The notes under the pieces are model-generated. The model worked only from the letters and a program-made list of their open reading frames with translations. It did not search any database and was not told the origin of the DNA. This document shows, one piece after another, positions 1 through 64,000 of a stretch of 64,000 nucleotides of DNA (the stretch's first letter is position 1; every line of letters starts with the position of its first letter). The position numbers and the translations under genes are program-made. The DNA comes from Polychytrium aggregatum (Eukaryota; Chytridiomycota; Chytridiomycetes; Polychytriales), in assembly GCF_025602895.1 (NCBI RefSeq), contig NW_026516240.1, positions 62,001 to 126,000 on the forward strand, given 5' to 3'.

Positions 1-243
1 GTGGAAACATATGCCTGTGTTGCTGTGCAAAGTGGCTGCCATTGTTCTTTGTTCTTGAAGCCCATTCGATATCTCGGCTATCGCCTGTTGCACGCTGGTT
101 TCACGATTGCTTCAAAGCTTCGTGCTGTCATTGTGCAGGCCTGTGATTTAAAGCCCAGCGATCGCAGCCTGCATGTATGAGCGACGACTAACTCCTAGTG
201 GCCCGTATATCGCCTTGCGGACTGAATTCCTCTCGATGACCGA

Positions 244-1947
244 ATGTTCACCTTCCCATTCGATCAAACGCCTCACCCCTGCTTGTGGACGGGACTCGGA
301 ATCCATCAGAGGGACAGCGTGACAACGACAGCGACCACAGGGACCACAGCAAACGGGATCACATCGGAAGACGAAGCCAAGCTCAGAGCGATCATCGTGT
401 CCGAGTTGGTCTCGCTGATGGAGGAAAATAGCTTGATGGAAGCAAGCCAACTGATACCCAAGCTATGCTCGAGCAAAGAGTCGACCCTGAAGAAGATCAT
501 GCGGATGATTGGAAAGAGCAAGTATTGGATTTCCTTGGTGCTGACTCCGCTTCTGCTTCGGGCAACTCTGCGCAGAATGAGGCGTCTGTTGTCGGCCTGC
601 TCCGGATGATCGAGTCCTCGGCATCGTCGTGGGTGAGCTGGGGCTGACTCGCGTCCATGAACCTCGGTCACTCATGCTGTCGGATCGTCTTTCTATTGGG
701 TGTGAATATTTCCACTAGAATCGTCCAAAGTCCGGGATGTCAAATCGAGCTCTGGATACGTTGGCCCGCCAGGAAGTGGTGCTCCGACACCGGTTTTTGG
801 AGCTGCGCTCGAGCATCTGGCAAGCGGAAATGAGTATGCCGGGATCCACTCCGTGCCGACAATCGTGGTCAAGTGTGTAATGGCGCTCGAGAAGAACGGT
901 AAGCACCGTTGTCCCCGGGCACCGGTAGCGGTCGCCATGTCACTCTGCTGGATTCAGGGTGTCTGCAAGGGATGTGCTGGGTCAGAGAGCGATCCGGATA
1001 GCCATGAACTGTGACTGGCCGCTTGCGTACTGGCTCTCGTCCTCGGTCTCAACCCAAGCAACTGGGGCTCCTCCCTGTGGCCAGGAATACGATCCAACGG
1101 CATTTTCCGGGTGGCAGGAAATCAGCAAAATGCCAAGGAGCTTCGCCGGAGGATTGACAGCGGCGAAGAAATCGATTTTGACAAGATACCGCCGAATGAT
1201 ATATCGATTGTCTTCAAGGCCTTCCTGCGGGAGCTGCGAGAGCCGCTGTTGACTTACAAGCTATACCCGGTGTTCATATCCGTGGCTAGTGAGTGTCTCT
1301 TCTGTTTACCAGAGTCGGGATAGACCTGTGCCTGCACGGATATTGTCATCTCGACTGCACCACCGAGCAGGACGGACTGGATGTGATCCTCGCTCGCTCG
1401 TTCGTTGACTAACTGGGTCGCCCCCTCCACCCTGTGCAATGAACTCCTGCCAGACACCTCGGAGGCTTCGCTGAAAGTCAAGGCCCTGCGACTGCTGATC
1501 TGTCTACTGCCCACGGTGCACCGGACTACCTTGCAGTTCTTGCTGGGCTTTCTGGCTGAGGTCGCGGCACTCTCGGACCTAAACTCGATGACAAGCTCCA
1601 ATCTGGCGATCGTCTTTGGACCCAACATCCTCCAGGCGCCTCCGAGCAACAAGAAACTGGACGTCGACGCCATTGCACACACTAACGCCGCGGCCGATGT
1701 GGTTGACTGCATGATCCAATACCACCAGGAGCTCTGGCAGGTGCGTTGCTTTGCCATCCGCTGGGGCCGCATCTGCTGGTGGGATGCCTGGATGAGCGAG
1801 GAGCTTTATTGTCGGGTGTCGCACTGATATGAACCGCCCTGGCAGATCCCGGACTACTTGATCGAACGAGCCAACGAGGCCAAAAAGCACTCCCACTCAA
1901 AGAACCGAGCACAACCCCGCCCGAGTCTGTCGCCACGAACGGGATGA
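244..1947 (+). CDS. RhoGAP-domain protein (5' exons uncertain)
   Basis: GTPase-activating protein for Rho-family small GTPases; such proteins switch off Rho/Rac/Cdc42 in actin and polarity control. The RhoGAP domain is read across four exons whose phases agree: up to 898, 1085..1288, 1454..1740 and 1846..1947. The motif GIFRVAG right after the second junction carries the expected arginine finger, and the later segments with REPLLTYKLYPVF and SSNLAIVFGPNIL are family signatures. The protein ends about 34 residues after the last domain helix, so the domain is C-terminal. Two overlapping open frames lie upstream (244..607 and 432..647), both rich in charged helix-forming residues. One plausible link is a donor near 541 to the acceptor before 717, but I could not fix the start. 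Domain call firm; N-terminus and true start uncertain. Confidence 0.78.
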
Positions 1948-2318
1948 TCGCGAACAGTCGATAGACTCAATACAGATTGTAGTCAGTCCAGCGAACAGTA
2001 TCGCGATGTGCGCACTCCATCTGCCCGCCTCGGAGCAGTTTGCCATATTGCCATGGTCGCTGCGGTTGAGGAGAGCAGGGGTCTAGTATCCTCGGTCGCT
2101 GGTGCTGCGAGCCGAGCCAAGTATCTCTGGATCCGTATTCCCATGTTCCCGCCAGGGTCCTGCGACAGCCCGCCCCCAGCTCGTTCTCCGGCCCTGCCTC
2201 GATCTCGATCTCAGTCTTGATCCCGACCGAGAGGCTCGCCAGGTCCTGTCCGTCGCGGCTTACCAGACTGCTGTATCTCAAACTCTGTTGAACTCTGCGC
2301 ATTCATTCATAGCATCGT
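1948..2318. other. Intergenic spacer, RhoGAP to nucleotidyltransferase/kinase gene
   Basis: Head-to-tail spacer of about 370 bases. It holds pyrimidine-rich stretches and CTCGATCT-like short repeats around 2195-2222. No coding frame, RNA gene or clear promoter element was recognised. Confidence 0.5.
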
Positions 2319-4984
2319 ATGGCCGAGCATATCTCGCCACCGTCCTCGCCGTCCAAGCGGGTCAAGCGCATCCCGACTCCTCTCATCTGCGTCGTCGTGG
2401 CTACAGGCTACTCTCTGCTGGAGGAGAGCGCAAAGCAGGTTAGCATTCGCTGCGCTGGACTGCATAAATCGGTATCGAATGCTGCCCTGCTGCCCGATAC
2501 GTATGACATTTACGCTCGATTCCTTCGTGGCGCTGCTGTCGACGCCGGACAGAGCACCAACGAGAGAGTCGCTCGCCAGCTGTATGGTGTGCCCAAAGGC
2601 CTCTATCCTGTCGGTGGCAAGCCGCTGCTTTCTTGGTGGTGGTCGCATTTGCAAGCAAGCCCTGTGGCCATCTGCACCTATATCGTGACGGATCCTCGAA
2701 CGTACGGCCCGATTCCTTCGACATCGCCGGATCTGGTTTGCCAAAACCAGAGCTGCTGCTGCATCGCACCGTACCGAGTTCTCTCGGAATCGCTGACCGT
2801 ATCCCCGCTTCTCTTGCCTAGCTTTGGCCACTACGAACGATGGGCGGTCGAGGAGGGGTTCCCTCTTGATCACATTCTCAACACTGGCGTGGTCGATCAG
2901 CAGCCGCTGGGGTATGTTCCGCCAGCAGCGAAGGTGACATCGTTTGCGTCGGTCGCTCGAACTGGTCTGATCATGGTCGTTCCGTTTGCAGCACCAATCT
3001 ATCGCCGGCCCTTGGCGAGGTCTTTGCTCGCCTGGATGATCCCGTCGAATCCCGCAGTCGACTGCTCGTCACCGCCTCCGACTTTGTACTTAATGCCCAA
3101 GACTGGGAGGAGTTGCGGCTGTATGCTCGGTTCGAAAGCATATTCCAAGCAGGCTCGCATGCAGCATCGACGTCGTTTACGCTTTCGCTTGAAGGGGGCT
3201 GGGACCCAGCCGCCATGCATGAACTGTCTGATCTCAAGCTCGATCCACAAACCTCGCGGCTCATCTTCAGCTACTTCAATCCCGAGGCCGTCCAGATCCT
3301 CTATCGCAGCCATCAAGCATCTGCATCGGATGCCGCAGTGCTCCCGGAGCCACCGGGAGCCAACGACTTTGTGCGGTTGATGCACTCGGTCAACAAGCAA
3401 GAGTCAATCGTGCAATATTCAGTATCGCCCGGCCACTCGCCCTTCTGGAAGTGGATGCATCTGCCCGAGCTGGAGTTCTATCTGGGTGAAGTTTGTCGAA
3501 TGATCCCTTCCAAGCGGGAGCGATGCATCAGTCCCACTCGATCTGCGCCTCTGGACGAGGGTCGCCGCCAGATCGTGGGCAAAGCACATGCCCGAATCGG
3601 ACTCATTGGCAACCCGAGCGACGGATTCTTTGGCAAAACCATCTCGGTCTTGATCTCGAACTACTGGGCTCAAGTGACGCTGCGTCCAAATGAATCCCGA
3701 GACGATTCAAGCATTCATATTCTTCCCAATCCCCTGAGCGATCCAGCCGAGTTCTCGTCGCTCAGGCTGTGCTTCAACTCGTGTCTGAAGAACGGATACT
3801 ACGGAACCAACCGCCTCATCTTGGCCACGATCCAGGTGTTTGTACGCTACTGTGACCAGAATGGCATCAAGCTAAAGCAGGGAGGATTCAGCATCGTCAA
3901 CGAAACCAACATTCCAAGGTCAGTCAGATCCAGTTCGCGCGACATCTGGCCGCGGAGCATGTCGCTATGGTGTGGTTCTTTGGGTGGGACAGCCTTCTTC
4001 TGCCTCTTCTGCTTCTGATATGCCCATGTGGATTTGCCTGATCAAACAGACAAGTGGGACTGGCCGGAAGCTCTGCAATGGTGACGGCAACACTGCGGGC
4101 GCTCATGTCCTACTATGAAGTGACGATTCCCCGCCATGAGCTGGCGAACATAGCACTCTCTGCCGAGCAAGACGAACTCGGAATCTCGGCCGGCCACCAA
4201 GACCGGGTCATCCAAGCATACGGCGGATGCGTGTATATGGACTTTGATCGGCAACTGATGGATACTCGAAAATACGGCCGCTATGAGGAGATTCCGCTCC
4301 AGTACATTCCACGCGACTTGTGGATTGCATACGTGGCCCAGCCAAAGGACAGCGGTAAGCAGGTCATGATGCAGAGGCGGGTGATGTGATGGGTGATGTT
4401 TTGCGGCGGGTTGGTGGTGTGCTGTGGCTGATGGACTGCCGCTTTCTGACCCGCATCGATGCACATCCTTCCTTCAGGCAAGGTCCATAACAACATCAAA
4501 GCACGGTTTCTCGCAGGCGACTCGGAGGTTGTCGAGGCTATGAAGGAGTTTGCAACCCTCACGGACAAGGCGCACGATGCCCTCCGACAGCGCGATCATG
4601 CAGGCCTGGCGCAGCTCATGGATCGAAACTTTGATCTCCGCAAACGCATCTACGGCGAGCAGGTGATCGGATACCACAACAACACCCTGGTCAACCAAGC
4701 GCGATCCATGGGATTTGCTGCCAAGCTCAGCGGCAGCGGCGGCTGCATCGTTGGGCTGTGGAAGGGCGATCCGTCCGATCACGCAACGAGGGAGCAGGCC
4801 GAAGTTCGGTTCAAGCAGTGGACCCAGAAGAACGGTGAGATTAATATGGGCGATTGGCGACTCGAGAGACGGCATGCTCTTGGGACGCAGTTGATATGGC
4901 GTCGGCAGTTGTTCTGACCAAGTACGTGGTGTATCTGCAGGTTATGTCTTTGTCAAGATACGGGGCCAGACGTATCAGGCTTGA
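2319..4984 (+). CDS. Fused sugar nucleotidyltransferase / glucuronokinase (GHMP kinase)
   Basis: Seven exons (2319..2438, 2580..2701, 2822..2911, 2992..3918, 4050..4354, 4478..4834, 4941..4984) give an uninterrupted 654-residue protein. Residues about 15-300 resemble a nucleotidyltransferase fold: a degenerate glycine loop (ATGYSLLEE) followed by [13 protein letters not shown] and, after a splice, [16 protein letters not shown]. Residues about 307-650 are a GHMP kinase of the glucuronokinase type, with [17 protein letters not shown] near 310, the phosphate-binding loop GLAGSSA at 423-429 and the late glycine motif KLSGSGG. In plants glucuronokinase phosphorylates D-glucuronate at C1, and a separate pyrophosphorylase makes UDP-glucuronate. 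Here both steps could sit on one chain (inference). The canonical Arg of the GxGxR loop is missing, so nucleotidyl-transfer activity is uncertain. No signal peptide; cytosolic. Confidence 0.85.
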
Positions 4985-5627
4985 TCGTCCCGGTGGCGGC
5001 TGGGTTGGCCATCTTTCCGATTGGGTTGGTCCGGGCCGGGTCGGGCCGGGCTGTGGATGCAAACTCCACTGCTCGATGGCCGGCAGCCGCCTGGCGCTGT
5101 CAAATACATGGTCTGGCGCGAGCATTGGCGCAGGAAGCATTTGAGTTGCACCCAAGCAAGAATGAAGTGGGGAACGGTTGTGCATGCATTCACACCCGTA
5201 AGGTTCAGCAGGCGGGCCGCTGACAATAGCCGGAGCTGCAGAGCTCAACCCACCGAAACATGCACTGCTGGCGGTTGACACCGCGGACGACAGGCCCCGC
5301 TGCCGACAAACACAACGGGCACCACGACGACCCAACCCAGCACCCCGGAGTACATTCCCCGGCGGCTGGGCGCTTGGGCGCTTGGGCGCGGTGCGGCGCG
5401 TGCGCCAGGCGCCCCTGAGTGCAGGCGCCTGTGCCCGCTGCCAGGCGTTCCCACAGACCCAGGCCCAATATCTTTGGGCCCCAGAGCCGTCCTGCATCCA
5501 GGGTTCTTCGCTCCGCGCACCCGGGCTTCATATTGCATCATCGCCTTGCACCCTCGGGATCCTGTCGCTTGCGCTCGCGAGCCCAACTCCATATCCCAGG
5601 ACCATCCGTTGTCTCTCCCCCTCGGCC
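4985..5627. other. Intergenic spacer upstream of fungalysin gene
   Basis: About 640 bases between two genes on the same strand. Contains a GC-rich patch of repeated CGGGCCGG units near 5032-5052 and long pyrimidine-rich tracts just before the fungalysin ATG. Overlapping open frames on both strands here lack family signatures and are taken as GC-driven shadows. Confidence 0.5.
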
Positions 5628-8273
5628 ATGGTGATTGTCGCCTTCAGCGCTGCTCTGCTGTGGTGTCTCTGCTCAAGCACCCTCGCGCTCCCGCTCTCCC
5701 GGTCTGCCCACAGTCCATCTGCCGTTCGACTGGATCGCAGAAATGGCGAAGCCGGTGGTCCGCAGTACTACTGGCCGTCCTCGGCCAGCTACACCACCAA
5801 CTCGTCGGTCCTCAACCGCAACTCCAATCTCGACCGTCTCCCTTTGGTGTGGTCCAAGAACAACGACCTTGGTATGGACCAGGTCAAGATCGTTGCTCTG
5901 GACTACCTCACCCGCACCCTCTCGGTGCAGTCCAGCGAGATATTCATCTCCTCAGTGTAAGAGCCGCAGTCGTCCAGAACCAGCACGAGATATGCCTGTG
6001 TCTCGCTCAAAGTACTTTGATGCGCACGGTGCTCTCTGCCATCATTATACTCACGCCGTCCCTGCATCTGCTTGCCTTCCTGCTCCTTGAATGTTTCTTC
6101 GTTGCCGATCCAGCCACCAGGACTCGTTGACGGGCATATACCACTTCTACGTCAACCAGGTCGTCGAGAAGACCGTCGTTATCAACGCCGTTAGCAACCT
6201 CAGCATCGATCGCTTTGGCTCCGTTGTGGCCTTTGGTTCTTCGTTCATCGTCCGCAAGCAAACCATTGTCAAGGAAGCCATCCAACTCAGCCCCATCGAC
6301 GCCGTCGTCGCTTTCGCTCGCCATCTCAACGTTGCCATCGACAGCAAGTCGCTGAGGCTTCAAGTGGATGACACCCACACAAAGGCCACCATCAGCGGTA
6401 CTTCGGCCCTCACCAGCAAAGCCATCCGGGCACAGTTGCGATACTTCCAGACGCAAGATTCGGTCCAGCAAGTCTGGGACCTGTCGGTTGAAACCGAGGA
6501 CGACTGGTGGAACGGCTTTATTAACACCCGCGACGGCTCGCTCGTCGGTCTGTCCAGCTGGACAAGCCGATTTGCTAGCAAGCGGGCAGCTAGCGTCCAA
6601 GCAGCATCATACCGGATCGTGCCTCTCACCCAGAACGATCTGCTACACGGTGACCGAGCGCTTGTGTCCAATCCTTTCGATTTGACCGCCTCCCCCCTCG
6701 GCTGGCACGACACAGGCGATGGCAAGGGTTCCCAGCCGACAACGGTCGGAAACAATGTTCTCGCCCAGGAAAACCGAGAGAACCTTCCTGCCGTTGGAAG
6801 CAGCAACCACAGACCCACAGCTGCCAACTTTGTCTTTGACTTTGCGCTGAATGACAAGACACAGCAGCCGCCAGACTATCAGGATGCCGCCATCACAAAC
6901 ATGTTCTTCCTTGCCAACACCTACCACGATTTGCTCTACCACTACGGCTTCACCGAGTCCGCCGGCAACTTCCAGCAGAACAACTTTGGCAAGGGCGGCG
7001 CTGGAGCCGATCCGGTGATTGCGAACGCTCAGGATGGCTCGGGATTCAACAACGGTGGGTGCCTGAGTGACTTGCAAATCTGGCCGAAACCCCCACCCAA
7101 CGTAGTCAGCGGAGGCGCTGCAATCATTGGTATCTCTAGCGACTGTGTCTCGTCTGCCAATCTCCATCCTCACCGACTCACTTGCTTGCTTGATGTTTTG
7201 CGTCAACTATATATCCACAGCCAACTTTGCCACCCCGCCGGACGGGCAGTCGGGACGCATGAAGATGTTCATCTTCACCTCCACCAATCCAAACCGCGAT
7301 GGCACCATCGAGGACGACATTGTCATGCACGAACTGACCCACGGCCTGACCAACCGACTGACTGGCGGCCCGGCACAGGCAAACTGCCTGAGCCAACTCC
7401 AGTCTGGAGGCATGGGCGAGGGCTGGTCCGATTTTTACGCCATCACCTTCCGCATGACGGCCTCCAACACGCGCAACGACAACATGGTGGTCGGGCAATA
7501 TGTCTCTGGCAGTGCCGGAGGCGTCCGGACGTTCCCGTATTCAACCAGCCTGTCAACGAACCCAGAGACGTATTCATTCCTGGCCCGCAGCGACACTCAA
7601 GAAATCCACAAGATAGGGGAGATCTGGGCCTCGATGCTATATGAAATTTACTGGTAAGGACACCGGCAATCTGCCGCTGAATGGTGCTCGGAATGCTCCG
7701 AGGGTGTCGGACTCGACCCGGGCGATGCTAATACCATTCACAGCCAAGTACCTGACGCCGTACTCACTCGCCCACCCTTCACTGGTCTCTCTCTTCCACA
7801 GGAATCTTGTCGACAAGCTGGGATTCGATCCCAATCTGCAGAATGCCAGTGGCGGCAAAGGAAACACCATGATGGTGAGTTTGCAGGCAGATGCCGGTTT
7901 GAGGCATCGCGCTCTGTCATGTTCAGTTATGTCCAGCGAGCGAGCCGTCTTTCTGATGTTGCCCTATCTTGTCCTCGCTCTCTTGCGGCACGGCCTTGCC
8001 GATTTACAGCTGCAGATCCTCACAAATGCACTCAAGCTTCAGCCCTGCAACCCCACTTTTGTTCAAGCCCGAGACGCAGTCTTGACCGCCGAGCTGAACC
8101 TGAGCAAGGGCAATAACCACTGTGAGATCTATGCGGGATTCGCGAAGCGGGGACTGGGCTTTTCAGCCAAGGACGACGGCAGCTTCAAAGACGCCTTTGA
8201 TTTGCCGCCAGAATGTGCTGGCAGCGCAACGACCCCCAAATCGGCGATCCGGTTCATCAACGTCGGCAACTGA
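5628..8273 (+). CDS. Fungalysin (M36 zinc metallopeptidase), secreted
   Basis: Five exons (5628..5954, 6121..7054, 7221..7653, 7802..7874, 8010..8273) give 676 residues, typical of a fungalysin prepropeptide. A signal peptide runs from MVIVAFSAALLWCLC to about residue 20. An FTP-like propeptide (DSLTGIYHFYVNQ region) follows, then the M36 domain. The zinc site is complete: H457 and H461 in HELTH, and third ligand E487 in GGMGEGWSDF. The C-terminal part keeps LKLQPCNPTF, a family hallmark. Fungalysins are secreted endopeptidases that degrade extracellular protein and are often multi-copy in chytrids. The first donor is read as GTGTAAG at 5955, chosen to keep phase with the downstream DSLTGIYH segment; the other introns have standard borders. 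Expected to pass through the Golgi, where the Vps10 receptor in this window works. Confidence 0.93.
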
Positions 8274-8488
8274 GTCGCCGCCTCCCGTTCGTTCGGACCG
8301 TTGGCCAAAAGGGGCCTCCTTTCCCGGCTCGCACTCGGCCCTCAACACTTTGCATTGACGGCCCCCCGGTGCTTCGCCGCCGTTCACGTATCCAGTTTTG
8401 TTATTACGCTCCAAACTAATGTACAATATTTCACACCTCGGGAACATGCTGCTGCTGCGAGCGGATGGGCGAGTGTATTGCTGTGCAT

Positions 8489-9724
8489 CTATGGCGTCGT
8501 GCCCGGCTGGCTCCATGCCCGAATTCCCACGGCAACGACTGTTCCATCGTCGCCGCACCCAACCAGCCTGTCGCTGCCGATCCAAAAGTCTCGGATCGCA
8601 TTCCTGATGCTCTCGTGTCGGGGCAGCAGTGTCGAAGAGCCATCGGGCGAGACGAGCGCAACGCTTCCACCACCCGCACTTGCGACAGCACCGCCCGTTG
8701 GTGTCGCCTTGAGGGCATAGACGATCTGGTCTGGGGACGGCGGGCATCGAGCAGGCGACGCTGACTGGCGATCAAAGGGTCGGGCCGCCGCAATTGTCGT
8801 CAGAGATCGATCCAATATGCTGACGGAGCCATCCCCGCCTCCGGCCGTGAAGATTGCTGTCTCCGAGGCAGCTAGTCCGACAATGCCACCTCCTTTCCCA
8901 TGCACATCGACGGCCTTGTGCACTCCCCGGCCCTTGTCGGGCGGAATCCGCAAGTCGAACATGCGCACGCATCCATCGAGATTGCCGCCGGTCACGATAA
9001 CGTTGCCGTCGCCAAGGGCGACGAGGTCTCTCACGGCGCCTCGATGTGCAGCGATGCGGGCGACGGCTTGCATCGAAGTCAGATCCCACACCGTGACAAC
9101 GCCATCGCCGTTCCCTGCGAGGAGGCGATCGGCTTGCGGAGCCAGCGCAAGCCCAAGGACCGGGGTCAGCTTTGGTCGCGATGGCATCCTCGATCCGACT
9201 GGGCTCGTCTGGAGTGTCGTTGCAGCCGATGCGGACGACATCGACGACGCTGCTGGTGTTGCAGAAGACGAGGGCGTGATCAGCGTCGCTAACAATGTCG
9301 GGGCCGACGATGCTCTTGAGACGCCCCAGATCTTGACCGAAGAGTCGTATGAGGCCGACGCAAAGGATCGGCCGTCCTGGAGAGCGAGGACCTTGCTGAT
9401 CGACCCCTGGTGGTCAACGAGGTGCTCGCATGGGACGATCGACTTGGCCGACCTTGATGTGCGAGTACCCTGGGCGCTCCAGAGACAAACGACCGAGTCC
9501 ATGCCCCCCGAGACGATCTGGCCGTCGCCGAGGAAGCAGCATGTCGTGACCCACTCGCGGTGGCCAAACTTCTTGCTGTAAAGCTCATGTCGCAGCTCGA
9601 GGGTGTGCATGTCCAGGGTGCGGAGAGAATGGTCCGCCCCGCCGACAACAATCGTGCCGGATGCTGGATGAGCATCGAGGGCATAGAGCGGTCGGTTGCT
9701 GATCTGTCTGGCGACGATGGTCAT
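8489..9724 (-). CDS. WD40-repeat protein (intronless)
   Basis: A single uninterrupted 411-residue frame starting at an ATG. At least six WD-type blades can be seen, with repeat ends such as DHSLRTLDM, DSVVCLWS, DSSVKIWG, DGVVTVWDL, DGCVRMFDL and DGSVSILD, so a beta-propeller fills most of the protein. A Ser/Ala/Thr-rich insertion (about residues 130-170) separates the blades. WD40 propellers are scaffolds for protein assembly; no extra domain (F-box, LisH, helical hairpin) is visible, so the partner cannot be named. Its 3' end converges on the fungalysin gene 215 bases away. It is one of few intron-free genes here. Confidence 0.85.
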   Translation of the reverse strand: MTIVARQISNRPLYALDAHPASGTIVVGGADHSLRTLDMHTLELRHELYSKKFGHREWVTTCCFLGDGQIVSGGMDSVVCLWSAQGTRTSRSAKSIVPCEHLVDHQGSISKVLALQDGRSFASASYDSSVKIWGVSRASSAPTLLATLITPSSSATPAASSMSSASAATTLQTSPVGSRMPSRPKLTPVLGLALAPQADRLLAGNGDGVVTVWDLTSMQAVARIAAHRGAVRDLVALGDGNVIVTGGNLDGCVRMFDLRIPPDKGRGVHKAVDVHGKGGGIVGLAASETAIFTAGGGDGSVSILDRSLTTIAAARPFDRQSASPARCPPSPDQIVYALKATPTGGAVASAGGGSVALVSPDGSSTLLPRHESIRNAIRDFWIGSDRLVGCGDDGTVVAVGIRAWSQPGTTP

Positions 9725-10137
9725 GGTGCAAACAGAGCATGGGCGATGGGGGGATGAGGAAAGTGGGGACCGGCCGGGGCTTGGGCCAAACGGACGGATA
9801 GACAGATGGCCTGGGCGGGACTGCCATTTCCCGCCATCGCGAGAGAAAGCCGCCGAATTGAAGTACCAAAGTACCGAAGTATGCAGACCCGACTCGGTGC
9901 GCCGTGATATGAAGTCAACGCCTCAGAGCTCCACGACTCTTGCTCAAGCGACACATAGGGAGCGACTCAAGTATATAGAAAGGCGGCAAGATCCCAGACT
10001 GAAGATGAGGCGAGAGCACAATGGCAACTGTGTTTCCAGAGCACGACGGGGGTGAGGGAATGGATGGGGGGGGGATACAGCCAGTTTGGTGGAAAATGGG
10101 TGAGCTCTTGAGTGTGTCGCCCGACAATCTCTCGCGC
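9725..10137. other. Intergenic spacer, beta-adaptin 3' end to WD40 5' end
   Basis: About 410 bases between two minus-strand genes. It should contain the WD40 promoter and the adaptin 3' UTR. A short run of G (10068-10073) and an A-rich patch occur; no element is recognised with confidence. Confidence 0.45.
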
Positions 10138-13100
10138 TCAAGACTGCAGAATCGTTTCGAGGGCAGCGTGGTAAGGCGGAATGAACTGGAAGACCAGAGA
10201 TCGACTTGTGACGACACAGGAAGTCAGCGACGGATCGAATCGGATGTCCGACAGAATAATGGCGCCATTGGCGAGCTGGACCGATGTGAAGTATGTTGGC
10301 TGTGCAACGGGATAGAGCCAGAGCGACGAGAGTGAGAGAGTGTGTGAGAGGACACGGCCAGACACAAGTCCGTGTGCAGTATGCGAAATGTAGTTCCGGG
10401 CACCGATCGCATGCGATAGTGGATACGCCATCGTCACATAAGCGAGAACGAGGGCTCACCTGGCCGTCAAAGTTGCGGTGTGCAACAGTGTAAACATTAT
10501 TCATCGCCAGCTTGCTGCGGATGGTATCGGTGGAGATTCCACCTTGCGAGACGTTGGCGATCTCGTACTTTTGCTCGAGGGACTCGGGAAGGTTCTGTTT
10601 CCACATCCCCAGCCAGAGATTCTGGTCCAGGCCTCCGTTCTCGGTGAAGAGGATATAGAGCGGGAACTGGGCCTGGAAGTACGAGATGCCGGTGTTGGTC
10701 TTGAAGGCGACCTGCAGGTCTGTGGAATGGGCAGTACAGTCGTTAGCGCTTGATGGCAAAGGGGATCTTGCCGAATCGTCGGCTGATTAGAGGCATCATT
10801 CCTCTGAATAGCTCAGTCGGCATAGCTCAGTCGGCATAGCTCAGCCGGCTGCACGAAGAATGGCTGGATGGGCCCAGGGCATCAACTGTCCGCATCGGCA
10901 GCTGCCACACAAGACGGCGGTGCTGAACTTACTGTTGGCGGGGGTGCTTGGAGCCGTCGCTCCCTCGGTGTTCAGTTCCAGAGACATCTCCACGGACTGG
11001 TTGGGCAGCAGAGGCGTACGGGCATCAAGAGCGCGGGCCGGTGCCAGACCGAAGCTGCAGTCCAAAGGCAAAACAACTGCGGGGTCAGTTTCGATTGCTC
11101 GAGCAGCCCAAGGTTTGGGGTTGGGGGGGGGCTTGTTCAAGTGTATAGCGGGGCCATTATGGATGGTCGAATCGCTCCAAGCGTCCTCACCCAGCACTCA
11201 CGACCAGGCGCATAGGTGCGCTCGCGCAGACAGTGCTGTCTGGAACTTGCACACCCACGCTCCCTCCCATTCCATTCACAATACGAACCTGTTCTTGTTG
11301 AAGAGAATGCCAAAGTCACTCAGGGGCTGCATGGCCTTGTTGGAGAGCGTCATGTCCAAGAACGGAATGCCGGATCTGCGCACGACTAGAAGGCAACGAG
11401 CAAGTGTCAGTATAGCCATATGGGAGGCATTGAGTCTGGGGCCAGATAACATGTCGCCACCGGCCAAGTGCATTTGCCATGGCTGTGCTTACACGTTCCC
11501 TGAAGCTCGAGGCCTTTGCCGGTCTGTGCATTCATCAAGAGAGTCTTTGACAGCACGAGCCCGTGCTGGGTGTTCAGCGAGTAGAGATCGCCGGCAAGCT
11601 GCGCCGTGGGCGTCGGCACGGCTTTGGGAGGCGAGATGGCGGGTGAGGATGCTGCGGAATCGAACGGCTTGGCTGGCGAGCCGAAGGGTGTCGAGAGCTC
11701 TGCGGGCTTCTTGGGGGCCGAGTCCAAATTGACGCTGTCGACGCTCTTCTTGGCAAAAGGATCCAGCACAACATCGGAGAGCGAGTTGCCCAAGGCCGTG
11801 ACGTCCGGTTGGGTGCTGCCGGTGGTGTGGACGGCCGCGCCGTAGGACATGGGGCTGTATGCTGCTCCGCCCAAGGTGCCGGGGCTGCTGCCGAACGGGT
11901 TGCTGTTGACGAACCTGGGGGCCTCGTTTGTGGGGATATCGAGCCCAACGAAGGGGTTGTGCGCAGCGGGGATCGACGAGGTAACGTTTGGAACGCTCGC
12001 TCCGGCTGCCCCGGCGCCGAGTTGGCCGGTAAGATGCGTGCCCAGTGCCAACGCCCCTCCTGCGGGACCGGCGCCCAGGCCAGAGGCGAGGCTGTCGTAA
12101 GGCGTCGATACGCCGGTGCCAACGTTGTAGAGGCCACCAGGTCCTCCCTGGAACGGATTGGGCTGGAGCGAGGCCAGATCGGCGGCGCCGCCACTGAGGA
12201 GTCCACCAAAATCGCCGCCCAGGGGGGTCCCGCCAGCATGGCTGCCATAGGGATTGACGTACTGTCCATAGCCACCATCTGCCACCATGCCGAAGGCGTG
12301 TGCGTCCGACGCCGCGGCATCTTCGGTGTCGATCTCGAGCAAGTTGTTTCCGGGCATGCCGATCTGAGGCTCAGCAGAGAGGCCAATGTCGTTGACGTAC
12401 GGGTTGTTCATGAAGCCGTTGCCGTAGATGTTCTGGGCGGCCTGGGCGCTAATGAAATGGGAAGCAATGTCACGTTGGATGGGGGTGTGAGACAACAGAA
12501 TGATCGAAGCTGCAGGTGCACAAAATGCCCTCTCATACACAGGTCAGCCCTGAAGGTGCTTCGGCACACATCGCAAGCGACTGAGCCGCTCAGCAAGCAC
12601 AGAGCCGTGTCCAGCATCGAGTCGCGGGGACCTGCAACATAACATACTCGGCAATCTCCTTCTCGAAAGGATCGTGGGCACCGCGCACGACCAGGGCTTT
12701 GGACGGGATCACCTTGAGGACCCGGAACCCGGCCGTGAAGAGCTGGGGCGGCTTGTGGTAGATCGAGGCCAGCGTGGAGATGTGTAGATGGAGCTCGTCG
12801 ACGATGGCGGCCTCCATGTTTTCGGTTTCGGTGGAGATGCCTGGCTTCTCGGACAAGACGATCGCCTGTATTGCACGCAGCAGATTTGCACATGGGGCCG
12901 TGTGCGAGCCATTTGTGTCCGGAGAGCGGGGGTGTTAGGACCATGCGTGTATCACATGCAGCGAGAATTGGGTCGAATCGGCTACACGGTGCCCGCGGCA
13001 GACGGATGACCATGCCATACGCACCTTGGCAGCAACAGGGTCAGTCGAGAGCAGTCGCCAATAGATGAATCCGCGGTCGCGCAGATCCGGGTTGTCCACA

Positions 13101-16100
13101 TCCTCGGTGGCCCACTTGAGAACCTTCTGGATCAGCTCCTGACCGGCCGTCGGTCTCATGATAAACAACTTGACCGTGGCCGTGAGTAGCGCCAACTGCA
13201 CTTCGGCCGGCTCGTCCTTGAAGCTGCCGAGGAAGTGCGTGAGCAGCTCGTCCGAGTTCTCGATGCGATCCGAGTACTGGCCAATGATCCAGATCATCGA
13301 TGCCTTTGCCTCGGGCTCGTCGAGGCTGTCCAGGTTGTCGCACAAGGTGCTGATGATGGACTCGTAGCGGTTGGGGTACTTGCGGAAAATATCCTGGCGG
13401 TCACAGATACAGCGTAGATATTCAGACACGGGTGTCCCAGGACAGCAGACAGTCGCGTTGGACTGGCGCTGGCTGCTTGTATATCCAGACAGGCGGATCC
13501 ACAAAGGCACCAGGGCCGGTGCATCGCCACGCAGTCGTTGCTGCTCATCCAGCGATCAACTCTCCCCGCTGTGCCCTACCTTGATTACGATCACGGCTTC
13601 CTGCACGACATAGTTGACCTTGGTCTGGATCAAATCCACCAAGGCGGCGATGCACTTGTTCGCTGAAATCTCGATCTTGATGGCACACCGGCCGATGCAG
13701 CGGACAGACTTTCGCACAAAGTCGACGTCAACCTCAGTGGAGTATCTGTGGGCGTAATATCGATGAATCATGCCGGAAGGCAGAGGCAAAGACGCGGCAA
13801 CAGAACATACATTGACGGAGGCTGTTAGATACGCAGTCAGGAGGGTATACTCGGCTGCCCTTGGCTCCTTTGGCGTGCTTTTCACTCAGTGTGCGGCGGA
13901 AAGATGCGGGGTAGGGGTTGCAGAGGCCCCAGTCCACAACAAGCACTGTGTCGACGCGGTACGCACTCTTTCAGCTCAGGCAGGACTTGATCGATGTTGC
14001 TGTCGTTGGAGAGTCGGAACATGATGTCGAGCTTGACCAACTTGACGTAGATCGGGTCGTTGTACTTGCAGAAAAAGACCTTCATCTCGTTCTTGAGAAA
14101 GTCCGGGCGCCTTTGCATGATCAGCACCATGTTGCGGAGCGCGACGTATTGGACCTCGGGCCCGTTGTGGAGCAAGGTGACTGTCGAGCAGAGCATGGTT
14201 CATTCGAGAACGAGCCAAGGAACAATAATCAGCACAAGAGTCCCCCAAGGAGTGCGATGGGCGTTGGCCCGAACGGAGGACAAAGCCAACTCTCCACATC
14301 CAGGCTCATACCAAGAGGCGGGCCGAGCTTCTTGTAGAGCTGGTCGACGACGTCGTCCTTGGCGATGTAGTTCATCAGATAGATAATCACACGAACGGCG
14401 GTGAGGACAACAGCTGAATTGGAGTGCTGAAGACGAGGCACAACACGCTCGGCCAATAACTCGGCGTCACCGGGCTCCTGGGGCACGACGTACATGATGC
14501 CCTCAAGAATATACGCCTGGCCCCACCTGGAAGAAAGCAGGATAGAGAGTAATCAACATCAGCTGCCAGGGACTCTACTCGAGCTGCGAGCATGCCCATT
14601 TGGTGGTGCAGGTATGCCCAGCGACGATTCGAGGAATCCGTCCGGGACAAACGAATCGGCGAGCCTCCAGGACCTCCAGTACCTCCAGGACCTCCAGTAC
14701 CCACTTGTCGACCCGAAGCATTTGCGCCGAATCGTGCCCTCCCCCGAATGCCGTATGCACTCCACATCCATATACAATGCGTGACTGCCGATGCCCGATC
14801 CACCTGCCACGCTGTCTCGCTTGGTCGATGGCTAGCGACATTACTCTGAGCACTCGTTGATTGCCGTCAGGAGCTTGTTGGCCAAGGGGACGTCAAAGTT
14901 GAGCTCGAAGCTGGAGGACCTCTGAGAGATCTCGCTCAGAGCCGCAACGGCGTTGGCGACGACCTGTGTGCATACGGGATTATCAAAGAATGAGCAGGCT
15001 CGAGGTCAGTTCGGCTTGAATTTGAAAGAATGTGCCTTCCCCCCCCCCACTGAAAGTCTCCAGGATGCGTGGATCTCACAGTCGCTCGATTCAGGAAGTA
15101 ACATCACAGAACGAGGACGCTGCCTGCAACATCGGCCGCACACGGCAGTTGATCTCGTACCGTAGAGTTGTCGTGGTTCAGCAGGGCCCGAAGCTGCTCC
15201 AGGAAGCCCTCGTTCTCGGTGAGATTGCGGTCATACAAGAACAGCTTGGCCACAGCCATAGCCGAGGTCTTTGCGACGTACGGATCGCGATCGTTGATGG
15301 AGTGACGCAGGGGACCGCAGAGACAGTCGACCATCTTGTCGACTTGGATGTATCCCATGGTTCGGATGGCCATGCCTCGGATCAGAGGATTGCTGTCGGA
15401 GACATCCTAACAATCCACGAGCATAAGGCAGCGGCAGTGTTAGTGCCGAAGGGGGGGGGAGGGCGTGCACGTACACAGCGAATAGGAGCACCAGCTCGGC
15501 CGAGCACCACAGAAAGAGCCCCGCGAACACACGCCAGGGGTGCTCAGACGTGCTGTTGTTCGAAACGCTCGCGTTGGCTTTGGGAGATTACCTTGATGAA
15601 GCCGCTGATGGCCATGTCGACCATCTCGGGTCTGGAGCGACTGTAGTTCATCAGATAGAGATAAACCATCTTCTTGACCTCGAGGAGCGGGCAGTTCATC
15701 GAAGCCACCACGTCGGGATAGAGAGCCGACATATCGTTGCCCATGGTCATGTTGGCAACGATCTTCTTCATGGCGATCTTCTTTTTCTGGAACTTGGAGT
15801 CTTTTTTGTCGGAAACGAGCTCCGCCCGGAGCTCCTGGATCTTCCCTATAACCGAGGAACAGTAACGGATTCAGCCGAGGGCGCAAGGGGTGCCAGCAGC
15901 ATGGCGAAGCAGCCTTGCGCCGATGCCAATGATCGGCGGGGCGCTATATTCCTGTGGGACTGGGAATATCCCTGGGATAGTCGAGGGCGAGCTGATTCCA
16001 TCATCCCCCCCTCCTCAAAGCAACACGCACGGCCAAACAGCGGCAAAAGCGAGGCGCACACGACGCAACAGCTGCCGACGGAGCAGCGTGGCAAGAGGCA

Positions 16101-16137
16101 AAGACCGACCTCTCTGGAAATACTTTGCGTCTGACAT
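10138..16137 (-). CDS. AP-1/AP-2 complex subunit beta (beta-adaptin)
   Basis: Fourteen exons keep one frame and give 1144 residues: 16110..16137, 15592..15845, 15161..15406, 14845..14963, 14312..14526, 13967..14180, 13580..13745, 13025..13393, 12632..12865, 11493..12441, 11289..11385, 10933..11054, 10460..10719, 10138..10299. The first exon is only 28 nt and begins MSDAKYFQR, the expected adaptin N-terminus. Residues 1 to about 600 are the ARM-repeat trunk (for example [22 protein letters not shown] split over the start of exon 2). Residues about 615-930 form a Gly/Ala/Pro-rich hinge with a clathrin box LLEID and three NPF motifs plus one DPF. The last 210 residues are the appendage ear. Adaptors of this type bind clathrin and dileucine cargo at the Golgi/endosome or plasma membrane. 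AP-1 versus AP-2 membership cannot be decided; many fungi have separate genes. The hinge is long for the family (937 residues in total in mammals). Confidence 0.93.
10808..10849. repeat. 14-bp tandem repeat, three copies, in an adaptin intron
   Basis: Three near-identical copies of ATAGCTCAGTCGGC (the third with C for T) lie inside the intron between exons 12 and 13 of the beta-adaptin gene. Confidence 0.8.
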
Positions 16138-16673
16138 GGCCCGCGATTCTCAAACGCCCTGGCGAGTGGTTTGCTGGATAACTGGCGGGGATGGAGCAAG
16201 AGTGGAGGATGAGTCGCGAAATAGAGTCCGAGAGGCATGGCATATCCATTCAATAGACGATGGCGACAGCAACGGCGCCTTGGCTTGCACCAAGCGTGAG
16301 GGACGGGCGGCAGACACTCACGTATCGGTTGGTACCGTTGCGCTGTCGGCCTCGATTGCTCTCCTGGCCTGCTGTATGTGGGGGGAGGCGAGTGCGCTCG
16401 GGAGCAGAGAGAGAACAACCCTTGCCAAAGGCGGTCCTTTGGGGAGGTGCGTGTGTGTGTGGTGTGTGTGCACGTGATGCGAACCGGGCGGGATCGTGTC
16501 AGTGCTGTGGCGCGGATGGGTGGCACGGTGGCGCTGCGCCAGTGTGGGATTTGGCTGGGCAGCGAGTGCGGAGATGGGCCGAAGCTGTTTCTGGGGCGAA
16601 CGAACGATGCATATTGCTGTGTTTGCGGGGCTGGCGCGGTTTACAGTGGGTGTCTCGCATAATCGAAGTGTCA

Positions 16674-16808
16674 TGTTGAATGTTGGATGTTGGATGTTGG
16701 ATGTTGGATGTTGGATGTTGGATGTTGGATGTTGGATGTTGGATGTTGGATGTTGGATGTTGGATGTTGGATTTTGGATGTTGGATGTTGGATGTTGGAT
16801 GTTGGATG
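16674..16808. repeat. Heptanucleotide minisatellite (GTTGGAT)n
   Basis: About eighteen tandem copies of the 7-bp unit GTTGGAT, nearly perfect (one GTTGAAT at the left end and one GATTTTGG variant near 16770). Because 7 is not a multiple of 3, all three frames stay open through it and generate artefactual proteins. A degenerate related tract recurs at about 17112-17160. It lies about 540 bases upstream of the adaptin ATG. Confidence 0.95.
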
Positions 16809-17326
16809 AGAGAACACATTCCCAACGGCCATCGACCCCGCAGAAGCATTGTCTCGCCGATCGGGCCGCTGCCTGGCTCGCTCCCTCTGGCATACGGCGA
16901 TCGACAAAACCATCTCGCTGCGACGCCGTGAACCTTGACACGAAGGCGCAATGCCGTCTTGGTGGGCCCGCCCACGTGCTTTTCGGTTTAGCTGTGGCGT
17001 GCTGCGCACGGGTTCCTGGCAATCGCAAAAACGGCGCACTGGCAACAAGGGCGCTGCTCAGCCGCACAGTCTGTGTGTGCTGCTGTGCATGTACTGATAC
17101 AAATGGACCTGGGATGTTGAAGTTGGATTTGGGATGTTGGAGTTGGACTGGGGTTGGAGCGGGTGCATTGGGACATTGGTAGAAGCAACGGAATTGATGA
17201 GCAGAACAAGTTGGGCTGCCAGCGAGGCGAGTTGCCGCGGGAATGCCCAGGCAGAGATGCAGCTCCAGAATCCCGGAGCGTGGGAGCCCAATGTCCAAGT
17301 GGACTGAGCAGCGTTGGCCAACCTGT

Positions 17327-17392
17327 ATCAATTGGAGCAACCGGAATCAATTGGAGCAACCGGAATCAATTGGAGCAACCGGAATCAATTGT
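17327..17392. repeat. 19-bp tandem repeat, about 3.5 copies
   Basis: Unit ATCAATTGGAGCAACCGGA repeated head to tail. It is followed by a second short series of TGTATCAACT/TGTATCGACT units to about 17440. Confidence 0.9.
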
Positions 17393-18037
17393 ATTAACCT
17401 GATCAACTTGTATCAACTTGTATCGACTTGTATCGACCTGTCTATCTCGACCGAGCCAACCCTCTCGCGCTGCCCATCATCCTTTCCCATCTTCCCACTC
17501 CCCCTCCCTTCGATTCCCCCTCCGGCCTCTCCATTCTCCCCCGCGTTCCACGGCCCACGCCCGTTCTCTCGTTGTTGGTGTGTTCATGGCCCGACCACCT
17601 CCGTCGTCGCTGTCTTTAAGCCCCCCCCCCATGTCCCTTTGGCCCTTGGCCCCTTCCATCCGCCCTGCAGCCACAAGGCCGTGCTGCCGAGGCAGCCGAC
17701 GTCACTTGATGCCGCGCCTTGCGTTTTCGTCCTGTGAGGGGCCGTTGCTGCGTCCACCCTCCTTCTGGGCCTGCGCCGGGCCTTGTCGCCGCTCGCCTGT
17801 CCTGGGCCTCTTGTGCTATTCTGGCTCGTTCTTGTCGTCTGCCAGTCTGTGCGCCCATAGGCCCGCGTGAAAAAAAGAAAGGCTCGTGTGTGTGCTCTTG
17901 CTGGTGCGCCCGGCGAGTGTCCCTGAATCCCCAGGCCAGCCAGCCTCCCGCAGCTACATATACTGTCCTGCCCGGCCCTCGATTTCCTCGTTGTCGTCGT
18001 TGCCGTTGCTCCCTCCCCGATTCCCGCTGCCGTCGCC

Positions 18038-20126
18038 ATGAAAGTCGCTGCCGTCTCGGCCGTTGTTGCCGCCCTCTGCGCCTCTGCCAGTGCACACATG
18101 TGCATGAGCAACCCTGCTCCCCGTGGTCTGCCTCCCTCCGAGGCCATGAATGGCGTGGTAAGTATCACAGCCCCGTGGTCTCTTGGTTTGCAGCACCCCT
18201 CGATCTGGCGGTGATCCGTTTGGGCCGTTTGGGCTCTCCACAGTGTAACCCCCACCCGCGCTGACCTCGTCCGTTGCTGCTCCCAGGGAATCCAACCCTA
18301 CGACTACAACATTCTGAGCCCGCTCGATGCCACCAACGGCAACGGCCGAGCCTTCCCTTGCCAGAGCAAGCCCCAGACCCCCAACACCTTCACCCTCCAG
18401 GCCGGCTCCACCCTCGATGCCGTCATCCGCGGCACTGCCAACCACGGTGCGTTTCTCCCCTGTCTCTGCCCCTGCCTCCGCTTCCGCCAGAAGGCAGTCC
18501 ATGGTAGCACCACCTCCACGAGAGCGTCTGCGCTGTTGGCACTGCCTCTCATCTTGTACTGTGTCTGGCGCATCAGCTCTCTGACCCATCTCTTTCACCA
18601 TCGTCAACCCCACAGACGGTGGCCACGTCCAGTTTGCCATCTCGTACGGTATGTATGAGCACACGCTGCGTCCCGTTGCCGTAGTGCACCTGCAGCTTGA
18701 TATCGCCGCGGAGCCATGTCCATGTCCTTCCAACTGATGCACCTCTCCGCTGCTCCCTCTATCTTGTCCCTGCAGACCAAACGACCTGGGTCGCCATCTA
18801 CACCGTCATCCGCACCGCCCTGCAGGCCAACACCACTGATGGTACGAACCAGATCGCGGTCCACCCAAAGCCATGTCGACTTGACACCCACCAGTCGTCG
18901 TCGTCGTCCCTGTCTGCCCATCCCAATTGCATTCCCTGACCCTTGAACTCCCTCCTCGCCTCGTCCTGCAATCTAGGAATCTACCACTTCCAAGTCCCTA
19001 TCCCCAGCAACATCCCCAATGCCGACCACGCCATCTTCTCCTGGAACTGGATCAACGCCATGGGCAACCGCGAGTACTACAGTGAGTGGTTCACGACCGA
19101 GCCCTGTCATTCAATCACTTTTGCCGCGGTCTTGTCTGTGGCACTCGCTACTGGCTCCGTTTGCTCTTGTTGTATCGTCGTCTTCGAATCTAACTCTTGT
19201 CGCGCCATCCTCTCTTTTCAGCCAACTGCGCTGATGTCTCCATCGTCGGCGGCTCCAACACTGGCTCGCTTGTTGGCCCCCAGCTCTTCATCGCCAACCT
19301 GCCTGGCTATCCCACCATCCCGGAAATGATTCCTGGTGCCGATGATGGCTCCAGCTACCTCGCCGCCCGCCCCACCATCACCATTGCCCCTGGCACACGC
19401 CCCACCGGCAACCCCTCCACCACCGTGGCCCCTGTCACCACCAAGTCCACCACCACCACCACTAAGCCCACTACCAAATCGACCACCACTACCACTACCA
19501 CCACTACTACCAAGCCCACCACCAAGTCGACAACCAAGTCCACCACCACTACCACTACTACCACCAAGGCCACCTCGACCCGCAAGACCAAGACCACCAA
19601 GCCGGCCAAGTCGACCAAGAAGAGCAAGACCACCAAGTCGACCAAGCCTGCCAAGAAGACCAAGAAGACCAAGACTACCAAGACCACCAAGCCCGCCAAG
19701 TCGACTACCACCACTACCACTACCACCACCACCACCACCAAGCCCCATACCACCACCAAGTCCACCACTACCACCACCACCACCACTACCACCGCCAAGC
19801 CCACCACGGTCAAGTCTACCACCACCACTACCACCACTACTACTGCCGGTCCTCAGCCCACCAATATCCCCACAAACGTTCCTTGCGTCCCCAAGGACCC
19901 CAGCCAGATCGCTGCCTTCTGTGACTCATTCAAGCACAATGTTTTCCAGCCGATCTGCCTGACTCCCGAATACTCCTACACCGTTCTGTTCAACCGCTGC
20001 TACGCTGACACCGGTGCTCCCGATGACGGCGAGGTCACCCTTGGCATCCGCCACTACAACGTCTGCGGTGGCAGCACCAGCCACGACTTTACCTCTCAGA
20101 TGTCGGCCCTGTTCAAGTACTGCTAA
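18038..20126 (+). CDS. AA11-like lytic polysaccharide monooxygenase with long Thr/Lys-rich linker and C-terminal Cys domain
   Basis: Six exons (18038..18157, 18287..18446, 18616..18648, 18776..18841, 18977..19081, 19222..20126) give 462 residues. A 19-residue signal peptide ends at Ala-Ser-Ala, so mature residue 1 would be His20, as needed for the copper histidine brace. The second brace His is H93 or H97 in ANHDGGHVQF, which aligns with the H-GGG-x-CQ motif of AA11. LSPLDA, a Cys after FP, GNREYY and NCADV also match AA11-type enzymes. LPMOs cleave crystalline polysaccharide oxidatively; AA11 members act on chitin. From about residue 220 a linker of some 150 residues is nearly all Thr, Lys, Ser and Pro, with a strongly basic central block. 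A short domain with conserved-looking Cys closes the protein; I do not recognise it. AA11 versus a sister family is uncertain; secretion is clear. Confidence 0.82.
19430..19850 (+). repeat. Low-complexity ACC/AAG triplet tract (LPMO linker)
   Basis: Imperfect ACC/ACT/AAG triplet runs encode the Thr/Lys linker. The antisense frames give long Val- or Gly/Leu-rich open readings that are artefacts of this composition. Confidence 0.85.
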
Positions 20127-21116
20127 ACGTCATTCAGTCCAATGAACCTTTGATCCCCCCCCCTCGCTCATTTATAGCTTTCCCCTCCTCCTCCTCCTCC
20201 TCCTCCGTTTCCCTTTGTTCTTTTCCAACCCTGCTCGCCATTGGAAGCCCAGGGCGTTGCCATTCAGAACGTATCGTAGAATCGATGCGCTTTGTCTTCC
20301 GAAAGTATGAATGAGAATGAACCAATTCAACCAGACTCTCCTCCCCCTCTCCCAAATTGATCGTAGTGATCTTTAACGTCATGTGTCTCCTCCTCTTTGT
20401 CCACGTTTCCGAACTATTCGTTGCCGGCCTTATCGAGGTTTTTTGTCCCCCGTCTCATCGGTCTTCCCCCCTCACCTCGAGGTCGTCCTCGTACTCATAA
20501 TCGTTCTTCAGGCCCCTTCTCCGCTCCCATCCCTTGGTCTCTCTTTCTTCCTCAAGGCTGGCTGTTGGGCTTTGTGTTTCGACGTATTGTACAGCATCTA
20601 TCAGGCTTCTGGAAATCCAATAGATCGTTCTTGACAGTCGAGATCACAAGCTTGGCATTAATCTCTCCTTTCCACAGCACTTTCCTCCCCATTTTCTTCG
20701 TCGCAGCAGATTGAGAAAATAAAAGAGAACGTAATACACCACAGACACATGCATTTATATATGACACAGCAAATCAGAGTGGTTTCAGTCTTGCTCAAAG
20801 AGCCTGGAAGGCTCCGATTCCATTCCGAGTGACCTGTTTGACGGCAGCGAGATGCAGGAGCGCCAGGATCGCTGGCTTGAGTTGGTGCTCGTCTGCAAGA
20901 CCCAGGATCGCGGAAAGGACGATAGAGGGAGAAAGGTGATGGGAATTAGGGTGGAGTGCGACATAGCGGCGAAGGGACATTGTGCGTGAGCGTCAAAGCC
21001 CAACAGCAAACGCAGTATCCAGACAGCAGCGACGCCAAGAACATCATGAAATCATCATCCCTTGAAGGGATTCTGAATGGACCCGCCATCCCCTTCCGGA
21101 AATCGCGACGGTGTCG
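20127..21116. other. Convergent spacer between LPMO and putative SKA3
   Basis: About 990 bases between two 3' ends. A (TCC)n/(GGA)n run occurs at about 20184-20206 and AATAAA-type A-rich sequence at about 20712-20722. One short minus-strand frame (20795..20980) is listed separately. Otherwise nothing recognised. Confidence 0.5.
20795..20980 (-). CDS. Small hypothetical ORF (61 aa)
   Basis: ATG-initiated 61-residue frame, not recognised. Its composition is protein-like: helical, Leu/Ala/His-rich, including SAILGLADEHQLKPAILALL. It lies just downstream of the putative SKA3 stop on the same strand, so it could be 3' UTR, a small gene or a terminal exon of another transcript. Reported at low confidence because no motif or splice partner supports it. 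Confidence 0.22.
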   Translation of the reverse strand: MSLRRYVALHPNSHHLSPSIVLSAILGLADEHQLKPAILALLHLAAVKQVTRNGIGAFQAL

Positions 21117-23264
21117 TTACATACGCATGCCGGAGGAGATCGACAGCTCGGTCAAATCAAAAACGTCGGTCTGGTTGCCCATCATCATTTGATCTGGAAG
21201 GAAGCGCATCGTCAGCCGAGACAAATACAGAAACGGTACACCTACCCCCGTCGACAGTTACGGTTGTCAAGTCCAGCGGCAAAACTAGACAAGCGCCCTT
21301 ACCTGTTAGAAGCTCATTGATTTCTGCGTGCGTGCGATGGAAAGGAAGCAGAGACCCAGGTTAGCCAAGGAGCCGATCCAGCCTTGTTCCCTGCGGCCAC
21401 TGCTCATCCGAACCAAGTGTCCGTTATGGAAGGAAGGTGACAGGGCTGGCCGTTTTATGTCATGTGCGAGTGAGGTGACCCCATACCTGATATGATATTG
21501 TTAAGGGTCTTCGCGGCAGGATGAATGCAGTATGGACACGGTAAGTGACAACGCCTGTCCGATCGATGGGCGGCGGCTGGGACGAGTGCGAATGCAAGCC
21601 ACTCGCTCGCCCTGGCCGCTTGAGGATGCGGTGCCCGTTACCTTCAAGGTGATCTGAACAGTGATATGAGTCGGGAGCGACGAGTACTCGGACTGCGTCA
21701 CCGACGGCATGTTTGAAAAGAGCGAGTCGGACTTGCGGCTATCGCGGGCCGACTTGGGTGTGTCGTTCAGCGTCGTCTTGACGGGCGAGAGATCGAGTCT
21801 AGATTCCAATCATGAACGATTGCAGGGCGGCGGAATGGTGGTGAGGGACTGGCTCTCTTGGGCTGCTGGACAGCGGGCTGTCTTGCACTGAGTACTCACG
21901 AGAGGGCATTGGAGTGCCGGGCATTCGGGTTGGAGCCAAGATCTGCAGCGATTGCACACGATGGCGGAGAGAACCACCAGGCAACCAGTGTCCATTCGCG
22001 TTGAGGGTTGCATTCAAGCGTTTCGAGCAATATGATGCGTGTGAGACCGAATACAATCAACTCGGAGCATTGGGCATTTCTGCTTCAGGGCTCTCTGAAC
22101 AGCAAAGGTGTTTTGTGGTGGATACGCACCCCCTTGGTTCTGCTCTTCTTCGAGCAGCGCCATGGCCAGGCTCGAGATGCCCAGACTCTCCATAGTTGGA
22201 CTCGGCGGCTCGTCGTGGACATGTACACCGCCATGGGCGGGCGGCGACTGGATCAGGGTCGACTGCAGCCGTCGCAGCGACGCTATATCGGGAGACGATG
22301 TCGAAAACTCCGAGGGAGCCTTGGAGGGCGTGCCGAGCGAGAGCCGGCTCATGAGTTCCTTGGGCGGGGTCAGGGTCGCCAGGCTCTCCTGGGCATCGTG
22401 GAATTGGTCGTCGATCGACTCTAGACTCATGTCACAGTCGCCATCGTCCGGGAGGCTCGACTTCGCTGCCGGTGCCGGTGCCGGTGCAGAGTTGGCGGGC
22501 GGGCTTACTGGAGAAGAGCAAGATCGAGGTCAGAGAGCCTGTTTGGCGCGGGGATTGGCGGGTCGGTGTCGTCGGTGAGCTGCAACTGGCGAGCGACTTG
22601 ACCAAGCCAGGCCGCACTCACTCGGTGTGTAGCCGTATTTTTGCAGATACGACTCGAGCTCGGCGATCTTGCTCTTCATCTGCGAGCAACAACGACGGGC
22701 ACAGATCGAATCGGGTCAGGGCAAGATCGGCAACAGTTCGTCGCCAGGAGGTTGGAGGGACCAGAGAGCCCAGAGCAAATGTCAGTAACAGCAGCAGCGA
22801 ACACAGCATCCCATCCCGCTGACCCACAGCGGCTCCGCCTGATACCGAGGAAGTAGCTGTGCGACTCAGGTAGGCGAGAACGACGGCTTGCCAGTTGGGT
22901 CTGCTCTCCGTACTGCTGGAGCATCTGCTGGGCTTGGACTCCGCTGGTGATGTCGCCCAGATCCTCGCGGACGGCTGCTCCGAAGGCCAGGCCTTTGTCA
23001 AGAAAGCGCTGCTGGAGCGCCAAGTCGGTCGGGGGCGCAGGCCGGGCCAGGACGTCCCTGGCACCAACGGGTTCGGTACGGCCAAAAATAAACAAGACAG
23101 TAAGCGGGATGCATGGCGTGACCCAGGATCGGGATGGATCTGACTCAGGATCGGGATGGATCCAACACAGCGCTTTGGGCTTACACCAGATCGCGGATGT
23201 CGGTCTCGATCTGGCGGGTGACGGTGCGCAGGATGTCGAAGGAGCCGGGTGCTCGGGCAGCCAT
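21117..23264 (-). CDS. SKA3: Putative Ska3 (spindle- and kinetochore-associated complex subunit)
   Basis: Nine exons keep phase and give 314 residues: 23185..23264, 22892..23057, 22622..22679, 22130..22507, 21900..21942, 21642..21798, 21487..21508, 21303..21323, 21117..21193. The N-terminal half is helical and ends in LESYLQKYGYTP, matching the FQKYGYSP signature that ends the Ska3 coiled-coil region. A disordered middle follows, with Ser/Thr-Pro sites and a MESLGISSLAMALL segment like the LGIS box of Ska3. The C-terminus has EYSSLPTHITVQITL then TLNNIISEINELL, a helix pattern seen in Ska3 tails. Ska3 with Ska1/Ska2 couples kinetochores to depolymerising microtubules. Two exons are only 22 and 21 nt. 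The exon 2 donor is read as GC (GC..AG intron) to keep phase. Identification is by motif memory, not a search. Confidence 0.6.
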
Positions 23265-23771
23265 GGCGGATGGGGGGTGGATCGGTCGGTGCCGGTGGAG
23301 GGCAGATGGAGGGCAGATGGAGGGCAGATGGATGCAGAGGACGATGAACGCAATGGATGATGGAAATCAGAGCAAATCAGTGTGTGTGTGCTGGCCAATG
23401 GCGAGCGCGGATGCTGTGGCGGTGCGGCCGCTGTGGTGACGTGTTCGGTGGATGTTTGCTCGACCTGTCGTTCGACTTGCCGATCTGTTGGCTGGTTGGC
23501 TTTCGTCTGCTGCGTCCATCTGCCGGGGCTCCACCACATCCATCAACTGCACCACATCCATCAACTGCACCACATCCATCAACTGCACCACATCCATCAA
23601 CTCCACCACATCCATCAGCTGCACCAGCTGCATCGGCTCCGTCAAGGCCATCCTACACTGTAGGCGCCATTGTCTGCATCTGCCTGCCTGCCTGCCTGCC
23701 TGCCTCCAGATCGCCGTCGGCCTGCCCCTGCTCATCTTGCCTCGCCCTCGCTCCCGTCAATCAGCTCAACA
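23265..23771. other. Divergent promoter spacer, SKA3 / STK16-like kinase
   Basis: About 500 bases shared by two 5' ends. Includes three AGATGGAGGGC units (23303-23335), an 18-bp minisatellite and a short (TGCC)n run at about 23682-23705. No TATA box seen. Confidence 0.6.
23530..23635. repeat. 18-bp minisatellite, about five copies
   Basis: Unit close to CCATCAACTGCACCACAT, head to tail. Being a multiple of three, it leaves frames open and produces spurious His/Gln- or Met/Val-rich readings. Confidence 0.9.
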
Positions 23772-25592
23772 ATGCCTGCGTCGTTCCAGTCTCTTGATAT
23801 CAACGACTCGCCCCGCCAGGCCGACCGCTCCTCGCTGCTCGGCTGTGTCTTTGTGGCCATGGCCCGTCTCCTCGAGTTGGTCTACGATCTGTTTGCTGGC
23901 CTGGTGTCGAGCATCAAGGGATGCTTCCGACCCGGCACCACATCCGTCAACGGAAGAACCTACAAGACCATCAGGCCCCTCGGCGAAGGAGGTACCCACA
24001 CCCGGCCTTTGCTGCAATCCGGACTTGTCTGTGCAGAATCAGCCTCGATGCTTCTCCACCAGCCAGTGTCCCCCTCCCCGGCACGCAAATCGCTCATCGA
24101 GAACAGACCAGGCCCTTAGCTCGATTGTTAACAAGCCTGATGCGTCGTCTCTTTAGGGTTCTCGTATGTGTATCTGGTTCAAGAAACAGCCCCTCGCCGG
24201 TCCCTCTTTGCTCTCAAGAAGGTGCGCCTCCAACTGCCCGAGCACGAAGACCGCTTTCAGAAAGAAATCGAAGCCCACAAGTCCGTGGACTCGCCGCATG
24301 TCCTCAAGCTGGTCGACTACGAAATCGTCCGCGACTCAAAAGGCACCGAGGGATTGCTGCTTCTGCCGTACCATCACCTCGGAACGGTAAGCGGCTCCTA
24401 CATGTTGTCCGCAGGCTGGCCAGGAGGCGGGCTGCTCAGCGATCCAAGCAGAATGGAGCCTGAGCGGCTACCAGCGAGCCAGACCGGAACTGGTCACATC
24501 GGCTGCGACTATGCTCATCTGCTGTCGGCTCTGCTATCGGCTCTGGCGGCCATACAGGTCCAGGATTTGATCGACAACACTCCACCGCGCGACTTTATCC
24601 CCATGCCCAAGATCATCAAGTTTGCCATCGGGATCGCCAAGGGTCTGCAAGCCTTCCAGTGAGTAGAATGAGGCAGTCTCTTCAGTGGCGCTGCTACTGT
24701 TGGCCATTGATCATTAGCTATTGGCTGCTGCGATCGCATCTGGGTGTATACCATTCCAGCGGCACGGATATGGTCTCCTCCTGGCTCAGGTTGTCCGTCT
24801 GATGCGCTGCTTTCTGACTGCTGCAGCACCCATAACCCTCCCCTGGCGTATCGTGATCTGAAGGTGCGTATCCATTATCGTCTCGCTCTGTTGGCAGCAT
24901 CGCCTCGCAGCTGCATCGAGGGCACCCACGTTTCTGGCGATATAGCAACGGCGACATGTTGACGACTCTAACCATTACCTCCGCCCTGACGCTGCCGTGG
25001 CCGTTGTTCGACTGCCCCAGCCGGCCAACGTTCTCATCGGCGAGGAGGACCTCGTCGTGCTGACAGATCTCGGGTCGGTGGCCGAGGCTCGGGTGAGAAT
25101 CACGAATCGCAGAGATGCCACCGTGCTTCAGGAGCACTGCGCCGAGACCGTCACAGCGACCTATCGGGCACCCGAGCTGTTTGACCCGCCCACGGGAAGC
25201 CTTGTCGACGAACGAAGCGATGTCTGGGCGCTGGGATGCACACTCTACGCTATGGCGTACAAATCGCCTCCATGTAAGAACAACCGCTGGAATAGCTTGG
25301 GCGCTGGTTGGCACCCATCAGCACCCTCTGCATGTGGATCTTGCTCTCCAGGATCATCCAGAACACTGACACTGTCCCTTTGATGCCATTAGTCGACGGC
25401 ACCCTCACGGCCGTTGTCAACAGTCGCGTGCGCTTCCCACTCGGGAGCGATCCTTACGGCCAGCCTTTCCGCAATCTGATCGAGTCGATGTTGGTGACAA
25501 GTCCTGCCTCGCGGCCAACCATCGACGTTATCCTGTCCAAGTGCGAAGCCCTCCAGTCGGCCCTTGGATTGGCGAGCGATTCAGATGTGTAG
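23772..25592 (+). CDS. STK16/Env7-family serine/threonine kinase
   Basis: Six exons (23772..23991, 24157..24386, 24558..24658, 24827..24863, 25021..25273, 25393..25592) give 346 residues. The kinase domain begins with RPLGEGGFSYVYLV; Lys94 in FALKK is the ATP-binding lysine, Asp194 in YRDLKPANVL the catalytic base and Asp212 in DLGS the metal ligand. DLGS instead of DFG is characteristic of the STK16 branch of the NAK family, as are GFSYVYLV and a CAETVTATYRAPELF activation segment. The HRD histidine is replaced by Tyr. The short N-terminus holds hydrophobic stretches with Cys (LLGCVF, IKGCF) that could be acylated; STK16 and yeast Env7 are lipid-anchored at Golgi or vacuole and affect membrane traffic. 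Close to the usual length of about 305-365 residues. Confidence 0.9.
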
Positions 25593-26077
25593 AGTCTGTC
25601 GATGGTGCCTGATGCCCAGAACGGAACGGACGATGTCGTTCCGATGTGTGCCGACAATGTTCTGGCTCTCGGCGGGCCTGGCTCTGGGAATAGAGATGGT
25701 ATCGGCATGAGTTAACCGACGCCGTCGCTCGTGCGTTTCTATGGCTTTGCCCGGCGCTAGTGTGCTGGCTGTGCTTGCTGGGCTGTCTGTGCTGGAGATG
25801 ATCGCAGTGCGGGTGCCGATCTGGAAGTCGATCTGTGGTGCCGATGAGGAGCCAATCTGGGTGCCGATGAGGAGCCAAGCTCTCTCGGATGCACTGCGGG
25901 CACCGCTGTCGCTGCAAGATCGGCCCAGCCCACACCCAATCGAGCATCCTCGGTTGATCGACGCTGCAAGCCCAATGTGCAGGCCTCGATCGAAGCTGGG
26001 TCCGGGGAAAGGCCTGGGCTGTGGATGAACGGGCGTGCGTATGCGTGTTGATACACAGGCTCGCAGAGCACATCGAG
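25593..26077. other. Convergent spacer, STK16-like kinase / PYM
   Basis: About 485 bases between 3' ends. Contains two copies of a 22-bp sequence around GTGCCGATGAGGAGCCAA (25837-25880). Nothing else recognised. Confidence 0.55.
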
Positions 26078-26689
26078 CTACAGGCTGATGGCCTGCAGCC
26101 GCTCCTGGATATCGGCCAGTTCCGACTCGAGCTCACTCTTCTTGGAGATCTTTTCCTTCTGGTCGTTGTCAAGCTCGGCGCCGTTGGTTGCCTTCTGCTC
26201 CAGCTCCTCGATCTGTCGCAGCTTCTTCTTGATGGCCTTGGATCGCTTCTCGAAATCGGTAGTCTGTGCCTGGCTCTCGGCCACAGCAGGTTGCGCTGGC
26301 TGGGTCTCGGCCGGCTCCGAGTTCTCCTGGGTGTCGGCATCGTCGCTCTGTCGTTGCTGCCGTTGCTCTTGCTGCTCTTGTTGTTGCTGCTTCTCGAGTC
26401 GCTTCTTCTCGTTCCGCCGGGCGTTCTTTCCCTTCTTATCGGCATCGACCTGGTCGGCTTGCTGCTGCTGTCCCATGCCGACGACATAGCCCGCCGGAAG
26501 CTTGATGGCCTCTGCACGAGGGTTGGTGTATCGCTTGACATCCTCCTGTGGAATGAAGCCTGGGCGGATCTTGCGCTCGGGACGGATGCTGCCGTCCGCA
26601 CGACGGGAGGCCGGGATCACCCGCTCGTTTTCGGGTCCGCGGGTGACGATGCCGGAGGCGGTTTGGCTGGACGGTGGTCGGCGAGACAT
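26078..26689 (-). CDS. PYM1: PYM, partner of Y14-Mago
   Basis: Intronless 203-residue protein. The N-terminus carries the PYM signature GIVTRGPENERVIPASRR followed by DGSIRPERKIRPGF, the segment that binds the Mago-Y14 heterodimer. PYM removes exon-junction complexes from spliced mRNA in the cytoplasm and links them to ribosomes. The rest is a charged coiled coil with a long Gln/Glu/Arg-rich stretch (about residues 85-115) and a C-terminal helix, as in PYM from other eukaryotes. I chose the ATG giving MSRRPPSS; an in-frame start 41 codons upstream would add a non-conserved extension. Presence of PYM fits this intron-dense genome, which must use exon-junction complexes. Confidence 0.9.
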   Translation of the reverse strand: MSRRPPSSQTASGIVTRGPENERVIPASRRADGSIRPERKIRPGFIPQEDVKRYTNPRAEAIKLPAGYVVGMGQQQQADQVDADKKGKNARRNEKKRLEKQQQQEQQEQRQQRQSDDADTQENSEPAETQPAQPAVAESQAQTTDFEKRSKAIKKKLRQIEELEQKATNGAELDNDQKEKISKKSELESELADIQERLQAISL

Positions 26690-27396
26690 GGCCGGACGTG
26701 GGGCGAGGAGTTTGCTGCAAGACAGAGGCAGACGGCCGCGGTCTGGGCGTGATGGGCAAAATGCAAACGTGGCTGTCCTTTGCAAGGCCGCTGCGCATGG
26801 TGTCGGCGACACCCGTGAGAAAGCAGGTCTGCTGTCTCCTGTGGCCGCACTGCACGAGCACCCGATCCGCTGCAGCGCAACTGTGAATGCTGCACATCAG
26901 CGAATGCTGCACACCAGCGAGATACAGCGATTCGTAGAACGTGTGTCGGCGCCGGGTGCAGGTGCAGTTCTGCGTCGACCCGTCCGATCCCGAGGGCGGC
27001 CGAGCATCCAGAGTGGGGCTGCTCGGCCGCGCCGATGGCCCTGGTCGAGCCCAGACTCTCCCTGTCGATAGCGACCGCTCTGGCGGTGTATTCTGGCCGC
27101 GAGCGGGCTCTGGCGGCAACGGGACCGGCCGGCTCGATCGACGGTGCAGCGCCGGTGGGCGAGTCGGCCGAGGGCAGCGGGCGTGCGGGCGAGCCGGCGA
27201 AAGGGTGGGGTCGAGTATCGCCGGCCGCTCCTCAAAAGATCGCTCGGCCGTCTCCTGCCTCCTCCGGCGACCTTTCACCCCCGGTCCACCCCTCATCTGC
27301 GCACCCACCGCCGATCGGCCTCCCCGCGGCCCGTCCTGCACCGACAGACCTCTGCCCACTGGCCACGCCTTTCCGTCTCTGCCACCGCCCGTCTTC
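26690..27396. other. Divergent promoter spacer, PYM / palmitoyltransferase
   Basis: About 700 bases, very GC-rich, with open frames in several registers but no family signature. Expected to contain both promoters. No TATA box or tandem repeat recognised. Confidence 0.5.
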
Positions 27397-30300
27397 ATGC
27401 TTTCGTTCGCCGACGCCGTGACGACCATGTCATCGAGTCGAGCCGCCGATGAGGACGATATACCGCTGCTGGACTTTGTCGAGAACTCCCAGGCCGAGCC
27501 CGACAAGGACGCCCTGCTCGGGACTCCCAAGGATGCTCCGAAGGATGTCATGGACGAGCCCGATTCGGCCTGTGTGATCCAGGACCAGCCGATCGTAAAC
27601 CAGGGGTTTCTCGATGGTGTGTCCTCGTCCGCTGGCTCGCCCGCCTCCCTCTCGCCGTCCCTGTTCCGAATTGCATCGCTGTGTCGCCTGCCTCATGCTC
27701 TCAACGGCATCCGCTTGGCTGCGTCGATACCGACTGTATCGGCGCTGCCATGCAGCAAACCAGCACACATTTATGCCACCCACTTGCACGAAAGCTCAAT
27801 TCGCTCCCAGACGACCACTTTCGCTCGTGCATGTCCGGGCGATCGCTACTAACCCATTCCCCTCGATCCGGCTCAATCCCTAGACTATTTCGAAAGCGTC
27901 AAACGCGGCTTCATCGACCGAGTGCATTACTATGTTGCGAATGGGATTGTTCAGCCCACGATGTGTGATAAGGACGGCTGCACTGCCTTGCACTGGGCTG
28001 CGTTGGTACGCCTCTCCCTCGCTCTCCCTGTCGCTTTGCGTCCTGCAGCCATGCACCAGGCACAACAGCCGACGAGCCTGTGTGCGCCGGCCGTGCTCAT
28101 CATGGGGCTTGGGTTCGACCGACATTTTTCTTTTCTTTCCGTGGACCTGGTTTTTTGAGTCGATTGCCTCGATTCCGATATTGGCTCCTGGATATCGACC
28201 ACATGGCTCCTCGCTGCCATGGATGCTCATTCGCTGTGATCCCTTGCCTCCGCTTCTTCCTTGGCTTTAGGAAAACAACATCCAGATGGCTCAGTATCTG
28301 ATTGATCGGGGCGCAAACGTCAATGCCCTTGGCGGTAGGCGTCGATAGGGAGAGCAACCAGATTGGCCGTTCGAGCAGACCTGCCAAATCGCCCTATGAT
28401 CCTGTCGCCTAACTCTGATACAACTGCCGGACTTGCTCGCCATATCCCGTTCGTCTCACACAGGACACTACCAGTCGGGGCCCATGCATTGGGCGGCAAA
28501 GTAAGCAACCCGTCGCAGAGCGCTCCTGCACTTGACAACCAGACCCGAGAGCCGGTGCTCTTCTGTCGTGGTGCTGCACGGCGCTTCCCCTCGCTTCCCT
28601 GGCCTTTATTTGATTCGTGCACACCGTATTGATGTGTTTGACCCCTCCGGCTTCTTTGGTGCTCCAGCTCGGGCCATTTGGAGATGGTTGCCCTTCTCCA
28701 CAAGCGCGGTGCCGATCCCAACATTCAAGATACGCAGGGCTACAACTGCCTTCATATTGCTGTGCAGGCCGACAAAGCCATGGTCGTGCTCTTCCTGCTC
28801 TCGACGGGCATCGACGTCAACTGCCCAGACGCGGGCGGACACACGCCACTGATGTGGGCAACCTACCGGAACACATCGATGGACTGCATCTCCGTACTCA
28901 TCGCCTGGGGTGCTGAGCTCAACATGCAGGACGATCAAGGACACACGGCATTGCACTGGGCGGTAGGTACTGGTGCCTGTTTGTCCGCTGTCCGCTCGCA
29001 GCACTGTGTTGTTGAGGACGTGGCGAGTACTGCCAATGTTGGATTGCGGACACGACCGCAAGCGAGACATCGCCCATCGACTACTTTCGTCGTTTTTCAA
29101 GGCGCTAATCTTCGAATCGGGTGTCTTGGTCGCGACTGAAGGTCATCACGAGCCAGCCCGAGTACTTTGAGAGGCTTATCAAAGCAGGGGCCCACATCGA
29201 TGTCGTCGACAGCCAGGGCAGGACACCAGCGAGCTGGTGTGTGGAGCGCGGCACCTCGAAGCTCTTTGAACAAGCCGTCAAGTACCGCTCAACCAACGTC
29301 CATCTGCCGGTCAACCAGAGCCGCGTACGTGTCTGCACCGCCGGTGATTTCTTTGAGCGGTGGGCTCCGCACTCGGAGCGCAGGGATATCTGGACTGGCA
29401 GCCATGGCAGCAACTTGGTGATACGTTCTGGGGCCGCGATACCGATTGCCCTCACGCTTTTGCATGACGCCCGCCCTTCGTGCTCATCTCCGATTCACGC
29501 ATCCATAGATCACGGCAAATCGAGTCCTCTACACGCTGCCCTACCTGCTGATCCCCATGGTGGTCCTGGCCTATTCAATGGCTCCGTTCTACTATTCCAT
29601 ACCCGCGATCCTGGTCGCCTCTGCGGCTGTCCACAAGTTTTTGGTCGCCGATATATTGATGATCCGCGGCTCGAGGCTGTCCTTGACGCCTGTGACAACG
29701 GCCATCCCGCAGGCAACAATGTTCTTTATGCTTTGTACATGGATCCGCGTGTCACGATGTAAGTTTCAGGGCGATGCCAATGGCCACGGCGATAGCAAGC
29801 GCGGTGGTAATGGCGATGAGTAGTCCTTGGCTCGAGGGCAACTGAAGAGGCACTCGCGAAATCTGCGATTGGCAACGAAGCCCCCCCCCCACTGAGCTCT
29901 CGACCACGACCAGCTACTGACTGCGACCTTTATCTTCTCATTTGATGCAACTGCTGCCACCGCACACTCGCCACGCCCGCTGCGTTCGCCGCGCCTACTT
30001 GTCCGCACTGCCTCTCCAACAGATATTGCGTTTCTCTATGTTCACCATGTCATTTTCTTGGTGTGCTTTGTCGTCACGTCCTGGAGCTTCTACAAGTCCA
30101 TCTACAGCGACCCCGGGTACATTCGCCAGATCACCTCGGACCAGGATAAGAAGGATCTTGTGCTACAACTGGTTTCCGAAGGACGTCTGAACAGCCGAAC
30201 GTTCTGCATCACTTGCTCGGTAGGTGGTACCACGAGGCCTAGATATCAGGCACCAGGCCTGGGCGCCTGGGTCTCGGGATTGAGTGGTATGCTCATGTGA

Positions 30301-31165
30301 GCACGCGAGCATCAAAATAACCTCAAACATACAACTGTCGCCACAGAACATCAAGCCGCTGAGGAGCAAGCACTGCAAGTTCTGCAATCGATGCGTCGCC
30401 AGATTCGACCAGTATGTGTTTGACCCGCCAGTTGTGTTTGCTTGGCCGACAGCATGCAGGCTTGGTGCATATTCTTCCTCGATCCATGTGCGAGGTCGGG
30501 CCAAAGTCAGGCGATTCCGATTCTGATGGAAATTGCATCGCTCTTCTCCTCGCCTTTGCCCTCAAGCCACTGCCCATGGACGTACAACTGCATTGGCCAT
30601 CTGAACCACCGGTACTTTGTTGTCTTCACGGCCGCCCTTCCAATTGGAGCAATCACGTTTGCTTCTATGATGTTTTCGTGTAAGTGGGCAGCGGTGTATG
30701 CTGCTTGAGTCGGCTGCCGCTGAAGATGACGTCCCGCAACATCAACAAGTCGCTGTAGTCCGTCCGGCTCATCGCTCTTGCTCCCGCATCCACTCGACGT
30801 ACCCAGACCTCAATCTTTACTACAAGCCCACACCCGATGGACCTGCGAGCTGTCTCAACCTCTTTGGATCCGATCTATGCGGCTACTTTAGCTATGACCC
30901 GTGGGCTTTGCTCCTGGCACAATGGGCGATCCTCAACAGCCTGTGGGTCGCCCTTCTTTTTGTTTCGCAGATGGTCCAGATCGCCCACGGCCGAACCTCG
31001 AACGAGGCACAGAACTACCACCGCTTTTCGTACATGGTCCATCCCGGCGACATGGATTTGCCGGCGTATCGTCGCAGGCCCTTCAATCCCTTCGACATGG
31101 GATTATCACGCAACTGCATGGAGTTCTGGACAGGGACCGGGCCTCTGGCAGATATCAGCTGGTAA
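27397..31165 (+). CDS. AKR1: Akr1/HIP14-type palmitoyltransferase (ankyrin repeats + DHHC)
   Basis: Eleven exons keep phase and give 650 residues: 27397..27616, 27884..28005, 28271..28334, 28464..28500, 28668..28962, 29142..29324, 29509..29758, 30023..30219, 30347..30411, 30567..30679, 30759..31165. An acidic N-terminus precedes about six ankyrin repeats (GCTALHWAA, GANVNALGG, GADPNIQDTQGYNCLHIA and others), then two hydrophobic membrane blocks. The Cys-rich catalytic domain has KPLRSKHCKFCNRCVARF, and the D-H-H-C motif at 477-480 is assembled across the exon 9/10 junction. Two further membrane segments and a tail with RPFNPFDMG follow. The enzyme transfers palmitate to cytosolic Cys; yeast Akr1 acylates Yck2 and works at the Golgi. 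Yeast has DHYC; this one has DHHC, like animal HIP14, and is close to HIP14 length. An in-frame ATG at 27427 is an alternative start. Confidence 0.92.
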
Positions 31166-32134
31166 GGACGCAAGCATCCTTTGGCGAGGCATGCTGTCGC
31201 GCACAATGGTCAAAGTCGTCCACTCCTCCCTGCGTTGCGCAATCGATGCATCGTTCGCGCTCACTGATGTACGCCTCGGTCCTTTTCAACTCAGGTTCGA
31301 CATTCAGAGTGTCCCGCAGCACCTGCAAAAATCCAGCCCAGTGTGAACGGGGGAGAACATTCAAATCGCACCGCATCACAGGTCGTCGTTGAGGCGCGGA
31401 TGTGTTGTGTCGACTGTCGCTTTCCCTCGTCTCTCTATTCGCTTGCTTGGCTCAAGCGGCCATCCGCCCCTCCCCCTCCTCTGTTTCCTGCCATCGTTTG
31501 CAGTTTCTCTATCTCTATCTTGATCTTGATCCTGCCGTTGTTGTCGCCTTTCCATGCCTCCATTATCCCCCCCTCCTTTGCCTCAAAAATATGGGAAAAA
31601 AGTGGATCCTCCTCCCCGCTCTAATTACGGCTTGTTGACTCGCCCGCTCCACCTGTTTCTGCTTCGCCCCGGACCCATCGGTGCCGCCCTTTTGTTACGA
31701 CGGATCGCATCTCTCTGTTGCATTCGCAGTCAGCTCGGGCGCTCGGAGTGCTTCTTTGATCGTCTTCAGTTTCTAGAATTGTACCCGACTTGCAGCCCTT
31801 CCTCTCACTTTCTTGCAGGGAAGGGGGAGGGCCAAGAGAAAAGTACTTTGCCGCTGTTTTTGACTTTGCTGGATGACTTTTGCCGCCGCTTGCGGTTGAC
31901 CGGCTTCTGGCTCGTCGTCTTTATCCTTGCCATGCTTCAATAACCCACTCGAATCGTATCCCGGCTCAGCACCAGCGCGGCGGATGGCGATTGTGGAGGA
32001 TGGATGCGTGTGTATTGCCACTCAGAGAGAGCAACAATCAAAGGCATATCGGGGTGCCCCCGTTTTCGTTCCGTGGGTGCAACATGATTCTGGGCTGGAC
32101 AACCCATTCTGCCCTCCAGTCGCTGACATGCAAT
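31166..32134. other. Convergent spacer without recognised gene
   Basis: About 970 bases between two 3' ends. Pyrimidine-rich on the plus strand, with short TCTATCT/TTGATC runs near 31507-31532. Open frames up to 129 codons lack motifs. I see no RNA gene. Confidence 0.5.
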
Positions 32135-33094
32135 TTACTTGGTCTTGCGCAGGTCTCGCCATCCAGTCACTCCATCCTTGAGGATGGCGGCACACTCTCC
32201 CAGGGTGGTGCTCGAGTCCAGCAGGATCAGCGAGAGGTCTTCTTCCTGGCTGCCTCTCCACATCACACCAAAGTTGCGCTGGGCAAACTGGGCGGCGGCG
32301 GTGCTGACAGGAGCCTCCTCCCGGCTCTCCTGCTCCTCGGCGCCGGCCCAGGTGTCGCGGGCCAGGTCCGAGGTTTGAGCCAGGCGGACCTCGACAATGT
32401 AGCCGGTGACCGGACCCAGGAGACTGACCCAGCCGCCGGAGGGATTCTCGATCGGGACGGTCTTGACGTGCAGGGCCAGGGAGTTGCTCTTGGAGTGGAA
32501 GTCGGCGGCTTCTTCGTACTCGATCTGCAAACGGCGATGGACCTCCATCCAGTTGCAGACTGGAATGGGCAGGTGTGTCAGCGAGCAAGCGGTCATCCGA
32601 GTTCATTAGAGCTCATCCGAGCTCATTCGAGCCGGGGTAGAGGCAGAAGAAGAGTGGGCAGGGCACGGCATCCGGGCACATCTTGCTGCAGATGGCAGGA
32701 CGCCTGTGGCTGAGGGATTTGGTCGAATGTTCTTGCACAGCCCGACTTACTGTCGTCCAGGGTGCCGACCCACACAAAGGAGGAATTGCCTGCCCAGTTC
32801 AGGCCGATTTTGCGGAGCATCGGGGGTGCAATCATGGTGGTGTCTGGACGGGAGCAACGCAGGATCGTCAGGGCAGAGACGATGGAAATCTCCAGCTGTC
32901 GACAGCGATGCATCCGGACGGTACGCAGGACTGCAATGCCAAAATGCCACCACCGCAGACGCCGCCGGCTCAAACATTCCATATATGCAGGCCTGAAGCC
33001 CCCTGAATGCTGTGGCCGAGATGGATCATTGCCCAGATGCAAGGCTGCTGACGAGAAGCCTACCATTGACGTATCCATACTTGAGGGTTGCCAT
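32135..33094 (-). CDS. Unrecognised protein (182 aa)
   Basis: Three exons with matching phases (33064..33094, 32751..32843, 32135..32559) give 182 residues beginning MATLKYGYVN. I do not recognise a family. Visible features are an aromatic-rich segment (IGLNWAGNSSFVWVGTLDD), a Glu-rich helix after NWMEVHRRLQIEYEEA, a compact region with GWVSLLGPVTGYIVEVRLA and a C-terminal part with FGVMWRG and LILLDSSTTLGECAAIL. No signal peptide or membrane span. The frame is coherent over three exons with GTAGGC, GTAAGT and ordinary acceptor borders, so a real gene is likely. The middle exon start (acceptor before ACACCACCATG) is the least certain point. Confidence 0.5.
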
Positions 33095-33746
33095 GGCGAT
33101 CGATGGGCGTGCAGACGACGCAGAGGTATCCGGGAGTAGGAGGGTTGGCTGATGGAGGACGACACAGGGCCTGAATGCAGCCCAGAGCAACAGCCGGGAG
33201 GACGGAATGGGCGAGAGCGCGACTCCTCGCCGAGAGCAGAGGTTGTTCTCGCTGCGGGCGCTGCCGAATCAATCGGCCGACCAGAAGCCTCCCTTGGGAT
33301 CTGCAAGCGAGGGAGCCGAGCCAGGGAGCCGACGCCCCGGCCGGAACGAGCACGGCCGAAAGTAGCATATCGGCGAGCACAGGTTTTGCACAAACGAGAC
33401 CAACACGCAGCAAGAGCCAAGCACGTTTTTCCCAAGACGAGGCTCGCCAACAAAGCCCGGAATGACGATCAAGCAGCCGATCTCTGGCCGAGGATGGCCG
33501 AATGGTGCGAGTGCCGCCCGCTCAAAGCATCACAATCACAGTCGTCGGATTCATGCACCGGCCATCAGGGGTCTGTGCGTCGTGAGGAGTCGATGTGTAT
33601 TGATGATGCAGGCGCGAGTTGATACCAGTGTCCCCACCACTGCGTCCGTACCGTCTGCAGCCAGAGATGGGTCGATCTGCTGGCGACCCGACACTCGAAA
33701 CCCAGCTGCTGCTTTGAATTGCTGGAGCCGTTTGTGCCTGCCGAGT
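33095..33746. other. Intergenic spacer, minus-strand genes
   Basis: About 650 bases. It should hold the promoter of the 182-residue gene and the 3' UTR of the Sel1 gene. A 156-codon plus-strand frame is present but is Arg/Ala/Glu-rich without motifs and is not called. Confidence 0.45.
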
Positions 33747-35261
33747 TCACCAGGGATTCTGCAGTCGGCCGAGATCGCGCCGACCCATAACATTTCCCTG
33801 ATCAGCAGACTTGCGATACCAGTAGAGGGCGGCATCAAGGTCCTGGGCCACACCCGAGCCGTCTCTGTAGTGGCTGCCGAGCTTGTGCTGCCCAAAGGAA
33901 TTGCCTTGCACGGCCGACTTGCGGAACCACTCGATGGCCTTGATGGCGTCTCGGGGAACGCCGCTTCCCGTTTCGTAGCAGCGACCAACTCCAACCTGCC
34001 CGTACGAGTCGTCTTGGGCGGCCGCCTTGCTGTACCAACTGAATGCCTTCGAGTCATCTCTCGGCACACCCTTCCCGTTGGCATAACAGTGCCCCAGCAA
34101 ATACTGGCTGGGGCTGTATCCTTGGTTGGCCAGCTCTGCAAACGCTTCTGCAGCCGCGGCGTGGTTCCGCTCGACTCCAACTCCGTGTAGAAGACAGGTC
34201 GCCATGAGCTGTTTGCAAAGCCAGTCGCGCTCTGATCCCATCCGGCATAGCTTGAAGAACTTGCGGGCCGCAGAAGACTTGTCGGTCACCGACCAAGCGC
34301 TGGCCAGACACTGGTCCTCTCCAAATATGAAATCATCCGCCGCATTCTCGCGGATCATCTTGACCCCCTTTTGCTTGTTTTGCGGCGTCCCTCGGCCGAG
34401 ATAGTGCATCCAGCCGATCATGTGGACGACAGTGCGCTTGGTGTCGGGATCGGCGAGCTCGGCGGCGAGCTCTTGCCAGCGGTTGAAGGCATCGGTGTCG
34501 CTCTGCTCGACGCCATGACCAATGAATGAGAACCATCCACGAATGAATGCAACGCGGGGTCGAGCACCGCGGGATCCTTGATTGATGGCCTTGGTGAACC
34601 ACTCGACAGCTGCATCGAGGTCTTGTTCGACTCCTTCGCCGTTCTCGTAGTAGCGGCCGAGGGCGACTTGAGCCGGACAGAGTCCACGAACGGCAAGGCC
34701 GCGATAGATCTCTGCTGCTTTGGCATCGTCTTGGTCGACTCCATAGCCCTTGCGGTAACATTCGGCGATTTGATACCGTGCTTTCGAATGGCCAGCTTGA
34801 GCGCAACTTTCGAAAAGGCGGTACATTTGGTTTCCCATGGCCTCCAATTCGGGCCTTGTTATATCCGTGCGGTAAACGGTATCGGCCTGGAGCACCCGGC
34901 CCAGGAAATACGAGGCAGCAATGTTTCCCTGGTCAGAGAGCGAGATGATCCAGGACCGGTCGGTGGCCTCCTGACCGCAATAGTGCGCTGCGAGGACCAT
35001 CATTTCGCTCGGTGTGAGGCTGATTTGTAGCAATCCGTCGGGGCGACACAGCCCTGCTCCTTTGCACCAGTCGTGAAAGCGAGCCACCTTGGAGGGCAGG
35101 AGACGCTGGGCTCGCCTACACACGAGGAACAGGTTCCTGACGGTGATGTGGTCGAGTGCGAGCCGGAAGCCGTCGTTGAGGCACAAGACGGTGAACAGGT
35201 CCGGATGGAGATCGAGCAGTGGCTGGGTGGCACTGTGGGAGGATTCGATGCTGGCAGCCAT
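33747..35261 (-). CDS. Sel1-repeat (SLR) protein
   Basis: Intronless 504-residue protein starting MAASIESSHSATQPLL. Residues about 15-110 form a helical N-terminal region with FTVLCLNDGFRLALDHITV. From about 130 on there are at least eight Sel1/TPR-like repeats with the usual A-x-x-x-L-G-x-x-Y-x-x-G-x-G-V pattern (for example VALGRYYENGEGV, YLLGHCYANGKGVPRDD, VGRCYETGSGVPRD, LGSHYRDGSGVAQD). The last repeats are the most regular. SLR proteins are adaptors for signalling and ER-associated degradation (Hrd3/SEL1L, Chs4 types). No membrane span or prenylation motif is seen, so it is not obviously Hrd3 or Chs4. A longer in-frame reading upstream runs through a hexanucleotide repeat and is rejected as coding. 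Confidence 0.85.
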   Translation of the reverse strand: MAASIESSHSATQPLLDLHPDLFTVLCLNDGFRLALDHITVRNLFLVCRRAQRLLPSKVARFHDWCKGAGLCRPDGLLQISLTPSEMMVLAAHYCGQEATDRSWIISLSDQGNIAASYFLGRVLQADTVYRTDITRPELEAMGNQMYRLFESCAQAGHSKARYQIAECYRKGYGVDQDDAKAAEIYRGLAVRGLCPAQVALGRYYENGEGVEQDLDAAVEWFTKAINQGSRGARPRVAFIRGWFSFIGHGVEQSDTDAFNRWQELAAELADPDTKRTVVHMIGWMHYLGRGTPQNKQKGVKMIRENAADDFIFGEDQCLASAWSVTDKSSAARKFFKLCRMGSERDWLCKQLMATCLLHGVGVERNHAAAAEAFAELANQGYSPSQYLLGHCYANGKGVPRDDSKAFSWYSKAAAQDDSYGQVGVGRCYETGSGVPRDAIKAIEWFRKSAVQGNSFGQHKLGSHYRDGSGVAQDLDAALYWYRKSADQGNVMGRRDLGRLQNPW

Positions 35262-35844
35262 GGTGTGTGGCAAGGGAGATGGAGATGGAGATGGAGATGG
35301 AGATGGAGATGGAGATGGAGATGGAGATGTGGATTTGGATTTGGATGTGGATTTGGATTTGGATGTGGACGACGCCGACGGAGAACGATGGGATGGCGAT
35401 GGAGGCAGAAGCGAGGAGGCAGAAAGCGGGGAAGACGAGGATGACGTAATCAGGAAGCATGAGCCGCTGCGGACAACACTCCAGAGTGTCCAAGTGACTC
35501 GGTGCCGACAGGGCTGCGGAGAAGCCCGAGACAGTGAGGTGGAAGGAGATTGGCTCTTCAGAGCGGGTTGAAGTCTGCTTCGCCATGTATTTCCGACTCT
35601 ATGAACTGCGAGCGCCGAACGTGCTCTGGCCGAGGCAAGGCAAGATACGAGCTCCAGATCGCTCCTCCAACACTCCAGGCAAAATACAAGGTGTGTGGTG
35701 CGGACGGGACGACTGCCCCACGCTTGGGCGAGCGAGCTGTATATTGTCACCAAGGCCGACTTCTGTCTCCAGACAGCGGCACATGGAGCGAGCCACGCCG
35801 GCCAAGTAAGGTATCCGTCGTTGCGGTCGCTCGGGGGCGCTGCT
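35262..35844. other. Intergenic spacer, Npl4 3' end to Sel1 gene 5' end
   Basis: About 580 bases between two minus-strand genes. Includes the GGAGAT hexanucleotide tract adjoining the Sel1-protein ATG. Nothing else recognised. Confidence 0.5.
35275..35370. repeat. Hexanucleotide repeat (GGAGAT)n grading into GGATTT/GGATGT
   Basis: About nine perfect GGAGAT units followed by GGATTT and GGATGT variants. It starts 14 bases upstream of the Sel1-protein ATG, so it is probably transcribed as 5' UTR (reverse complement ATCTCC). Confidence 0.95.
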
Positions 35845-38800
35845 CTAATCTCTCGGCAGCCCACAAATGTCGCAGCTGTCGTGGCCGCCGCTGTTTCTGA
35901 AGGTGCAGTGCCGACAGTCCCACTCGACGGGAGGCGGAGCCGACGATCCAGCGGCATTGTGGGCGGACCCGGTGCCGCGCTGCTGCTGGCCACTGCTGGT
36001 TTGCTTTGCGATTTCCAGCATGGACATCCAGCCTCCGCTGTGGCTCAGCTGCGCTGCTGCTCCTGCATCCTTGGTTCGCACAACGTCGAGCATCAGGCGG
36101 ACTTCGTTCTGGAGAGATAACACCGACGGTTCAAACCCATGTCGTGGTAGAGGCAATATGTGAGTAGAGACGACGATGCCAGTGCTTCAAATGCAGCGAT
36201 ACCGGTGTGCGTACGAATCGAACGGTGCCGTCTCCAACCATCAAAGCGACGAGTCTCTCTCTCTCATGCTCTCCCAGGACTGTGACATCTACATGCCCAG
36301 CGGCTCTCGCGGTGTGTGAATCTCACCTCCTCCAGGATGCCAGACTGAGAGAGGAACAGCAGCGCATGAAAGTCCGAGAGGGCCTGGACCAAATCGCGGT
36401 CGTATTGCTTCAGGCGCTTCTCCAGCGCCGTAAGACCGGCATCGACGCCAAGTGCATCGCGGTTCTCGATCGGGAACGCATTCTGCTTGTCAAAGAACGG
36501 AGCCGGTGTCTGCGGGAATCCGTGCGTGACCGTCACCAGCAGATAGTCGACCGGGAACGTGGGTTTGGCAGGCTCCTTGACCATGATCGAGTACTGGTTC
36601 TTGTATTTGTAGAACACCTCTGGGACGTACTTTTCGGATGTCGAGGCTTGGACCCGCATCAAGTCAGGCTTTACACAAGCCTCGACGATCTTGTCACGCT
36701 CCATTGCCATGGCAACGTTGGAAACCTGATAGGATTCAATATCGATGGCGCCTTCCCGGTTGCCTGGAGGAGCAAACATGGGCCTGGCAAGTAAGTGATC
36801 GCGTGCAGTCACTCATCTGCATCGTGGGACGCCAGCACAGGCTCGACAACATGATTCCGTCATCGTCAATCGCCGGCGTGTCTCCAGCGCCTCACGCATA
36901 CAACGCACCTGTAATCACGCAGGTCACGAAGCGGCTGCCAAACGTGCCCGTCGGCGCATACCGGGTCTTGGTCAAGTGCTTGTTCTGCATCTCTGCTGAG
37001 AAGAGACACTCGGCCGACGACAGGAAGTACGATGCTTCGTGGCGCTTGCACACAACCAACCCATTGCCCTTGCCGCTATCGAGCAGGTCGGTGTAGATCA
37101 TGCCCACACGACAAAGCCCTAGCTGCTTGGCAACCTGGTCGATCTTGGCCTCGGCCGCATCCGGAAGCAAGAGCTGGATGGCGTCGTGCTCGTTGAGCTG
37201 CGGTGGCTCGTACACAGCGCATACGATTGCCTTGACGCCGAGCGGGACCTTGTCGTAGACCTCGTATCGTCCGTACAAATAGCCAAACCGCTGTGTTCCG
37301 GTCGTGCGCCAGAAATGGACAATGTTCTCGATGATGCTTGGATCCTCAAACTCGATGTGATCGACCATGCGGAAGCCCTATGCGTTGGCCGCAGCGTCGA
37401 GCAAGATGTGGATATGGGCGTATCGGCGGTGAAGGGTGGCAGGCGGCAGAAGTGCGTGAATATCGGGAGGCGCAGGTGAGGAGGAAAATGTCAGCATTGG
37501 TGTGTAGAGACAGTCAAGTGGTCTCCTGGCACCAGGTCCGCTGCCGTGCGATTAGCCAGACGGTTCAACGACCCTTCAACAGCTCCAGAACGAAGCGTAA
37601 ATATACCTGGGGCTGAAGGGTGATTGATGAGGGCTGGCATTTTGTGCAGATGCCGTTGGGATAGGGGTCGTGGCTCTTGGACGGACATGGCATCTTGACA
37701 GAAAAGTCAAAGTCGTCCAGCGGCGGAATGAACTTGGAGCTCGTGGCCTTGCTTTGGGCAGTGAGCTGCTTGATGTAGGCGTGGAAGGACATGTGCTTGA
37801 TCTTGTTCTCTTCAAGGTACTTGGCGTCATAGGGCTCGAGCGGCATACAGTAGTCGCACATCCCTGAGGAGCCGTGACGGCAGCTTTGATGCAGCCAGTG
37901 CAGGCCAGCGTCAGTTCCTCACGACATCGATCCAGTCCAACAAATGCGAAGCCGGCGCCTGTTGCTCTCGCTGGGTCCGTCCATCGGGCCAGGCGTCCCG
38001 GAGCCACACGGACCGAGGAAGGACGAGGCCTCGCCCACCATGTCTGCAGCATCGCCGATCGGCATTCCAAAACGACTCACAATCTGACATCTCGATCGCG
38101 CTTGACGATGCCCTTCTGCTTCTCCAAAATGTTGTCGACAGGGTCCTGCTCGACAATCAGCGGCCGCGCAGTGTCGACGACACGGGGTGCGGGCGTCTGG
38201 ACGTCTCCATCCTTGGCGAAAGCCACATACACCATATCTCCGTGCCTGGGTATTGGGTCGCACGATGCAAGTCCATACCGAAATGCAAACTGGGGGTTAG
38301 GGCTCTGGACAAGTTGGAGGGGGGAGGCAAAGTCGATGGGTCTCTGTTGGCAAATATCCAGCCGTGCGACACAAACACCTGTCGATACCAACCTCAGAGG
38401 CACAGATGCGAGCGATACATCAATGCGAGCCGCAAGGCTCTTGGATTGAGGTGGATCCAGGAACACATCAATCCGCGATGAGAACGAGCCAGCCTTGACG
38501 ATCTGAGCACGAATGGAGTGTATGTGGTAAGGATCAATGCTACTGGTTCGCCAAAGGACAGGCCGCTCGCCCCCCCCCACGATCCATGAAACAGCCCAGA
38601 CCCGGTGTCCTTGATCGGGGGACTCGGTCCTCGACAGCCCAGCTGGGTTCGGTGTGGATAGACTGCAGGTAGAAGCCCCGAGAGGCCGATCGATCCGAGA
38701 CACAGTGCATGCCGTTTGACCCGACGGTGTGGGAATGGCCAGCAACGCATCGGTGCGCCGGACAAGATGGAGCTGTGGGAACCTCAGACTAGGCCGATCA

Positions 38801-39116
38801 GCGGCACTCACCTTCTGAACAAGCTCGGCGACGCTGCTTGAGGGTTCGATTTCGATTCGGAGCTGGCCTTCGGGTGTTCTGGCTCTGATGATCTGCTCAG
38901 ATGACACAGAGCCATCGTGGAAGCATCAATGACCTTGAATCGACTCGGATATCTTTCCACCATCAGGACGTCCTCCACGAGCAGCAGCAGGAATGCTGGC
39001 CAGTGTGTGCCCTGGCGGACTGCCGGTGCTGCTTCTGACCAACAGAGAACGGCTCGTGCGATTGATGCAGTCGCTCCTGTCACTGGAGCCAGCGGCGGCG
39101 ACGAGTGCCTTACCAT
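35845..39116 (-). CDS. NPL4: Npl4, Cdc48/p97 cofactor
   Basis: Eight coding exons give 601 residues (human 608): 39114..39116, 38812..38892, 38393..38502, 38081..38245, 37607..37883, 36909..37377, 36327..36763, 35845..36108. The first coding exon is the ATG alone, followed at once by a GTAAGG donor. The N-terminal ubiquitin-like domain starts IIRARTPEGQLRIEIE and ends in LRHGDMVYVAF across a junction. Then come the Npl4 zinc-finger region (FCRHGSSGMCDYCMPLEPYD, HMSFHAYIKQLT, PNGICTKCQPSSITL) and the inactive MPN domain (FWRTTGTQRFGYLYGRYE). An NZF finger at the C-terminus (WDCRHCTFRNSG, then C-x2-C) binds ubiquitin. With Ufd1, Npl4 recruits K48-ubiquitylated clients to Cdc48 for ERAD and chromatin extraction. 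Start chosen because IIRARTPEGQ is the conserved N-terminus and no other ATG lies nearby in frame. Confidence 0.95.
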
Positions 39117-39661
39117 AGTTGCGTGTGGAGCGGACAAGACAGCGGCTGCGGGCCACGGCGGATTGCAATGGCGGATGGCGGATGGTGGATGATGGATGGT
39201 GGATGATGGACGACGAGCGATGCGATGCTGGGTGTTGCTGGGTGTTGATGGGATGGTGCTTGGCGACCCGTCTCGCCGAGAGGCCTCTCGCCGAGCTCTC
39301 GCTGCGGCCTCGCTCTCACCGACCCTGGCTCGAGCATGGCCAATGGCGCGGCCCTCGTCACGTGTGTCTGAGTTTCAAATCTGCCCAATCGGGAAGGTCG
39401 CACGGATTTTTTTTTCTGCTGCTGTTGGTGGGATTCGGTCCGTGGATGGTCCGTGGATGGGTCTGGGACAGAGACGCTCTCGGATCTGCATCGGGATATC
39501 TGTCTGTCCGCCCATCCTGCCGTCGCCGCAGCCGACACACCGACACCGACACCGACACCGGCGCCCCGAGCCCTGTCCAACGCACCCGTCAAAGCCCAAG
39601 CCGGCTTTCGCTTGTTCTGCACATCAGCACATTCGCACCCACCGCACTCACATCGCCAACC
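39117..39661. other. Divergent promoter spacer, NPL4 / RIO2
   Basis: About 545 bases. Tandem GGATGGTGGATGAT-like units at about 39174-39208 and a T-run at 39409-39416. No TATA box recognised. Both genes are housekeeping. Confidence 0.55.
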
Positions 39662-42302
<2,641 letters not shown>

Positions 42303-42660
42303 ATCCGACTCGCAAAATCAGTCCGCCGAGCAGACAGCCAGACGCCAATGTGGGCAAACCTGGGCCGACTCGGCGGTCGGGTGATATGCGGTCTGCTTGC
42401 TGTGGTCCGTGCTCTGGGGTCGCATTGGCGCAGAGGAAGGTCAAGATGCCAACACAATACACAAGTCGCATGCATTCAGTAGCCTTTTACTTTCTTTCTC
42501 TCTGCTGGCGGTGCTTGTGCGCCTTTGGGCCCGGGTCGGGTCGGCCTTTCTGGAACTCAGTGAGTGGTGGAACGGTGTTGCTGGGTGCTTCCAGGACCGC
42601 TCCCATCCCCGGAATGCCCAGCCATCTCCGCACTGGACTGGTGGTGCCGCGATTGGCCTC
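42303..42660. other. Spacer, RIO2 3' end to Hsp20 promoter
   Basis: About 360 bases after the RIO2 stop. Overlapping short frames only. A T/C-rich stretch near 42484-42505 may be 3' UTR. Confidence 0.4.
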
Positions 42661-42668
42661 GAACGTTC
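42661..42668 (+). promoter_or_regulatory. Putative heat-shock element core
   Basis: GAACGTTC is a perfect nGAAnnTTCn pair, the core of a heat-shock factor site, about 220 bases upstream of the Hsp20 ATG. A third inverted unit in exact spacing is not obvious, so it is a minimal site. Confidence 0.45.
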
Positions 42669-42728
42669 CAAGCGGAGTTGCACCTCGACGCGCAAGGGGT
42701 CGTCATGCTGACCATCGAGACTCCCAGA

Positions 42729-42734
42729 TATATA
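42729..42734 (+). promoter_or_regulatory. TATA box of Hsp20 gene
   Basis: TATATA within AGATATATAGATC, 150 bases upstream of the ATG and 60 bases downstream of the putative HSE; the order HSE, TATA, gene is usual for heat-shock promoters. Confidence 0.55.
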
Positions 42735-42883
42735 GATCGAGACCCACCACCAATCCCCCCCCCCAGACTTGACATTGAGTTCCTGTATCTGATACTTAGA
42801 TCTCCATCCTCACATCCAAGCAACACCAGGCTTCATTCCTCTTGGCCCCGCTTCCTTCCTCCTCTCCTAACTGCATTGCCACG

Positions 42884-43613
42884 ATGCTCAACCCATTCTT
42901 TGGAAGTGATCCCTTCGAGGGCGAGCGCCGGCTGTTCAGTCGCATGAACAGGCTCATGGAGCAGATGATCACCGAGAGCGCCTATGCTGGCGAGCCGTCC
43001 GCGGCTCCGCAGTCCCCAGCCCCAGGCATGACGGATGCTGTCGCTCAGCAGACTCCCACCTGGGGATTCTTCCGCACGCCCCGTCTCGATGTCATTGAGA
43101 CAGAGGACGCCTTTGTCGTCAAAGCAGACCTGCCTGGTTTGAAGAAGGTATGCAGCGAGTGCCGTGGGTCTTTCGCAGCAGCGGCCTTGGGTAGTGCGGG
43201 GCGATGTGCGAGGCGATACCAAGTCGGACACTCGCATCGGATCACATCAATCGCATTGCATTGTAATGCACCCGAGCATATCCGCTGTACGTGCTGCACT
43301 GTCTATTTCCTAACCACCTCTTGGTGCGCGGTCGTATGCACGTTTGCGATCTTTGCAGAACCAAGTTCGCATCTCCCTCCTCGACGGCATCCTGACGATC
43401 GAGGGTGAGCGCCACGCCGAGCACGACGAGTCCAGCGACACCTTGCACATGGTCGAGTGCTCGTATGGCCAGTTCCAGCGCAAGCTGCGCCTTCCCCCCA
43501 CCGTCGATGCCGAGAAAATCGAGGCCAGGATGGCCGAGGGCGTCCTCGAGCTCAAGATCGCCAAGAAGGAGTTGCCGCCTCCTGCTGTGCCCAAGAAGAT
43601 CCTGATCCAGTAG
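42884..43613 (+). CDS. Small heat-shock protein (Hsp20/alpha-crystallin)
   Basis: Two exons (42884..43147, 43359..43613) give 172 residues. The alpha-crystallin domain starts at about 68 with TPRLDVIETEDAFVVKADLPG and ends with the signature VLELKIAKKE. The C-terminal tail carries the I-x-I-type anchor (KKILIQ, ILI), which docks into the beta4/beta8 groove of a neighbouring dimer during oligomerisation. The N-terminal arm is Phe/Met-rich (NPFFGSDPFEGERRLF). Such ATP-independent chaperones hold unfolded proteins during stress; cytosolic, with no targeting signal seen. An HSE-like site and a TATA box lie upstream. The single intron splits the crystallin domain after LPGLKK. Confidence 0.95.
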
Positions 43614-44291
43614 CACACGCCGCCTTGGCTTGATCGAGGGCATTTCGATCTTGTGGTCATTCGGCACTTTTACTTTGTCGTCTTCATGTGTTTCCTCCCA
43701 CATTACCATATCCATCACCATCGTGAATCATTCATCTTTGATCATGTCGAGTTCGCCGACTGTTCCGGATACATAGTCGGTTGCAGATGTTGTCTGTGAA
43801 CGGACTGCGCTGACTCTCCCATCATTGCCCAGATTCTGCCCAATATTTTTTGAATAAAGCAGTGCATGTAGCCCATGACCACGAGCCTGATCAAAAGTAG
43901 CCCGTGAGCGCCGATGGCCACGTCGCGATAGATGTGCTCACTTGCGCGAGATGATTGGATGGAACGTCGCTGCTGCTGAGAGCGGCTCAAGGAGGAGCAC
44001 AATCCCGAGTGTCTCCACAACTTTTAAAACCGGCAGTGTCGGCAGTGATCAGTGTGTATTGGGATGACAAGCATGTACATATGGTTGTGTTGGAAACGTG
44101 GGAAGTGTGCGCGATGAACGCGATGCGATGTGGAAGAACAATATGCAAAACAAAAGAGCAAGCGAGATAGAGGGGGGGGTTATAGGGTTGAATGCGGGGC
44201 CATCGCTCGAGCTGTGTCTGGGGATATCTCGAGGGCCGCCTGGAAGTGTGCGCCAGGAAGACAATGTCATGGGGGTATCCATGCTGCATCC
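43614..44291. other. Convergent spacer, Hsp20 / Ser-Pro-rich gene
   Basis: About 680 bases between 3' ends, with a G-run at 44173-44180. Short frames without motifs. AATAAA at 43854-43859 lies about 240 bases past the Hsp20 stop and could be a polyadenylation signal. Confidence 0.45.
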
Positions 44292-45952
44292 TCAGGCAGC
44301 TTGGTAGTAAAACACGGCGTTCGACTTGAGTACATGGTCGTACTGTGTGATGCGCCAGACACCGTTGGGCATGCACTCGATCGTGCTCGATATCCGCATG
44401 CCTTCGGGTGCATCGGGGAAGCTTGGGGGCAAGACTGGGCTGGGGGCCGAGGGCTGTGGCTGCAGCGAGTTGCACAGAGTGCTGTCGGACTGGGCGGAGG
44501 GCGAGCGCAGGGTCACCGGGCTCTGGGGCTCGCTGTCAACGTCACGGAAGAGGCTCGAGGCTCGCCTGCGCCAGTTGCACGCCTTGAACTGGATGGCGGA
44601 CGGGTAGCGGAAGAGCTGCGAGAGCGCATTAGGCAGCTTTGGCTCGAGGGCAGGGGACGCCGTTGGGGTGGACGGGGTTGGGGTTTGCGGCTCGGTGTCG
44701 AGCGATTCGTAGAGATCCAGGGCACTCTGGGCTCGAGGGGGCTGGGCAACAGGAGCTTGGGTATACGAGCGGCGAAAGTCGACCGAGGAAGCCTTGGCGT
44801 GATGTCCGGGGAAATACGATATCGAGGGCTGCTCGCGCGCTGTGGACAAGTCGGAGGGCGACGAGAGACATTGGCGGTCTGTTAGATGGATCGGAATGAG
44901 CACCATTTCTGGAAGCACGCACCACATCGTACTTCCGTGGCCAGGGGGGGGGCGAGGGATGTACAGGAGCGTACTAGGTCTGCAAGCGACTTACCATCTT
45001 CAAATGCCAGCGCCAGCGGCTTGGGCTGGAAGGTCTTGAGACTTCGAAGGCTGCTCGAGGCATGGATGGTTCTGAGGGGCAGCACCGGGCCAGAGCCGCT
45101 CGGCAGCCCCTGACCAGCAGAGCCAGCCGAGCCCGCAGACTCGAGCGCAGAGGTTGGTTCGACCTCGCCGTCGGCTTGTGGATCGATGCGTGCGTACATG
45201 TCAATGATGTCCCGGGCAGATTCCTCGGGATGACCGTACGGTGGCGAGGAGCACAGCGTCGCGCTGTTTGATGAGCATGCGCTGCACGACGAGCACGATC
45301 CGCAAGAATCCCGTGAGACCAGAACCTGATTGTGCCGGCGGGTGGACTTTGGTTGACCGATAAGGTCCAGCAGCTCCTGCGGATGGCGGTACGATATCTT
45401 TGGGCGAGACGACTTGAATTCTACAGTCGGCTCGGCACGCTGGATCGAGGCTGCCGACCCTTGGGTCTGTGCCGACACAGGCCGATCAGACAGCACGGGC
45501 GGGGCCGGGGTGTCCGGGATGCAAGTGGTGGCGCTGGGCAAGGTCGAGGAAGGCCGCGACATGGACGAGGGCAGGGAGGCAGTTGGAGAGATGGTGGAGG
45601 TGGAGGCGGAGGTGATCGAGGAGATCGTCGCAGTCGAGACCGATGTCGGTGATCCCACAGGCGATCCCACAGGCGATGCGATGGGAGAGGTTGGCGCCAA
45701 CTGGTCGGACTTTGGAATGATGAGGCTGAGCCTGCTGGAGCGGGAGAGGGTCTTGGTCTTTGGCAGCCGTGGAATCAGGAAGCCGATCCAGCTCCTGCGC
45801 TTGGCCGGGTGGCCATCGAGAGATCGCCGCTTGGAGAGAGTGGGCTTGTGGTTGGTGGTGCTGGGGAGCCGTGGGAGCGAGCCGGATGCGGCAGGGAGCC
45901 AAAAGGACTTGCTCGCAGCGGTATCGACGGGTGAGCCGAGCTTGGGGTGCAT
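44292..45952 (-). CDS. Ser/Pro-rich, largely disordered protein
   Basis: Two exons (44995..45952, 44292..44878) give 514 residues; the phase-1 GTAAGT intron joins AFEDG to DRQCLSSPSD. No family recognised. Most of the chain is Ser, Pro and Thr with repeated SP/TP sites, suggesting heavy phosphorylation. An Arg/Lys-rich patch (SKRRSLDGHPAKRRS) could be a nuclear localisation signal, and a Cys/Ser cluster (SCGSCSSCSACSSNSATLC) stands in the middle. Only the last 45 residues, with MRISSTIECMPNGVWRITQYDHV, look folded. That tail resembles a short conserved C-terminal box, but I cannot name it. The ATG giving MHPKLGSP was chosen; the frame is open further upstream, but only from a non-ATG codon. 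A TATA sequence lies about 240 bases upstream. Confidence 0.6.
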
Positions 45953-46189
45953 GGTGGCGGGAGGCCGGGCGGCACAGGCGGACAGATCGGGAGCGGACCC
46001 AGGGGACTCGGGCCAAAAGAGTAGTCGCAGGGGGAGTGATCTGGGGAAGGAGTGTCGACGAAGAGCAAGAGCAGCGAGATGGCAGAGAGCGCAGCTCTGG
46101 AAGATGGACTGTGGGGGGTCGAGGTCTGGGGTGGTGGGATAGGCAGGAGCAGGCAAGCCGACGGAGGGAGAGAGGGCCAGCACGACGAC

Positions 46190-46196
46190 TTATATT
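46190..46196 (-). promoter_or_regulatory. Putative TATA box, Ser/Pro-rich gene
   Basis: AAATATA on the minus strand, about 238 bases upstream of the chosen ATG. Position is plausible for a long 5' UTR; no other support. Confidence 0.3.
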
Positions 46197-47113
46197 TGGT
46201 GGTTGGGTGGTGGTTGAGTGGTTGAGTGGTGGTTGAGTGGTGGTGCTGGTGGTGGGGGAGTTGCGCAACCCAAAGGGCAACGGGGCCAAGCGCAAATGGC
46301 GGGAAGAGGCGCAACGGCGGTGGGGGAGGGCAGTGTGTTCCTGCGGTGGGACTGCGATGGGACTGCAATGGGACTGCAACGGGACTGCGATGGCTCTGCG
46401 GTGGAGAGTTATAAAAGAAGACCAAGTTGCAGAACTGCCAAGGCGGGGCCGTCGCTGAGAAAGCAGCTTGGGCACACGGCGGGCAAGGGACATGGCGATG
46501 TCGATAGCGCCGATCTGGCGCCGATCTGGCGCCGATCCGGCGCCGGCAAGAAAAAAACTTTTTTTACTTTCGCAGACACGGGAGTCTTATCAGAGCGCCT
46601 TCAGAACGACGGCATCTTTGGGGAGGGGTTGAAAGGCGAGCAAAAGATGTAAACGCTTTGCCGAGGACAAGCCCGCGCAGACAAGCCGCCGAGGACAAGC
46701 CCGGAACGTGTGCAGCCGCGGCCCAATCCCCACAGAAGATACGGCATTGCATGCTCGTGCGCCGCGGGTGGCTTTGCGCGCTGTCGCCATGCCCGTTGTT
46801 GGTGCTCAGCGCCGCGGGTGTCTTGTTTGGGTGTCGCGGGGTCTTGGTGGGCGGTGTGTCCTCCCGAGCAATCCACATCGATTCAGACCACGGGCAATTC
46901 AGGCCACAGCGATACACAGTCCGCACAGCGTATCGATCCTCGCCGCTGTTGCATCCTGCCGGCCTTTGCTGGTGCGGAAAACGGGCACCTTGTCGGCTGC
47001 TGCTGCGTCGCCATGCCGGGCGTGCTTTCCCTGTGCCCACGGCCCGTTTCGCCATCGTGCCCGGCGATGGCGGGAGGCACTTGCTCCAGCGGGCGAAGGG
47101 CGGCCTGGACGGA

Positions 47114-47234
47114 CTGCATTCGATGCAAGTGCATTCGATGCAAGTGCATTCGATGCGAGTGCATTCGATGCGAGTGCATTCGATGCGAGTGCATTCGATG
47201 CGAGTGCATTCGATGCGAGTGCATTCGATGGACT
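47114..47234. repeat. 15-bp minisatellite, about eight copies
   Basis: Unit GTGCATTCGATGC(G/A)A, the first copies with A and the later ones with G at the variable position. It lies about 100 bases past the Vps10 stop, probably in the 3' UTR or flank. Confidence 0.95.
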
Positions 47235-47336
47235 GCATGATGCTCTTGTATTGACGAGACTATCATCAGAAAGTGTGTCGTTCTCGCCCGGAGGGCCAGC
47301 TGAAATGCACCGTCATCTCTGCCACGGCGAGTTGGC

Positions 47337-50300
47337 TCAGTAGTCCTCGAGCTCTTCCAGGCTTGTGTCGTTTTCAAACACTAGGAACTCATCGCCCTGC
47401 ACCGCAGAGTATCCCTGGCCTGCGGACGGCCGCCGGCCGCCGAGACGGGCGACCAGCCGACCCCACGAAGGGCCGAGCACTCCGCGCAGCCTCTCGCCAA
47501 CCAGCTCGCTGGCTTCGCGGATGTATCCCCAGGCAGCAGCAAAATACGCGGTGGCACGCTCCAACATGTCGTCGGCATAGCGACCGGTGCTTTCGCCCAT
47601 GCCGGTTTCGTCGTCGGGGAGCCTGCAAGAACAGATCCAGATCCGGGCCAATCTAAGGTCAGACCGCCGCCAGACACATCGAGCACAGCTCCGCTCTGCA
47701 TCTCCATCCTGCACACATCCTCCATCCTGTACAGATCCTCCATCCCGCACACATCCTCCATCCTGTGCACATCATCACCTGTGCTCGTACCTGATGCGGC
47801 CGGTGTTGCCGTACTTGCGCTTGTACTGGACAAAGCAGAATGTCACGCCTCCAGCGAATCCTGCCGAAAGGAGGCCGTACCAGAGCACGGTAAGGACGGT
47901 CGAGGAGCCTGTAACGCGGGGATGAGACGCAGTTTAGTATGGGCACACCGATGCAGTCTCCCCACCCCTTGGCGCCCTTGCTTCGCGACTTACCACTTGT
48001 GGTGGAGCAAGTCCGGTATTCAGCTTCATACTCAGACTCGACGCCGCCCGAGCAGCCGCTGTTCTTCAGCTTGATGTAGCCCTTGGTAATGCGCATCTTG
48101 CCGTCGCGGCAGACCGACTGCAGGCGCCGCTGGTTGGGGGTCGGGATGCACTTGCCGTTGCCGCTCGGGTCGAGGTAGTAAAGGTTGTCGCACTCAAAGT
48201 CCTCGCGCGTGCACTCGCAGCTGGTGACCGACTGGGGCACCCTGTAGTTTTCGCCAATCTGGCAGTCGCGGTCGCGCTTGCGGCGATAGTACTTGACCTG
48301 TATGCAAGCAAGAAAGCAAGTAAGCAGGCAGTCAGGTTAACGCATAAGCAGGCAAGTGAGGGCAACCCGCCGCCAGCTCTCCCCACAGCTGCGAGCTTCG
48401 ATCGCAATCTCGTCGTTCCTACCTCTTTGCCAAAGGCACACTTGCCGCCGTTGAGCTTGGGCAGACTCCACAGCTCGTAGTCGCTGGCCTCGGGGTTCTT
48501 CTCGTTGAGCTCGCACTTGCGCGTCCAGATCTTGGAAAAGTCGAGATGGACAGCGGCCATGCCGTGGAAGCTCTGGCCTCGGTCGCCGCCCGATACACGT
48601 CCAAACAGGATAAAGTGCGACTGCATTCCGTGCGGCTCGGTCACCAGATGCGTCACTCGGAACTTGACGCCGCTCAGTTCGCCCGTGGTGATCTTGTAGT
48701 CCGAGAAGCTCTGGCCCGAGTTGGTCGAGTACCTATCAACCGCGGCAGATTGATCAGTGCAAACCCCCATCGAGAGCCAGCCAGCGTCCAAGTGCATGGC
48801 ATAATCAAGGCGGCGCTCAACCTCAGGGCACAATGCTGCAAAGGCAACACAACTCTCTCTCTCCAATTTGCTTACTTAATATAGTCTGTCGACTGCTCGT
48901 CGTTCACAAGCAGCATAATCGAGCCGTGGTCTCCAAACTCGTAGAGGTGTGCGTCCTTCGTGATTTCCGTCCAGGTCTGTCCCGCGTCGTTCGACAGGAA
49001 CACGTCGCCGTGGTTGTATTCCGTCAGGGACGAGCCGACATTACCGACGCCCATGATCAGTCCGATCGCTGACGACGACGAGAACATATCGTTTTTGTCG
49101 CGCCGTTCCGTGAACGAGTGCAGATTCAGGTAGCACTCGGATCCTTCGCAAGAGTAGCGGGCGCCTTGCGAGTCGTGGCTCGGGGGTTTGAGCGTCAGCC
49201 AGGTTTCACCTGGAAGGAAACAAACACAGGTCAACACCGACCCATAGCGGCGCCTGTCGTCCGAGATGGGCTGCGATCTACACCTGCACTATCGCTCATC
49301 GTGGGCTTACCCTCGTCATAGGTGATTACGGTGCGGATCGATTTGGTCGCTCCGTTGAGCACCTGGTTGGCATTCTGCACTTCGTTGAGAAGGGCGATGC
49401 CCTCGACGCCTTGCATCTTCTCATAGTCGACATATCTGTTTAAATCGACGGAGAAGTATCGGCAATAGCATCAGCATCGGGACGAAGCAAAGATTCCGAT
49501 CCGCATTGAATCACCCAATGGCCGCCGGCGTGGATTGCAGATTCAGTCCCCCCCCCCATTTCATTACGTTTTCCTGTGTCAACCCTCGTCCCTTCCCTCA
49601 ACCATGCCACGTACCCATCGGTGTTGCGGTTCGTGTGATCGCGCGCACGGGTAAAAATGGTGCCGTTTGCGTTGGATCGGAAGAGAGCACCAAACTCCTT
49701 GCCGCGCAGGGTGTTGACAAAGACATCGACATTCAGGAATCCGGTGTGGCTGTCCAGGACCGTGTAGCCGTGCTCGGGGACGACAAAGTCGCTTGGGAAA
49801 ACCGCCGGCGACCAGTTGACGCCGTCGCGGGTGACTTGCAGTTCGATCTCGCTCTTCTCGGGATGTTGCTGAGTGGCAACGCATCAAACAAACCATCACA
49901 GCGGAAATGCATGAACACGTCAGTTCAATCGACGTCGAAGTCGATGGGGATGTGCAGGCGAAACGCTCGACACTCAGCCATCAGCCATCAGCCATCAGCC
50001 ATCAGCCATCAGCCATCAGCCATCAGCCATCAGCCATCAGCCATCAGCCATCAGCCATCAGCCATCAGCCATCAGCCATCAGCCATCAGCCATCAGCGGC
50101 CAGGCGCGCGATACTGCACCACCTACCACAGCTGCGATCATATACTCCTCGTTGATGACCAGGCGGAAGCCGCGCTCAAACAGCCGTGTCCAGGTCCGGC
50201 CCAGATCGTTGGTGACCGACAAATCGATCGGCATGCGTGGTCCAAATAGAATCTGGCTCCCCTTCTTGTCTCGATAGGCCGTACAAAACACCGTGTCCTT

Positions 50301-53300
50301 GTTGGGCCCGTTGAACTCGGCGCCCCGGCCCCAGAGGCAGCTTCGGGTATATGAGTCGATCTTGTACCAATGCTGTCCGTGGTCCTTGCTGTAGAAGGTC
50401 TCGGTGTGGCAGTTGGTGTTTGTGCTTGTGTCGCCGCAGTCGATGCCGGCCGTGAACAGGAGCCAGTCAGGCTCCTCCGGGTGCGTGATCAAAGGCACGG
50501 CATCATAGAGCCCGGCAATGGGCGTGACATTGGGAACCTGGAAATGGTGGAGCGTCTTGCCCTGGTCGTCAGAGTAGTACACCACGGCGCCCTTGCGAGC
50601 CAGGAAATATGCGCGTTTGGGACGGAACGGGTCCTGGTAGATTTGCTGGACTGGGAAGCTCTGCGAGGTCAGCATCTCCTTCCATTCGATGCCGTTGTCG
50701 TGGCTCTGCCACAGATTGCCGGCCACGTCGAGAATCACGATGGTCGAGGTGCCGTTGTAGTACATGTACTCTTGCAGAGAGTGCTCGAACAGCCGGGTAT
50801 TCATCACGATCTCGCCAGTGCCAGCGACAAAGTCGTCGCACTCGCGCTCGATCGTATGAGTCTTGTCGAGGCCGCCCTTGCATCGCGACGCAGAGAGCTT
50901 GCGGTAGCCAGAACGGCCCTTGTATGTCTTGCCCTTGGGACACTTGGCCGGCTGCTGCGGGTCCTTGCCGTACAACACGCACTTGCCCGTGGCATCTCGC
51001 CAAAAATCAACATCGCTGCGGTGGTCGAGAGCAACAGCGGCGTCAGGGACACATGCGTGCGGTCGGCGTACAGGGCTGCAGCATCGATCAGAGGGAATAG
51101 AGGGCACCGCCGGGTAGGTGGTGGAGAGGCTGACGCTCACCATTCGTAGTCCGACTCGGAGCACTCGCAAACCTGAAGGTTCTGTTCCAGCGACTCAAAC
51201 TCGTGTCCGATATAGCACACAGCCTCTTCCTTGCGGCGCCAGTATTCGATCTTTTGGCCAAGGAAGCAGCGCGAGCCGTCGGTGGCCTGGTTGGGGTCAT
51301 GCAGCGACCATTTCTCAAAATCGGCCGAGTCGCCCTTGGCGTTCTTGTCAAAGACGCACTGACGTTCAAAGAGCGGCGTCATGTCGATTCCGATGAGGAC
51401 CAGTACAGGGTCCTCAAAGATCTCTTCCCACGACGATCTCGGGTACATGCCCGTGATGATGAACCTGCGGCCGGTGCCGTCGGGGACGCTGGAGATGCCC
51501 GTGACCTTGATGTTCTTGTCCGAGAACCGGTGCTCCGCCCAGTGCACGCCAAAGTCCCAGGAGTAGCTGTGGTGGCAGAGTCGTCTCGGGGGTTAGTCTC
51601 TGCAGATCCGCGGCCGGCCTGGTGGTGCTCACAGTACCGAAAAAAACACTGCCGCCAATCGCTACTCACGAAATGACATTGACGGGCTCTTCGTCATTCA
51701 CAAGCACAATGATGCTGCCATGGTCGCCCAAGGCCCACAGGTGCGCCTCCTTGCGGATTTCGGACCAAGTCTGACCGCCATCGCGGGTCATGAACATATC
51801 CGACTCGGTGTACTTGGCCAGCGTTCCGCCAACGCTTCCAACGGCGACCATTGTTCCGGGAGCACCCTTGGCACTGTGGCGAGTGACGATTTCGGTGCGG
51901 TCGAACTGCGCGGCAGCGTAGAGGTTGAGGTGGCAGCTCTCGAGGCTCTTGCCGCTGCAGAACTCGCTCCCTTGTGAATCGGTCTTGGGAGGGATGATGA
52001 CCTTCCAGGTGGCGCCGTCATCGTAAGTGATCATGGTCTTGATTTGCTTCTTGGCACCAAGAGTCAGCTGATCGACATTGGCGATCTGGTTGGCGACAAC
52101 AATGCCTTCGATGCCATGCATCTTTTCCACATCAACTGGAGGTAGCAAGAGTTATAGCCATTGCCCACCATCGGACGAGCGGAATGGGTGAGAATGGGTG
52201 AGTCTGAGAGTGGGCGGTGTTCAGATCTCGCAGGCCTCACATCGACGCGCAGAGCTCGCATCGGCGCGCAAGAATCAAATCAATCGCCGCCTCTTACCCT
52301 GTCCAAACATGTTGCGGTTGGTGTTGGCCAGGCTGCGGGTGTAAAAGGTTCCGTTTTCGTTTGAGCCGAACAGTGCACCGTACTCCTGGCCAAACTTGAG
52401 GGACTGGGCCACGTCGATGAACAGGCCGTTGGAAGTCGATTCCAAAATGGTATAGGACTGTGAAGCGGCATCAACATCACATAGCACAAATTAGTCGCAA
52501 GTGAGCCACCACGATCCTCTGGGAGGCCCCGTCAAGATCCGTGGCCGCTCTGCCGCCACTCAATAGTCAGCCGGACAACTGGATGTGCGTGGCGCCTGAG
52601 ACCGATGCACTCGCTGAGCCATGTCGGCCACATCCACCACGGATCAACGCTGTCTAGCCACGCAGACTCACCGCCTTCTCGATGTGGATGTTGGGTGGGA
52701 ACTGAGCATCGACAAAGGTCACGCCATCGGTCGAAGCCTTGAGCTGCAGGTCGTTTCCGTTCTCCTGCACGAGAGCGCCATGAGACAGACCGTCAGAAAC
52801 ACAGCCGCAGTCACAGCATGCGATGCATTTTTGAGATGCAACTGCTGGATCGCATCTCCAGCCAAAAGCAGTTTGAGCAGACCTGGCCACTCACCACTGC
52901 GACCACCAAAACGCCCTTGACCACATAAAAGTTGGCGACGCCCTTCTCCAGGAGCACGCGCTTGCTCTTGCCGCCGTTCTGGATCATCACGAGCTGCATC
53001 GGGTTTTCCTTGGTGCCGTGTCCGCCATAGGCATCCTGGGGCGTGTCTCCGCCCTTGTACTTGAAGCCCATGCAGTAGACGGCATCGTCCGGGATGTTCT
53101 TGGTGGCAAAGCCAAAGTCGCGGGCCCACACACACTTCTGGACCCACGTATCGACCGTCGTCCAGCTCTTGCCGTGGTCTTTGGTGATGTGCGCCGTTGT
53201 GAAGCACGAGCGTGCGTCGGGGCAGCCCTGACCGCCGCTGACAAAGACGAGATAGTCCGGGTGGTCCGGGTGGTAGTCCAGGATCTCGACGCCGAGGGTG

Positions 53301-56300
53301 TTGTATGGGGCCGGCGTGTCAAGCTTCTTCAGGGACGACTCCGAGTCGCCGAGGCGGTCGTCTGTGTACCAGGTGGCTTGTCCGCTCGATACGAAAAAGT
53401 AGGCGCGGGTCGGGACGCTCTCGTGGATGCCGGCGAGGAGCACGCCGCCCTGCTTGGCCAGCGCCGTGGACAACCGCCAATTGAGGCCCTCGTCGTCCGA
53501 CTTCCAGATCTCGCCATTGTTCTCGGTCCTCAGCATGACGTGGCTCGAGTTGGGGAAGTAGTAGAAGCGGTCGATGTCGTCGCTCAAGGTTGTGCGGGTG
53601 ATCTTTGGCTGGTTGCCCTCGGGCAGCTCGACCTTGCCGTTGCCGCCGTTACCACCATTCTTGCCATCGTCGAGCTTCTGGCAGTCCTTGAGGACAGGCT
53701 CGGCTCGGTTGACGCCACCTTCACAGACGTTCCCTGGGATCTTGCGGTAGCCCGACTTGCCTTTGTACTGCTTGCCCACTTTGCAGTCCAGCGGCTGGTC
53801 GTGAATCGGCCCCGCCTGGATGCACTTGAGGGAGCTGCTGGTCTGCGGGTCAGGCGCAAAGTTGTAGTCGCACTCAAAGTCGTCGTCGGTGCAGGGGCAC
53901 TTCTTGACATCCAGCTGGAGCTTGTGGAACTTTTGTCCAATGTAGCAGTCCGCGTCGGCCTTGCGACGGTAGTAGCCAGTCTCCTGGCCCATGACGCAGC
54001 TGCCTCCATAGGCCTCCTTCTGGGGCATCCACTCCTCCACGTCGCGGCTGGCACCGGGGTTTTGAGGATCAATGTCGCACTTGCGCGAGAGGGTCTTTTC
54101 AAAGTCGAGGTGGACGACGTACAGGCTGTTGAGGTCGGATGCGTCGGTGACGAGGATAATCATCTTGGTCGAGGTCGACTCGGGGTCGATCATGGTCAGC
54201 CAGGGCTGCCAACTCTTGCCGCCGTCAAGCTGGAGCGTGTGCTTGGTCCAGTCCTTTCCGCGGTTCCAGGAATACAAAACATAGTCGACAGAGTCCTGAT
54301 CGGGAACAAGCACGATGAGCGAGCCCATGTCTCCGGATTCGTACTTGTGCGGGCCCTTGTAGATCGCAGTCCAGGTCAGGCCGCCGTCGGCGGAAAGGAA
54401 CGTGTCGCATTTGCGGTATGGCTGGAGATACTTGCCGACAGAGCCGACACCGATGATGATTCCTGGAGCAGACATAGTGCTGAAGACGCGACCGATGTTG
54501 TGTGGACGGGTGATCGAGTGCAGATGGAGCTTGCAGGAGGTATCGGTGGTTGGGCTGCAGTCCCAGCTGCGGCCGTCGGCATTCTTCGCGGGGGGCTTGA
54601 GCGATGTCCATTTGGAACCCTCGTGGAAGGAGATTTTGGAAACCAGACGCTTGTCGTCCTCGGACCGGTCACCGGACTGCATTTCCTCCCAGTTGTCGAC
54701 GACGTTCGCAAACAAGATGCCAGAGTAGACGGGGGTCTGGATACGCTCAAAGTCAACGAGGCCGGCTTTGTTGCGGTTGGTGTGTTCGAGGGACGACACG
54801 AAATACGAGCCGTTGGAGTTGGAGTACAGCAGCGTTCCGAACGACTGAGCCTGGCCGTTGGGCTTGCCGCGCAGGATGTCGACCATAAGCGAGTGCTTTG
54901 ACGATTCGAGGATGGTGTATGCCTGTGGGACCAAGACCGCGGGAGTCGAATCGCATGAGAGTCGAGGCCAAAGGTGCTTTTCGGTATGGCTCCGTCCAAA
55001 CTGTGCCAGTGTTGCATCTCCAGCCAAAGCAATCAAGCAATCAAGCAATCAAGCAATCAAAGCGGTCACTCACCATCTGGTTGGTGCTGATCGCAGTCGG
55101 AAATTTGGCACGCTCAAAGTCTTGGCCATCGGTGCTGACATAGAGCTCATGGCCTTCGTTGTTGGGCTTCATCTAGAAAATGGTCAGCGAGTGCATGATA
55201 TTGAGTATACAGCAGCAGCGAAGCAGATGTACATGCCATCGCCTCTGATGGAGGTGAGAGCGGAGGCCGAAGCAGCCGGCGGATGTCCTACCGAGACCAC
55301 AACGAGGTACTTTTCAATCAGACCAAGCGAAACCGCGCCACCGTTGATGGAGATCACGTCCTTCTTGTCCCCAGCAAAGAAAGTCGAGGAGCGAACGAGA
55401 CGCAAGTCGATGATGTTCTTGGACGACTGGCTGCCCTTCTTTGCAGAGTCGGGGAACTCGGTGCAGAAGATCGTGTCGGTCGGGGCATTGTCGAAAGCAG
55501 CCGAGCCCAGGGCCCAGGTGCAGTCCGAGACATAGCTCAGGAGCTTGGACGGAGTGGTGCGGAAAAAGTTTTCCGTGTAGTAAGCCTGTTGGAAGGAGAG
55601 TCGGCGTGCGCTAAAGTCAGCGTTCCACGGACGTACCCTGCAAGCCAGGGGAATAGACCCGATGCAAGTGGTCGAGCCATCGAGAAATTGGGGCAACGGA
55701 AGCCCCAGACAATCGAGCGGGGAGAGGATATGAACCGCAGCGATGGCAGAGTGCTCAAGAACGGCCTCGAGGATGACCCGGCTTGGATGGCTTACCACTT
55801 GGTTGCACTGCAACGAGCTATCGCACTCCTCGCCAAAGTAGATCATGTAGCCGGCCCGCTTGGCGTGGAAGCGGATCAAGGACCCAGGGGCAAGCGACGA
55901 AGGGGGCTGCGGTGTCGTGAAGGAGTCCCAGTTGAGACCCTTGTCGACGGTTATGTAGTGCTTCTTGTCCAGAGTGATGACAACGGCCTGTCGCAGGTGG
56001 GTGGGCCGAATCAGTGAGATGCACAGATAGTGTGGAGATGCTCAAGTGTATGCACCCCTGCTAGCCACGCCTCGACGCTGCTTGGACTCAGGCCGCCGGC
56101 GTGCCTGGTACGGATCGTGACATACCGTGCTATCCTCAAAGGGATGTTGGATCAAATCGTAGGCAGACGAGTCCGGAATATCGGTCACTTTGGACCAATC
56201 CTTGCCTTCGTTGGCAGACCGCCAGACCCTTCCAGTGTATGCCTCAAGGTATAGTATGACCTGCGAGCGAGCGAGGCAGGGGTCAGTGGAATCCGGGAGT

Positions 56301-56568
56301 GTGCGCTTGACCTTCTGAATCGGGCTGCGGAGCCACATCGCATGACCGGAGCGACTCGGCCGGCCATGCGGGAAGGTCGGCGCCGGGAGGAGCTTACAGA
56401 GGAATCCTTGAAATAGAAGAGCTTCTTTGGAGCGTTCTCAAAACGGGTGATCTTGGTCACCAAGTTGCTGTCTTGCGGAGCGGCATGCACAAGCGACAGA
56501 CCGAGCAGACCGAGCAGCAGCACGGCGAGCCACGGCAGCCGCACCAGGCGAGTCCTGGACCGATCCAT
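47337..56568 (-). CDS. VPS10: Vps10-type sorting receptor with three VPS10 domains
   Basis: Eighteen exons stay in one frame (6684 nt, 2227 residues): 56398..56568, 56126..56260, 55796..55987, 55292..55585, 55074..55172, 52895..54922, 52672..52764, 52298..52457, 51670..52135, 51141..51566, 50127..51015, 49615..49868, 49311..49435, 48876..49209, 48423..48732, 47994..48297, 47791..47908, 47337..47622. A signal peptide (WLAVLLLGLLGLSLVHA) starts the protein. Three VPS10 propellers follow (about 30-575, 715-1330 and 1410-1980), each closed by a 10CC Cys module with a YRRK or YWRRK motif and a C-x-C...FEC, SDYEC or FEC segment. A single membrane span (about 2096-2116) leads to a 95-residue tail with YSAV, a YxxPhi sorting signal, and an acidic EFLVFENDTSLEELEDY end. 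Vps10/sortilins carry hydrolases from Golgi to vacuole with retromer recycling. Yeast Vps10 has two such domains; three is unusual. Confidence 0.93.
47685..47775. repeat. Imperfect 18-bp repeat in a VPS10 intron
   Basis: Four to five imperfect units of TCCATCCTGCACACATCC type in the last intron of the VPS10 gene (47623..47790). Confidence 0.8.
49974..50096. repeat. Heptanucleotide minisatellite (CAGCCAT)n in a VPS10 intron
   Basis: About seventeen perfect copies of CAGCCAT inside the intron 49869..50126. Frames through it read SHQPSAI repeats and are not coding. Confidence 0.95.
55027..55062. repeat. 8-bp tandem repeat in a VPS10 intron
   Basis: Four copies of GCAATCAA near the donor end of the intron 54923..55073. 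Confidence 0.85.
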
Positions 56569-57139
56569 GGGATGTGGCTGATCGAGAGAGAGATTGGCAG
56601 TGAGGAGCGTGGGCACCGGTGAGATGTCAGCAGTGGCCGGGTGCCGCACAGATCAGAGGAGGGACAGGGGGGAGAGGGCTCGATGCTGTTGGGGCGGGTG
56701 CCTCAATGGCTTGGATGTACGGAGCGACGGGCTGGTGGCGAGATGAGCCTGATGGAAAGCCGAAGAGGACCAGCGGACGATAGATCGGGTGTCTCCAGAG
56801 CAGCGCCGGCGACGAGACGAAGGACAGGGCGGCTTCGGGCGACGGCGAAGGCGAAGGCGATGGCGAAGGCGATGGCAAAGGCGATGGCGGTGCGGGTGAG
56901 CAGTGTGGATGGATGATGGGCAGAGGGGCAGACACCAGGGCGGACCCTTGGCAAGGGCGGATGGACTGGGCCGCCAGGACACGGCTGCGCACGGTGTGTG
57001 TGTGCGAGTCCAGCCGGCGGATCGAGCCAGTGGGTCGAGCCAGTCCAGCCACCGGCATTGCCTCTTTGGTCGCGCCGCTTTGGCTCGCTGTCCTGCGTCC
57101 TCGCCATCAACCCTGCGCGTCTGTCGCTGCTCATCCGCC
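56569..57139. other. Divergent promoter spacer, VPS10 / GDA1
   Basis: About 570 bases between two secretory-pathway genes, with a GGCGAA/GGCGAT hexanucleotide series at about 56843-56888. No TATA box seen. A shared bidirectional promoter is possible. Confidence 0.55.
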
Positions 57140-58923
57140 ATGGCCCCGCACCACCCCGCCAAGGCCAAGCCCTTCCACAGCGTCCTGCGCCAGCACGGGC
57201 TGACTCCGCGCAAGATCTTCTTTGGTCTTATCGTCGCATGTCTGCTTCTGATTCTGCTCTGGGACAAGCCTGTCATCGGTAATCCTATCCCTGCGCTCGC
57301 CATTTTTGTTTGCTGTGGTGTTGTCCTGTCGCTTCTTCTGCGACGACGACAACGACTGTGCAGTCTACAGAAACTGCAGTGACCATCATCTCGACACCGT
57401 CTGCAATGTCTCTCGCTTCCGGTGCCTGGCTTTCAGCACGTCGTGTCCATCGCATTGCGTCGCATTGCGTCGCATTGTGTGGCATCCCGCGCTGGCTGCT
57501 GTCGCTCGCCAAGCCCCCCTTCCGCGGCCACGCTGCCTCGTTTGCCTGTGCATCGCGGCCCTGCCGGCATTCCGCTCATCGTTGCTTGGTGCTGCACACC
57601 TTGACCAGATTCTCTGTCAAGCTCTTGTCGCAACCGTCCCAAGGATCGCCCTGCTGTTCAATATGCCCTCATGATCGACGCCGGGTCGACCGGGTCCCGA
57701 ATTCATGTCTATCGATTCAACTACTGCAGCGGTCGCCTGCCCAGCCTCGAGAATGAAGACTTTATCCAGATCAAGCCCGGGCTTTCTTCGTACGACAGCG
57801 ATGCCGATGCTGCCGCCCAGTCGCTCGACAGTCTGCTCGACAAAGCGCTCAAGATTGTTCCACCCGAGCTCCAGCGCTGCACGCCCGTCGCCGTCAAGGC
57901 CACTGCTGGCCTGCGGCTTCTCGGCCAGGAGAAGTCGGACCGCATCCTCAAAAAGATTGAAGATAGGCTGCTCACAAAGTACCCATTCAAGCTGATGCCC
58001 ACCAACGGCGTCGCGGTCATGGACGGTGCCGACGAAGGTGGGTCTCGGCATGCGAGAGCTTGACAAGCGTCCGCAAGCACATCGGCATCTAACACTCCCC
58101 GCCCATTCGTGATACTACAGGTGTGTTTGCTTGGATCACCGTCAACTACCTCCTGCGCCGCATTGGCCAGGCCAAAAAGCAGCCCACTGCTGCCATCATG
58201 GATCTCGGCGGTGGCTCGACCCAGATCGTCTTCGAGCCCTCCACCGGTGTAAGCATGCCCGACGGCGAGCACAAGTACGTCCTGCCCTTTGGATCGCACA
58301 ACTACACCCTCTACCAACACTCGTACCTCGGATACGGACTCATGGAGGGCCGCAAGAAGATCATCAAGGCATCGCTCCACTCGACCAACCCCGAGAACCC
58401 TTGTCTGCCATCGGGCCACGAGGAGAAGGTCAAGGTCGACAGCGGCGACGTGGTTGTTCGCGGTAGCGGCTCGCACTCCTTCAGCCAGTGCAGCCAATTT
58501 GTCTCCGAGTCCATCTTTTCAAAGTCCACATGCACGTACGACTCCTGCTCCTTTGACGGCGTCTACCAACCCCTGCTGACGTCGAGCTTTGCCCAAAACG
58601 ACATCTACGCCTTCTCATACTTTTACGACCGCGCTGAGCCTCTCAGCATGCCCGCTGACTTCAAGATCAAGCAGTTCTCGTCCGAAGCCGAGAAGGTCTG
58701 CAGCGGCTCCACCGACGTCGACGAAGTGCGCAAGGAGCCTCGCTGGTGTCTCGACATGGTCTTTATTCACAGTCTCCTGACGCTGGGCTACGACCTGCCT
58801 GCCGAGCGCGACATCAAGATTGCCAAGAAAATCGATGGCGTCGAGACAGGCTGGTGTCTCGGCGCCACCATCCATATGCTCGACACCATGACCAAGAGTA
58901 GCTCTGGCGTGTGCCGTGACTAG
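57140..58923 (+). CDS. GDA1: Golgi guanosine diphosphatase (GDA1/CD39 family)
   Basis: Three exons (57140..57278, 57609..58037, 58121..58923) give 456 residues. It is type II: a short cytosolic N-terminus, membrane anchor IFFGLIVACLLLILLW at about 27-42, a short stem, then the apyrase domain. Apyrase-conserved regions are present: DAGSTGSR (70-77), ATAGLRLL, DGADEGVFAW across a junction and MDLGGGSTQI. Gda1 hydrolyses GDP to GMP in the Golgi lumen so that GDP-mannose import can continue by antiport, supporting glycosylation of cargo such as the secreted proteins encoded nearby. The intron 1 acceptor at 57608 was chosen because it alone gives a phase-correct link from the anchor to YALMIDAGSTGSR. 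Confidence 0.94.
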
Positions 58924-59324
58924 AGCACTGGAGGAAGCATTTCGTCAGGATGGATTCGGAGGCTCGCCGTGACTGTACGTGCTCAGTAGTGGAAGCAAGA
59001 GCCCTATTCGTGAGGGCTGCTCTGTGCCGGATCCTGAATACACTCCCTGTTTGGCCAATCCAAGGACACCACTCTCAAGATTTCCAGAATCACGACCCTT
59101 GAGTGTGTCTGGGAATATTGTCATGGCGTATGTCCGTGCATATTGCCATCGACTGCATCGATGACTATCATGTCGTGCATCGTCTACGCACGCCCTCTCT
59201 TGCTGCAGCCATCCACACACAAATGCTGACCATGAATCTTGCGACGGCATGTATTCAGAATGCCAGAGTTGAGTGACCGCTGGCGGCGACTCGGACTGCC
59301 CCGCTGGCTCTATTTGGGGCAAGT
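58924..59324. other. Convergent spacer, GDA1 / C1 peptidase
   Basis: About 400 bases between 3' ends; nothing recognised. Confidence 0.5.
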
Positions 59325-60973
59325 TCAGAAGAATCCATAGGCCTCGCCCATGACGCCAGCCTGGCCATATCCAATCCAGAAGAATCCATTGTTGCCCCAG
59401 CTACTTCCCCAAGAGTTCTGACAGAGCCAGGCCTGCAGGCTGTCGTTCCATCCCACGCAGGCGATGGCGTGCCCGCCCAGGGGTGTGGTGTCGGTGGACT
59501 GCAACTTCCACGCCGAGATTGGGTTTCCGCTTGCGTCCTCTTGGTTTCGACAAGACGTCATCGTATCGAAGCTAGCGTCTGGGGAGAGCAAATGGATCAA
59601 TGCTCGACCCTCGATGCAGTCCTGCAGCACCTGGACCGGCCAGAGAACGGCATCAAGCTGGCATGGAACCGCTGCCGCTCCATCTTTTGCCATCCAACAT
59701 CAAACAGCGGTTGCCTCCGCCCCATCACCATGAGTCAACCGGCACATGCACCGCAAACCCGCCATATTGCACAGCGCTCATGGTTCAACATACAGATCAC
59801 GATCCAGGTCAGCACGGCCCCGTTAGTCATCATGTTGCGCTTGACTCGTTGCATGGCAACACCTTGGTTACCCGTCAACAGCGTCATTTGCAGATCCATG
59901 TGTCGGGAGCAGCTAGAGTGCACGCAAGTGGCATCCTGGCCTGAAGCCAGGGCAGTGCTTGGATACGGGAAGCACGAGTCCTCGACGAATCCATACGACT
60001 GTATCTTGCTTGCGGCATCGCCGACATTCCATCCAGTTGCGCAGTGGGCAGCACCAGTCCCGAGACAGAAAAATATGTCTGAGGGTGATGCCGTCAGCGT
60101 TTGACCGAGCGTCATCATGGTGCTTTCGATGACGGACGAACTGGAGAATCCAACGCAGCTGGCACACTGGCCTTGGTTCTTGATTTGTCCGACCCGACCC
60201 TGCTTTCGCAGGTCGTAGCTGGACGGAAGGGTCAGCTCCACGGCAGCTGTACCGACCAGAACCGAGCTGTAAGCCACACTCTGCCAACGAAACGATCCAG
60301 GCGAACTGCATTAGAGACAATCGCCAGCACCAGGTCAAGGCGACGCCTCCCAGCCCTCCGCTACGAACACTTGCCCTCCAACATTATTCCTCCAGCACTC
60401 ATCGCTGATGCTTACCTCCAAGGCATCGACAACGCGCTGAAAGACAGCGGGATCGTTCAGGTCCTGCATCGTCAGGTCGTTCTTTTGCATATATGCGTAC
60501 ACGGCGTCCTTGAGACCCAGTTTTTCGATCGTGTCCTTCAGCAGCTGATATTGGTAGTGATAATACTCGGCTGCGGAATCAAGCGCCTGGACCTGGCTCA
60601 CCGAGATGTCGATCAGCGGCGGCGGCGTGCTCGAGTCTCTGGGCCGCACTCGACGGAGAATGCGGTTCCCATCTATCGAATGGTGAGATGAGTGCATCAG
60701 CCAGAGGGCGTTAGTGCCGAGGTAATGCGATACTGAGTCCGTGGGAAATGGGTCTCCGTGATGTTGCTGACTTGACTTTTGCGGGAAGGACATGCATCCC
60801 ACCTTGCTCCGAAACAACTGCTGGAAGGGCAGTGACGAGGCCAGAACTGACTGCCAGAAGCGCTGCGCAAGCTGCCGGGAGCAGACAAAGGATAAGTACC
60901 CATGCCACAAGCACCGCCCAGGTGCTTGCTGTGTCCGAGTGCAACAGGACTCCTTGCCTATTGTCAGTCTCAT
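59325..60973 (-). CDS. Secreted papain-family (C1) cysteine peptidase, paralogue 1
   Basis: Five exons (60958..60973, 60803..60871, 60416..60672, 59794..60280, 59325..59578) give 360 residues. With a GC..AG first intron the N-terminus becomes [20 protein letters not shown], a clear signal peptide; the paralogue has the same early intron arrangement. A pro-region of about 85 residues is helical and unlike the ERFNIN type, ending [15 protein letters not shown]. The peptidase domain has catalytic Cys156 in [10 protein letters not shown] with oxyanion Gln150, His313 in [10 protein letters not shown] and Asn331 in CQNSW. The usual CGSCW is CASCV, so the Trp after the catalytic Cys is lost. Divergently arranged with paralogue 2. 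Likely a digestive or vacuolar protease; sorting through the Vps10 receptor is possible but unproven. Confidence 0.85.
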
Positions 60974-61658
60974 GGTAGCTTTGGGCGCGAAGAGATGTGT
61001 CGATATGACTTGCAGGTGTTGAGCGGGATGCTTGCGTGGAACCGAGGGGCTGGAGGGTCTTGCAGAGCCGACATTGCAGGACGATCGTGGGGCTTAAAGG
61101 CGAGCGAGTCGCCTGAGCATGCTGTTGTCACTGCGGATCCCGGCAAGAAGTGCTACGACATCAGGTGGTCAGCTGAGGAAGGCATAAGTACCCAGGCTGC
61201 TGCAATATGTGGTTGGGGCGAGGGGTCAGTGCAGCTGCTAAGGCCGACCATCCACAGTCATTGTTTCTGTCGCTTGAATCCGATGATGCACCCGGTCAGA
61301 CATAAGTCCATGGATCCTGCAACATAAAGGTCGCTCGGCGGCGATATGAGCCTGGGTGGCATATCGAGCGGAACCGATTCTCGCCTGTTTGCATGGCCGC
61401 CAAGCGATTGGTTGGCACAGCATTTGCCTGCGACTGACGTCTCCAGGCATTTATGATTCGACCACGACCAAACATGCAAGATATGAGATCGCGACCATTG
61501 TTGCGATGTCGATGACGAGGCTGGTCGCTTGAGCCGTCTGCGAATCTGTTTCGCATGAGCGGTGCTGCTATAAAGCAACGACCAACCGCCATCCAGGTTT
61601 TAGTAAATCACCTCGGCCTCCTCTATGAATTTGCCCCCCCCCGTCAGACCTCAGTACA
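60974..61658. other. Shared divergent promoter of the C1 peptidase pair
   Basis: About 685 bases between two paralogue starts. A TATA box serves the plus-strand copy; no equivalent is clear for the minus-strand copy. A C10 run lies at 61634-61642, just before the plus-strand ATG. Confidence 0.6.
61569..61574 (+). promoter_or_regulatory. TATA box of C1 peptidase paralogue 2
   Basis: TATAAA in GCTATAAAGC, 90 bases upstream of the ATG. Confidence 0.6.
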
Positions 61659-63254
61659 ATGAAGGTTTTCTCTGTCAAAGTCCTCGCTTGTGGTAGGCTG
61701 CCTCAATGCACTGGAGCGCGGCCACTTCTGAAGTAGAAAGACATGTTCCGCAGGATGCATTTTCTGGAGCGGTCGTGTGTAGGCGAGCCTGGGTACTCTG
61801 TGCTCGCCGGATAGCGCTCGTACTGCTCCTCATATTGTGAATCGTATCTTAGGCGCCGTCGCTGTGGCTTCAATGCTGCCACCGGCACTGGCAAACACTG
61901 TGTTAAACTCACGAGGTAAGCAGCGCTTTGAAGACCAGCCCGGTGCATCTGGGCGAGGTACGGCGCTGGAGACTGACCAGCAGCACTTTGGCACATCGCA
62001 CTGACCTGAAGCTGCGGCGACTCTGTCTTGTCGGGCCCGGTGCGGACAGATCCTTCTTTGGACCTGACGACTCTCCGCACCTACCTGAACAAAATCAACC
62101 AGTCCCAAGCCATCCAGATCGAGAAGAGCGGCAGAGATGTCAACTACCACTACCAGGGCGTCATAAACGACCCCAACTTTGCTTCCCTCCACAAAGCCGC
62201 ACAGACCTACATGGGCAGCCAGGGAATCTCCCCAAACGATCTCCAAAATCCTGCTACGCTTCAAACCGTTGTGAACAATGTTCAGGTATGCCCGTGCACT
62301 TGTACTGCACACATAGCGGCTGGCCAAAACCGGCCGAGGCTGTGGCTGCATGCTCTGGGCCGTCGAGGCACATTCGCTGCACTGGCGAGAGCCACTCTCG
62401 GTGCTGGTGTGCGCATATCAGCCCACGATCCTCGCATATTGTCAGACTAAGCCACTTCTCGCCCAAACAGACCGCTTCTCCGACGGCAAACTCTGAGGTC
62501 GTGTATGCAGCAGTGCTGCCGTCGTCCTTCAGTCTGATCAGCAGCAACCGGGTCGGCGCAGTGAAGAACCAAGGCGGCTGCGCCAGCTGTGTGGGCTTCT
62601 CGACCTCGTCGACACTCGAGAGCACCCTCAAGACCCAGGGGGTCAATATGGTCGTGTCGGCCGCCGATATTTTCTTCTGCGTCGGTTATGCCGATGCCAG
62701 CTGCGCGAATGGCTGGTCGATCGACACTGCTGCTCGCAAGGTCAGCCAGTACGGGTTTGTGTCGGACAGCTGCTTTGCGTACAAACCGGTCCAGCAGGCA
62801 TGCACCTTCGGCTGTCCCCAAGGCCGCCACCTTGGACTGGTCTCGCATCACATCCCGAGCACGGTGGAGGCCAAGCGACACATTCTCACCAACGGCGCCG
62901 TGCTCACGGCCCTGACCGTCTGTGAGTACCAACCCATCCCGCAGCTGCCAAAGTAATGGCCGCACCTCCATATGCGTCGAATAGGATACTGACACATATC
63001 TACCCAATCACTCCGTCTCTTTGTGCTTGCCAGACGAGGATTTTATGAACTGCTGCTCGAACAACCAGGTGTACCATCAAGGTGCCAACCAGCCCCTTGT
63101 CGGAGGACATGCCGTCGCCTGCGTCGGATGGGACGACACCTTGCAAGCTTGGCTCTGCCAGAACTCCTGGGATACCTGGTGGGGCACCAAGGGCTTCTTC
63201 TGGATTGGATACGGCCAGAGCGGCATCATGGGCGATATGTACGGATTTGTGTAA
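61659..63254 (+). CDS. Secreted papain-family (C1) cysteine peptidase, paralogue 2
   Basis: Five exons (61659..61692, 61853..61915, 62050..62285, 62471..62921, 63034..63254) give 334 residues. The signal peptide is built from the first two exons (MKVFSVKVLACG + AVAVASMLPPALA). The pro-region ends NDLQNPATLQTVVNNVQ, aligning with paralogue 1. The catalytic triad is intact: Cys151 in QGGCASCVGF, His287 in GGHAVACVGW, Asn305 in CQNSW, with Gln145 for the oxyanion hole. The two proteins share intron positions after the signal peptide, after the pro-region and before the region leading to the catalytic His, so they arose by duplication with inversion. Divergence within the pro-region is much greater than in the peptidase domain. 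Extra Cys (CC at 268-269) in this copy suggest a different disulphide set. Confidence 0.9.
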
Positions 63255-63748
63255 ACTCTTGTGGCGGACGGTCGAGACCTACATCCGAGTTGGAAGGGGG
63301 GATAAAGAAGGTGAAAGCGGGTCTTTCATGCGGTTTGTGTACAGTCTATCCAGAAAACCGGGATAGTCGTTTTCTAGTTTCAGGGGCCTGAAGCCTGCGG
63401 AACTTCCGTAGGCTGCTGTTGGCTTGCAGCTGTGCGGTTATTTCCCGTCCTGGTTGGCAATCTCTTTGTTTTGATTGGTTTTGGAAGCATGGTCTTGAAT
63501 ACACTTGATCTCCTGTGGTGATGTGGGAGTGTGATGGATGCATTCGACTCTGTGGACAGCTCCATGGTTTCTCGACATCAAGATACTCGGCCTTCTCGAG
63601 TCGCTTGGCTTCCCAGCACTGTGAGCACACCTGGAGATCGAGTCGCTTGAGTCGCCGTCGCCTCGTCAGGTTGAAGTGCAGTCCAGCATGTCTCCATCTG
63701 TGCGAGAGAGAAGCGCCGATGGCTGGTTCTGCCCTTCGGCAAGGGTGA
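63255..63748. other. 3' flank of the C1 peptidase; no gene assigned
   Basis: Overlapping frames of 60-150 codons exist on both strands. A minus-strand one reads RLDLQVCSQCWEAKRLEKAEYLDVEKPWSC, which is vaguely zinc-finger-like, but no consistent splice model was found. Confidence 0.35.
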
Positions 63749-64000
63749 ATATCCTCGAAACCAGCGCATTTTGGGCTGACAGTGATGCTGCTCACAGAAG
63801 TGTCCTTGATTCAGTTCCAGAAGTGCATCACACGATCAATCAGCCAAGGCGGTGCGCCGGCAATGGATGGTGCTCTTGGGCATCGGATTGTGGATGCTTT
63901 TGGGACAAAACAGTGTCCTGCTCAGATCTGCATTCCCATCGATCCCACCACCAAGATGAGCCAGGGTTTGTATCGACCTCCATACCTCCGCGGATCCAAC
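63749..64000 (+). CDS. Possible partial coding exon running off the window
   Basis: A frame open for 84 codons to the last base, with the first ATG at about 63784. The reading includes ISQGGAPAMDGALGHRIVD and CPAQICIPIDPTTKMSQGLY, which looks more protein-like than the surrounding shadows. It has no recognised family and its right end is outside the window. The upstream part may be intron or UTR. Confidence 0.25.
   Translation, partial: MSSKPAHFGLTVMLLTEVSLIQFQKCITRSISQGGAPAMDGALGHRIVDAFGTKQCPAQICIPIDPTTKMSQGLYRPPYLRGSN

Follow-up and report, generated by a model that had tools for sequence, protein, structure and literature searches.

A Predicted Three-Domain Vps10/Sortilin-Family Receptor Encoded by the Chytrid Polychytrium aggregatum

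Introduction

Receptors of the Vps10 type pick up precursors of hydrolases in the late Golgi, carry this cargo to the vacuole, and are recycled by the retromer. The sortilins of animals have a single VPS10 domain, and the number of such domains is a large difference between the fungal and the animal members of this receptor family. Yeast Vps10p is described as having a pair of propellers interspersed with 10CC domains, an arrangement termed "type 4" (PMC2716378), and it recognizes the signal QRPL of yeast CPY (PMC7338053). Two signals are reported for its cytosolic tail, one of which is YSSL (PMC13133770), while the motif FYVF of the same tail is likened to the FLV motif in the tail of sortilin (PMC9356209). 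Outside of animals and fungi, the Toxoplasma sortilin, TgSORT, is likewise described as a VPS10-type cargo receptor, with a single luminal domain of 752 residues (PMC11731604).

Here we describe a gene of Polychytrium aggregatum which is predicted to encode three VPS10 units in one chain of 2,227 residues. The gene is located in a stretch of 64,000 nucleotides, referred to as the window. The predicted product has tandem propellers interrupted by 10CC domains, as does yeast Vps10p, but there are three units rather than two (a comparison made by description and not by sequence), and YSAV and FLVF occur in the tail where the yeast receptor has YSSL and FYVF. Sortilin, SorLA, and SorCS2 of animals belong to the same propeller-10CC family according to our sequence search; these proteins have one VPS10 unit, and the domains described here are 26.6–29.3% identical to the piece of sortilin used for comparison. 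The single luminal domain of TgSORT also differs from the three units of this gene, again when compared by description.

Results and Discussion

Gene Model and Domain Architecture

The exon chain was obtained with a dynamic-programming splice model, in which a codon bias trained on exon 6 was combined with GT-AG scoring, starting from the ATG at position 56568 of the original prediction. The best model (score 626.3) ends at position 47337 and comprises 18 exons, including an exon 6 of 2,028 nt, for a product of 2,241 amino acids. Two acceptors were subsequently shifted, that of exon 2 to position 56260 and that of exon 12 to position 49868, on the criterion that the alignment between the domains was restored. 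These shifts, which are choices and not facts, remove 18 residues and add four, resulting in a product of 2,227 amino acids with no internal stops (Table 1). The 18 in-frame exons, the 2,028-nt exon 6, and the 2,227 residues claimed by the original prediction were thus recovered with the same ends, although the length was only reached after the two acceptor shifts. The runner-up splice models score 621.8, 615.8, 615.7, and 614.0; because exons 1–16 are common to all four and the 3′ end alone varies, the luminal part of the gene model is firm. The weakest support is for exon 18, which has a margin of 4.5 score units: the second-best model (621.8) has 17 exons, ends at position 47775, and is without exon 18 and so without both of the tail motifs.

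Table 1. Features of the predicted VPS10 gene, given as positions in the window; D1, D2, and D3 are the three VPS10 units in N- to C-terminal order.
Feature	Position	Strand	Residues	Exons	Basis and remarks
VPS10 gene, predicted product of 2,227 residues	47337..56568	-	1-2227	18 exons	splice model; second copy on contig C368
Probable signal peptide	56485..56568	-	1-28		hydropathy maximum 2.11 at residues 9-27; end point by eye
D1 propeller (Sortilin-Vps10)	54230..56230	-	68-528	2-6	PF15902, 432.9 bits (D1 alone)
Intron 4 (D1)	55173..55291	-			intron mapping on domain alignment; coincides with introns 6 and 11 (column 255, phase 0)
Intron 5 (D1)	54923..55073	-			intron mapping on domain alignment; coincides with intron 7 (column 288, phase 0)
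Exon 6 (2,028 nt)	52895..54922	-		6	splice model; carries the rest of the D1 propeller with its 10CC and the linker, then the start of the D2 propeller
D1 10CC module (Sortilin_C)	53681..54187	-	543-711	within 6	PF15901, 137.3 bits; ten Cys
D1-D2 linker, Gly/Asn-rich	53603..53680	-	712-737	within 6	read directly
D2 propeller	51494..53512	-	768-1237	6-10	PF15902, 386.4 bits
Intron 6 (D2)	52765..52894	-			intron mapping on domain alignment; coincides with introns 4 and 11 (column 255, phase 0)
Intron 7 (D2)	52458..52671	-			intron mapping on domain alignment; coincides with intron 5 (column 288, phase 0)
Intron 9 (D2)	51567..51669	-			intron mapping on domain alignment; coincides with intron 14 (column 505, phase 2)
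D2 10CC module	50838..51487	-	1240-1414	10-11	PF15901, 129.8 bits; ten Cys
Exon 11 (889 nt)	50127..51015	-		11	splice model; carries the last part of the D2 10CC, a short junction to D3 (residues 1415-1426), and the start of the D3 propeller
D3 propeller	48681..50717	-	1455-1906	11-15	PF15902, 430.8 bits
Intron 11 (D3)	49869..50126	-			intron mapping on domain alignment; coincides with introns 4 and 6 (column 255, phase 0); contains 7-bp satellite
Intron 14 (D3)	48733..48875	-			intron mapping on domain alignment; coincides with intron 9 (column 505, phase 2)
D3 10CC module	48007..48641	-	1920-2089	15-16	PF15901, 116.2 bits; ten Cys
Probable transmembrane span	47832..47900	-	~2097-2119		hydrophobic, after last 10CC; Kyte-Doolittle 1.53; basic residues next
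Predicted cytosolic tail	47340..47831	-	2120-2227	17-18	splice model; exon 18 not in second-best model
YSAV, like yeast YSSL	47400..47411	-	2204-2207		read by eye
FLVF, candidate retromer signal	47376..47387	-	2212-2215		read from sequence

The Pfam profiles Sortilin-Vps10 (1231 bits) and Sortilin_C (361 bits) each match the 2,227-residue product in three stretches. This bears out the three tandem VPS10 domains of the original prediction, where matches confined to two domains would have spoken against them. When the domains are scored singly, Sortilin-Vps10 reaches 386–433 bits and Sortilin_C 116–137 bits, in each case over nearly the whole profile and above the curated cut-offs. The ten-bladed Asp-box propeller of the VPS10 family is represented by three near-full-length stretches of PF15902, and every 10CC module (D1, D2, and D3) has ten cysteines; the count of three units departs from the exactly two of the fungal two-domain Vps10p. 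Of 14 cysteines in the piece of sortilin used, 11 have counterparts in D1, D2, and D3 alike, among them all nine of its 10CC cysteines, and the other three have a counterpart in none of the domains. A profile search of the PDB (E ≤ 0.001) returned 14 distinct sequences, every one of which is named sortilin, SorLA, or SorCS2, with E values from 1.8e-58 to 6.4e-63. The assignment of the predicted product as a single three-domain receptor of the Vps10/sortilin family is supported by these matches.

The N-terminus of the product stands out as strongly hydrophobic (maximum 2.11). The membrane-span candidate has a maximum hydropathy of 1.53 (at about residues 2101–2120), which is below the usual line of 1.6 and close to the 1.50 reached by a segment of the D2 propeller (residues 953–971). 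Its identification as the probable span is based on its position after the last 10CC module as much as on hydropathy, and position is the stronger argument. Together with the probable N-terminal signal peptide, this would very probably make the product a type I membrane protein.

One Chain in Two Assembled Copies

Both of the domain junctions are located inside open exons (D1-D2 in exon 6 and D2-D3 in exon 11), and the continuity of the chain at the junctions is therefore independent of splice prediction. The gene is also present on a second contig (C368), which matches the window contig (C312) at window positions 4259–64000 in a single 59.7-kb alignment of 99.17% identity. The protein encoded by this copy is identical: its 6,684 coding bases have three silent and no replacement changes, with no indels in the exons, and its introns (2,548 bases) differ by three substitutions and one 14-base gap. 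We read this contig as the other haplotype, since matches to many other families in the 64.7-Mb assembly also occur on contig pairs, although some are single and one S10 set is triple. The two haplotypes have seemingly been kept apart at window positions 4259–64000, and copy numbers in this assembly may often be doubled. A family search of the assembly yielded at least 16 propeller pieces and at least 10 10CC pieces, all of which are within the two copies, and no other VPS10 gene was detected by that search.

The possibility that two or three adjacent Vps10 genes were mistakenly read as one is highly improbable, and was rejected because each junction is contained in one open exon (of 2,028 and 889 nt); moreover, beyond the N-terminus there is no 19-residue window above 1.6, and the best internal window, at 1.50, belongs to the D2 propeller and not to a junction. 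At the DNA level the gene does not come apart into separate genes, and neither assembled copy has an in-frame stop or a frameshift; the assembled DNA thus gives no sign of two of the outcomes that the original prediction had named as contrary to it. The presence of two near-identical copies of the region might suggest an assembly artefact, in which a domain was doubled through mis-joined reads, but this was rejected as well, and is even more remote: the domains are just 31–34% identical and far too diverged for such an origin, and the order of the domains is the same on both contigs, with the three silent differences between them.

Shared Introns and Origin of the Domains

Pairwise identity between the domains is 31.1% for D1 and D2, 33.2% for D1 and D3, and 34.4% for D2 and D3. 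When introns were mapped on the domain alignment, introns 4, 6, and 11 were found to occupy the same column (255) in phase 0 in all three domains. Introns 5 and 7 coincide at column 288, in phase 0, in D1 and D2 only, and introns 9 and 14 coincide at column 505, in phase 2, in D2 and D3. These correspondences were unchanged in all four MAFFT modes. A further candidate pair, introns 8 and 12, was rejected as shared, given that they are of different phase and offset by 5 nt. In total, five pairwise coincidences were observed when five introns from each domain, 15 altogether, were considered (intron 16, which lies at column 722 at the end of D3, was omitted from this test), whereas 200,000 random placements of the introns gave no coincidence in 190,833 cases, one in 8,984, two in 174, three in nine, and never more. 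The coinciding positions and phases are strong evidence that the domains spread by duplication of intron-bearing DNA, and not by retroposition or independent domain capture. Such coincidences between the VPS10 domains of one gene are what is new here, and the shared introns can serve as marks for reconstructing the build-up of repeats of this kind. The original prediction had taken exon 6 as a suggestion of how domains were added; this exon does span the D1-D2 junction, but as an explanation of domain gain exon 6 alone was rejected, because it is one of two junction exons and exon 11 spans the second junction likewise. The three sets of coinciding introns are better evidence.

With regard to the order of events, D2 and D3 each start within a junction exon that is bounded at its end by the column-255 intron, and neither has the three 5′ introns of D1. 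In a tree of the domains, with sortilin and SorLA as comparison sequences and without the two-domain fungal Vps10, a pairing of D2 with D3 was recovered in 57 of 73 bootstraps (D1 with D2 in 13, D1 with D3 in three). This grouping also had the best likelihood of the three topologies and an SH-like support of 0.93; in the AU test, p was 0.281 for D1 with D2, and 0.065 for D1 with D3 with 10,000 replicates (0.04 with 1,000). The test thus rejects neither alternative, with D1 and D3 as a borderline case. A sister relationship of D2 and D3 is favored, not proven. The extra domain was probably gained when genomic DNA, introns included, was duplicated in frame, and the likeliest order would begin with a two-domain, yeast-like ancestor and proceed by copying of its second domain. 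This is the simplest history in view of the column-505 intron, the absence of the 5′ introns of D1, the same layout of the junction exons, and the favored tree. The column-288 intron, which is found in D1 and D2 only, does not fit this order directly, and would require either an intron loss from D3 or another history.

Terminal branches of the three domains measure 0.75–1.07 substitutions per site, compared with 1.00 for sortilin and 1.08 for SorLA in the same tree, and path lengths between the domains are from ∼1.8 to 2.5 substitutions per site, with ∼2.1 between sortilin and SorLA. The 31–34% identity and the resemblance of the terminal branches to those of sortilin and SorLA show these putative duplications to be old.

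The best explanation of the locus, in which we have considerable confidence, is a sorting receptor of the Vps10/sortilin family with three complete VPS10 units in one chain, a predicted Golgi-to-vacuole role, and an extra domain probably acquired by duplication. A history in which a one-domain, sortilin-like gene was fused to a two-domain gene, with no internal duplication, is considered unlikely: the 26-residue Gly/Asn linker that follows D1, where D2 and D3 are within 12 residues of one another, and the outlying position of D1 in the favored tree are in its favor, but the phase-0 introns at column 255 in all three domains and at column 288 in D1 and D2 fit copies of one gene, even though a tandem pair of related genes would have introns in common too. 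It is similarly doubtful that the third domain serves purely as a spacer and takes no part in cargo binding. The divergence among the domains, in identity as well as in terminal branch length, is wide enough that one of them could have drifted, yet the ten 10CC cysteines are present in all three domains and the profile scores are similar. Also regarded as improbable, at about the same level, is the broader proposal that the three-propeller form is of ancient origin in early-diverging fungi, in which every ring would take its own class of vacuolar cargo and the yeast receptor with two domains would be a reduced or alternative form; an old origin is consistent with path lengths between the domains that are about equal to that between sortilin and SorLA.

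Predicted Sorting Role

By analogy with described Vps10 receptors, the three-domain product would most likely act as a receptor for cargo on the way from the Golgi to the vacuole, with recycling by the retromer. It would bind precursors of soluble vacuolar hydrolases in the late Golgi and travel together with this cargo to the prevacuolar endosome, where the cargo would be released, and the retromer would then return the receptor by way of its tail signals. YSAV and FLVF, which are candidates for these signals, are separated by four residues and resemble the two yeast signals, each in a resemblance of only four residues. The genome contains matches to the Vps26, S10 peptidase, and aspartyl protease families, which make this ordinary role plausible; the Vps26 pieces are in colinear order on two contigs, and are read as alleles.

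The neurotensin-pocket residues of sortilin, which we take to be F281, S283, and R292, are kept in no domain in the alignment of D1, D2, and D3 with the sortilin piece, and the cargo binding of animal sortilin is therefore not transferable to this receptor. Three rings may widen the range of cargo, for which the original prediction had given the secreted peptidases and the LPMO encoded nearby as examples. Secreted enzymes would be poor candidates for such cargo, since Vps10 directs its cargo to the vacuole, and proximity in the genome is no evidence of a relation between receptor and cargo.

The open-licence literature matches listed (titles and abstract beginnings) included none on a three-domain Vps10 or on Vps10 in chytrids, and the main text of an article on fungal domain architectures (PMC4102429) contains no word starting with sortilin or Vps10. 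Searches for relatives gave 83 pattern stretches in viral contigs and 87 in genome contigs, with none confirmed in either; these collections consist of viruses and prokaryotes, and are thus silent on other fungi. The same architecture may be present, unlabelled, in the protein databases of other early-diverging fungi. Given that it could exist there unremarked, and that its predicted role is an ordinary one, the three-domain form is regarded as a real but modest variant, which leaves the known mechanism of vacuolar sorting unchanged. Nevertheless, with three old, complete units there is a natural series of one, two, and three rings, in which it can be asked whether each ring takes different cargo or the rings cooperate.

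Neighboring Genes and Repeats

Several other families are represented in the window. Matches to the GDA1/CD39 nucleoside phosphatase family (Pfam) occur at positions 57716–58036 and 58123–58896 on the forward strand; if the ATG of this gene is at position 57140 (chosen by eye), it is divergent from the VPS10 gene, with ∼0.57 kb between the start codons. On the reverse strand, Adaptin_N pieces (13040–13402 and 15592–15843) and a beta2-adaptin appendage (10454–10720) would, if they form one gene, encode the beta-adaptin of an AP complex, which is possibly a coincidence. Pieces of a fungalysin M36 metallopeptidase are found at 6109–8168 on the forward strand, and the 38 matching pieces on many contigs of the assembly suggest a multigene family. 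Papain-family C1 peptidase pieces (62534–63251, forward strand) mark a candidate that is conceivable as vacuolar cargo. No match to LPMO families was obtained in the 30 of 80 coding-like window segments that were scanned. A protein segment encoded at 19221–20123 on the forward strand, which has no Pfam match, includes a long Thr/Lys-rich stretch, and its first part may be AA11 LPMO-like, as judged by eye.

Two satellites accompany the VPS10 gene. A perfect 7-bp satellite, TCAGCCA, is repeated 17.7 times at positions 49974–50097 inside intron 11, and the 14-base gap of the second assembled copy, which is in this intron, has the size of two such units. A 15-bp satellite, TGCATTCGATGCGAG, is repeated 8.3 times at positions 47115–47238, ∼0.1 kb past the stop codon of the VPS10 gene.
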